Assembly: GCF_003073045.1 (NCBI RefSeq)
Contig: NC_037596.1
Location: 15,131,012-15,195,011 of the forward strand
From: Pomacea canaliculata
Lineage: Eukaryota > Mollusca > Gastropoda > Architaenioglossa > Ampullariidae
DNA length: 64,000 nt
Reading direction: 5' to 3'
The notes beneath the pieces were generated by a model. It worked only from the letters and a program-made list of their open reading frames with translations. It did not search any database and was not told the DNA's origin. Every line of letters begins with the position of its first letter. Within the stretch, counting starts at the first letter, position 1. The translations under genes were made by a program, and so were the position numbers. Positions 1 through 64,000 of this stretch are shown piece by piece.

Positions 1-1260
1 TACATTGAATAAAATTTTTGTTATATTTTTTCATGTACCTACTACACAAAATCTTGTAACCTAACTACATATAACTATCAAAACATTCTTTAAGTAGACT
101 CTCTACTAACCATGCAAGATTTGCACTTTATATATCATATTATCTTTTAGGGAAGAGAAAATAATAAAAATTTGTATGTTATTTATGGAATGATTACTTT
201 GGTGTCACCTAAATTTTATCAAATGCAGATAAAATCTTGTCATTAATACACCTGCAGTCTTCAAACTGTTGTACATCTCAATACATGTTGCACATTGTCC
301 CATGAAACTACTCAAGACATAGCTACAATAATATATACACATTTTTTTACACCTTTAAAAATTTCAATTTGGCATTTATGTATGGTAGGTCAAGAAACAT
401 TTAATTTTAAAATATATTCCACTATTTACTAGAAGCAAGAACTAAAATCAACTTCATAAATATAATTAAAAGGAAATGAAAAGTCACACCAGAAATAGGT
501 TGCGGAATAGTAACAAGTTTTAAGATTTGTTTTACTCTTGCTTATAATCGGATTTCCCAGTTCAAGCACTTTGTTTTGTAGCTATGCTCATGAAGTTTAA
601 GTAGGAATTCTTTCCCCTTCCACTTGTTCTCTCTTAATAAAAGTCAGCATGACCTTTAGGTTGCATACTAGAAGCTATTGTACTGACCTGAAATTGAATA
701 TGTGTATGTGTCAGTAAGTGTGTGTCTTAAAGCTGTTAGCATGTAGAAAAAGAGAAAAATTACTATGTAATGGTGGAAAATATACAAACTTCTAGAATAA
801 GCAAGGTATTTTAATTTTATTACCTCCCTTTTCGGAAAACAATGAATGAGCAATGGTAAAAACAAGTCATCAACATAGAAGGTAACAGTACTATGAAAAT
901 AAAAGCTTTCCTGCTAAGTAAAAATCCTATTGTCTTTGGTGACTAACATTCGCGGTGCATTTTTCAACACCTGTTCATATTTTTTAAGTGCTGGTATAGT
1001 ATTTCATATAATATGTAGATAAGTGATCAGTCATTAATGGAAATCTATTCTATTGAAATTTTCAGAAATATTAACAAAAATAAACAGTCGCAAAACAAGA
1101 ATTAGGAGTAGCGAAGATAATGTTTAAAGGTACACACCTACAGTTTATTAGAGAAGTGAAAGTGTTGAAGGCAAATCTTTATTTAAGAGTCAAGGATATG
1201 AAACTGATAGGTTATTGTATACGTAATGTGAGTCTACATAGATATGTTTCAAACCGAAGA
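1..1260. other. AT-rich flank without recognisable gene
   Basis: No exon with splice signals, repeat with clear boundaries or RNA gene was recognised here. The stretch is AT-rich with many stops on both strands and probably is upstream non-coding DNA of gene A1. Confidence 0.5.
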
Positions 1261-1313
1261 TTGGTGGCCTCTGGGGTTGCGATAATGTAAGAAAAGACAA
1301 CTTGAAAAATAGG

Positions 1314-4300
1314 AATGGCTTTACCCTACATTTAATTGGCTTGCTAAATTTGCTTTTATCAACTCCATGTATGGCTTCAAACTGTGAGTACCCGTGTCAC
1401 ACTTTTATTTGTCAAAAAAAAAACTTTTACTATATGGCAAATAGTATTTAACTTTATTGCTTGTCTTTCTGCTTGTGGATCTGCGTCGATGTTGGTGTGT
1501 CCTGTAGACCTGTGTATTTTCCCTGTGTTGTGGGTCGTTCTTCCAGGTCTATGCCAATAATCTTCCTAGCATAGAGTACTTCAGATAAGACAGACAGCTC
1601 AATACTTTCCCTATCTTGTCGGAAACATTTTTTTTTCGCTTTAAGAGGAAAAAAATGTCGTGACACAGTATTTTTGGCTATATTTTTTTATGTGCTTGGA
1701 GAAACTGAATAATATCAATCACTACACGACGTAAGCAGACTCATCAATTGCTCTTAGTTTCATTTTGTCTTTGCTCAGATTCTTCCCCAAATTTACCTTG
1801 TTAGTAAATACTGTTATTAGTTTATGCTTGATCAATTCCTCCTTGTTAAGGTATGGGATATGTGATAATAAACTGAGTAAATTAATGTCCTGGTTGTGTT
1901 TTTGTGCACCCCAGTCTAGAAATATTGTAGACAACTTTTGTGTTTACCAGTGCTTCTCCTTTTGTTTATAGATCTTGTGATACTCCATATTAACAACCAC
2001 GTGTTCTACTGTTAATTATTTCCATACTAATTATTTAAATTATTATTAAATCAATTTTTAAAACACAGCTTAAAATCATTTGGTTAAGAACACATTCTTG
2101 CTTGCTTTGATTGCCATAATTTTTAGTTGGATGCGAATGGTTTGTTGTTTAACATTTGTTTGCTTGTCTTTTGTCTGCGTCTGTGTCGGCTGTTTAAAGT
2201 CTATATTTGTGTACTTGCATGTTACCTGCATTCAATTAAGTTACTTTACCGTTGGCAATATGCTTGTTTTCCAGGTCCTATAAGGCACTCAGCTCAAACG
2301 CATTACGAGGAAACTGAAGTCAAAGAGAACACATGGGCAAATTTCAGTTACCACTTTCAGGAAAAAAGCGGCAAGATGTTAAAAAACTCCGATTATAATA
2401 TTGAAATCAAAGTGTGTGAAAATGGAATATTGTCAATGGCTTGTTGGTGTCGATGTGTACCACACAATAACATTCTATGTAGAAACGAAATCACCGAATC
2501 AGTCTGCGATGCCGACAACTCTGAGATGCGCTTGTCCCTCCTGGGAAAGAGGAGCTATGGTGATATTGTTTGGGAGTTTTTCAGACAGAGTGGTACTCCA
2601 GTTGTGTTGAAACACACTAAGCTGAAAGTTGTAAGTAAGTAAAGTCTATTTTAATGATGATCCTATGTGTCATTAGTGATTAATTATGCTACTTGTAAAT
2701 CACTTACAAGTATTAACGTCTAACACACATAATCTACTGTTAAAAAACTTTATTACATAGTGGGAATTTCTTACAATAGTTTCTTTATACTTTGTCGGTT
2801 TCCGATTGTAGGCAAAACTTATTTGTCAGTTTTAAGTAACATATAAAAAAGTCTTTAAAAATGTCAGGAAGAATTTAAATGTTTTTTACCATTTAGCTTA
2901 ATCGAGTAGAATCTGTGTCTTTACCTGCAGATCCTCTAGTAATCGAACAGCTCACTGTGAATGGAAAGCAAGAAAGCAAAATATATGTAAACGAGACGGA
3001 AAAGATTCGTGTTTTCTGCTCCTTCTCTAATGGACACCCTCCAGTGACCATCCGGCTGCTGGAAGTAGGTGGACGAGTAAGCAACTCGTCGAATGCCACA
3101 AAAGGACGGATTGAGCTTTCTTTAAAGCCTATCGCTGCACGGATGTCTGGCATTCTGTCAGGTGTGAGGGACCGAGTTCGGAACTGAACCGGTCTGTAAG
3201 CATTCTTGTCAAGTGTGAGAACTCATTTTTCTTCAGAGTTACACGAAGAACTGAACTGTAAAACTAAAAATGGTATTTAACGAACCATTACACTAAGTAT
3301 TATATATGGAAAAATGTATTTGTTTAACAATGTTACTTGACATATTATTCTTTAATATTTGCATTTTCTCTTTTTGTCGATCTATCATTATCAGCTTATG
3401 AATGTGCATTTTACTGTTCACTGTGAATGTCATGTTAGTTATTAATATAAACTAATACATCCAAATTTTAGGTCCTCCCCAATTTTCAAGTGTGGGCTGC
3501 GGAAGATCTCGATTTGTCAAGGAATAAGCAAGATGGATTGAATATCAGTATTAGGTCCCACACACAAAATATCAGCAAGTGTGAAATGAAAGAGTCCTCA
3601 AGACAGGAGGTGAAGAAGGTGGAGTGCAAGCCTATTGGAAGTCCCCCTGATTTTAACTTAACCCTGCTGTTTGGTGTGCAATCATGGATTGGAGAAGGAA
3701 ACTGGACTTTGTTTCTCACAAATGATGTTGGAACGTCAGAAAAAACATTCTTATTCAAACAGAAAACAGCCTTGAGTGAGTATTTTTTAACATTTCTTCT
3801 AATATCAAGATTGATGTACTATCACAGGAATCCTGACATTGATAAGCTGATACATACATACATGATCATTTGTAACATGTTAAGCTTATTTAGTCAAAAC
3901 TATTCCTTAGAGTTCTGTTACGGACTCTTCATAAAGTACAAGCAATCAACCCAAACTGTCATGTACCTCATTAAACAAACAGTTTATTCATTTCCTGAGA
4001 TGGTTATAACATTAAGAGATTGTAGCCTCTAAAAAGAAAGGACCTTGTGAGGTAATGCAGTCACTTTGCGGGTCAGTAGGTATAACATAAGTTTGTCTCA
4101 TTCTTTTAAAGTTAAACTCATTGTCATTCAAAGTACAGTCCATGTCATACCAATATTTCATGGAAGCCTTTGCTGAAATATTGCGGACTTTTATCGTACT
4201 GAGCCGTTGTGTAAACACAATGTTGACTAAAGGACCCCGTAGTTCTATTTTCTGCTTGTTGGCGGTCTACCCGAATCGTCTCATCTTTAGAGGTAAGTGA

Positions 4301-6180
4301 ATCTTATTTCTTTTATAACCAGATGATGCAAAGTCTCCCGGTCCTGAGGAATGGAAAATGATTCTTCTAATAGTGTCAGCCTGTCTGCTAGGTGTTACGG
4401 GTTTTGTTGCTGTAGCCCTTATCCTGTGCATTCTGAAAAACACCAAACGACACGAATCAGGTAAGTTATATACAAAACAATGTTGCTTCTTTTATTAAAT
4501 ATATATCTATAAAAGAGTTAAAAGCACCTCTCTATCTATATATATATATCATAAAATGTTAACTTCGATTTTAACAACTGTACTCTGCAAATATTAATAT
4601 AGAAAATGATACAGGTCTTTAAAAGGTAAAAACAACATTAAATTAACAAGGAAGCGCAAAAATTCAATTTGTTTTACTCAATTATTTACAAAAAGAAATG
4701 TACAGCATATTTTTGTTTCTCTATTTACTGTGAGCTCGTATGCATGTTTGTGTGTTTGTGTGTGTGATCGAGAGCGAAAAAAAAACAACAAAGAAATGTA
4801 CAAAGCAAATTGTAATTTATTTTTGTGTTTTTTTTTGGATCACCTGACCAGCAGAAAGACCTCATAGGTATGTAAAGTTCAAACACCTTTTTTATGTATA
4901 CTTGCTTTCTGTAGCTTATTTATGTAACAACATATTAGGTTAAAAGTCGTGTTTTTTTTCTTTAACCTCTTACCCTAATATGTATAGAAATAGAGTCACA
5001 GTTGGTCTTTTCCAAGACTGTTCATTGTGTTAAAATATTCTTTCAAGTTCCATTTTCATGTTCATGAAACATGTATTGAAATTCTAAGTGAGTGCACCAT
5101 CCTTCTTTGTTTGCAATAAAAGATTGAAATTGGTTTAAAAGAACAAGCTTTTAGTCTTTTCTCTATAAAACAAAAAGTGAAATAAAAAGAAACACTTAAT
5201 TCGAATAAACGAAATCTTACCTGAACGAGGAAATGGGTTTGGATAATCCTCTTTACGTTTCTTCGCTACAGGACCCGTATGATGTCAGCGAGAACAGTTG
5301 AAAACAACAATGACCAACACCAGGACGACATCTACAATAATGTTACAGGTGAGACATAAAGCACTTTTCCTACCCACCCACCTTTGGCGCACTTTACACT
5401 CGAATGAATTTAATTGTTTCTAGGAGTTTTATGTACTTTCGTCCATTCTTGCTCGTAGTTAAGGTTCGTGTGGAAATTTCGTTACTTCCCACGACCACAC
5501 ACATACATACACACTAAAACCCTAACTCCATCACAGATGCAAATATCATCATCTCATAACCCAGCACTTCCATTCCCTAACCCTAACACCTTCAAACACT
5601 TACCCATTTATGTGTAAAAAAAAGATTAAAGTTCACAGAGCCTAACAACCACTTTGATTTTCACACTTAAGATATTATACTTATCCTGTTTTTAATCTGT
5701 CTCAGAGGACGAAGCAGTAAGCCTCCCTCGTGCATCAAGCGCTTCAGAAACTCAGGTGAAAGTAGTTGGAGTTGAAGTTCACATTTATTTCCACTTGACT
5801 CCTCAGAGATATAAAATTATCCAATCTTCTTAGTTCATTTCCTGCAGTAAAAATTTAGAAAAAGGTAGTGAATAAATATTAATGATCAAACAGAAGTATT
5901 TAAAAAAAACAAATCACCAGAAAATTGAAAGCTTAAAACGAGATGAATTATTTAAGAAACGAATGAAGCAAATACAGAGCAAAAAAGCACGGTCATTAAT
6001 CATTCATCCTTCTTCTTTCCGTAACAGCGCCAAGAGTCAGCTTCCGTCGGTAGGAATCCTGACGGCTTGATATACGGAGATTTGGACTTCTCGAACAAGA
6101 CATCGACTAACATGATCATTGGCTCTGAGTCAGAGACACAGTATGCTGACATTCACTTTGCAGCTGCTGCCATAGAATAA
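1314..6180 (+). pseudogene. A1: three-domain Ig-like receptor with TM and ITIM/ITSM tail, damaged
   Basis: Family-A receptor gene. Exons: signal-like 1314-1383 (hydrophobic run, donor GTGAGT), domain 1 2275-2634 (120 codons), domain 2 2931-3214, domain 3 3472-3775, TM 4323-4460, short exon 4852-4867, then tail exons 5272-5348, 5706-5755 and 6028-6180, ending in TAA. The TM exon encodes about 25 hydrophobic residues. The tail carries DIYNNV, LIYGDL (ITIM) and TQYADI (ITSM); by family knowledge such motifs recruit SHP-type phosphatases or SLAM-associated adaptors. Damage: the ATG at 1314 is out of frame with the signal core, the domain 2 exon is 284 nt (one short of a multiple of 3; homologues 288) with a shift near 3125, and the domain 3 exon is 304 nt (homologues 300) with a shift near 3488. 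Domain 1, TM and tail are open. Skipping both damaged exons would keep phase 1 and give a one-domain receptor. Sequence error is the alternative, but every exon assigned in the sister genes has a consistent length. Confidence 0.75.
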
Positions 6181-6217
6181 AAGATCTTTGAAACCATCTT
6201 AACGATTAGTCATTTTT

Positions 6218-6223
6218 AATAAA
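6218..6223 (+). terminator. AATAAA polyadenylation signal of A1
   Basis: AATAAA lies 38 bases after the A1 stop codon in AT-rich sequence, a normal position for a 3' end signal. Confidence 0.5.
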
Positions 6224-6249
6224 CTAAATATAAAAAGTTATTTACTACC

Positions 6250-8700
6250 ATACTTCTGGAACTATGCATACTAATGAATTACAACGACTAAAATTAGAAT
6301 ATCTGCAGCAACTTTCAAAGACTACTTGTATTATGTTTAGTATAAAGAACTTATAATCAAAATTTTATGGACAAGTATATTTTTACCAGTTGGGAAATAT
6401 TAATATAGAGATTTATATAAAGTACGTGGAGTTTTTAAAGCAATAGGAATCTAATGCTGGATCACTATTTTGATGTGATTTTGTGTTATCTTTGAAGATA
6501 AACAATTACATTTGCAATTTGTGAACCTTATGTTTAAATATACACAGTATGATTTTTCACATTAAACAAGCACTATCAGGGTTGTCACTAAAACAAAAAT
6601 ATTTTGTTCATTTCAGCACGACTAATATTGTTTCACACAGATTTGTTGCCTGGCACTAAATGTTGATAATACTAACTTTGCAGCTTTGAATTCAGTAAGC
6701 TAGTGCACCTGTCCTTTGGCCCCTAAGCTATTGCAATTTAAAGGTAATTTAGGTCTGGTGTAATAGTTGATATGGTGTGAAGTAGTTCTCCATTGAACGC
6801 ACATTGGTTACAACCCATTAGAGTTTGTCCGGCTTTTGAAAACAGTAAGACAAAGAACAAAATGCACATTATTACGAAAATCACATTAAAATTAATGTTT
6901 TCTACCCTGCACGATTAATTTCAATTTTTTAAACTAAACAGCGTTTTATTTTTTAACATTTTTTTTAATTGTAGCACATATGTTTTGTCTGGCAAGCTTT
7001 ACTTTATTGTACTTTATTTTCCCATCTATTAATTTAAAGATGATTCTATTATGTGGTACATTAAGCTTGTTTACAACAAATCGTTGTAGCCTTAAAAGGT
7101 TTCTTAGCTCTTTCACTCGAAATAGATACAAATTAATTACGAAGTACTCAAACAAGGAAATAAAAATCACGAAATAAATGTTGATTTTACAGCTGTGTGA
7201 GACACGTGTGTTATGAAAGGAACAGGAAGTAATCTTAGAGAGAGGATCTGACAGTGTTCCGTGTCGAGATAAAGATAAGTACACTCTTCATATCGAAGAC
7301 CCACTCGACTCTTGTTTTTCTCTTACATGCACGGGATGATTTAATAAAATAAAATTCGAGAAATTAGCCGACATAACCTCATTCCTTCTGATACGTGAAA
7401 TAATTTGAAGAAAAAATAATACAACTTATAATCTGTTTTTTGAATCGATTTGAAAAAAAACGAAAAACGTTTAACTCAACCCAAAACACACAAATTAAGA
7501 ATTATAGTTAACGATTCTTCTGTTAACGAGGTTTATTGCTTTTTGTTGCTATTTAGTAAAGTCAACCTGCTTACAATCATCATAACATTTGCCTTTGCGT
7601 TCTCACTAAAGACTATTTTCTGCAGACGAAGAAACAATTCTTTCTACTTTACTTCAATTTCCCGAAAAATCCTGAATTAAAAGGAAGTGCACTTATGTCG
7701 GATGTTATCTTAAGCTGTCCTGACATCTCCATTCACTCTACTTCCTCATACACCATACGGAACGATGCTTCCACGAAACACTGACATCAGTTTCTACGCC
7801 CATATCATACTGCTAAAATATTTTCGATTCAAATTTCACATCACTCATGTATTATAAATGTATATATCAGGAAATAGACACATCAACATTATAACACAAT
7901 CGAGTATAATGGATGAAGAGCATTCTTGTTTTGTAGGTAGCATTTACTACTTCCTTCATATATTGTCAATATTAACTAAGTTTAAAACGCTATGTATGTC
8001 TAATTATGCACGTATATATATATATATATATATGTATAAATAAATGAAGGTAAATAAATTATTAGATATGTGGGAGAATGCATAAAATGAGAAACGCTCT
8101 GGTTGAACCCTTTGTCTCATAAAAGACATTCAGGTTAAAAGGAGAACAAATAGAGACAAAGCATGTTTGTGTTAACTGTTTTAATCTTTGATGTTTTTAA
8201 CTGAAAAAATAAAGAGAAAGAGAAAGAGATGTTGACGAAACGAGAAATATCGATACCGTTAGGAATGGAACAGTGTCATGGCAAACAAACTTGAGAAATC
8301 AGAAATGCCACAGCTGGAGAAGCCAGTTACGAGGACCAAAAAAATAGTGAAAGGTATCGATACATACCAATTCCTTAATTGAAATTCTCATTTAATTGTG
8401 CTTTAGAGTGTTAAGGACAAGTGTTTTGTTTGTTTACAGAATCCAAATATTTAGTATGAGTGCAGTAAACATGCGAAGTTAGAAAGTTCTCGGAAAGTGA
8501 CTCAAGTGGTTCAAAGCTTAGCCTCTCTAATCTCTCTTTGGCCTTCAAGGTTACCTTCCAAAACTTCCAGTTTTAACCATTGTTCATTAGAAGCCATCAG
8601 CAGTAACCACTTAATTATATTTCCTATTTGGTAGAGATTGTCAACACTAAGATATATTTACTTTTAAAGTACTCCATCTGGCAAATACTTCAGTTCTTCA
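6250..8700. other. Intergenic DNA between A1 and A2
   Basis: AT-rich. Short open frames on both strands (for example about 6946-7284 and 7450-7680) lack a start context, splice sites or recognisable domains. A (TA)n run lies near 8011-8033. Nothing else recognised. Confidence 0.5.
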
Positions 8701-8754
8701 AGCGCTCATCTTTGTGCTCAGTCTCGCATCAGGTCGACAAGGGAGTAATGAGAC

Positions 8755-9661
8755 ATGGAGAGACATAAATGCTTATACTGGATAATTTTTCTGCTCCTTT
8801 TGAATCAGACTGGAAAAAGCTGCACATTTGCTTGTAAGTGTCTCATTCATTTATGTGTTGTAGAGCTTTGTCATTTAAGCAATAAATTGTATAAATCATA
8901 AAATTAATATTAGTTTACTCCTTGTTGCTCCCTTGAGGAGCACAGGGCCGAAATAAATTAATATACACGTATAAAACTTTCTAAATGTCTAGATAGTATG
9001 ACAAGCTGATACACTGGTAAAGTTTATGAAATAAAACTTAACTAACGTCATTTAAAAAGGATTTTTTACTTTAATTTATTTCAGCTCTTTTTTTAAATTT
9101 ACGTCCTATGTAACATTTTTTTAAATTATATTTTTTGTTATTTTTACAGTTTAAAGTTTGTAATAATTTTTTTTCTTTTTGAAAATGGTATTATTTTGCT
9201 TTAAACTAGTTTTATTAACAATTTGATATTTTTCACAAAAGCATTGTCAAGGACACCATAATATTGTCTTATATTTTACCTTCTTTTCAGGTTCGATTCC
9301 AGATTCCGATCAGACACATGAGATTGCTACACTTAAAGAAGGCGCACGTGCTGACCTCAGATATAAACTCACAGTAGAAAGTTATAATTTGGAGAGTCCG
9401 AGTTTTACCATTGAAATCAGACTGTGTGACTCCGGCAATTTTCGCACTGTGTGCAAGTGCAAATGGGTTTCTATGAATAAGTCAGATTGTAAAAAGCAGA
9501 ACACTGATTTTATATGCGATATGAAAGACTATGAAATGAGTGTTTCCTTTTTGGTCAATCGAAGCTACACCTCCGTCGTTTGGAAGCTGTACAAGCCTAA
9601 TTCTGTTCCTGTTGTACTGAAACACGTCATGCTTCAAGTCACAGGTAAAAAAATATTTTGA
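8755..9661 (+). CDS. A2: secreted single-domain family-A protein, probably a remnant
   Basis: Two exons: 8755-8833 (ATG, signal peptide of 26 codons, phase-1 donor GTAAGT) and 9291-9661. The second exon encodes the family-A domain 1, aligned over its length with A1, A3 and A4: an IEIRLCDSG block, the CKCKW motif, a second cysteine pair and the C-terminal PVVLKH block. The homologous donor is at 9645 (GTAAAA); reading through it meets TGA at 9659-9661, giving 149 residues. No domain 2, domain 3 or membrane exon was found before the PLAT gene. It may be a secreted single-domain protein or a truncated duplicate. Both exons are intact and keep the family phase, which argues for function or recent loss. 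Confidence 0.62.
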
Positions 9662-9768
9662 TGCCTTTTTTCTCTGACAACACCTTCTTTCCTTATTTAT
9701 GAAGTTGAGTAGATTTTTGTTATAGTTTGGTTTGTAACGCACGCTGGTATTGGTTGGTACAGCCATGG

Positions 9769-10033
9769 TGGAAAAGTGGATAGCTGAGTGGTTAGAGCAC
9801 TGGCGTCCAAACTGAGAGAGCGCTGGTTCAATACCCGATTAGCGCAGCAAACTTTTCCCATTAGACCCAGCTGGCGGGAAGGGGTACCTGACTCCGTGGA
9901 GGGTTGGGATAGGTAAAACAGAGGGAGAGGAGATATTCATCATCCTCGTGTAAAGCTGGCCCTGAAAAAGGTGAGGTCTTTAACACCTCACTCCCCAACG
10001 ACCTGAAAAACGTAGACAATGACCTTTACCCTA
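9769..10033 (+). repeat. tRNA-derived SINE, best-preserved copy
   Basis: The head carries a perfect pol III A box, TAGCTGAGTGG at 9781-9791, and a B box, GGTTCAATACC at 9825-9835. The body has blocks (ACCCAGCTGGCGGG; AAAGCTGGCCCTG; GAGGTCTTTAACACC) that recur in the copies near 61.1-61.56 kb. A tRNA-like head with an unrelated body is the usual SINE plan. The family name is not known to me. Confidence 0.75.
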
Positions 10034-10049
10034 TACAGCTCTTACACTA

Positions 10050-11500
10050 TGTTTATTCAATGATTTTGATACAACTATCGAAGACTTGAGTCTTTATATA
10101 AAACGACGAGAGATGAGCAGATTAACGAAATTCCAGTTAGAACTCGTGGTCAACGTCACGTGCAAGACAGAGCAATGCTATGTACACACTATTGCGATGT
10201 CAAGAAGATTACTTGGATTGATGATGGTGGCTGAGTTTTGCTTCTTTGTTTGTCAACGATTATAGCAAACTCCTCGAATCAATCAGGAAAGTATGAACTT
10301 TTAATATTCAGTCGTTTTATGTTTGTTTGATGTGTGCGTGTAAGTAAATGCGTTGTGTGTTTTCATGTCTGTGTATTGTGTATGTATATGTATTTATGTT
10401 TATGTGAAGGATAGAGATGCTTAAAGTGTTCATACTTCATGCACAATGATTTATGAAAATAAACACTCAGTAAACAGAAAGCGTTGTTTTCAAGAACACA
10501 AGGTTCCTTGTTCTGTAACCATGTAAAACCCTTGGAGTACAGAAATCCATGGCGACGAAATATACAGTCGAAACTCTGGAGTTTTACTCGGAAATACAAA
10601 AATAGGATATCTGAAAATTGTATGTTCGATATGTTAACAGAGACAGATCAAAGATGTGGACAACTACAAACATTGAAGTATGAACAAAGAAAAGGAGCGT
10701 CTGCTGAACTTCTGTCGTCAGTTACGTGGCACAGAAAGGAAGGACAATCAAGCAGACTGAAGGATCTACTCGCATGGTAAGTAGTTGAAGATAAGTATGC
10801 TAGAGCAAGGCTGTAAAGATAATAATAGTACAGTGTGGTGATCCTGTAATCAGTACGAGATCGAACTCACAGCTAGTCGAAGCTCGTGAAGGAAGAGTAC
10901 ATGATGGTCTGCTTCCGCCTACCGAAATTATACTACCGTCATTATTCTCACCCTTTGAGTTTTCCCATTAGCTTGTTAGGAAGATTTAGTATTAATGAAT
11001 AATATGTGATACCCAGTAAAACTAAAAGAAGTCAGTGTGCAGTGTTCTAAAGCTACTTTACACTAAGACCAAACATTCAAGTACAATGCCGGCATTTTAC
11101 TTTCACTTAGTTTCACTGAAACAGGGAAGGTCACTTGAATGGTTCGTGTGTGTGTTTGTGTGTTCGAGTCTATGTTTACTCTGTACTAGGATTACATCTT
11201 TATTTGCTAAGAGAGAGGCTGTATTAGAGTACCCCGATGGTTGTTGATTTAGAGATGTGTCTGCCGAGTAGAGCTTTATGCGATCATCCTTTTTGTTGCA
11301 TCAATTTTAAAAGGAGAACATGGATATAGGTCGGCCTTGGAGGGGGAAGTTGTTTTGTTTCATGGTGAGACCTCCTAGTGACAGTTGTTCTTTTGTTTTC
11401 TCCACATCTTGGTGGTCATTGTCCTCAATTTTCATCTTACATTTTTTGTGAGATCTCGTCCTGGTTCTTGTCATCGCTGTGTTTCTTCAGTAGCTGTTAT
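10050..11500. other. Intergenic, no gene recognised
   Basis: An open frame of about 98 codons at 10484-10780 begins without ATG and has no recognisable domain. No exons with conserved phase were found. No missing A2 exons are visible here. Confidence 0.45.
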
Positions 11501-11510
11501 TTCTAGGGAA

Positions 11511-11857
11511 TGTTAGGCACAGGTGGCTAGCAATAGGTAGGCAGGGATTATTGCCCTTACAATCATGTGAGTGTGTTTGCTGCGTCGTGGTTTGGCGTCA
11601 GGACCCGACGTCATACTATGACGTAATTTTAGATTTACGTAAAGTGAAAATGTTTTGGAAGACAGCAGACGGCTGGGAGAAGTGACGAGAGGCGGACGGA
11701 GTGTGTGGAATGTTCGATTTGGATCTTGTGTGTTGATCCCAGACAATATATTCGTGGTCGTCGACTAGGTGTCTGCCAAGTAAGCACTTACCCTATTAAG
11801 AACCGGAACTTGTTAGTGGTTCCCCTAAGAGTTTTGTTCGTGGACATCAGCCAAGTG
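11511..11857 (+). mobile_element. LTR-like dispersed repeat, copy 1 (fossil, possible solo LTR)
   Basis: This block aligns at moderate identity with the reverse complement of 54674-55077. It begins TGTTAG and shares, for example, GATCTTGTGTGTTGATCCCAG and GTCGTCGACTAGGTGTCTGCC-like blocks in the same order. It has no coding capacity. The TG start, length of about 350-400 bp and lack of tRNA boxes fit a solo LTR, but no flanking coding region or target duplication was seen, so the class is inferred. The two copies differ throughout, so both are old. Confidence 0.5.
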
Positions 11858-11869
11858 ATTATTATTTCA

Positions 11870-12830
11870 ACATGTCCCACTCACTTATTCCAAATCACGA
11901 TGTAATACAAAGCTCAGTTAAATTACAACACGTAGATAGAAGTCACTTAAAAAATCACAAAAAAGTTTTACTCCTTCAGGTTCTCTAAAGCCACATGTGG
12001 CAAAGTAAATTCACACTGGTTATACAGCACATTCAGATTAAAATCGTCTTTCTTTTTTCCTGTAGGAAAGGCAAGTTCGCTTTTCATTAGATAAAACAAC
12101 CTCTAGCACTAGAAACTTTGATTGTTATCTGGAATTCGACCTTCGCACTTAGCGCATAGGTAACAAGAATCATGCATCAGGGACCGAAATGTTCTACAGG
12201 TTTTTTTGCCGGGTCTGTTCTTTTTTACTTGTCTGATCATTTTAGGATTGCAGTAAATTCTTGTTTTTACACTATCATGAAAAACACGTCAGTCAAAATT
12301 CATGCATGAACAGACGTTCTTTATTGTGACATGCCAGCAAGATTCTACAAATACAAGAAATTTCAGCAAGTATTTGAGTCCTGGATGCCTTCAAAGCTTA
12401 GACGGCGAAAACAAAATTTAAGTTTGCAGTACTGTGAGTTGACCTCAGGAAATCTGCTCCAAAGCGACGTTTCTACATCCTTTGAACACAACATGATGAT
12501 ATATAAACACATCACACTCAAAACAAACAGACAATAAAGAAATAGAGCTCAAAAAGCGAATTTTAACAATCTTTTAGCAACATTTTTATAACACCGAGCT
12601 GAAGACGGAAAATGGCATCAATGTCTCCTTCAAGATAAGGACACGCACGCACACACACACGTGAACACCATTCTCCATCTCTCTCTCTCACACACACGCG
12701 CAGATATCTATAGGCGTTCAGCTCAAAATGAAATGCCATTTCTCATTTCTTCTACAAAGTCAACTTTACTTTCGATCCGATATTACAATTTGTAGTACTT
12801 GAAGCACTAACGCTTTTCATGCAATTCGAC
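11870..12830. other. Non-coding stretch downstream (3') of the PLAT gene
   Basis: Contains (CA)n and (CT)n low-complexity runs near 12645-12705 and a minus-strand AATAAA at 12325-12320 that could end a long 3' UTR of the PLAT gene. No exon recognised. Confidence 0.4.
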
Positions 12831-12840
12831 TTTCAAACAT

Positions 12841-14737
12841 TTAGAACAATCTTGCTCCACAGCTCTCTGTGTAATTAGAATCTCTAAAAGTGTCCTAGAG
12901 GATAATGTTATGATTGTAACTATACCTTGTCATCCACTGTGTACCCTTGCCACGTTGATCAATCAATCCAGGTAACCTGCAGTTGGTGACAAAAGATACA
13001 GGCATGTCCAATGATACATTGTCCGACATGACTTCATATCCTGCTAAAGACAAACCAGTCTGGTTAGAAATAACTGATAGAAAAACTCCCTAGTGCATTT
13101 TTTCATCTAAGAAATAGACCTCCAGGATATGCACGAAATATTGCAATGGCCGCTCCTAACACCTGTGGTGTACTGTATGTATGTGACTGTATGTATGTGT
13201 TTTGATTGGCGTGACAATCAGTAGACAGGAGACACTCACCTGCGCTACACGGTGGCGAGCGCTCTATTGTACGGTTTGATTGCCTCTCTTCTTCTTGTGT
13301 TGGGACCCAGAAGTCGCAAAAAAATTCGCGAGTCGTCCTCAATCTAAGATTTCTTATATGCACCTAGTTAGACAACAATATAAAAACAACAATTTGTGGT
13401 CAGCACGTTAAGAAAGCGTATTACGTACTACAGCCACTACTTTAAAACATCTAAACTGATACAGTTTCTTTACCCTTCTTTAGCAATCTAATTCCTTCGC
13501 TGTTTGTAAATTGCAATGGTAAATAAAATGTAATGGACAATGAAAGAGGCCGTCAGCCATAAAAGGGAGATCACTCTAGCGAAAAATATAGAAGAATATT
13601 AGCGGACATGACAGTGAAATGATGTTGTGTAAGTGTTGATGTGAGCGTAGATGCCAGAAAAAATTAGTTTCCTAGCCAAGGTTTTTTTTTCTCTGAGTAC
13701 GGGCAATTGGTTAGAGCTCTTGTGATCGAGGACTGCATCTAGATGAATCCTCTATCGCCTTCAGTGACAGACCCAACAGGGAATTTGTTTATCTTGAACT
13801 CTTTCTGCATTCCGATAGTTTACACTAGGGAACAGTTTAACTGTTGTTTTATCTCTTGTCTATAATCTTTACTTTCAAGACGTTTTTATGACATCTTCAG
13901 CATTCTTTAAGCCAGTTGCGTACATTCATTTCTGGATGTTTATAATTGAACTGGAATCTTAAAAGAGAACGATTCAGTACATATGATGACTACGTAAAAG
14001 CTGCCTAACGGTTTAGTGTCAAAAATGTTTATTTACCTTTTCGAGATGCAAGCCAGGGGAATCGCCAGTGTTATCATGATAGATTCTGATAAAGCATACG
14101 TCGCTTAAGTTAATCTCGTCGCCTACATCGAAGCTGTCTCGGGCACCTTGCCGAAAGTCGTTGAAGAGCCAAACGTCTAATAATATTCCATCGGATTGTC
14201 TGCCATTTGCGTCAATGAGGATAATGTACACACTGGCGTCAGTATCGGCGTGCTCAATATCCGATGTGTACGTATATATAAACCAACGTGTTCTTAGAAG
14301 ACATCATCATCATCATCATCATCATCTTGATCATTTGGCTGCTTTTAAGTAGGCCTAGTATGTTGTCTATTCGACTATATTAACAGAGCACACATACAGA
14401 CCACAATCAAATCTACAAACACACTTTTACCGAATTTGTCAACAAGCCACCCTAGACACTAATTGGGGAGGTTGTTACTTCGCCATTTCAACTATCAGAC
14501 CAGCTTAGCCGTCTGCTAAAGACGCCTTCTTTTAAAGGAGGATACCTGGTACATATATTTTATGTGGCTAGCGTTTAAATATTAAAATTACAACTCTTTA
14601 AAATTAGAATACATCATGCTATATGCATTTATTATCTCCTATTTTAATTATTCCTTATTTTACTTACCTCTTGTATAGAGAGCACCATTGACACCAAAAC
14701 CTACAAGAAGCCAGAACAGAGATGCAATTCGCCACAT
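12841..14737 (-). CDS. Secreted PLAT-domain protein
   Basis: Minus-strand gene. Exons in transcript order: 14737-14668 (ATG, signal peptide MWRIASLFWLLVGFGVNGA, donor GTAAGT), 14292-14037, 13363-13240, 13043-12926 and 12883-12841 (TAA). The second exon matches the PLAT/LH2 pattern: WFIYTYTSD, a TDASVYIILIDANG strand, RDSFDV and IRIYHDNTGDSPGLHLEKV, continued in the third exon by the strand ending FFCDFWV. PLAT domains are beta-sandwiches that bind lipids or partner proteins; with a signal peptide and no membrane segment this one should be extracellular. A cysteine-containing extension of about 65 residues follows. Exon 1 ends in phase 1 while the exon at 14292 needs phase 2, so a small exon between 14300 and 14660, next to an (ATC)n repeat, is probably missing from this model. 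It is unrelated to its Ig-like neighbours. Confidence 0.8.
13700..13795 (+). repeat. Degraded SINE-like fragment
   Basis: Contains a weak A-box-like TTGGTTAGAGC and a body block resembling GACAGACCCAACAGGGAA, reminiscent of the SINE at 9769. No clear B box. Lies in an intron of the PLAT gene. Confidence 0.3.
14302..14326. repeat. (ATC)n microsatellite
   Basis: About eight ATC units just upstream (transcript sense) of the PLAT exon 14292-14037. It fills that frame with stops, fixing the 5' limit of the exon. Confidence 0.85.
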
Positions 14738-14739
14738 GG

Positions 14740-17700
14740 TAACTGCTCGAATCAAGAAGCTCCAACTGAAAAGAATGTGTTTGCATTTATCTAATACAGA
14801 CTACGTTCAAATTTTGTATCAAAATATCTGAAATATCTGTGACGACAGTTTAAAGGACAGGAAAACAAACAACACATGCGCTATAAAAGAAACAACAACA
14901 GTACTAACAAAGAATAAAATCAAATACAAAAAGCGCAAAGAGGATTCAAGTAACAAAAGCAGATATTGTAACAGGAAAACGATCAAGAAAGGGTGTAAAA
15001 AAGCAGTAGTATGATGTCAAAGTGTGTCAGGAGGAATGTTTACGGAAGAGGTTTGATTTTAGTGCACGTTTAAAGGTTCTAATAGCGGGTAGGAGCCTCA
15101 CATTTCTCGTATATCGTCTCGCCATTTTTTTTACAACGGGAAAAGAAAGGTTACTCTGGAAAATTGACGATAGTTCAGTCAAAACAGACTACCCTCCCTT
15201 TACAAGGGAAGTAACTGTGTTCAGTAATGCCCAAGCTATCGTAAATAAGCGATTTCTTTACTAAAAAAAAAAGAGCTGTAAATACAAAAAAAAAAAAGAA
15301 AAGAAAAATAATAATAATAATAAAAATAAAAACACGATGGTCCTGTACGCCCGTCGTGCGGAAGTGGACTGTGCGCGCGTGCTGGCTTAGGATCCCCTCG
15401 CGTCTTCAATGAGTTGCAATATCCCAATATCTATGGAAAAATTGTTTTACCTCTTTTTAGTACATTTTTTTAAAAGTGTAATTAAATTAGGACCAGTAAG
15501 GTATAGTCATCTGTATAAATGCTCTATAAATTCTCACACAAAAATTAAAATTAAAATTTAAATAAAAAACGGTTCACTTCTTTTGGACTTCTGCATTCGC
15601 TATTGCATTTCCACCTGAAATGAGTAGCTGCTAAAACTAAAGGTTTCTTCTTAAATCTTTGAAATATGTTTTACCAAATTTAAAAAATAAATTATTTTAG
15701 CAACACTCTAAAGTGTACTTTCTAATCACATCAGACTTACATTTTTTTATCTCTAGACAAGGACTTGAACTCGAATAGACAATAGGTGTATGAATAATAT
15801 TTTTCCTTTTGGAAAGCATTGTCTTCTTGTTGAACAGGAGCCTGTAAAAAGAGGTGAGCAGACAAAAATTCTTATAAGCTGTTCTTAATAGTTGATATTA
15901 TACTCTAGCACACCTATGTACATTTCTGCAGTTAAAATGTGCATATCAAGCTTCTGTGTTCATGTTTGCTTGTATTTTATAAAGAATCATAGTTGAAAAG
16001 TAATGTTTCTTGACAGACTATGTTAAGGCCCCCATGTAGCACACAGCATGACCTTAGATTATCAGCATGAACACACACCAATAAACAAGTATGTTGTTGC
16101 CTAGCAGACATCTAGCATCGACAGTCTAATGCAAAACTACAAAAATGAAACACAATATTTAACAAAAACAATTGAAAAGCAGAAGTGGTTATTGAGAGGG
16201 GTAAGAACGATGCAGAAATGTATGACACGGTTCTTATCAACCGGGTGGCTGCACCTTTACCCGACGACTCGTACTTACAACAGAAACTCGATATCTGACA
16301 CGTAGACAGAAGCCAGAGGCAAAGAGTTGATAGAAATATAATCAAAAAGGATATCTGCTCTCATTGTTGTGGCTACAATCTAATCAACTCAGGGACAGAT
16401 CATACACACTCATGCTTTCTCTCAACTCATATTGTAATTGCTGTAATACTCCTCTATCTGTTTTCTCTGCTTTCACAATATGATTGCTCTTGACCGAGAG
16501 TTTTAATACTTGTGAAGGAAACCATACTTGCCAATGTAAATGATTTCAGATGGAGACTTATAATTATATGCATTTATTGTATGTTCTTTTACCTTGGTTG
16601 ATGTTTATGTCTAACTGTCGACAGACATAACAGTTTTTTTGACTAATTCTAACACTAAATCAAGATTACTGCTATTCCCACAAGTTATTTTTTTTTACAT
16701 ATATCATTCAAATATAATTTCCACACATAACAGTTTCTTACAATTCTTTTCTAATTATATCTAGTACTGTATATGCAAAGAGTATGTATATGGTGTAAGT
16801 GACTGACTCCATCAAGTCTGTGGTGGTTAAAGCAACAAATGTTTGCCTTCTTATTTAATGTAAGGGGTTCCTTGTTGCTTTTTTTCTTGGGCCTTTTTAT
16901 TCACTGTACACATACCCTCTTGTTGATGCATTAAATTTATGAAAATAATAAATAATTACTGGAATCTGATCTCGCTTCCCAGTTTCAATAGGTAGGCACT
17001 ACTACACATAAAAATGTTCTGATAAATCTCAGATGTCTATCAACACATTGAAAAGGAATGACAATAAAAGTACGAGCCTTCCTACAACCTTTACACATAA
17101 ACTGAAATGAGTACAATCTTCTATAATGTTGACCTTTTCTGAGGCATCTTGCTATTTCCATATACACACTATTATTCCTTGAATCTCACATCAATGCAGT
17201 CTATAACTCCATCTTCCTTGATTCTTGCGGTATCAGTCGAATCCTACCCTTCCTGTTAATGTCTGTTTTGTGTTTTCCAGTTACTCCAGCTCCAAATTCT
17301 TTGGTGTCCCTTAACTCTCTACTAGGCAAACCTCACATACCTCAAAATAACACCGTTCTTATTGTCTTCCGGTTACAAATATCTCTTCTCTACAATCTTC
17401 ACGGCTTGATTGCACTTTGTTACCCTTAACCTCCTGACCTCGACCCAGCTTCCTTGTCTAAGGTACTGACGACTTACTATGGTCTGCTTGTCTATCCATC
17501 CTTGTAGATTGTCGGCAGTTAGCGTTGCCCTTTGTCCTTATTAAGAGTTTGGTTTTTTTTTTTTTTGCTGTGATGTAAATGACCTCCTTTTCGGCTTTCA
17601 CTAATCTCTGAATCATTCAAGATAGTGAGATCATTCGGAGATGAATGATGCTTCATGACTTTTGATAATTTTGTGGTCGTGCGTGAGTAACATAATAAGA

Positions 17701-17880
17701 AATGCAAATACACAATTCAGTTATTTCCATTTAAATAAATGATGAATTGATAAAATTTAGACTTTGTATTTAAAACCTTAAACTTGTGTATGCTATTCTC
17801 ATGCTTATAAGTTATGAAGTGTCTTTTGAATTACTCTGTAAAATGTTTAATGTAGAAATCTGAATAACAAGTGCAGACGC
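14740..17880. other. Intergenic between PLAT gene and B1
   Basis: AT-rich. An A-rich run with AAT units lies at about 15265-15335, followed by a short GC-richer patch to 15415. A pyrimidine-rich patch covers about 17170-17470. No exon with splice support was found on either strand. Confidence 0.45.
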
Positions 17881-17889
17881 TGTTCCAAA

Positions 17890-19435
17890 ATGATTAAAAT
17901 GGTTTTCTTCTTGCTACTGTTCGTTGCTTGTACCCAAGGTAAGGTATATTCTTCAAGATATTGTTTTTAAGGTAGGTGGGTTCACTTAAGAACGATATTG
18001 TTTTTACCATGTAATTTGTGTGGACAGGACAGCATTTATGTTTGTTATTTTGTAGATAAATAAAAACTGCTCTTTTAAAACTTTGTAAGATTAACGTAGA
18101 AATAAAATGTGATCCCGGAGCAGGCACTGGTGGGATAGAATGTCTACATCTTCTTCACCATTAAGTTATACCTTTTTTGCATAAATTAGAAAAAAATATA
18201 AAATGTATTCAGTGTTACTGGATTTTTGTTATTGAGTGATATTCTCTCTGTTTGTGTAGGTGCTATATATATATTTCTCTCTCTGTGTGTTTGGGAGGGT
18301 GTCTATGACACAGGAACACAATGTGATGTACTTGGAGGGAACACCCTAAAATGCATATTTCCCAACAATGTCAACTCCACGCGAACAGACTTTGCCGCCT
18401 ATTTCTATCCCGATGACAATAATTATCCAGGTACATTGTTATATAAATATAATTATTTCTAGGAGTTTGTTTTGAAAACACATTGTGCTGTTATTATTTA
18501 AAGCAAAAAGTAATATAAAGTGCAAAAGTTTTGATAAAAGACTTGTTATCTACAGGATGCATGGATGTATATCATATGTTTACTGCAATGAGTTATGAAG
18601 ACACTAGCTGACAACTCCATTTCAGAAGTACAGAAAATAATTAAGTTTTAAAAAAATTAAATAGTGTAATGCTAGTCTAATGTTTTAGTGATGCCTATTT
18701 AAAAACAATCTGAAATGATTGTGTTGCAGAGCTGCTTATTGACTGTGGATGGGTGGGTGACAGGCTTCAGTGCATCCAAAAGAAAGGTTTCAGGTGCATG
18801 AGACCAGTGTCAAACATTGCCGAAATCAGACTGCATACACGGTTTGCTGTGAAAGCTGGAAAATTTGGATGTATAGCTCAGGGTGTTAGCCATGAAGATG
18901 CCAAACTTTGTCAGTATACTAGGAGCCAGCCTGAAGGAAATGACGAGAGCCTGCATGAAGAAGAAAAGAACTACAGACGTGAATGGGTTAGAAAAAGCCT
19001 GTATAAATCTCTGACAAAGAGCCAGTTTATAGAAGACACACCAAACAGTCATCTTTATCCTTTTGGTAAGCATAAGAGCAGCTTGGCACTACTGGTAGCA
19101 CAATTACTGTACATATCGATATTTCACCTGAAATATTATACTGTGATATAATAATGAACTATAGTGGATGGCAATTTAAATTAATAACGTAATATGTAGG
19201 GAATTTTATTTTTTAATAGTTGCTATTTTCTTCCACTTTTTGTGGTTTATGTATTTTTATTTTAGTTGTAACTAATCTGCATCTTTACTCTGCAGACAAA
19301 GACTTACCTCCAACTATAGTTGTATCTGTCTTCGGAGCATTTCTTGTGGTCTTATTCGTCTTGAATTGCCTTTTGCGGTACAACAGTCTTATTCATAAAA
19401 GTAAATGCAATTTTTGTACTTATTCAAAAGCATGA
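17890..19435 (+). CDS. B1: single-Ig family-B membrane protein with long stalk
   Basis: Exons: 17890-17938 (signal peptide MIKMVFFLLLFVACTQG), 18314-18430, 18730-19065 and TM 19296-19400, with read-through to TGA at 19433-19435 (213 residues). The second and third exons form one Ig-like domain split by a phase-1 intron: the first half has CDV...LKC and AYFYP, the second half W-x(6)-C, an FxCxxPVS block and KFGC at the YxC position. Domain 2 exons present in B2-B4 are absent. Instead the third exon continues for about 46 very charged residues to a later donor. The TM exon encodes about 20 hydrophobic residues, then LLRYNSLIHK. The tail could instead be spliced, for example to 20295; I could not decide. 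First of the B genes, followed closely by B2. Confidence 0.68.
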
Positions 19436-19439
19436 GAGC

Positions 19440-21985
19440 GACTTACCAAATAATGTTTAGGAATAGGCATGGTAATGATGCTTATGGAAAAAGCATAGAA
19501 CGGTAATTTTGAGACTCTCTGATTACTTTACTCTGCAACCACAACAACCATAGCATTGTCTTAATCATCTGGAGATGTTAAGAGGAAAAGAAAAAGAAAT
19601 CGTGGGAGGGAATGATGTTTGAGATCTCAGTAATGAATTTCATTGAGCTTCAAAAACTAACTTTTGACAGTTTGGCTCAATGTATGGGAAATGTCATGCG
19701 AGCTAAAACTTCATCAAAAAGGAATTTGTGGTTCTTGGAGCAATCAGCAAGAGCTCAATGAGAGCAGAACTACTAGATAATCAGTTGAAAGCTTGAAAAC
19801 CAGTTGAAGGATAAAACATTAGAAAATAAATGAATGAACTAGCAAACGAATGAATAAAGGAATGCAAGCAATATTCTAAAATGGTAAGGTTTATTAGGTT
19901 TATTGCCTTACGGTTCTTTTCCAGAGATATGCTCATCAAACTCACAGAACTCAGAAGTAGGCAGAGTGTATGGAAAACCTATATGGACATATTATTCTAC
20001 TTACTGCATTTAGAGGTCTCCTCATCACTATTTTGTCCTGCTCAAACCGATGTCACCAGACACCTTATGGAAACTGCAGATGGTCCTGTCTCACACTGAG
20101 ATGATGCATAAATCTTGTGTATACTTTTAATGAAGAGTTTGAAGAGGACGAACAAAGCACAAAATAATACCATACATATTATTCACCTTCAGTTTCTTTC
20201 TTGTAGCAAAGCTAATAATTAATTATAAATATTTAGACACCATGTTATAGTGGACCCAGGTACTTTTGTTTACTTTCTTTTGGGTTCATTGCAGAAAGAT
20301 GGAGATAAGACTAGATCATCTGAAGGCAAAATATAACCTGAAGGGACTACATTGTCCTGTTTCTACTTGATTTTATACTAGTATTTTATCACAGACCAGT
20401 ACGGTATTTTTTTTTTTTTGCTTAGATGAAAATGTTTCTAAATTACGATAAGAACTGCCTTCACAAAGACACAAATGAATAAATAAAAATAGAAAATACC
20501 TCCACTTCAGGAGTTTACTCGCCTCCTCAGCACTATTTTGCACAAATCATTCATTATGGATTTATAAAAGCGAGTATTGATGATGGAGATAATGAAAATG
20601 TCACTCAATTTAAAAATTCAATATATATATAAATAAAGAAGCGCACTTACGCCCCTCATTCACACACTGTACTGTATCACAGTACAGACACTTTATTTGA
20701 CACTAATTCATTTATTATTTTATTGATGCATTTTCATTAACATTTTCTCTATAATAAACGACTTTTGTGTATGTAAGTATTATGTCTGCATGTCTGCCTG
20801 TGTGTGTGTGGTTTTGTTTTTTTTTGAGACTGCCCAAATCATCTTATTCCTGCATATCTGTTCAAGTTGTAACGACTTTGTTTTTGTCCCACTGTGTCCA
20901 TATTTCACTCCCCGAAACTATATTCACCAGCCTTTAATCACCCCAGACACTTTTATAGATACAAAATGCAGGCATCAAAGCGAGTTTTCAAGTGACCTTT
21001 ATCGAATGCCTGATCAGATAAAGAAGTATCTCGTGCACATGTCACAGTGCCCTAGACTGGGTACAGTCAAAGTTCAGGTGAGTCTACACATACCTGGCTA
21101 CGTCTACAGGTGTGAGTGTTTGTGCGGTAGTGTGCTCGTCTGTCATTGTTGTAACTCTGTAACTGTGTTCTCAGATACCGCCAGGATATTTCGCTCTTGG
21201 TCTGGGCCACAGTCTATCTCTATTTTTGCTGTCCGCCTGTTCTGAAGTACTCTGGTACATTGTATTCTTTACGTAGAGAACATATGCACAGGGTAGGGCA
21301 ACGACAGAGCCTGTTGACAATTTTAAATAACACCTGGCAAAAAGCCCGACCTTGATAATTGCAGGTAGACTGTTGTAGGTGGTTGCGAAGGAGGGTAAAC
21401 ATACCTTCTTACCCCTTAGCCACACTCTAGGACAGGAATGATAAGAAAGTAGGTCAACTAAAACTTGTTTACAGTACCTTCAAAAAGGCTTCGGCCCAAA
21501 TTTATAGAATCCATGCTATTATCACAAGTGGCGGTTAAACAGACAAACAGTTTTTCTCTCTACAAACCAACACATTCAGGTGAGTACTGTTTAATTTTCA
21601 AATTAAATGTATGGCTTTAAAGAATATGTTTGTTGATTTAAATGTTGTTTTAAAATAATACAGGTATGCATACAATGTTGTATATTTAAGAAATGTGCAT
21701 TTCAAACACTTCTTCTGGCATTGTTGTGCATATAATGTTATTTCATGCATCTTAATGAAACTTGTGTAGGAATAATCTCCAAGTACACATACTAATTCTA
21801 ATGTATCTACTTTTCAGGTAACTTGTATAGCCGTTATTTATCAACGGTTACAAGCAAGCAAATGAATTGTGAAATGAGATTATACAATGTTTATTATGTT
21901 CCAAACACAAGATTATTAGCGCTTACCGTAATTATTTTTGTCTGAGTTTTTTTTTAATAATGTGTTTTTTCAGAAATATGACTCC
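19440..21985. other. Intergenic between B1 and B2
   Basis: Possible alternative B1 tail exons near 19926 and 20295 are unproven. A 151-codon open frame at 20790-21245 has T- and C-rich low-complexity composition and no recognisable domain. Nothing else recognised. Confidence 0.4.
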
Positions 21986-21991
21986 TTTTAC

Positions 21992-24900
21992 ATGATGAAA
22001 AGTTTATTGTGCTTCCTTCTTTTGCTTGTGTCTCAAACACAAGGTAGGTCGATGACGTGTTTTACTTATTTCTGAAGATATCAAACGTAATTACAGTTTT
22101 CTGTTGCTGTGGTCATAATAAGTTGATATGTGAAACTTTCGACACATTATATAGATACTTAATAATGCAAAGCACATAATTTTTTCTGATTATTAAGAAG
22201 GTTAAATGAGATATAATTCTGACTGACTCAGTTTGTAAACACTTATAAGAGGTAGATGACTGACCTTCATCACACATTATTGGATATGTACAGATTATAT
22301 ATATATATTATGTGTAAATGTGTCTGTTGTAGGTAGAACAGTAACCCAATGCGATACAACTGACAGAAGGACCTTAAAGTGTTTCTTTCCAGTAAACATC
22401 AACTCTACACGCAAAAATTTCGAAGTGTACTTTTATCCAGAGAAAGGCGACGAAGGTAAATTACCTTCCAAATTAAATATGCATAATTTGGTTAAATTAT
22501 TTGTTATCTACTACTTTTATTCTAACATTGATTCACGTTTTGTTTTTGTGGAATGAATGCTAGCAATTTAATTGAATGTATTATGTTGTGTTTACTTAAG
22601 TGTGATAGTTAAGTTTTGATGGCTTAGGATCTCAACATAAATTTTGGCAACATTTACAAACACAACATCTACAGACAGAAACACATATAAACAAACAGCT
22701 TATTATGTAAAAATTAAATCATATTTTACAGTCGCGCTGGTTGACTGTATCTGGGTGGTGGACGAGCTTCGTTGCATCACACAGGAAGGCTTTGAGTGCA
22801 AGAAGCCTGTGTCAGAAGTTGCAGAAATCAGTGTACCTGCACGGTTTGTAAATCAGTCCGGAACTTACAAATGTATACCTGATGGTTACAGCACCGACAG
22901 CATCCAACCCTGTCAATTTTACCAAACCGAGAATGAAAAGACTAAAGAAATGTTTCCTCAAACGAAAGGTAAATTTCAATCACTCTGTTGAAGAAAATAA
23001 TTAAAAAAAAAATGTTTACCTATATACTGACATATACAAAGATTGAAAATTACATAAATGCACCAGTTTAACAATCAGTGGTCCATGGCGAGTTTTATGA
23101 CCAATACATTAGCAATGGTCTCTGAATAATTTGAGCAGAACATGTCATAGACAAAGTTAATTCATATTCCACGAAGCATGCTTAGCCGCTTGTATTTATG
23201 TTGACTTCTTCTTCCAGACAAGGAACAATCTGCATTCACAAATTGCGAAGCAAGCATAGCTTCGGAAGGATCTCACGTGACTTTGCAGTGTAGGTTTTCG
23301 GTTACCATTGACAGCTTCACTGTTAATCAGCATGCAGGTAAGTTTCATTAGATGAAAGTATTTTATAGTAAATACTTAAAATGCAGTAATTACCACCCTT
23401 CTTCAAGCATAATATAGGATGAAGCTTTTGTTTACATGTGATGCCAACGCATTGCACATTTGTTTATATTTCACATATTATTTGCACTTTTCACTACAAT
23501 GAAATTTTTTTTTACAAAATATAATCATGTAAACTTTAGATAACCATATGATCTTTTTTAGGTGTTTTGGCCAACTACACCAAATCAGAATGTCGAAACT
23601 CAGAAAGGTGTCAGTATACGGTTGAAGACCCATACGAAGTATTCACCGTGAAGCTGGACATGTTAGAGGATCCATATGGCGAGTACCAGTGCCACCCAGG
23701 TCACATGCCATCGCTTTCGTTTGATGTCAAAACCTGCATCGTAACTAAACAGGATGAAAGTAAGATGACATTTAAAGCCTGGCTAAAATTCTTTTGCTCG
23801 CATATATACCGGAAATTCTACTTTACATATTCTATGATGATGATGATGATGATGATGAAGAAAAAAATATAGGAATATTTAATTCTTATATTGTCTATGC
23901 TCCTGAATGCACTCAATTATAAGCACCTCTGTATTATTGCATAAAATATCTAACTGGTTTTTTTTTTTTTTTAGATGAGGGAAAGTCATAGGAATCGTTT
24001 AGATGTGTTGTAGGTGGGGAACATACTATTTAATGTGTTCACCAGCATCACAAATCTGGTGGGGCCTAATTCTCTGTGTATATTTTACAATTTAATAAGC
24101 ACAAGCGCTTTACTGGCAGAAGAGGACAAGAATCAAATTTTATACATATGAAATTCCATCTCTTTTGTTTAATTACAATTGCATGATATTCAAACTTAAA
24201 ACTTTTTTTTGCTAAAGGCTCATCTGTCCCAGTTATTGCGTTAGTATTGCCTATCGTCGTTATCATCATCGTATTGATGACAATAGTTCTGCTGGTGTTT
24301 CTCCGACAAAGAAGGTATTTGTAATTTCTTTTTAGTTATTTAAAATGAAGACAGTGTTTTCTCGTGTTTTGAAAATAGAATGTATCAAAGTGTACATTTG
24401 AAATATTATAGGAATTTAAAGTAATAACCTAACATGGAGGGGCAACATACACATGAACTCTTTACGCAAAAGAAGAAAATGACAAGAGCACAAAATCGAA
24501 CACTTTATGTAAATAACAACAATAAATAATAAACATTAGCCTCTTTGTATACATATGCTTTACCCAGAGGTCCTTGTAAGTAAATTTTAGAACTTTAACC
24601 GAAAAGCAAAGCTACGCAGTCTTGCTAAACGAAGCAAAGAAAATGGAGAAACAAATTAAAGAGTGTTGTACTGAAAAACTTTAGGTCAAAATAAATAATA
24701 CTTACGAGAAGAATGAATCAGCATTCACCGTTTATCTAGCATGAATCGTCACAGATGTCTTGAAAGTATCTCTCTCCTAAGAAAAAAAAAACCTTAGTAA
24801 ATTGGGGGAAATGACCTCCACTGGTAATGGTCCTACACACTTCTAGTGATGCTCAGGTATTCGCCATGTTTTTAGCTTTGCTTGCGCTTCCTGCTAACGA

Positions 24901-25539
24901 ATTTTTAAACGTGGAACAGAATCCTCCCTACTGATGTCAGGAGAGACAATTGTCTCCCTTTGTTCATTGAAAAAAATGCTGACTATTGGATCGGATTCTT
25001 TCTGACATTTTCTTAATCCTAATAACTGCAATTACCCCTAAACACTCACTACCAAGTTTTAAATGACAAATTAACGCTTAAGGGTCTTATTTACGATTGT
25101 AAATCTACTTCGTTTATAAACACTAGGTTTAATTTTATCATTTCTTAGCTAATTTTTCAGTCGTTTGTCTCACACCTGTTTTAAAAACTATACAATCAAA
25201 AATGTAGTATAAAATATGTTTTACGTATTCATTTATATCGTTAACAACTGTGGGTGTTATTTAAAGCATGTGAATTTATTTTACTCCACCCAGTGGTTTA
25301 TGTCAAACAGTTAACCCCATTTTTCACAATTACATATTTTGGTAGAATATTTACTTCAGATCGAATAATAAGAAAATGCTGTCACGAATCTTTTCTTGGA
25401 AAGAAACATTTGTGTAACTAAATTGTTTTAGTTATTAATTATTTTTATTTTCAGGAAATACGCAAAAATAAGGCGGAAAGCCAGTGAAGACTTCCAGAGA
25501 GGTCAAGTTTCAAATGACTTTGTGTTTTTGTCCGTGTAG
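21992..25539 (+). CDS. B2: two-Ig family-B type I membrane protein
   Basis: Exons: 21992-22043 (signal peptide MMKSLLCFLLLLVSQTQG), 22333-22455, 22732-22968, 23218-23337, 23562-23759, TM 24218-24314 and tail 25455-25539 (TAG); 303 residues with every junction GT-AG and in phase. Domain 1 (residues about 18-137) and domain 2 (138-243) are each split by a phase-1 intron after the C strand. Each has a B-strand cysteine (LKCFFP; LQCRF) and an F-strand YxC (TYKC; EYQC) plus extra cysteines. TM residues are about 247-271. The tail is basic then acidic, has KYAKI but no canonical ITIM, and ends FLSV. It should act at the cell surface; the ligand is unknown. NST and NYT glycosylation sites are present. 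Domain structure is clear; the role as an immune or recognition receptor is inference. Confidence 0.85.
23834..23857. repeat. (GAT)n microsatellite
   Basis: About eight ATG/GAT units in the B2 intron after the domain 2 exon. Confidence 0.85.
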
Positions 25540-25959
25540 GAAACAGGTAGGTAGGGAACAATGAAAGGAATGTATTTTCTTACTTTAGTGGTATGCTATC
25601 CAAAATCTTGTTTCCTCGAAGATGCATGCTTAATTGAAAACCAAAAGCCGATGCCTCCAAAAATATCGAACAGTTTTTCCATCAATAATGATGACTAGTT
25701 GACTATTTTATGTATTTGCTTCTTTTCTAGTAATACCACGATAGCACTTTCCAATATTGTGAATGACAATACTGTTTATGAAAAAGAAATCATTATTTCT
25801 TTACTTTGTATAACAACAACTTCATAAGTTTTGCCACAACCTCTCATGTACCATGAGGGTTGACTATGTAATGCAACATTTTGTCAGTTCAAGTGAACAG
25901 TTTGAAAAAGCGTGAACTCTCGTTAGGCGTCCCAAGAAAATGTTGTATACATGTTATCT

Positions 25960-27403
25960 ACATTATCAGTATTGCTTCATGTAATAATAATATCATTTTG
26001 ATATTGTGCATTACAATACTGGTATATATTTTAGACCTATTTTTACTTGCATTTTGGTGTGCTGCTGTGATTTTTGAATGGGTAGATAACGGCGCTGAGC
26101 GCTGTTGTGAGTGTTTAGAAGATGTTACATGTCATCAGTATGAAAAATATTACTATAACATCAGCATTATTCAGCAAGATTTGTGCATTATAATAATGCT
26201 GCCTATGAAGGATTTACTATTTATACTTTTATTCGTGTGATGATCCTCAAAAGGCAAGGCTATGCTATTTAGTTGCATTGGTTATGTGTATCACAAAACC
26301 TTTCTGTTTCTAAAACTCTCTGCTATTGTAGAGAGGTTGATAAGAACTGGAATGTATTTCCAGCTTGAGTGTAGTGGTTAGTAGATGCGCTGTGCTGGTT
26401 ATCGGCGTTAGTACTACTACCTGTATTTATTAGTATTATTTTGTTTCTTCTCTCTTTTATTTCCTGTTAATAGTTTATTTTTTCAGTCGCTTTGGTGTGT
26501 ACTATGAAAAAAGTGAGAAATGAGGCATAAAGTCCTTCCTGAAAAAGTGTTTTTCAAGTTATCTGTACTATTAGTATTACGTCACTATTATCGTAATTTT
26601 TTTTGTACATTATGGAAAGGTCTATATATTTATTTTAATTTTTTACTTGCAATGTTTGTGTACTTTCATGAATCTTCTAAATGAAAGGTATACTTTGGCG
26701 TAGATCGCCCTTTTTTGTGTAAAAGTCGAATCTGAATTTTAGGTATTATTATTATTATTAATAGTAGTCTTTGCAGTGTTGCTTATTTTTATGGTCTTCA
26801 AAAATGCAGGCTTACTTATTTACTTGCCTATGTGTTGTTTATCAAAACGCTTCTAAGTATTTTTATTACTTGAAAATATTGTCAGCTTGAGTATATAATA
26901 TCAAATAGCTGTCAGAGCCCTTGTTATTGTTTAGCGAATGCACTATAGATCGTATTTACATTTTTAGTACTACTTTATATTTTAGAATTCCTTCTGTGTT
27001 TTAAAATGATGTTGTTTTTGGTAGGGAAATGATTCCATCTTAGTATAATTTTTCACAGTGAGGGGATGGGGATCTTGGGAGAATGTGGATATGTGGAAGG
27101 TGGCCAATAATAATAACAACCAAGTTGGATTTTATGGTCGCTTTGTTTTTTCACTTGGAGTGACCTACTTTGGCATTGATAGCTCTTGTGATCATCAAGA
27201 GAATTTTGCATACAAAGTATTTGAATTATTAGTATTACTTCATGTTTTAGTAATTTTTTGGTGTATTATATTCCTGTGCTGGAGTTTACATTTGTTTTAA
27301 TTCGAAAAGACAGATTTACTCAGGCGCTGAGCGCCCTGTTTAATCTGACGAAAACACGTGGTGTAATATTAGTGTGATTTATTGGATTCTTTTGTCAATA
27401 ATA

Positions 27404-27441
<38 letters not shown>

Positions 27442-27790
27442 AATAATAATAATAATCCGTGAGTGGATTTAGTTTTTTACTTCATTGTTTTGTAATATGA
27501 CGATTTTCGATAGGAGAGACTTACCTCCCTTGATCATCCTTGTGAGGTTGAACATAACTGAAATTTAATATTAGTTTAAATGTACAATGTTAGAAGGCAT
27601 TGATCGTTTCTTCTGAGCGTTTAAAAATCGCTTTACAAATCATCTTCAGGTCTGAGTTGACTAGATGCATTTCATTATTGTTTCTGTGCATTATAATAAT
27701 GGTTAACATATGGACGGTCGGTTTAACTTGCACTTCGATGATATTCAATAGCGGAGAAATACTTTGGTGCTGGGCACATTTGTAGGCGCA
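25960..27790. repeat. Degenerate repeat array with GC-rich hairpin core
   Basis: Several diverged units recur. Each has a block like TATTAGTATTACTTCATG (near 25965, 26565, 27227), a block like GTGCATTATAATAATG (near 26003, 26182, 27690), a TTTTACTTGCA block (26041, 26641, 27723) and a GC-rich inverted repeat in an otherwise AT-rich context: GGCGCTGAGCGCT at 26091, GGCGTAGATCGCC at 26697, GGCGCTGAGCGCC at 27323 and GTGCTGGGCAC at 27767. Spacing is irregular (about 400-700 bp). Not a known family to me. Confidence 0.45.
27398..27456. repeat. (GAT)n-(AAT)n microsatellite
   Basis: Pure GAT/ATG units followed by AAT units, inside the degenerate array. Confidence 0.9.
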
Positions 27791-30004
27791 GAAGAAGTCA
27801 TCGGTATAACTAGTCTTACTAGTAGTAGACTTTCATCACTAAGCATTATAATTTTATTCTTCATGAATTTTAATGATTATGGCATATGAATTATACCTAA
27901 CTACATTATTTGAATTATGTTGTATCAGAAAGAATGATGTAAATTATGACGATCTTTAAAATATTAATTGGAATTACTTGCTACGTGTTCAAGATGAAAA
28001 ACTTACTTATTTGGATTTTTGTACATTAAGACAAAGTTGCAGCCTCTTTAAGATTTTGGATTGCCATGTTACAGTTATAAAGACTTAGACGAAAATCTCC
28101 AACAAATCATATATTACACCAAATAAATACATTTTTATATCTTTTGCCATGAGAGCAAAGTCAAAATTTTATTTAAATTTTTTTGGACATGAATACAAAA
28201 GTGACTTTTTTGTAATCATTACTTTTTGCGATGAATATAGAGGAATCCATCAATACTCGCCTTTCGAATTTTCTTAAGGAGAAGAAAAGTATCTTTGATT
28301 TACATTTTTCGTTAGGAATGCGAGAGAAAAGATCTTAGTTTTTTCTCCCTAACTACAGGGAAACACACTTGTCAACAAGTCATATTTTTGGCTGTGGTAA
28401 TAAGAAAACAAACTTTTATCACACCTCATTTCTTCGCTACGAATATAAGACATTATGATCTCTAACGAACGATATTTGCTAGGATTACACAAGAATGTCC
28501 ATCAAGTACATTTTTCGCTTTAACTGAATGAGAACAGACTTTCCCACAAGTCAGCTGTTGTCTATGACTACTGGAGAAGCTGAAAAAAGCTTTTTTTTGC
28601 TAGAGACGACTGGAGCAACAGCTGTCGAGGAAGAAACCTCTCCTCGTTGACCTGTGTGTCAAGACTAGTTACATGGCTTCATATGGAGCTGAGAAAAACT
28701 AATTCAAGCTGGTCTTGAAGCAAACTTCTTTCTTTCTCTAAGTTTCCTTTAGGTGATTGAGTTTCCGAGCATTTTCCCTCGAAGACACCAATCTCATCAC
28801 CGCTAAGTTTTACAAAATCAAAATCAAGGTTTTTTTCTTTTACTTTTTCACGTGTATTGAACGTCCACATTTTTCAGACTTACAGAATGATGGTAATGTC
28901 CAGGGACTTGCATTAGCTTAAACTTCGTTGTCGAAGCTTATACTCTTAGTGTCCCATATTTTAGTCAGCCTCGCCGTTGCTGTCGTTGCTGGTGTTAGTC
29001 CTTGTGGAATTTCCAGTTCCACCATGCAGTTGTCATCTTTAGAGAGCCTCAAACTCACGTATGAATTTACATCGTACAGGAAGAGCTTGCATTCTAAAGA
29101 CAAAGAACAACTATTCTCTATAAAACGTATATTTTATATGGAAGACAGTAGCAGAAAACTATGTACGTATTTGCGTCAGAGGGGCATAAAATACGTTTTA
29201 ATTTTATTCTTTAACCTTTATATTAAAAATTTGTTATTACTTGTACAGTTTTCTATAAAGAAGATAAACAATGCTTTTATTTCATGAACTTGATCATGTT
29301 CTGAAATACTCATTGTTATGATTATTTTGCCTTTTTATTTTTTAAGTCGTAGGACATTTCAAGTAACAAGTTTAGTCAGAAATAAAATTTTGTCAAAATA
29401 TGTATAGTAAGACTATACTTATTTGCATGTTTGAGTGGCTGCTGTGATTGAAGTATATTTTCTTATCTTTGTTTATATATACTTACTTTCTCGCAATTGG
29501 AAGTATTTCATTGAAAACTAGTCCAAACATTGACTGGCATCCAGGAACATACAGATAAGACATCAAGTTTCAAAGTCCTTAAACAATTATTTGGCTCATT
29601 GAATTAAAGAAAGCTGACTACATGTGTTGACATCTAATCTAAATTTGATATAAAGTTGAGTTCTTGTAATATAAATTGCTGCTTTCTCACTAATCAGCAA
29701 AGTAAAGACGACGACGACGACGACGAAAGCCATATTTGATGAGGAAATAAATTATTATACTAAAATTTGGTCTAGAGAAGTAAAGGTCGTGTTAACTATT
29801 ATAAATACATTTAATATAACCCAGAGAAAATAGGGAAATCAAAACTGACAGTGGGTGAGGCTGATGTGAAACATAAGGAAAGTCACTTCAAAGTAGTCCA
29901 CCTCCTATGACACGAACGGTTACTTTAAAGTATAGAAGTACCGATGTAGCATCGTCCTCGCAATCGGTCGCAGGCAGTTGAAGAATAAATCACAACAACA
30001 GAGC

Positions 30005-31663
30005 ATGGAAACACGACTTGTGGCTTTTCTTATTTTCTTTACAGGAAGTGTAAACAGCAATACTATCACTTGTGAGTATACCAGCATTTTACTCAATCAG
30101 AAAAACTTTGAACAGCATTTATGTTACATATTATCTGTACAGAGATTATTCTCATATATATATATATAATGCAATAAAACTAACAAAACATTATCTCGAC
30201 ATTAGAATTTTTGTTTGTGACCCAATGATGCTGATTTTATTCACCAATGGCAAAACGAGTTGTTAAGGAAAACACACTTTTGTGTATTTTACAGGTACAC
30301 CACCCGACTCAAATATGTCGTCTGATGAGAACCGCGAATGTGAAGAAGACAAATACACCAATTTCAGTTATCCACTGACATGGACAACAATTGAGCATTC
30401 GGAGGACTTTCGTATTGAAATAAAGATTTGTGACAATGGGACACTGCTCATAGCTTGCAGGTGCCGATGGACCTCCAGTTATAAACCAACCTGCAAACGA
30501 CTAGTCAATGATTCCGTCTGCTATGCTGATAATTCTCAAATGGATTTATCATTACTTGTTAGAAGAACATATAATGAGATCAGGTGGCTACTTTTTAAAC
30601 ACAACTCAACCCCAGTAGTAATGAAGCACACGGCGTTACAAGTCACTTGTAAGTTTGTTTGTTTTTTTAAAATTGTTAAATTCTCTCAAATCAATTTTAA
30701 CATTTTATTCATGCTATCATGTTGTGATGACTGAAAAATTCTTAAACACTGTATTTTGTGTGGAAATTCATATAGCAAACTTTAGATTTGTTCAATGTGA
30801 ACAGTAATAAACAGTTACTAGCATTATTAAAGATTTTATACACCATCGTAAGTGTATCTTTGTTCACAGACCCAGCCAGAGTGACAGGACTGAGTGTCAA
30901 TGACCAAGATGTTAACGGTACACACATTGTTGACGAGAACCAGGAGGTCTCTGTCTCCTGCTCATTTGTCAATGGAAATCCTCCAGTCAATATTCGCATG
31001 GTGGACGAGCGAGGAAACATTTTGTGTTCTACAAAATACAAAGAAGGACCTCTTGTCCTTTCTCTTGGTGTGTTTCACTGTCACAACGTGTGGCCGGTCA
31101 TTGGATGTGAGGCGCAGGGTTCGGAACTCAATAAATCTGTGGCCATACTTATTAGATGTGGGTGTTCTGAAAGTTGTTATTGCTATCTATAACAGATTCA
31201 CATAAAAACATAAATAAATTCATCATCAGCAACAACAATAAGATCATAATCAGTATCATGACTTCGTTTTTGTTTTTGTGTTCTATATAATTTTTTCTGT
31301 TCAGGCGCCCCTCAGCTTTCCTACATCACTAATCAAGTCTCGGATTTAAGAAGGATTTTAGATGGAGGTCTGACATTTGCCATGAAATCCCACAAAAGCG
31401 ATGTGAGGAAATGTCTGATGGCCCAAGTGCAGCCAGAAACTATGACCAAGGAAGTGAACTGTGAAGTAAGTGGACATGCTCCAAAGTTCACGCTGACACT
31501 GAGTTTTGTCGATAAATCCTGGATTGGAGAGGGGACTTGGACAGTGCAGGTCATGAGCGAGATGGGTCCCTCAAGCATCACTTTCCAATTATTTAACAGC
31601 AAAGGTAATATCACAAACATGCATTTACTTTGTTTTTTTTACTTACTGAAATGTATACGGTAA
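30005..31663 (+). CDS. A3: secreted three-domain Ig-like protein
   Basis: Exons: 30005-30071 (ATG, signal peptide of 22 codons), 30295-30648 (domain 1, 118 codons), 30870-31157 (domain 2, 96 codons) and 31305-31604 (domain 3, 100 codons). All are phase 1-1 with GT-AG ends. Domain 1 has IEIKICDNG, CRCRW, CYADNS and PVVMKH. Domain 2 has VSVSCSF with NGNPPV and FHC then GCEAQG. Domain 3 has VNCEVSG and WIGEGTWTVQV. Past domain 3 the frame stays open 19 codons to TAA (31661-31663), adding a short hydrophobic run; otherwise the donor GTAATA at 31605 would need a distant exon. No TM exon or ITIM tail was found up to B3, so a secreted product of 355 residues is most likely. It pairs with B3 in the duplicated A-B unit. 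Confidence 0.78.
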
Positions 31664-33871
31664 AGATCGCATTTTTTCGAGTCTATTTAATTATTTAATT
31701 TCGCTTTGATCCAAAAGGCAACTAGCAGACATTGGTAACATACTTAGTAAAATTATTTAATGGGGTATACACTTGCCACGTGATAAACCATACAAATATG
31801 TATTTACCTATCTATTGATCTATCTACTTGTAGTGAGCTCCATGAGCGCTGCTAACGAAGTAGAGTTATTTTACACGGACGGAAGACAGCAGGTCTCGAC
31901 TTTTGCCTGGCCAGCCAAAACAGTCATTAGTTGAGATGTGAGAATTGGTAGACCAGCTGAGTAATTAACCCGCTTACAGTTTTAAAGGTCAATGCCGGTA
32001 GGTCTACATTAATGGGCATTTAGTTCATGCCAACAGTTCCTGACCTCAGTGTACCGAAAGAAGCTTAAAACGGGGAAGTGTTTTCCTGAGCACAAATCAC
32101 AAACCTGTGTCTAAGTGGTTTGAATCGTGTGTGTGTGAGTGTGAGACAGATACGATACAAAGAAAGGTATTAGAGAGAGAAGGCCTCTGAGCGATCATGC
32201 ACAAAAAAGGGAAAGTAAGCGGTAGAAAGAGAGTAACAGAACGACAGAGAGTAACAATTGCCAATATAGAGCAAAGAGACTGCGAGAGAAAGAGAAAAAG
32301 AGAATCAGGACGAAAGCAAACGGGAGACAAACTAAGAACTGAGTTTTGTGTTCATGCATTCTGTTGTGTGTTATGCATGAATGAGTGTTTAGATATGGGA
32401 AACATTTTCTTCGTCCATTTTTTGCGTTGGTTTACTGGTGGGCTTGATGTCGCCTGTGCTTTAAAATGGCAACAGTCGGAAAAAGACTGTTGTATGACAT
32501 ATTGTGGAGCTTCTCACTGAAATAAAAGCAGGGTAAGGGCTTTAATACCACTTCCCATAAATATTTTATTTGGTTTTTTTGCGTAAACTGTACATCTCTC
32601 AAAGAAAAAAAAAATATCTTAATTGTTAGTTTTTATCCAAGCAATTATCTTAATACTTATTAAAACTGGAAAAGCTACAGAGAGAACGAAGAGAAGAAAG
32701 ACAAGAAAAAAATTACAAGTTTCTAATTAATTGTGAGGTCTGATGCCTAATAATTTTATAAAGAAAACATACTGATGTAATTTATTATTTTTCTAATATG
32801 AAAATCTGTCTCGTATTTTAAGTTCAAGAAGATCTCTGACCATTCGACGAAAATTGCGAATCACAAGGAGTTTTCTTCAGCAACGAACCTTATCTAAATG
32901 AAAGACCATCTCAAGAAATAATACAATATAGGTATTGGACTCGAATAAGGCAAACATGTTTGTGTGCAATGTGATGCTGACAAAATGTATTTCATGAAAC
33001 AAATTAAATAATTTGGTTCGATGTAACAAGCTTTTTGTGTGATGTGTGTGTGTGTGAGTGTGAGTGCTGTTTAGATTAGAAGAGATTTTTGAAAGGATGG
33101 TAGTTTGCTCTTTAGTTTGTGTAGAAATAGTTTACATAGAAATTAGGCGCTGGTCAGTTCAATTAAAGAGATGACATAAGTATGAAACGGAAAGTGAAGA
33201 AAAGAATGAAAGAAGTCTTCCTAGAACTGTGACAAGGGAGGCAACCACCAGCTTTGGTTTATCTCAGCTCACGTCCATTCAATAAATACATTGTCATTTT
33301 TTAGTAGAGATTCCTGATGGCTATGTGCCATGCAAGTTCAATAGAACGCACGAAATGATAAATTGTACTAAATATAATATACACATAAAGTACAGTTGTC
33401 TTGTTTTTCTGTAGATAAAATGACAGCATTGGTCCTGCATACCTCTGTTTTGTTCTTCATTGTGACAATTTAGCTGAAATAAGCCACACAATTCTATTTT
33501 GTGCAATTCTAAGCAATAGAAGGTAAAAAAGATGAAGATAATATACCGCCATATAAAAAGCCGAGAAAGGCGAACTGGTCAAATATTCTAACTCGCCTGA
33601 TACATGTTGACTCGACTGATGCATTGTACAACATGTAATAGAAGCAGCATCAGTGTATACTGGTCCTTCTTACATAAAACATTTGTGTACAGGTACTTCC
33701 TACTTGTTATTATTTGTGCAGATGTGCCTTCAAAGACTGTCACTATGACAGCGTGACTTGTGTCAAAACTAAGCAACTGTCACTGGAGGCTTTGGAATTT
33801 TTTTTTTAAAGTTTTTTCTGACTCGGTTAGTAATTCGGCCAACCGTTCTTTTGGAGACGCCTGCTAGCTAA

Positions 33872-33972
33872 GCACACACACAAACAGACACCCCCCCCAC
33901 ACACACACACACATACCACATACACAGACCACATACACACATACCACACACACAGACCACATACACACACAT
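33872..33972. repeat. CA-rich minisatellite
   Basis: Imperfect CACACA units with repeated ACCACATACACA blocks and a C tract. Confidence 0.85.
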
Positions 33973-34019
33973 TCTGAAAGGCACCCGTTGCATAAAAACG
34001 AAGGTCAAAACACACCTGC

Positions 34020-34510
34020 AGTGGAGGTGTGACACTGCGCCCCCGATTTGAAATAACTAAGTCCGCTTGTATGTCATCGACAATCTCCTGGATGTCATTT
34101 CGTCAAAATCTTACTCGTTGATAGAGGGGTAACTAGTCCTCTGAATCAATGGGATTAGTTTGATTGCAAAATATTCTGTTTCTGAGAAATTTATTTTCCG
34201 CTTCATACAATAGTAAGCATGTGGAAGCCATCTTTAGCAAGCCTTACACGAGTGACAGACGGGGAGGACCGTCTCTAAACTTACGGGTGGAATCACCCGC
34301 TAGCGCAGTCGCAACATGACACGGGAATCGACCTTTGCTGCAGATAAAGGCTGACCTTTAACGACCCTCGAGGCGCGATAAAACTTCCCTAGTCACGTGC
34401 CAACAACCAGCGCGCTTGTGACGCACCGTGCAGTTCCTGGTCCTGAATGTGTCCGACTTTGGAGCAGAAGGGCGCTATTCTATCTTCGCCTTTTCGATTA
34501 AATAAATACA
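34020..34510. other. GC-richer island, possible transposon relic
   Basis: Base composition rises well above the surrounding AT-rich DNA, with CpG-containing words (CTCGAGGCGCG, CAGCGCGCTTGTGACGC). No open frame, termini or homology recognised. It could be a promoter-like CpG patch or an unrecognised mobile element. Confidence 0.3.
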
Positions 34511-35745
34511 TGATTTTATCCAGCGGAATCGGTTCTGGGTTCTGCCTTATCCATTACTTTAAAAAGGTCTTACTGGTGACCTCCTCAACATTTTTTCAGA
34601 AAAATATACATGATTGAAAGCTTCATGCAATTAAAACCAATTCAATTATTTAGATAGGCAATATATAATATATATTGTTTGTGCGTGCCTGCTTGTGTAT
34701 GTGTGGATGATAAGAAATGTCAGTAAGTTCAGATTGGAATGAGTGCAGCCAGTTGAAAAAAAAATCCAGATAATCAGTCGTCCTGACACAGTACGCCGGA
34801 GAGGCTTAGGCCAAATCTGTGTGCCCATGTTGAAGGCGTAAACAAATTTAGGCCTAAGTCTTTTATCATAGTCGCCAGGTATCAATAGGTGAGTAAGCGG
34901 GCCGTTGTTTCTACCTGAGCGTCAAAAGAAAACCCGCTTAAAACAGTTGCATTCAGTAAGTGGCGATTTTTCTTTAAAATAGGGAAAACTGTTTTCTTCA
35001 CTTGCTGTAGATATATTGAGCATTGAGGATACTGACGACTAAGCTTCAGAACGAGCAGATAGAATATAAACAGCATCATTGATGTGAACATATATTTTTA
35101 AGATATGTCTGACTAGCGCTAAAATATAGTTAAACCTGGTCAATTTTTTATGTTTATTTTGTAGACACTAATAGAAAACATTCAGTAAACTAGCAAATCC
35201 ATGTTTATTTGTTACATTAGTACCTTCCTTCAGAATCTATGTTGCTTTCGCTTCCTACGATAGTTATCTTTCATTTCTCCTAGCAAAAATGTTGTAGAAT
35301 TTAATATGTTGAGAAAAAATGGTAAACGAAAGTTCTGGAATAATATATAATGTTGAGGTAAGAGAAAAACCCGCACTCAAAGATCACCCTTTGAAACTAC
35401 GTTCTTGAGGTAAGTGAAACTAGGTCAGTGAATGATTCTACCTGACCTTTGTTTACTTATATATATATAGAACTTATCTGTCATGTCATTAAGCTGCATG
35501 ACGTTTTTTACTTGCTTAATGAAGGGAGCGGGTAGTGGTAACTGTTATACGTTAAAAGGGTTGTAGCAGAGCCAAGGATTATTATCTTTCCATAAATAGG
35601 TACCATTATATTGAATTACAATATTTAATATTGTATTAATCGTGCCATGTTAATTTTATTTTGATAGATATTTTCGGCTCTACGTTGATTCGGCTATGGA
35701 CCCATCTACTAATGCGATTTGATTGCTAGATGTCCTCTCGGTCAA

Positions 35746-38700
35746 ATGAATCACGCCTACTACTTTTGCTGCTGCTTTCTTCTCCCTCTTATAGCAGCTA
35801 GAGGTAAGCCCCGCAAGTTAAAATGACTGTAATGGCACGTTAGCATTTTTGTCAATTTTATTTTGGACCTGTTGCTAATATTCCACAGTAGTAGTCAAAA
35901 CTTTGAAGGAAAACAAACTTAGCAACAATACAACACAACATGTATTTTTTTAATGTCGTCTGAATATTGCTCTCTGTGTGTTTGTGTATGTGCGATAACG
36001 CTTGTGCATGTGTGCTTTAAACAAATGGATGCATGTACTTTTATATGTAGAGGCATATATAATACAAATCTGCAAAATTGTGTCATTGTGTTAAGTAATA
36101 TAGAATAAATAATTTGTTTACCCATATTTTGGGTTATGAAATTTAAAAAAATGTCACTGTATTCTTGTGTATGCAACACTAGGAATGTCTTTAACTTAGT
36201 GCTTTATAATGAACGATATTTGTTGCCTCCTTTTCAGGCAGTGGACAAACAAAGTGTACGGCAACAGATGAAGGAAACTTAAAGTGCCAGTTCCCGGAAA
36301 ATATTAACTCAACACAAAGAGATTTTTCGATTTATTTTGATCCTGACCATGGAAGTGAAGGTAACTGATTTGCAAATTTGTAAGCTCCACTAACTTTGTT
36401 TTTAGTAATGATGTGATGCAACTTGACTTCTGTCTTTTCCGTGGTTTTTCAGTACCATTTTAATTTATTAGTAAATATAATGTTCAGATCCATGGAAAGG
36501 AGTGAATTTTTTCAAATTCAACAGATTGTGTCTCTCACATTTTTCTTTATTCAATAAGAACTTTTACTTTAAATAAACAACTGCTAATATAAATAAACAC
36601 ATTTCATGTGACTCTTCCATACAAAATGAAATATGAATCTTGCCGCCTCGCACTTAGAAAAACAAAATAAAGAAATGTAAAGTACACTGTTATAACAAAG
36701 TTTTATGAATAACATAATGCGTTTTTAACATTTTAAAGCGACAAGCTTATTATTAAAGATGCATTATTCTCTTTTATGTCAAAAAGGGTAAATGAGACTT
36801 TACTGGACCAAAAAGTACCCAAAAGGAAATACCACAAATATTTTGTGCCTTTATGTAAATCGCGAGAGACAAATACTGACATGCAAATCTATTTAAATTA
36901 TGAGAAAATGCGTTACATTTTAAAAAATATTCTATAAGCATTGTCTGTAATTTTTATATTTTTTTTTTAAATTAAACATTTACAGAACAATTAGTTGCAT
37001 GTTCATGGGTCAAGTCGCAACTTTACTGCATCACACAAAAGGGATTTGAGCATGAAGGCCTGGTGTCAGAGATTGCAGTCATTACCATACCCAGGAGTTT
37101 TGTAAGTAGAAATGGGAGCTACAGATGTGAAAATGTCGACTACCCGTTAACTGCCAAATCCTGTCGGGTTCCAGCCAGTCGAGGTAAGCATAATCTTTGG
37201 AAGTTATAGTAGGTTTGCTACATGCAAAATTAGTTTAAGTAGCAATGAAGAAAAAATTTAAAAATCATAAGCTCTCATGAAAGGATGTTTCCTCTCAGAT
37301 TTCGGAGTTTGCGCTTTAGCCTAGTAGCTTTTTTTAGTCACTAATGCTAATAAGTTATGATTTTGAATAAAAATCATTAAAAAGACTGCCCTCGTCTGAC
37401 AAGAGACCGTGATCATGCCTTACAAGAGTTTTATTATCGATAAGCAAACAAAAAGATTATCAGCTGTTATAGTCAGGTGGCTGTTTTACTGATAGGCAAA
37501 GGGGAACAACTGGATCAAAAAAATGTGTCTACTATTTTGTAATCTGATAGCGTTCAAGTTTTTTTCAACAGCTGCATCGTTTACATATCTGTGTTGTTGA
37601 CTTTTTTCTTTTTTTTTTAATCGTAAATGTAAAAACTGTGTAGGTCTGCTCCACAGTTGAGAAATGTTAATATAAAATGAACTCTAGCTAGCATCTAACT
37701 GGTTGTAGCATGTGACATTTTACATTTATATGTAATCGTAATTTGATACTAAAAACAAAAGTCTTTATATTTATATGTAAAGGAAACGTTTTTTAACTTA
37801 TTAATGAATTTAGTATGGAAATTGTTATGTTAAATTTAAAAAAAATGTTGATTATGATTAACCCTCTTTGTTGTTAATCCGTAGTATTTTAATAAATGTT
37901 AATATATACCTAGGTCACTATTTTTCAATAATTTGATGATACAAATTTTCATGAATAGAGAAACTATTTCAACCACATTAAACAAAATAACCATTAGACG
38001 GTATACATTGATGATTAAAAAATTAGCACAAACTGGCTAAGAATACATACCAACTTTCAGAATTCTCTATTTTGGGAAATTTTTATTACTTTTTTTGGGG
38101 GGGGTTTCAAGCTTATCACACAAGACGTAGCTAAGGGATTTTACTAAATTGGAACTGTTAATCGAAACACAGTGATTCAATAAAGCATTACTTAACTGTC
38201 ATAAAATAAATTTTAAAAAAGGCAAAAAAATAAAATAAATAAAAAATAAAAAAGTAAAGTTTTACTAGTATAGAGGAGAATCGGTGTGTATGCAATGTGT
38301 ACCTTTTGGTTTGCAGATGTTAAACAGTCTGCAGTTTGTGAGAAAAATTCAACTTTTGACGGTAACCAGTTTAGTTTGAAATGCAACTTTCCCTTCACCG
38401 TTGAAAGCTTTAGTGTCATCTATGACACGTGTAAGTTTAAATCTTTTCGTAATGCATGTATTTTGTATTGATGCTTACTAATATTAATGTATGTCATTTG
38501 TTACATATGTACCATATTTAAGCTGAAGTTTAGTAAAGTAATTTATCCTTTTCTAGCTATTTGGGCCAAGTACACGAAATCATCTTGCAAAGAGATCTAC
38601 CCCGTATGTAATTACAAGGAGGAGGAAGGCAAAAGTACATTCACTTTGACGTTGAATACGACAAAACATCTATACGGCGAGTTTGTATGCCAAGCAGATA

Positions 38701-38786
38701 GCTTTCCTTCTGGACTTGAAGTCAATGGATGCATTGTGGCTATACAAACACGCACTGACGGTAAGACCCTTTTTATAATAATAATA

Positions 38787-38863
<77 letters not shown>

Positions 38864-40448
38864 CAACTTTTATATACCCTTACATTTTTTGTCTGTTTTA
38901 CTTTTTCTGACTTTAAGCTACTTCCGTTTCTCTTCTCATTTGAAAAATATACTTACAAATATTCCTTTCCAAAGTACTAAACTATTAAAAACTAAACTTG
39001 TATTATTTTTTCAACGATGCACTCTTTAACATCGATTTAATAAGTTTTTGTTCGAAAATACTTTTATGCCTTCGAATGTCTGTTTAAATATTGCCTGTTG
39101 GAATTTTTTATCGTCATATGACCACATGACAGCTTTCAGCTGTAAGAAACCACTGTCGCCAGCATAAACGTGTAAAGCACATTTTTAAATTTATTTTGTT
39201 TTTGTTTTTTTTTGTTTTTTTTCACTCAAGACTCATCTGTATCATCCGTGGTGTTAATCGCTGTCGTCTGTTCTGTCGTACTGGTTATACTGACACCGGC
39301 AGTGGTGGTTCCTGTAGTACTTCTCATGAGAAAAAGGGTTTGTTTTATTTGTAATGTTATTAAATTCAATAATATTTTTTCCATTAAACGTAATGTTTTT
39401 TGTTACTTTACAAACTATTTGGCAAAACTTTACTCTCTTCCGATTATCTTATCCTTATTCTTTGCTCCCATATACTTTGACGCAAAATTCCACATATACA
39501 CACACACAGATCACAGGACAGGATAACTCTGTGGAAAGTAGAAATACATAGTGCATCTCAGTTTTAACCGGAACTGTTGATTAGAAGAAAAAAGAGGCCA
39601 GAAGAGCTACCTGGTAAGACCAATACTGCTGGCATTGATATATGTTGGTTTCTGGAAAAGGTATTTGTTATAAATGTATTTAAAAAAGACATAACTGTCA
39701 AACACCCTGCCAGTGGTATTTACTACGCCGTAAATATAGTGCTTTTCCATGTAGAAGGTGTTGCCATGTCAGATTGCCAGATCATGCACAATCATACTTT
39801 TTATAGTAATCCTGTAGAACTGGACCAATCTTGCGAATCTGGCAAAAGAAATACTTCCCACGCTACATTTCTCATCTGAGGTCACTGAAATTCCTTTCAA
39901 TGAACACCTAAAAGATTTCACTAATTCCTTCGGTTGCTCCTGAAATAGCAGCGGGCGGATTGAGACTTTACGAAAATCTGCCACGTGGTATTTAGTCTTC
40001 AAAACATTTAGTTCCACACTGTTGGAATTATTTCATGACTTTCCACTTATTGTCTCTTTATGGTACATCGACAGTTCTTCTTTGATACAAGACCAGCATC
40101 CATAGTGCAAACAAAGAACTTCATCTGCACCATGAACCTATGAATAAGCCTAAATAATAAGAAAGAGTGTAAATAAGACAGGAGACAAACCGTATCCATA
40201 GAAACAGCGACACAAATTTACACAACGCGGATTCAATCAAAACTTGATTTTGAATTGAAGAACAATCCTCTCATATATTGAAAACAAAACAAATTGCTTG
40301 TAAGACTATTTATCTTAAAAACATCATTTTCAATTAAATTCAATTTTTTGTTTTCAATTAGGGACAAGAAGAAGAAAACAAAGGAAAAATGAAAGGCACT
40401 CAAAAACGTCTTCTTCAGGACACATACATCAAAATCCTTCAGCTTTAG
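35746..40448 (+). CDS. B3: two-Ig family-B type I membrane protein
   Basis: Exons: 35746-35803 (signal peptide MNHAYYFCCCFLLPLIAARG), 36238-36360, 36986-37183, 38317-38430, 38557-38760, TM 39231-39337 and proposed tail 40362-40448 (TAG); 296 residues. Domain 1 (20-126) has LKCQFP, W-x(5)-YC and SYRC. Domain 2 (127-232) has LKCNFPF, WAKYTKSSC and GEFVC. The intron within each domain and the phases match B2 and B4 exactly. The TM exon is valine-rich, ending LLMRKR. The tail exon has a very strong polypyrimidine tract and the right phase, giving a basic tail ending DTYIKILQL. A small alternative exon at 39585-39613 exists, so the tail is the uncertain part. B3 is the membrane partner of A3 in the A-B unit. 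Confidence 0.74.
38775..38862. repeat. (TAA)n microsatellite
   Basis: About 28 AAT/TAA units starting 14 bases after the donor of the B3 domain 2 exon. Confidence 0.95.
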
Positions 40449-40799
40449 ACATGATGTTAAACCTAAAAGCGCCTAGAATATTGTTCCACTTATTGCCTGC
40501 ACGTCGATTAGAATGTAATAGTCGTCAGGTTTCATTGAATAAGAAACAGAATTGCTTTCTAGCATTTGGTCCTCCACACCTGTTTCTCAGGCGTAATCGC
40601 TCGTAGACAGTCAAAGATGAAAATTTATTTAAAAGGTTACTGCAGCCCAACAAATCCTAGTAGCAAAAAAGACGAAGGAATAAAATAAAAACAATAATCA
40701 TGTATTCATCCAAAATGAACAAAACAGCTGCAGAGACAATTCACTGCATTACTGTTTCGTGAATGCGCCTTTGTATTGAGATGGTGATGCTTGTGGCAA

Positions 40800-41060
40800 C
40801 CACTTTTCTGTTTTTGTATAAAACCTTAGCTAATGGGTGGTGATTCCTTTCCTCTAACCATAGTTGGAAGAGTATAAGATGCTTGTTTACACTGCGTTCA
40901 TTATGATAGGGGGACCTACAACATAAGACGCTTGTGTAACTCGCAACTCTACTCTTCCAGACTAAGGTGAGGTCTACATTTGTACATAAAATCTTTAGAG
41001 TTGTTTTAAATAATCAATTGTACAAGCTAACGCAGGTACTAAGAAAATACATTTTCTAAT
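40800..41060 (+). repeat. Local duplication, copy 1
   Basis: Shares ordered blocks with 41466-41710: AAAACCTTAGCT, GTGATTCCTTTCCTCTA, GCGTTCATTATGA, GGGGGACCTACAACATAA and CTCGCAACTCTACTCTTCCAG. Offset about 666 bp, same orientation. Non-coding, possibly in B3 3' flanking DNA. Confidence 0.75.
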
Positions 41061-41465
41061 GTTTGTGATAGAAATGACTGCATGATTTATGTCTGCATGA
41101 CTTTCAAACTTACCAATTTACTTAGGTAACCAAAGATAATGGGTGGCACTGCTGTGTGCTCGGCAAACTGATTATTTTAAACTGAAAGAAATTAAAAGGT
41201 ATCGATGCTTTTTATCTCGCATTCCCTATATCCATTGAAACCTTAGCAAATAACGATAACTCTTTTTGCTTGTTTTGATTTGTGAGCACTAACCTGTACT
41301 AAGAAACCTAGTGATGTTTGTGTACAAGACGGTCAGTAACCAAAATGGTCTAATATAATATGTGATGCCGTCTGGAACCTTCCTTTACTAAACGACTTTA
41401 TGCAAAAGTGAAGATATGTTTTGTACTTGAGTGGACCATGTGGAGTAAGGTGATGATTTTTTTGT

Positions 41466-41710
41466 GTTTCTCCTTTTTTGTGTGTAAAACCTTAGCTGAT
41501 GGTGATTCCTTTCCTCTATCTGTATTTGGGAGATCTAGTGTTGCTTGGGTTGCGTTCATTATGAGAGGGGGACCTACAACATAATGCGCTTTTGTACCTC
41601 GCAACTCTACTCTTCCAGGAGATTCAGGATAGCGCTAATATTGTAAATAAAATATTTATGGTTTTTTAATTACTTGATTGTACACGCTATTAAAAGCAGC
41701 AAGAAATAAA
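41466..41710 (+). repeat. Local duplication, copy 2
   Basis: Second copy of the roughly 240 bp block beginning near 40800, diverged by substitutions and small indels. Confidence 0.75.
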
Positions 41711-43940
41711 CTCTATAGCTTTGTTTTACTTTAAATGTTAATATCTTTTTTATTATTTAAATGACTAAGACAGGTCGTCTCCAGTAACTTTGATTGAGTG
41801 ATAAAGATTTTTTTGTGGAAAATTAAGGGCGAAAAGTATCAGATAAGCTTTTTTATTCAGAAAAAAAGACCTGTGAACAGTGGAATTTAAGACAAATGTT
41901 TAAGCTACTGTGCACCTTTACTGTCAAGATAGCGGAAACTATTTGTTACTCTCAGTCTATGCAAATGCATCAAAGAAAAATAGAAAATCTTGTCTTGATG
42001 ATGTTAAAAGTAAAACAGCCTTCCTACAAATGACCTATTATAATGAATTGCTATTTTATTTAGTCATAGTAATGTATAGGTAAATGATTTTCTTGATGAC
42101 GTGTAAAAGTCGGACTTCATTTCAAGCTATAATGCAGTTATCTTTGATAACTCAACCAATGTGCTATACGATACACATATGAGTATCGACACGTATTGTG
42201 AAAGCAGCGTTGTATAAACCAATATTACTTTTTTCCCCACCGAAATAAGAGTTTAATAATGTTTGTAACTCAAATTTTCTTATCCTCTCTTTCTTTTGCT
42301 GTTGGTAGTATTTCTTTGTAAAAACTAAATACATATTTTATGAAAAATAAAAAAATTCCCACAAAAAATACTTCTTAATTTGAATTGTGTTCTTCGACGA
42401 TTGAAGTGTTTGTTGTCTGCTATTTTCGTGGTAATTATTGCCAACAGTATTGATCTCTTCTTCTTCTTCTTCAACCTTTTTCTCTCCATATATGAAGCTG
42501 CTGTGAAAGGAACTGCTACAACAATGGTGCCAAACCTTTTCTACCCCGATGGCCGTACTCCAAATGATATAAAATCTCGCGGGCCAGAACTTTGCAGTTT
42601 TTCCAGAATCATGTCGTGGTTAAAAATGAAATTAGCAGTGATATTACAAAACAACCTTGTGTCTGGTTGAAATGAGTTGGTCGCATGTTTCGCCTTTGTA
42701 GGACTTTTGCGAACCTGACCAATAGGTTGGGCACACCTGTGCTGCAAGAACAGTGTCTACCTTATTAGATAATTATTGCTGTGCCTTGATTTCTTTAAAT
42801 ATGTAATATCAGATCAAAGCACAAAGGTGCATCTAAAATTTAGTTCACTTTTTCCGATCCGTGCTTACTTTTTAAATATAACTGACAGCATAAACAGTCT
42901 TTACATCTATTACCTCTCAGACCATAGAAGTAGGAGTGTGCTTTGTCACCAGTATTTCAAAAGCTGATCGTGTTGCTCGCCTTCATGCCTCGACTAGTTT
43001 GGCAATACTTTTATTGGGACTTGGCAGGTTTGACGCTACGGACACTTTGACTAACTTAAATGAAAGCATAAAGCTGATTAAACCTAGTATGATTTTATCA
43101 GAAAAGTAATAAGAAAATTGTTTTCCTACTTACAAATATTCTTACAATTTTATCAGTAACCTAATTTAAACTTGGACTTTATTTTGGACCTGTTTTATCT
43201 TCGCATCCTCTGCACAATGAAGTGCTGACTGGAAATGTGGACGAAAATACGAATGCTAATGTACAGCAGAAGGTTAACTTATTAAAAAACAAATTTTATT
43301 AGAGGGAGGAGGTAGATGTACTAGGACGGACTATGATGAAGTGTGGAGTACTAAGGGGTTTGTGAAGGTGATTCTTCAATATTGTAAATGAAACAGTTAA
43401 AAGAACTGGGTAATCTGTAGAAGTCATTTGAAAGAGGTGAATTGAAAGTTACCACTTTAAAGAATTTTAAAAACAAAAAGCAGACTGGAGCAGGCAAGCA
43501 GTTTCTGGGGAGATTGCTCTGAGCAGAGGAAGTGGCACATGTGGAGGTCCGATGTTAAGCAGACCAGATTATGATACGGGAAATGTGCAGTCTGATGACA
43601 GGTTCTGAGCAAAGTACAGGGGATGGAGTCTGGATCGTGAGGTAGGAGGAAAGAGAGACCAGTTTGTTTTAATATCTATTCATGAAGCAATCTAGAAACT
43701 ACATGTTTATATGTATATAAATCATAGTAGTATGTATTCCTATCTTTGATGTTTAGTTTTATTTGTAATATGATGTACAACATAATCTAAACCTTAACCA
43801 AGCGCATACTATTTTTAAAAAAAATTGTTTTACAAGGAAACTGAAACTGCGAGCATGTTGATATTGAACGTTTCAATACTATAAGATACCCTTTCACGAG
43901 CTTGGCTTCAGCCAGAAGAATTAGGACGCAGGACTACAAC

Positions 43941-45678
43941 ATGGACGCACTGTGCCGTGTTGTGCTCTTTCTTTTTGTATGTGGCAATGGAAATACCAGT
44001 GCCATGACATGTGAGCACATCATTTGATAATTTACATTTCTATTTTAAAAAGTTCATGACAACGTTAAATAATTTTAAAAAATGAAAATCACGTTTATTT
44101 GACAAGATGATGATGGACGTACTCTTTTATGAAAAGACCTGATATATTAGTCATAACAATAGCATTCATTGAAGATAAGACCTTTGATTGTTTCTTGCTT
44201 GTTAATTTCAATCAAGGTTTTGGCAACAACTTTATTTAATCTATATTTTTTTCTGCCAACGCCCAGTTATATAATACATTTATTATGCCATATGATTTTG
44301 TATTTTAAACTAGCGCTACAAATGGTAGTAAAAAGAAATATAAAAATTGTAATAATGTCATGTTTGTTTACCCGACTATACTTACTTTCTGCAGGTACAC
44401 CAAAAGAAACAAATCAAGATTCTTACGAGAACAGCGTACATGCAGAAAATGCTTACGCTAATTTCAGTTACCGGCTGACGACCTCAAGAATGAACGAGAC
44501 TTCAGAAGATTCCAATTTTCGCATTGAAGTAAAATTATATGACGCTGGTACACTTCGTACAGCTTGCGTATGCCTATGGCTCTCAAGAAATGATCCAGTA
44601 TGTAAAATTCTCTGGAATGATTCGATCTGTGAGGCAGATACGTCTGAAATGCATTTTTCGTTGCTTATCAAAAGAACATATACAAATATCACGTGGGTAT
44701 GCTTTCAACAGAACTACGCCCCAGTTGTTCTGAAACAGAGGACGTTACAAGTCACCTGTGAGTGAACTGTATTTGCCTAATATTTAAAACTTTTTATTTG
44801 CATATAAATGTATTTTTAAAACTGAAGTTTTACATTTTTGTATGCTGTGAAATTTAGTGATTGGTTCCAATGGTTAAAACATTTAATTTTAGTTGATGGG
44901 AAAATGTACAGTATTTGTATTTCTGACATTACAATTTTGTATTTATGATATTACAATTGTCACTGAGATTGGAAAACATATTCTCTGCAACTAGATTCGC
45001 CAAAAATCACAGCGTTGCATGTAAACGGACAGGACGTCAATGGAACACACGTTGGCGAGCAACATCAAGAGGTTAACATTTCCTGCTACTTTACTAATGG
45101 AAGCCCACTTGTCAGCATTCGAATATTGGATGACACAGGACACACACTGAGTTCCACAACACACGGACAGGGACCCCTTATGCTCTCACTTGGAATTTAT
45201 CATTGTCAGGACAACTGGCCGGTCATCAGATGCGAAGCTCTGGGCTCGGAGATAAACCGATCTGTGGCCATAGTTGTCAGATGTGAGTTTATTATTTTCT
45301 ATTCCACTCTATAAAAATTTTTGTGTCAGGTTTATGTGAATGTTTTGTTACAAATATCTTTTTGTTTCTTTAGGTCCACCTCAGCTTTCCTACATGACTT
45401 CTCAAATTGCCGATCTGAAAACAATTCAAGATGGAGGGATGACTTTTGCCATGAAATCCTATACAGGCGACATCAGGAAATGTCTCATGACCCAGGTGCA
45501 GTCCCGTTCTTCCGCCAGAGAAGTGAAGTGTGATGTACGCGGACATCCCCCACAGTTCACACTGACCCTGAGACCTTTCAATGAATCCTGGATTGGAGAA
45601 GGGATCTGGACATTGCAAGTCATGAATGAGTTGGGTGCCTCAAGCATTACTTTTCACCTTATCAACAATACAGGTTAG
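43941..45678 (+). CDS. A4: secreted three-domain Ig-like protein
   Basis: Exons: 43941-44010 (ATG, signal peptide MDALCRVVLFLFVCGNGNTS), 44395-44757 (domain 1, 121 codons), 44995-45282 (domain 2, 96 codons) and 45374-45678 (domain 3), ending GGT TAG in the exon; 341 residues. Domain 1 spans residues about 24-144, domain 2 145-240, domain 3 241-341. Domain 2 keeps NISCYF, NGSP and YHC...RCEA. Domain 3 keeps VKCDVRG, WIGEGIWTLQV and the NELGASS turn. In domain 1 a cysteine conserved in A1-A3 is tyrosine (IEVKLYDAG). The donor at the domain 3 end is weak (GTTAGG) and the stop lies three bases beyond it, so a secreted protein is the simplest reading. N-glycosylation sites are frequent. It pairs with B4. 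Confidence 0.82.
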
Positions 45679-45689
45679 GAAGTGTACAT

Positions 45690-48600
45690 TATAAGTACAG
45701 TTCTTGCAGTCTGATTTGTTCATTTTCGGTAACGTGTTAATTCAAGTATATGGATAATGTTGGGTTCCCCATCCCTTATTAAGAGACATAAAGAAACTGA
45801 TATAGGATAAATACAGAAAGATTTCCATAAATGGATTTATCACTATTTTTTTTTTCTTTACTGTAAACTTTCACTTTTATCTTAGTTTGTATAAGGCACA
45901 GTATAACGTTTTCTTTATAACGATAATAAATTAGTTAAACCATAACCATAATTGACATTTGTCAATACTTTCATATTACTTACAATTAAAATATTTATGT
46001 TCTACAGCAGGTCAGCTATCATTACAGGTATGAGTAGTATCGAGAAATGAAGTTGGCATTTTCTGTTCGCATTTTTCACAGTACTGTGGGGTGAAAAAGT
46101 CATAAGCCAGTCTTGACTTTAGTCTTTTAAATCTGCTGCGTTTTTATATGTAAGAAGATAACCGAGGAGAGGAATATAATTATATATTCTATACCTCCCT
46201 ATTTTAAGGTGAGATTTTCGACCAAACTATTAGAGTTTTCTTAATTAGGTATTACTTATATTAGTGTTTCTCTTTCTGGATGCCCGATTTCTCCTCGGAA
46301 CATATGTGCCTTAATAATATTTGGCTGGAGGAAGAAAAGTCCCTTTAGTATAAACATATACTAAAGAGCAGGAAGTTCATCTTCAAAAGATAATTTTTAT
46401 GTTATCGCTGACACTTCGTATGGCTTAATGTCTCCAAACTGCACAGGAAAGTTGGATCTTTTTCTCCTTCTTAATGTAAGTAGACACAAGTTTTTTTTTT
46501 CGTTTTCATGCTTTGCTTAGACAAACATTGCTAGTTCCTTTGGTCTTTTATGGCTGAGTAAAGTTTTTATGAATGCTTCTGTATGTTTGGAAGTTAATTG
46601 TGAAAAAGTATTACGGACAAGTGTTTTGAGTGATCTCATCCTTTTTTCCGATTGCAGACAGGTTCCTGTTATTCTTCGATGCCTGCTTTCTGACACTTCG
46701 ATCTGTCTTTAAAAAGAATGTCTCTCCATACAGCTACTTGGATATCAATCATCATCAACATTCTTATACAGTGTTAGAGGATTGACACTAATTGTAGATG
46801 TTATACAAACTTATTCAGGGTACTTTGCGATCAATCACATACACAAATTCTTAAAGAAAACAGGTCGCCACAGGAAAACTAAAATCTAATCTGATTCGCT
46901 ATACCATCTGTGTGTATATATATATATATATAGCACTCTACCTTGGTACTACATTTTAACATCATCATAATTATCATTAGATTGTAACAGGAGCGTCAAT
47001 TAAAATATAAAAATGTTAAAAGTTTTCAGATCTTTTTCTTGTGACTAGTTTGTTCTGTGGGTATCAAAGCTCCTGCTCTTCAGGGAGCAAGAAAGGGAGA
47101 CAATTTTCTCAGTAATAAAGCAAAGACAGATTTGCTATATTAACTGCTAACATCAATAGGACGACAACGTTTCAAGGTACGGCATACATAAGTAGAGTGC
47201 CAAAAGAAATAGTCATGTCACAATGGATTGCATTGGATAATAACTATGCAAAAGACAGAATACTCACAAACTTTGCAAAGACCAGTACTGAAATGAGTAA
47301 AGCTGTTGTCAACACCAATGGCAAAGCAATAGAGAGATCCACACACAGCTTCAGATATCTGGTAGCTACCTGTCTACAAATTCAGCTGTGTATCATAAAT
47401 CTGCAACATGATTGTTACAGCTCCAGCTGCAAAAGCCAAGATGAACAGGATCTTGCATGCAATATCATCAGGTTTTTGCAATTACCAAGTGCACAAGTTC
47501 CTCATAGTTCCCATCTTCTTGTACAGGTGAATGATGCAGACTACTTGCTGACACAAAAAGAAGAATCCAGACAATCAAGAAAAAAATTAATGGACCCAAT
47601 TGTCAATATTCACCAAAGATCTTACTCGAGAATTTTGTCAAATGCTGCCTTCAACTGATACTTATCCCTCATCCTTTTTAGTGATGTGTACAGATCAAGG
47701 ATTGACATACACATTCTTTAAGCTCCAAATGTAAAAGAAATTTATTCAAACAGTTCAGTTCTGAAGAATCAAACCATTTTTTCCAAATCAATAACTTGAA
47801 GAATGTAAAATATGTGTATAGTCTTGTTGACTAGGTTTTATGTAAAGTGATCTCATTAGCTTTGGTAGACCAACAAAACTGTGATCAGATATGCTGAAAC
47901 TTAGAGTGTTACATAAGTACACACGTTTCTAATAAAAAGGAGCATATTGTAGACATCTAATTAACGTGAAATGCAATACTAGCAGACTTTAAAGGACATT
48001 CTACAGCAGTTTTAACTTCTATAGTAGATTGTACTTCATTTACTGTCAGATAGGTTACTTAGAAAGAAGTTTTAGTTACTATTAGCTCTGCTAGGGAATG
48101 GGACTATTGAGCAAAAACACTGGTAGAAACTGATTTTAGCTTTCATAAGTTGTACTTAAATTAACTCATCTTAGAAAGCTGCTTAACTGTGACTTCAAGA
48201 TTTTAGATTATTACAACAAGAAACTAGCATATTTTATAAACTGTTTACATGAGATTTTCACCCATAAGCTTTCTGGCTTATACTCCTTTAAAGTTATTAC
48301 TATGGTATTTACCGCAATATTTTTAAATGAAAGCAACTAAATACAAATAATAAAACATATTTAACAAAGTTTTGGCTGTTCTTGCAAGGATTATTCACGA
48401 TTTTCAACTTTTCTTAGAAATCTGTTTCACGTCTGCCAACTGAAGGCTGATCTCGTGTAGACATGTTATAACAAGAGTAACGTCCCTTCGCCTGCCTGGC
48501 TAGAGGCTGACAGCTCTTCCTCACTTTCATATTTGCCGGTTATCTGCGTGAAGTTTTGTGTCTAATGTTGATCAGTACATATGTTACGATATTTTCAACA

Positions 48601-49790
48601 TTTCTATGTCGATTTCTGTGTCTGATCCGCTTTTTATCTTTTCCTGGGCCATTTTATTTCGACTGTCACATCTGCGCCATCTTGCGATTACTTAGATTTT
48701 AGGTCTACACATGGCAGTTTCGGCTTCAAAATCTGATTACCTTCCTCGGCTGCTTGAGAAAGATTTGATGTTGAGCTGTCACAGAAAGCTGTTCGTGCAA
48801 TACAGACCAGTCTGACATGACTGACATCAGGTATCTCCAGGAAACTCAGCTTGCAATGTCCGTTAGCGTGTTGCTCTCACAAGACTTGTGTTGATTGAGC
48901 GATATCTTGGTAAGCCTCCTGTTTATTCATGTTTTCAATAAGATTCTGAAACCTAAGTATAAATTTTCGACGGAATTGGAGAACTGTAAACTGGCAATCA
49001 TCACTTTGGACTAATAGATATTTTACTGTAAGCTGTTAGTGCCTATAGCAAAATTTGGTTTTAAGCTTACTAAAAAAAAGAGATAAAATAGAATGTTTTA
49101 CATAGAGAAAAGGAATGCAGCCAGCAAAGATAGATCATATATTAGTCACACGTATATACCTGTTTGCTTTTAAAATGTACCCAGCTATGTAGACCTCTAT
49201 TGATCTCATAACCCTCTGACTTATTTATAATACCTACATTTTTATAATCAGAGAACCCCTACAAATGCATACATACTGTACACTGTAAGCACGCACACAT
49301 GCACACAGAAGATTCAACAGAGCGGCACCAACACAGCTACATATCCTGAAATTAATCTTCTTTATGTGTTGACAGTGAATGCTGTTCTGCTTCGCTTACA
49401 TTCCTTTCTCTTGCCTTAGAGAGGTTCCTCCAAGGCAGTCGACGCTATGGTTAACAGAAGAAAAAGCTGGGTGACTGACTTGAAGAAGCGTCCTCTTGTA
49501 TGATGTTACTTGCTTTCCTTGAAGCTTTTCTACTGATATATAGCTACATGATATGAGCTAGTCAAAAAAGTGTACCGTATTGGATATACACCTATTTACC
49601 TGTTGAATAAGCGGCATCACTGGCTGGCTAGTAGCAATTTCATTGTATGCTGTTAGACTATGAAAAACACCAATAGACGAAAAGATGTAAGATATATTTA
49701 TTGTAAACAAAAATATTAATATTTATTTGTATCCGTCGTTTGCTTTCAGCATTGCAAAGGAAAATGTGATTTTGTTTATCAACCGTTTCT
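45690..49790. other. Intergenic between A4 and B4
   Basis: No TM or ITIM exon of A4 was found. A 180-codon open frame (47119-47658) is listed separately. A (TA)n run lies near 46915-46931. Confidence 0.45.
47119..47658 (+). other. 180-codon open frame, unrecognised
   Basis: Open from a stop at 47116 to TGA at 47656-47658, with internal ATGs (for example 47215). It has no signal peptide, membrane segment or domain I recognise. A frame of this length is uncommon in DNA this AT-rich, so it could be an exon or a transposon fragment, but chance is not excluded. Confidence 0.25.
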
Positions 49791-49797
49791 ACAAAAG

Positions 49798-52585
49798 ATG
49801 AAAGTCCTTTACCAATGCTTAATCTTGATCTCTGTAGCAACAACAGGTAAGTGAAAGCAGCAGAGGTACACAGTCAGTTTAACATTTTGACCTAATCCTC
49901 AATGTTGTCTATGGCGATTACTTCATTGGTGTTTTGAAATCCTTGCTTGATACTTTAACGATGAGGTAGATGACTATCACATCAAACCAGATTTTTTTAA
50001 AGTTCTGACCACGACAGTTCCTGCTATTTCTTGACTTGTACGTGTTTGTCTCTATGTATGATCGGGTGCAAGAGAACGAAAATCGGGTGAAGCGAGCCAG
50101 CAGGTGTTCCTTTACCCTTTGGGTGAGCTAGGCCCACCCTTCTCCTCACATTCGTTACCCTGATGTTTTGTAATCTCACGTGCATTGCAGAGATTGCAGA
50201 ATCAAAATGTGTCACAACAGACGAAAGGAACCTAGAGTGCCAGTTCCCAAAAGCTGACAATAGCACACACAAAACTTTTACGCTCATTTTTTATCCTGAC
50301 AGTGGAGGTGAAGGTAAATATATAGCGAATGATTAAGTCAAACATTTTGACTAATGCCATATGGCAGATATTTACAGAAATGATGTAAAACAGTGTGTAA
50401 CGGAAGACAAAAATAAAAAGTGTCTTTTTTTCCCTCGAATATAATGAACTTGTGCGAAAAAATATATAGTCTCTTTGGTAGGGGTGTCTTCAAAAGTGAG
50501 CTAACACAAGATATCAGTGCCGATCTGTACCAACATCTATACGATTTTATATAGCTTGTCCTAGTAATTTTCTTTGATAAATCTTTGCGTCAAAGAAAAC
50601 TAAGATTCCACGAACATTAAAGGTAATTTTAAAATGTTGTCTAAAAACTAATTGTTCTAAAATGAACTGTACAGAGCTCCTGGTTGAGTGTGTGTGGACT
50701 GGGTCGAAGTTTCACTGCATCACACAGAAAAGCTTCGAGGTTAGAGAACCGATATCAGACACTGCTGTGATCACCATTCCCAGAAACTTTTCTGACCAAA
50801 AAGGAAGTTATCGATGTATTTCTGAAAATTATACGCTTGACAGCATCATGCCCTGCTGGTTTCCGGAAACACAAGGTAAATCTCACTTTCTATGAGTTAT
50901 TTCTACTTCTATAAGTGTTACATTTAGTTCACAAGCAATCTGGAAACATATACATATATGTCGCTCTCGCTAAATATATATATATATAACAATAAAATGA
51001 TACAAATCCTCTCCCTAAGAAAAGAAAAAAAATCCAACCTCGTAATTAACTTTTTGTCCCTAAACTGTCGGCAGATTCCAAGCATTTTGCAACCTGTGAG
51101 GTGAATTCAGAATTCAGCATACGTCAAGTGATGTTGAAATGTATATTCTCGTCTAGTATTGAAGGTTTCAGTGTCATCTACAACAACAGTGAGTTTTAAT
51201 CACTTTATATATAACATGAATGCAATGGCATAATTCATTCTTTATTTTCCTCATTTTATCAAGTCATAGCAAATGCTTGCCTTTACCAAACTTTTTGAAT
51301 GAACTTTTTTATGTGCGCCCGTGATTTTGTATCAATATCAGTTCAGACTGGGTGTTATATATATAATAACAGCTTTTTCAGCGTTAATGCAATAAAGCTT
51401 ACACTGAATAAAATGATTTTTCTTACCTAGCTCTTGTAGCCAGATACACACAATCATCTTGCCAAAATTCAACTCCTTGTCACCATATACGTGAGGACAA
51501 CAAATATGTATTCATAGTGAAGTTGAATACTTCACAGTATGAAAACAGCGAATATCTTTGTCTCCCGGACAATGGTCCAGTTACATTTGAAGTGAAAGGA
51601 TGTAGTGTGGCTATGGAAAAACACACAGAAGGTAAAAGGGTTGAAAAATGCAATTCATACATTAGATCAAATGTATTTGAGATTTAGTGAGTTATCTTTA
51701 TCACGAAATATGTTTCTGTTGAAAACTTTACTTTTGTGGTCTCAGTTTCTGTTCTTAGCGTTTGGTTTTGTCTTCAGTGTCATTTTCTATGGGGCATATC
51801 TTCCAACCTCCTATTCTCAATGTTATTTCTCTCTCTTCTATCTTTCCTTAAGGGATACTCTACTAACTATAAGCCTAAGCTAAAATATTTGAAATTCATC
51901 AAAAGTGGTCAAAATTGTGATGAGAAAAAAGTACTTTAAGGTAAAATATTATGGTCATTTAAAAAATTGCAATGTCTCTTAAATGCGGAACTCAAAAGAC
52001 TTTCTAAATTTCAGAATATTTCCGTTATTTCCAAAAATGAAAATATCACCTTTGAATACCGATTACACTAGAAGGAATGAAATATTTTACCCCACCTAGA
52101 TTAATGTTGTAGTGTTTTAACTCACAGATTGAAATTTTTTTCTTGATTTTTTTTTCTTGTGTTAGCTCAAGCCTCATGGAAAGTAAATCTGACAATAATA
52201 CTACCTATTATCGGTGTGATGCTTCTAGTGTTGGGTCTCTCGCTATTTATCCGAAGAAAGGTTTGTTGTTAAGGCACCTTACTGAAACATGAAAACTGTT
52301 TTTTTTTCCTAAAGGCATTTTATAGATAAAATTATGACCTTTAAAGAAATAAAATGTTAGCAAGCATACTTTCTTAAACCTTATGTCTCATACCTGTGAC
52401 TTGATCGCTTCACATTGTTGGCATTTATTAGGTTACTGAATTTAGACAACTTTTTCACATAAATATGATTTCTATAAAATTTATTCATTTTATGTTATAA
52501 TTTTATTAAGTGCTTGCAGAGACAGGTAAGGAGATATCAGCCACAGCCACTGAGCACGGATGATTCAGCCAGTTCACTTGTATAA
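49798..52585 (+). CDS. B4: two-Ig family-B type I membrane protein
   Basis: Exons: 49798-49846 (signal peptide MKVLYQCLILISVATTG), 50191-50313, 50675-50875, 51075-51188, 51431-51631, TM 52166-52260 and tail 52520-52585 (TAA); 282 residues, all junctions GT-AG and in phase. Domain 1 is residues 17-124 (LECQFP, FYPDSG, W-x(5)-HC, SYRC). Domain 2 is 125-229 (LKCIFS, ARYTQSSC, EYLC). The TM residues are about 234-258, ending FIRRK. The 21-residue tail has a basic RQVRRY start and ends ASSLV, which fits a class I PDZ-binding C-terminus. Gene layout is almost exon for exon that of B3, 14.05 kb upstream. Surface receptor or adhesion protein is inferred from architecture; no ligand can be named. Confidence 0.86.
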
Positions 52586-52599
52586 AGGGCCTTCAAAAA

Positions 52600-53680
52600 T
52601 ACTTTCAAATAGAAACATTATAGTTAGGAATAGAACAATTTTGTGGATTCTTTTCTATCTTGATAAATTTTTTTATTTTAATTAATTTTAATTATTCTCT
52701 AAGATTTTAGCTAATTCGTTTTACTTTATACACATAAGCTTATTTCTCTGAATCCAGAGCTACCGGTGGTGTTTCTTTTACAATAGTAGTGTTGCAATAT
52801 TTACTTTTTCTGTGAGACACGTGTGTCCATGAACATCCACTAGAGAGTTTAGCATTGCAGTTGGAATGAGGCTGTTATACGTATGCGCCGCTTCCATCTA
52901 AAATATATTTATAATTTTATAAAAACTAATTATCTAATGTTATTTATTTTTTAAACATTGTCCTCATTTGTGGAGGATTGGAGATATTTATATGTGATAG
53001 GCTGCTTGCTTTCTACAAACGTTTGAAAGAGAGACCATCGTGCCAAAATGTGGCAATGCTTTCAGAGTTTCGCTGTCATTTTCTGCTTGGACACACATTA
53101 AGATTTTTGTTCTGCATTCGTAGTGAGTTAAATGTAAACATTGATTTAACTATATGGTTTCGTAAATGTGTAAACCTGAATAATTGTTTTTAATAAATCA
53201 AATCTTTCACATTTTTTTTGGTGTTTTTTAATAGTGTTTTGTTATTGTCAAACTAGAAAAAAATAATCCCGCGGAATTATTTGTGCATAAGGTATACAAA
53301 GGTGAAAGGTATTTATAAAGGGCATTCAAAAAATGTAAGAGTGATAACATTTAAACATTTCATAAACGTTTACAAACAACGGCAATGTGATTACATGTTT
53401 AGATTATATTATTTTAAACCTGACGTGGCCAAACATGTTTGAAATCAGCACACTAAAGTTATTATGAGACACTGTCAGGGACGCGTTTAAATCACACTTT
53501 CACTCACTGTACGCACACGTCCCCTTACGTGTTCTTTCAATCTTTCTTTGTCGTGGGCAGCAAAACTTTTATATCAATCAACAATAAACTCGTGCACACG
53601 ATACTGCGAACTATATATATACAAAGTCTGTAGGTCTTCCACGCCGCGGCCTGTAAATCAAAGTTGATGTATGTTTTTGA
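52600..53680. other. 3' flank of B4
   Basis: Contains AATAAA at 53192-53197, a possible 3' end signal. A 71-codon frame at 52978-53193 has no recognisable domain. Confidence 0.4.
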
Positions 53681-53683
53681 ATA

Positions 53684-54548
53684 CAGTGGTACCTCGACAT
53701 ACGAGTGTTTTGAGATGAGCCGCCGAGCGAGCGATATTTTGCTTCGAGATAAGAGCAAGATTTGAGATACGAGGAATCGCACACTACACCGCTGCACACG
53801 ACCCCAACATGCGGGGCGGATGTTGGTGTCGTGTGCAGCGCCTAACAGTTTCTCCCACCTCAGACTAGACCTCAGTCTGTGTGCTTGTTTCCCTCGTTTT
53901 CGAAGCATTTTTGATAAGTTGGGTTCGCGTTTTTTGCTTTTTGTACATTTACAAAACATTATCACATTTATTTTTATAACCATGGGTCCTAAGAAGAAGA
54001 TGATGTCTATTGAATTAAAGCGTGAAATCATAGAAAAACATGAGCAAGGTGTGCGAGTTATGTACGGGCGTAGCACATCAATGATGTGTACTGTGCTTAA
54101 ACAGAAGGAGTTGATAAAGGTCGTGCATCGGAGTTGTTCAACGAAACTTGCCTGACTCATTTCCGCAATATCCTGAAAGGGAGGAAGAAACAAACCTCCT
54201 TGGACTTTTTTTTTAAACGATCTGCAGGTGAAAATGAGCAAAACGTGACGAAAAAAGCGAAGACCAGTGACGAAAATTAAGCGCTTCCGTAAAAACTTCA
54301 CTTTTTCTTTTATTATGTTTTTATAGAATGTGTATTTGTTATTTATAAATAAATGTTTTTTTCTTGTAAATACATTTTTCTTATTCAAAAACACTTAACA
54401 AAAACAACTGAGGTGGTGTTTTGGGAGCTGGAACGGATTAATGGCATTTCAATTAATTTCAATGGGGAAAATTGCTTTGAGATACGAGCAATTTGACATA
54501 CGAGCAAGGTTACGGAACGAATTAAACTCGTATGTAGAGGTACCACTG
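53684..54548 (+). mobile_element. Tigger-type (pogo superfamily) DNA transposon, internally deleted
   Basis: Terminal inverted repeats start CAGTGGTACCTC and match for about 23 bases with one mismatch, flanked by TA target duplications (53682-53683 and 54549-54550). Inside, an ATG at 53982 opens a frame whose product begins MGPKKKMMSIELKREIIEKH, the start of the CENP-B-like DNA-binding helix-turn-helix domain of Tigger transposases. Most of the transposase is missing; a C-terminal piece (TSLDFFFKR) remains near 54200. At 865 bp against about 2.5 kb for full elements, it is a non-autonomous deletion derivative. Confidence 0.88.
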
Positions 54549-54673
54549 TATTTCGTTAAAGTCTTAGTTACTCACACCTCACTGTCTGAAGAGAACGTCT
54601 GTACAACCCAAAAATAAAACGTCCTGGTAAATTCCTCCCCTTCCCTGGTCCAGAAGTTGTGCAGTCTTGGCAA

Positions 54674-55077
54674 CACTTGACTGATATCCACACACAAAAC
54701 TTTTAGGGAAAACCACATACACCTTCCGGTTCTTAATGAGAGAAAGTGCTGAAAGGCAGACACCTAGTCGACGACTAAGAATATATTCTCTGGGATCAAC
54801 ACACAAGATCCAAAGCGAACACTACAAATAAATCCTCTGGGATCAACACACAAGATCCAAAGCAAACACTCTACACACGTCCACTCGGCCTCTCTTAACT
54901 GCCCACAGCCGTCTGCTTCCTTCCAAATAATTTTCACGCTACGTCCCTCTCAACTTGCGTCATAAAATGACGTCGGGTTCTGACGCTAACCGCGACGCAA
55001 CAAAAACACTCTCATACTGGTAAGGGCAATAATCCCTGACTAACACAGACAGGGGCAACAACCCCCTGTTCCTAACA
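54674..55077 (-). mobile_element. LTR-like dispersed repeat, copy 2 (fossil)
   Basis: Reverse-complement relative of 11511-11857 with the same block order. It may continue toward 54552, beside the Tigger element. No coding region is attached. Old, non-coding, possibly a solo LTR. Confidence 0.5.
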
Positions 55078-55089
55078 GACACATACCTG

Positions 55090-56700
55090 TTATCTGTTAT
55101 CAAAGTTGTGTTACACGGTGTTATCGTCTGAAACATGTGTAAGTGGTGGCCCTTGTCAGTTGTTGTGCCTGTCCAAGTGGTCCTCTCAACGGAAGTCAAG
55201 GGAAGAATGAGTAAATGACTTAAGAGTCGATCAAGCCGCAGGTGAGAGCCATAATCTGCTAAAGTTAAGAGAAAAGATGTAAGGATGTGTTGCCTGCACT
55301 GGCCAACGACAGGCCGTGTTTGAACGCTGATTTCAAGGCTAAAGTAAAGTCCAAAACGGATGTTTACGATGCAACCTTCAAGTGGACTAAAGACGATCTA
55401 CAGAAAGCATATTCTTCCTATTCGCTTACTTTCTTTCCTTTTAATTTTGTATTGGAGACGCTTCTTCGCGGTAGACAAGTCGAGGGGTCGCCAGATAGTT
55501 TTCATGGTATTTGGCAAACTTATCATGGCAACTGGTTGTCTCGCTATTCGCAGCGGATATTCATGTGTGCGTGTGTGTGTGTGAGAGAGAGAGAGAGATA
55601 GCATTGAGTGTGTGCGCTTGTATTACATGGAGAAATAGAAGATTTTGCCTTGTATCGCCATCTAATGTCAATATTGTAGCCTTTTTTGTTGCTCCGATAT
55701 CACGAAATCAATCCAATGACAGTCGATGAACAAATGTCGCTAGGGCAGCAAGATGGCGGATAATAATCACTGATAATGTATCAAGCATTGGCAAGCAATG
55801 AATTTGTTTTATTTCCTGGTGTGGTTAGCCCCATATTTTTAACCTACGTCGACACGTTCATACTCGACCTGTAAACGATAGTTGCTTAACAAAGTCTCAT
55901 CTGTTTAGAAGAAAAACTTGTGAGAAAAATGAAACTAAATACTAGCAATAATAGGAGGGGTCAATACCTGAGAGCGATAACAGTTTTTACAATCACTCGA
56001 ATATTTTTTTCACCGTACCCATGTACACTCTTGTCTTTTTTTCATTTGTGAAGATTTATTGCATCAAGAAACATGTGAAGCACATAAGGTCTATCAACTG
56101 GCTACAAGGCTTAGCTTTTCAAATAAATACTTCTTGTGGTAGTGGATGGACAAGTAACAAACAACATATGACTAATCTGTAAGTACTTGAATATTTTCTT
56201 CGCGTATTCCAAACATATTCTACACAGCAAACACTTCAAACTTTGCCAACTATTGGCAAGTACTAACGGCCCAGCTCAAAAGCAACTTTATAATGATATT
56301 TTAAGGACATTTAGTTGATTCCTTTCCTGTTAGCTGGGGAAGACTTTATGATAGTCTCCATGTTCTTTTGTTTGTATTCTAAACAACTAGCATACTAACA
56401 AATTTTAGCCCGGTCCTTTCGGATAACTTTTATCTAGAACAGCTGTTACCATCATTAAAAGTTTTAAATTTACTTCAAATATAACATTTTTCTAGAAGAC
56501 AGTTTACTGCACCAGGAAGTCCAAGGGCAAACATTGTGATTCAAGCAAGATACTTAATTTCCAGTCACAACCACACATTATCAAGCTGATATAAATGCTA
56601 TTTACATAAAAATATCGCATAAATAAATATGTTGCTAAATATTTTATAAACTAAAATTGCATTTTGATTCCAGGTCTATGTTTGAGGGACAACTTATTTA
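55090..56700. other. Intergenic between repeats and C1
   Basis: A GT/GA low-complexity tract lies at about 55565-55600. Overlapping short frames at 55287-55729 in several phases look like chance. Nothing else recognised. Confidence 0.4.
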
Positions 56701-56712
56701 TCATCACCTAAA

Positions 56713-58443
56713 ATGAGTAAACATTTTTACTTTATTTTGTTCTTCTTTTTGTATGCAAGAGGTAGGTATGGGATAGGGTTTATAAGTTTCTTTGTATTTC
56801 AAATAATTTTTAATTTTTTTCTATTTTAGAAGACAATATTTCTCTACTACCAATTATTGAAGGGTTAGAAGAAAGAGAATCATGAAAAAAAAATAAAGAC
56901 CATTAGTACTTATGTAGAGATTATGGTCGCTGATACAAAATCTGACTCAAAAGTCGCTTGTCTCTGGATTAATGTGTTTTGAATACTATAATGGCTCCCT
57001 CAAATCATTCATTTTAGTAATTTTAAGATATTGGAGATGTCATTAACGCTGTATTTTTATTTCATTTCCATTATAAAAGGTTATGTTTGGAGTATGTTAT
57101 GTCACAGTTGAAATATATCAGACATTTGAGTGCTTCAAGTAATGTCAAGTAATGTACACTTGTTCCCACCAGTCATGTGTGTGTTTATATATATTAGTGT
57201 GCTCGTACTTGTTGCAGGTAATGAAGTCACAGAGTGCGATTCATTTTATACACAAGGAAACCGACCGGAAGAGTTCAGAGAATCCCTTAATGAAACCTCT
57301 TCTAATAGCGAAGGTACACAAAGATTATTATCTCAAACAGTTTCACTCACTCATTGGTAAATTTTTTGATACAAATCAATCACTACGACATATCTCAATT
57401 AACTATTGCAAGAAGGTATAATAAGTAGTTGTAATATTATAGAATAATGTCACCAGGAAGATTACCTCATGACTAAAAATAGACAACATAATTATCGCCC
57501 TTAGTAGATTGATAAAAAACTTCATCTTGCGTCTTTAGCGATTGTCGCTGATACACGGCATAGGTGTCAGATTGTGCTAACAACAAAAATAGTAAATGAT
57601 GATGATGATGACGACGATGACAAATGTAATTTTTCTGTCGCTAGAGGAGCACAATACTGGAAAGATTGTTGGTGGTGTCTTGGGAGCAGTTGCATCTGTC
57701 ATACTTGTTCTAGGCCTAGTCATCATGGTTGCATGCAAGAAATGCTATAGCCAGGAAGGTTAGTATGACTTTCTTTTATTAAGAAAATTAATCTTTTAGT
57801 ACAAAACAAAGTTCATAAACAATAGAGTATTTCCAAAAAAAAAAAAGGATTTGTTGACAATCGTGATTTTTATCGTCAAAATCCTGTGTACCTATGAATA
57901 ATCACACAAATAGTCAACAATCACAATACGGATTTATTTAAAGTGCTTTAGTTATCTCTCATAAGTCTAAGAAATGGAAGACTGTTCTTTAAAAGCTGTA
58001 ATTTTTTTAAATCAACATCTAGGTTGCAGTGATTTTAAGGTATTTGGTCAATATTTTCAATAACATGACTTTAAATTGCTTTGTATTAAAAGAAAATAAA
58101 TTTTACTGTTATTTCAGGACACGAGGAAACGGAATCGTAAGTTTGCTTTAAATAAAATATATTGCTACAAATATTTTAGATGAAGATGACAAATGTTTTT
58201 ATCGTTATGATAATTAAACCATACATCAGACTGTCGCTTCATTACTACAATTAAAGCAGCCAGACAAGAAATATTATTTATGCATAGACGGGTTCTTGAA
58301 CATTCATTCTTGTGCTTTTCTTTTAGTTATTTTGTCTCGATTTGGTCCTAATTTTAAAAGTTTGTAAAAATTACTTTTGTCATTGCAGAGAGGTTTTCAC
58401 AGTAGAAGACCAAGAAGAAGTAACTTTGACCCAAGTCACATGA
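56713..58443 (+). CDS. C1: mini family-B-like membrane protein without an Ig domain
   Basis: Exons: 56713-56761 (signal peptide MSKHFYFILFFFLYARG), 57218-57313, TM 57645-57758, 58118-58136 and 58389-58443 (TGA); 110 residues, all junctions in phase. The second exon starts like family-B exon 2 (NEVTECD against TVTQCD in B2) but then diverges, so only about 32 extracellular residues with NETSSNS sites remain. The TM exon is hydrophobic from KIVGGVLGAV to VIMVACKK. The acidic tail contains EVFTVEDQEEVTL and ends TQVT. No Ig half-domain exons were found between its introns. It could be a degenerate B gene kept as a small membrane protein, or missed exons could restore a domain. Confidence 0.58.
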
Positions 58444-58547
58444 AATGAAAGTAAATCTTGAATGGACAAAACAGTTCTGAGAATGGTTCTATAAGAAATA
58501 GAAACAATTCAAACCTGAAACGGACATTGCCATCAACGCTCTGGTCA

Positions 58548-58553
58548 AATAAA
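58548..58553 (+). terminator. AATAAA polyadenylation signal of C1
   Basis: Lies 105 bases after the C1 stop; a second AATAAA follows at 58744. Confidence 0.45.
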
Positions 58554-58759
58554 ATCAAATCACAACCACTTACGAATATTAAACTTCCAAACATTACAGT
58601 TCATAAACGTTTGTCCAAGTCCCTAGCATTTGTACAGAAACTGTGGTCTACTGCGTGCTTGTGTGTGTGTGTTTGTGTGCGTGTGTGTGTGTGTAAAGAT
58701 TTTTTGGGAAAAATTACCCTGATTTATTTGCTACAAGTCATGTAATAAATCCAATTTTT

Positions 58760-60010
58760 CATAACCAAACAACTGGTTATACTTCTACGTCAAACCTTCT
58801 TTGACAGGTGACTGTTTTCACTAATATATATCACAGTTTTTATACTGTACAGGATTTTCGTGTGAATAGTTGAAAATGTTTTAAACAGCTGGGCTTTGTG
58901 ACATCCAAACAAGAATCATAGTATATTCTGTAGTGGCTAGACGATAATACATTTTACGATTGAAGAATCTGATAAGAACATTCCTCTTCAAAGACACCAA
59001 ACATGCACTTTCCAACATTTTCTCACTCTTTTACCATGTGACCTGCCATATGGGCTTAAAACAAAATAACATAAGAATATTAAAGACTCCGGCGTTAGAG
59101 CTCTTCCCTGTGAACTTTAACATCTGGTCATAGGTCAAGTTTTCAATACACTTGAAAGAAGCAAACTTTAGGTAAGTGAAACCCCAGCGACAGGAAATAG
59201 GATCAATTATTTATCGAGACTTGTGATTGAGGAGTACAGTAGTGGGCAACTGCCTGGGGTCATCGCGAAACTAATGGCAAGGTAATCAAACATATTCCTG
59301 ACACATATACACCAATCAAAACATTCTTGGCATACATATCGTGCAGTCGTACCTTCATGTATGCAAACAGATGCACATGCAGGTCAACAAATAAGTGATA
59401 AGTATTCTGGAGAACAGTCTCAAGTGACGATTCAGTCTTTCAGAGCAGACAGGAAGAAGGAAGTGAACACAATGCACGCAGCCTGGACATCAAAGCCGTT
59501 GTCATGATGGCCTGGGTTCTGTTAATTGTTCATTGTTTCCTGTGTGCTTATTGACTGTCAGTGGACAATGGTGTCAGCATGCTTACTTACAGAAACAGAA
59601 ACTTGCAGTATAAGCAATCTCATTTTAGGACTGAGGAACTCATTTTACACATTATCTAAACTGGCGGAATAAATAATTATATGCGTTTGTTTGTATGTTC
59701 GTGTGTTTGTGACTGAGAGAGAGAGAAAGAGAGAAAATATTAGGCCTCACGACATGTAAATTTGCAGAACTCACAGCTTTAGAGACATAGGCACAATCTT
59801 ATCACATATTTGTATAATGTTCTAACATACCAGTAATTGTCAGTCACATAGGGACAAAGTACATGCAAAAACTCAACTGTTCAAGACATAATATTATTTT
59901 CATTGCTGACACATAGCTGTTTAAAGTACAACAAAGACATGCCACTGTCTGTCAGGAGAGAGAAAAGAAAGTTAACGCAGCTTTTAAACACAAAAATGAA
60001 TTTTTTTAAA
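58760..60010. other. Intergenic between convergent C1 and A5
   Basis: AT-rich with a GA-rich tract at about 59715-59738. No exon recognised. C1 and A5 converge on this interval. Confidence 0.45.
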
Positions 60011-60011
60011 A

Positions 60012-60017
60012 TTTATT
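60012..60017 (-). terminator. AATAAA polyadenylation signal of A5
   Basis: Minus-strand AATAAA 132 bases after the A5 stop. Confidence 0.5.
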
Positions 60018-60148
60018 ATCTATTTGGAGCAAGAAATTAAAAAATAATAGAGTTATCAAATATCCAGAAACAAATTTAAATAAAACGATTAGTTCTGGCA
60101 GAAAATAATACAAAGATTGATAGCATAAGAGAAAAGTGTAATGGGATG

Positions 60149-62830
60149 TTATTTAGAAGTATCTGCATTAGTTGCAAAGAGGATGTTGGAATACTGTGTC
60201 TCCGGCACGGTCCCGATGATCACATCAGATGTTATCTTGTCTGAAAAGTCCAGTTCTCCGTAGACCAAGCCGTCAGAATTCTTCCCAACAGGTGCCTGTA
60301 GCTGTTAGAACGAGGAGAAAATCTTGTGTTTGCTATTTACTTTCACTGATACGTACAGAAAAAGCAATTCAGATTTTTTTTTCATTCAAACCGTCATTCA
60401 TTCCTTCATTCAAAAAGCAAGTGGAAGGAAATCATCAGCAAAAACTCTGTAAAGGAGGATCAGCCACTTCTTTTAAACAGGTGATACATGCAAATAAATT
60501 CAGTGTGTCTAAGATGAATTGCATTCCCAAGACACGGTAAGTGTTAAAGGTTTTGGCACCAGACAACCCATTTCTTGACAGAAAACAGTCATTCTAGAAA
60601 CAAGCTGTACATCTTCCACAGTAACTTCTACTCCCTGAAGTAAAAAAAAAAAAAACAACTTCCCAGTGGAAAATATATTATGCCTTACTAACTAAAATAT
60701 ATAAATAACTGGGGACAGAAACGTTTTACCTCAGTTGTAGCCTCCCCTGTAGCTGTGATGCAGTCGCTTCTTTCATCTGAGAAATAGTTTGCAACAAAAT
60801 TGTATGCTCATCATTTGTACTCAAAAATAAGTGCATCCTTGATTACGTAAGTCAAAAGGTAAACGAAACTAAGGAAATGTAGAACTTTTAAGCATTTTTA
60901 ATAACACTTCTAGATTAAATGACAAAAATGATGTGGAATAAAGCTAATCATATTATAATCAGCAACTTGTAAATTAATTTTCGTGTGGGTTAGTACGTAA
61001 GACTTACTTACTTGTTAGTGATAAACTGAAGAAGGCTATATTGGTAGAAAGTAGATGGAGCATTTACAACAGGCAGTCCTTTTAGTACGTATTCATTCTC
61101 TTCTTTGGGATTCTGAACGAGGGGCTATAGGGAATAGACTAGCGGTTAGAAAAAAGTCCAAGGCGTACACACGAACCAGTCTGTTGTCGCAAAATACATT
61201 TTAGCTCTTCCCAATGGACCCAGCTATAAAGTGAGTACCTGGTCTCAAGCTAATGGAACGACGGAGCTGAGATAGCAAAGGATGCTGCAGAGATGAATGA
61301 GTAATTTCGTGAAAAGTTTAGAAGAACTGTGTTTAGCCTTGAAAGGTCAGGTGTTAGTGACCTCATTTTACTCCAAGCCAGCTTTAATAGGCCGGTGCCC
61401 ATCTTCTCTTCCTCGCTGCTTTACTTTCCCCAACAATCTATGGAATCAGGTAACCATACCCGCCAGCAAGACCGACAACATTTGCTGGGTTAGTCGGGAG
61501 TTGGACCAGAGCGCTCTCGGTTAAAAGGCCAGCTCTTTAACCACTTAGCTACCCGGTTTCTTCAATGCTGTGTACCTTAGTCAACAGTTCAGGATTATAG
61601 ATGTCCAATATTATCGTTTCGTGAATTTACAAATGATGATTGAATGAAAACTTTCCAGCTGGTAAAGATTCGTTTGGGATAATGAGTTTATGCATGTGCA
61701 AGCATGTCTGTGTAGCATGAGTGTAGACAAATGAATACAATAGGATACTAAATGTTTTCTGTACTGTCCACTTTATCACTGCCATTGTTAAGGTGGTCTT
61801 TCTACAGGAATAATACATTTGTTAAAACTGATTTAAACAAGAACTGAAGGCAAATTTCAACTTATTACAAAAACAGTAAACTGAACATCAGTCTCTTTGT
61901 AGCGAACACTTATGAAGGTATGCTATAAGCTTACCCAATGGCCTTCTATTGAAAACACAAAGGATGACTGCAGCAGTGAAGATGGTAGCACAGAGCACAC
62001 ATGAAGACCCAAGGAAGAGAAAGGTTTTCCAGAACTTTAGGTCTAACAGACAAAATTTTCTTTCCGTTAAATACGTCACCACACGCAAATAATTAGTAAA
62101 ACAAATTTGAGTTAAGAAATACTGTGTTTTGCAACAACAACAAAAAAAATCGCTACCATGAGAGATAATGTATATATACTCACACGAGAATGTCTTATTT
62201 CTGAAACTGAATGTTCTGTTTGAAATCCCGATGCTATTGTTGATAAATAAAGTCCAATCTTCCTCACACCTGTCTGTAGTTAAATTAAGAGTCAAGGTAA
62301 GATCTGGAGGTTCGCCGCTGACCTTACAATTAACTTCTTTTTGGGGAAATTCCTGTGTTAAATCTCTTATCCAGCAACTGCTGATATTTGTGTGAGATTT
62401 AAGCCTGATACTCATGACTCCTTTTTCAATTATGAAATCTTCGCCATTAGTGCCAGAAGACTGAGGAGGACCTGAAAGAGTATTCAAACGTTTCTTTTTA
62501 TTTTAGTTTTGATAAACTCAAATGGTATACGAGTATAAATGTATGTCCCAACAACAAATATCATCCATGTTATAGCGCATCTCTTGCTTAAACCAATTTA
62601 TGATAAAACGATGCATAAAGTAGAAATTAAACATATAAGAGAGGTCTAATCACAACATTTCAATTGATCAACAAGTAAACTTATCATATTTTATGTGATT
62701 TCTTGTTTGATGTCGCAGGTTAGTGTGAGCAATACAGTATTAGCTGACAATGATACTCACAATTTAACATCGCACATGGAAGAAAGAAGCACAGAATAAA
62801 TAACCCGAATAAAGTGCTGTGTATCTTCAT
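60149..62830 (-). CDS. A5: single-Ig receptor with TM and ITIM/ITSM tail
   Basis: Minus-strand exons in transcript order: 62830-62761 (signal peptide MKIHSTLFGLFILCFFLPCA), 62471-62184 (Ig domain, 96 codons), 62042-61935 (TM), 60776-60730 and 60301-60149 (TAA); 221 residues, all in phase. The Ig domain corresponds to family-A domain 3 (VNCKVSGEPPDLTLTL, DWTLFINNSIG); domains 1 and 2 are absent. The TM has about 24 residues rich in L, C and A, ending FNRRP. The tail holds LVYGEL (Y185, ITIM) and TQYSNI (Y208, ITSM), colinear with the A1 tail. By analogy with vertebrate inhibitory receptors, phosphorylation would recruit SH2 phosphatases to dampen signalling; this is inference. An optional 24-nt exon (60634-60611, GVEVTVED) would also keep frame. 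It is the only intact ITIM receptor here and lies inverted at the right edge. Confidence 0.85.
61121..61285 (+). repeat. Old SINE copy
   Basis: Diverged relative of the 9769 SINE: TAGACTAGCGGTTAGA in the A-box position and the CCAATGGACCCAGCT body block. Lies in the A5 intron, facing the next SINE. Confidence 0.55.
61318..61556 (-). repeat. tRNA-derived SINE, inverted copy
   Basis: On the minus strand, A box TAGCTAAGTGG (61551-61541) and B box GGTCCAACTCC (61507-61497) are followed by the same body as the 9769 copy (AAAGCTGGCTTGGAG, TGAGGTCACTAACACC). In the A5 intron. Confidence 0.72.
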
Positions 62831-62839
62831 GCCTGCTTT

Positions 62840-64000
62840 CTCAACCTTCTTCTCTGAAAGCATTCACACAATAACACAAGCAGAGTTTTCCGTAAAAACA
62901 TAATTAGTTTCGCATTCGCACGTTAATAATCACTTTAAGGTGTCACAGGATGTGTACATCTACCAGTTGTCTTCCTCGTCCTTTTGCTTCCTTATTTTGC
63001 TGTAGTTTGAATTTCAACCACTAACATGTACGAAAGATAAGATTCATTTCTATTTAGTGACTCATTATCGTTTAGCCTATTTTTTCCATGCTGTGCACCA
63101 TAGTAATGATCAGTACAAAAATCCTGTGATAATCTCTAAATGCAGAGAAAAGTGTAATTTAGTGATGAGTGGTATTTCATCCATTTCTTTTATTTCCCAT
63201 TTCTCATTGTTCTTATCGTGCCTATCTTCATCTCGTTATCACTCACTTCTCATTAATCTTTCTCTTTTCTTCATTCCTTTCCATGTTCTGTTGTTGTTTG
63301 CTCACTCTATTGAACCTTGCCTTACTAAGACATTAATTACTCAAACAGAAAACTAGAAGAGAGACTAAAAAGTAGTGATGTTTATGTGTCACTGTATATA
63401 TATATGTGTGTTAGTGTGTGTGTTGCTTTCTAATGTTTGTGTCATGTCGTCTGCATTGCTTGCGTTCCTTCACATTCTCTAGTATTTTAAATAAATAAAA
63501 ATACATCGTCTTGGTTTGAATGTTCTGGGCCGAAGCAGAAACTAAGTTCTCCTCACAACAAAAGCAGTGTGTGGCCTCCCGACATTAAAAGGCTCAGGCC
63601 GAATGTCGTCGAGGGAAAAGCAAGGTTGAGTGTAAAAGGTCAACTATGTATGAAAATTTCGCAGGGCAAGATCAGACCTGCTTCGTGAAAAGTTGCAGCT
63701 GGTGACAATCAAGCAAAATATCTTCCATTTTTAACAGTGAATATAATAAATGCTTAGGGAAAAGTTTAACCGAGTATGTATAAAAAGTATTAATTGAAGA
63801 AAGGAAGCTTTAATGTTTGCAATGTGATCAAAGAGATTAGATTTGTTTTACTCAATTTATAACACCATTTGCACTCTACCCCACTGCATTTAAGAAACAC
63901 CTTCATTAAAAAAATGTATCCACAATAAGAACAGAACGAAACGCTTAGATAATCCTTTATTCATGTAATGGGGAAAAAAAAACAGGATTAAAAAAAGACG
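62840..64000. other. Upstream flank of A5
   Basis: Should contain the A5 promoter on the minus strand. A T-rich 99-codon plus-strand frame (63057-63356) has no domain, and a (GT)n/(TA)n patch lies near 63398-63422. Nothing else recognised. Confidence 0.4.

Follow-up and report, generated by a model that had tools for sequence, protein, structure and literature searches.

A five-exon gene, probably of an invertebrate, with a paired ITIM-ITSM tail that resembles the tail of PD-1

The right end of the window, by which we mean the whole 64-kb stretch of DNA that was analysed, contains a five-exon gene on the minus strand, termed A5. The hand-built and script-checked gene model specifies a product of 221 residues, with a reading frame that is open across all five exons; each of the four introns has GT-AG borders, and the intron phases match (1, 1, 1 and 0). 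Exon 1 (62761-62830, minus strand) carries the start codon and a signal peptide called by eye (MKIHSTLFGLFILCFFLPCAMLN) and ends at the donor GTGAGT in phase 1. After a gap of 289 nt, exon 2 (62184-62471, minus strand; phase 1-1) encodes the sole ectodomain, which is domain D3 of the gene family described below and contains five N-glycosylation sequons; no D1 exon was matched in A5. Exon 3 (61935-62042, minus strand) encodes a transmembrane (TM) segment that was also called by eye (FWKTFLFLGSSCVLCATIFTAAVILCVFNRR), and its DNA aligns with the TM exon of a second gene, A1. A short juxtamembrane linker is encoded by exon 4 (60730-60776, minus strand; acceptor CAG, donor GTAAAA, phase 1 to 0), and the remaining cytoplasmic tail by exon 5 (60149-60301, minus strand), which runs from an acceptor CAG to the stop codon TAA, with an AATAAA at 60017, 3' of the stop. 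Inspection of the spliced protein by eye gave a type I single-pass topology, with the signal peptide and one TM segment.

A candidate alternative last exon of A5 was observed at 60509-60634 (minus strand), with an acceptor CAG and a frame that continues from exon 4. It has 41 open codons followed by a stop, an openness that may be due to chance, and, if used, it would leave the tail lacking the tyrosine pair described below. Intron 3 contains a tRNA-like, SINE-type sequence at about 61480-61560 (minus strand), recognized by eye; the ARAGORN and Rfam scans returned no tRNA or Rfam match in the window. A bacterial promoter and terminator scan near A5 also found nothing, which is uninformative for a eukaryote.

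A5 belongs to a set of five A-type genes or gene fragments in the window (A1 to A5), in which the ectodomain exons D1-D2-D3 are present in A1, A3 and A4, D1 alone in A2 and D3 alone in A5. Tail exons were matched in two of the five (A1 and A5), which are also the two genes with an identified TM exon. The ectodomain exons of A1 span 2275-3775 on the plus strand (D1, 2275-2634, 360 nt; D2, 2931-3214, 284 nt; D3, 3472-3775, 304 nt), and its TM exon (4323-4460, plus strand), when joined onward, gives a tail with the sequence DDIYNNV upstream of an ITIM-ITSM pair. As assembled, A1 is frame-broken, because phase 1-1 exons must have a length that is a multiple of three and the lengths of D2 and D3 are not. 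In addition, its likely signal exon (about 1310-1383, placed by eye and by alignment to the A5 signal peptide) has no in-frame ATG, and a scan of positions 1-2270 revealed no alternative signal exon. A1 may be a pseudogene or an assembly error. A2 (9305-9643, plus strand) is a single D1 exon, and its vicinity gave no match to D2, D3 or the tail. A3 (30309-31604, plus strand; D1 30309-30647) and A4 (44409-45673, plus strand; D1 44409-44756) have open D1-D2-D3 exons, and no TM or tail exon was found for either: a plus-strand scan for phase 1-1 TM exons, which misses exons of other phases or splice quality (an E-type TM segment near 24220 escaped it), found none in the interval between A3 or A4 and the gene that follows, and about 3 kb of DNA downstream of both genes was also inspected by eye.

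The E-type genes form another receptor family on the plus strand (18735-19400, 22734-25538, 36991-40605 and 50680-52587), with different cysteine-containing domains, for which one weak I-set match below the Pfam cut-off was obtained. By eye, they have TM segments and short tails with no ITIM pair. A paired activating partner for A5 among the E-type genes was ruled out by these short tails and by the lack of a charged TM residue (by eye), and no activating partner was recognized in the window.

Exon 2 of A5 is homologous to D3 of A1, A3 and A4 (tblastn E 9e-15 to 4e-10). Nine sequences were submitted to Pfam (spliced A5; D1, D2 and D3 of A3; D1 and D2 of A4; and three E-type domains), and none of them reached the cut-off, unlike typical vertebrate Ig receptors, which reach the Pfam Ig cut-offs. 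The sub-cut-off matches of the D2 sequences included weak Ig models. The structural model of A4 D1, built with three relatives in the alignment, had a pLDDT of 85.4 and 43 PDB matches at E<=0.001, among them V-type Ig domains from SCN4B (E 9.4e-5), numerous CTLA-4 chains, myelin P0, LAG3 and a CD4 complex, with SCN4B, CTLA-4 and P0 in the lead. Because this model matches V-type Ig domains, the A-type family is predicted to be Ig-like, with a V-set-like outermost domain D1 that is missing from A5. For A5 D3, likewise aligned with three relatives, AlphaFold2 gave a beta sandwich of low confidence (mean pLDDT 70.1) with no PDB match at E<=0.001; most of the 50 matches listed were titled antibody or Ig, and copper-binding proteins and sulfite dehydrogenases were also present, all at E >0.001. 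A search of PDB sequences with a D3 profile gave a best E of 0.016 (CD4), which is not significant. The homology and the low-confidence model suggest that the single domain of A5 is weakly Ig-like. Thus, within the domain make-up proposed in the original prediction, the signal peptide, TM segment and tail are upheld, and the 'one Ig domain' is a weak assignment with no Pfam Ig match.

The A5 tail contains the ITIM LVYGEL and the ITSM TQYSNI at 60268-60182 (minus strand), C-terminal of the TM segment. The two tyrosines, Y185 (GLVYGELDF) and Y208 (ETQYSNILF), are 23 residues apart and are the sole tyrosines of the tail. When the ITIM is defined as (S/I/V/L)xYxx(I/V/L) and the ITSM as TxYxx(V/I) (PMC12151841, in excerpt), this one cytoplasmic tail carries both motifs. 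The last exon of A1 (6028-6180, plus strand) encodes a homologous tail with LIYGDL and TQYADI, the pair lying at 6067-6153 with its tyrosines also 23 apart. We scanned all six frames of the 64 kb for [ILV]xYxx[LV] followed by TxYxx[IV], with tyrosines 16-40 residues apart and no intervening stop. This strict scan, which is blind to pairs interrupted by introns, detected two pairs in the window, the A5 and A1 tails, against a mean of 0.2 and a maximum of 2 in 100 dinucleotide shuffles; since the shuffle maximum was also 2, the count by itself is just moderately unusual. A looser pattern gave 13 pairs versus a shuffle mean of 7.6 and a maximum of 14, which is not significant, indicating that loose motif matches in the window are noise. 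However, the A1 and A5 tail exons are homologous (tblastn E 5.9e-14, 57% identity across 44 residues) and constitute one of four inverted-repeat pairs of at least 60 nt in the window; because of this homology, the motif pair exceeds chance. The predicted motifs and spacing are therefore present in the spliced A5 protein, and the counterpart claimed for A1 resides, at the same spacing, in a homologous exon.

Comparison of the two tails over 48 aligned codons revealed 15 identical codons, 10 silent differences and 23 residue-changing differences. Both motifs and their spacing have been kept despite changes at 23 of 48 residues, including variable positions within the motifs. A1 and A5 agree in having L at -2 in the ITIM, T at -2 in the ITSM and F at +5 in each motif. 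Residue identity between the two genes is 25/48 in the tail versus 36/94 in domain 3. The NG86 estimates were dN 0.32, dS 1.18 and a ratio of 0.27 for the tail, and dN 0.55, dS 1.91 and a ratio of 0.29 for domain 3, with dS >1, and hence near saturation, in both comparisons. The tail and D3 are under similar constraint, and a focus of selection on the tail is without support from dN/dS. Because the two ratios are alike, the proposal that a tail block is conserved across paralogues with greatly divergent ectodomains is just mildly supported; it describes A1 and A5, but these are only two genes, one of them frame-broken, and conservation is only slightly higher in the tail than in the ectodomain.

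The A5 tail resembles that of PD-1, for which the consensus motifs are (I/V)(D/E)YG(E/V)L(D/E)F and (T/V)EYATIx(F/Y) (PMC12151841, in excerpt). As in PD-1, a proximal ITIM, in which A5 has the YGEL of human VDYGEL, is followed by a distal ITSM with F at +5, and a single ectodomain is joined to a TM segment. The sequences LVYGELDF and TQYSNILF of A5 agree with the PD-1 consensus at 6/8 and 4/7 specified positions, a close but incomplete match, and LIYGDLDF and TQYADIHF of A1 agree at 5/8 and 5/7. The differences are that the PD-1 tyrosines, Y223 and Y248 in the excerpted source, are 25 rather than 23 residues apart; that the residue at pY-1 is D/E in the PD-1 ITIM and V or I in A5 and A1; that it is E in the PD-1 ITSM and Q in A5 and A1; and that the PD-1 ectodomain is V-type, whereas A5 has D3 alone and lacks the V-like D1. 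At the nine PD-1-consensus positions beyond the ITIM and ITSM definitions, A5 and A1 each match five, compared with an expected 0.70; under independent sites, the probability of at least five matches is 2e-4, a value that is optimistic because PD-1 was picked post hoc. PD-1 was absent from the PDB sequence matches to the tail, which comprised five distinct sequences (best E 0.28, RMI1).

The likeness is shared with other receptors. Over the two motif hexamers together, A5 matched PD-1 and Siglec-9 at 7/12 positions each and Siglec-7 at 5/12, with corresponding values of 7/12, 6/12 and 4/12 for A1. Among nine receptors scored by hexamer, some represented by part of their ITIMs, NKRP1B equals PD-1 for the A5 ITIM hexamer, NKRP1B and NKG2A score above PD-1 for the A1 ITIM hexamer (4 versus 3), and Siglec-9 scores above PD-1 for the second-motif hexamer of A5 (4 versus 3). 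By sequence, PD-1 thus appears to be as near a match to A5 as Siglec-9, the Siglecs having been compared by hexamers alone and PD-1 also at +4 and +5, where A5 agrees with its consensus. Like A5, Siglec-7 and Siglec-9 have an ITIM followed by an ITIM-like or ITSM motif, and their published tyrosine positions (Y437/Y460 and Y433/Y456; PMC7226588, in excerpt) bear out the spacing of 23 that the original prediction had given. The same spacing is found in PECAM-1 (Y663/Y686; PMC12356826), and the second motif of Siglec-7 is described as not a strict ITSM (PMC10906256, in excerpt). The Siglecs have a V-set domain in which, according to the excerpts, an arginine binds sialic acid, whereas A5 is without a V-type exon; membership of A5 in the Siglecs was ruled out by the missing D1/V-set exon and the lack of a Pfam Ig match for the spliced protein. 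An ITAM reading of the A5 tail was also ruled out, as its tyrosines, 23 apart, are too widely spaced. An ITAM consists of two YxxL/I motifs about 6-12 residues apart.

We propose, with somewhat better than even confidence, that A5, a short type I receptor, is inhibitory through a tail that docks an SHP-2-type tandem-SH2 phosphatase, and that the likeness of this tail to those of vertebrates most likely arose by convergence. If A5 is expressed in immune cells, its engagement by ligand close to an activating receptor would allow a Src-family kinase to phosphorylate both tail tyrosines; the distal TQpYSNILF would then hold the C-SH2 domain, the proximal LVpYGELDF would bind the N-SH2 domain, and the phosphatase, once opened, would damp activation as in PD-1. 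According to the excerpted source on PD-1 (PMC12151841), F at pY+5 aids the binding of both SHP-2 SH2 domains, T at -2, A or S at +1 and I at +3 suit the C-SH2 domain, L at +3 suits the N-SH2 domain, and no benefit to either domain was found for G at +1 in the ITIM. When the motifs were scored against the quoted preferences, with the last residue of the C-SH2 preference taken as +3 since that preference is quoted one position longer than its stated range, the ITSM matched the C-SH2 preference at 3/4 positions in each gene and the N-SH2 preference at 1/5 (A5) and 2/5 (A1), and the ITIM matched the N-SH2 preference at 3/5 (A5) and 2/5 (A1) and the C-SH2 preference at 1/4 in each. Exchanging the two assignments gives scores that are no higher, so the order in which the ITIM engages N-SH2 and the ITSM engages C-SH2 fits the proposal. 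SAP-type switching by the A5 tail is less likely, since to our knowledge no SAP orthologue exists outside vertebrates.

A functional tail might instead serve other SH2 or PTB proteins (SHIP, SOCS, Grb2-like proteins or PLC-gamma), in which case A5 may not be inhibitory or may act by another route. The paired motifs, F at +5 and the spacing of 23 suit a tandem SH2 protein, and SHIP has one SH2 domain; on the other side, the A1 tail carries the extra DDIYNNV site, and an amphioxus receptor, BbLcLRR, bound SHIP1 more than SHP1/2 (PMC8211107, in excerpt). We regard the use of such partners as rather unlikely. It is much less probable that the ITIM/ITSM reading is incidental and that YGEL and YSNI serve endocytosis as sorting signals of the YxxPhi type: both tetrapeptides conform to YxxPhi, but L at -2, T at -2 and F at +5 have been kept in A1 and A5. 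YxxPhi does not require L or T at -2 or F at +5.

We give equally little credence to the view that A5 is a decaying gene fragment with a relic tail, having lost two ectodomain exons and having a broken sister copy. The retention of D3 alone out of D1-D2-D3, the three frame or start problems of A1 and the possible extra exon at 60634-60509 would agree with decay, but all five A5 exons are open, the splice sites are GT-AG and an AATAAA follows the stop. Least probable, in our view, is a fish or other vertebrate host with an ordinary ITIM-ITSM receptor tail: the CpG ratio given below would be compatible with fish, but none of the nine sequences reached a Pfam Ig cut-off.

Under the SHP-2-type docking that we favour, convergence under shared SH2 preferences would be the simpler reading of the likeness between the A5 tail and vertebrate tails, because the motifs follow a short grammar, the searches with A5 ectodomain sequence gave no connection to PD-1, and the V-like domain is missing. 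A more ambitious interpretation, which we consider doubtful, is that an invertebrate cluster contains checkpoint-like receptors with an SHP-2 docking tail of PD-1 grammar and, in the members of full length, an outermost domain resembling the V-set; checkpoint-style inhibition would then have two origins or be older than the divergence of protostomes and deuterostomes. Should the A5 tail bring in an invertebrate SHP-2, the logic of two motifs seen in PD-1 would be one that tandem-SH2 phosphatases force on receptors of unrelated origin. The invertebrate would then offer a natural experiment on the importance of the flanking residues G+1, D+4 and F+5, and an invertebrate receptor cluster would gain a defined signalling output. 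Similar immune brakes may have evolved more than once.

Oyster inhibitory Ig-domain receptors probably carry ITIMs. In print, CgIgIT, CgIgIT2 and CgSiglec-1 of the oyster are reported as inhibitory Ig-domain proteins (PMC11999971, PMC5877582, both in excerpt), which weakens the earlier suggestion that the system is under-described. CgIgIT2 has five Ig domains and A5 one, and the likeness to the oyster proteins is by description in these excerpts, not by tail sequence; one review terms the CgIgIT2 motif an ITAM, yet a title cited there says inhibitory receptor. BbLcLRR, from an invertebrate chordate, is like A5 a receptor with ITIM-like tyrosines, and it was inhibitory and phosphatase-binding in human T cells (PMC8211107, in excerpt); unlike A5, it has an LRR ectodomain, the motifs DDYATV, HDYSEV and HDYDDP, and an ITSM-like site in the ectodomain. 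No gastropod ITIM-ITSM receptor was named in the titles or abstract starts among the matches listed, the subscription literature being largely outside their scope. The term 'ITIM' is absent from PMC7494358, PMC11426442 and PMC12297450. By description in the excerpted sources, the A-type genes are like the snail GRC and PTC2, which are clusters of diverse single-pass TM receptors (PMC4361660, PMC7494358).

Several other features were observed in the window. At 14019-14303 (minus strand), an exon that has no relation to the receptor cluster encodes a PLAT/LH2 domain (Pfam PF01477, E 5.8e-11). The segments 11592-11777 and 54755-54989 contain inverted repeat pieces, 77-92% complementary and 43 kb apart, which perhaps represent a dispersed mobile element, and a 47-nt tandem repeat occupies 54780-54870 inside the second of them. 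An open frame at 53766-54155 (plus strand) with the sequence MGPKKKMMSIELKREIIEKHEQGVRV had no Pfam match; we take it to resemble the start of a Tigger/pogo transposase. The CpG observed/expected ratio of the window is 0.66, which exceeds amniote values and fits an invertebrate but is by itself also compatible with fish.
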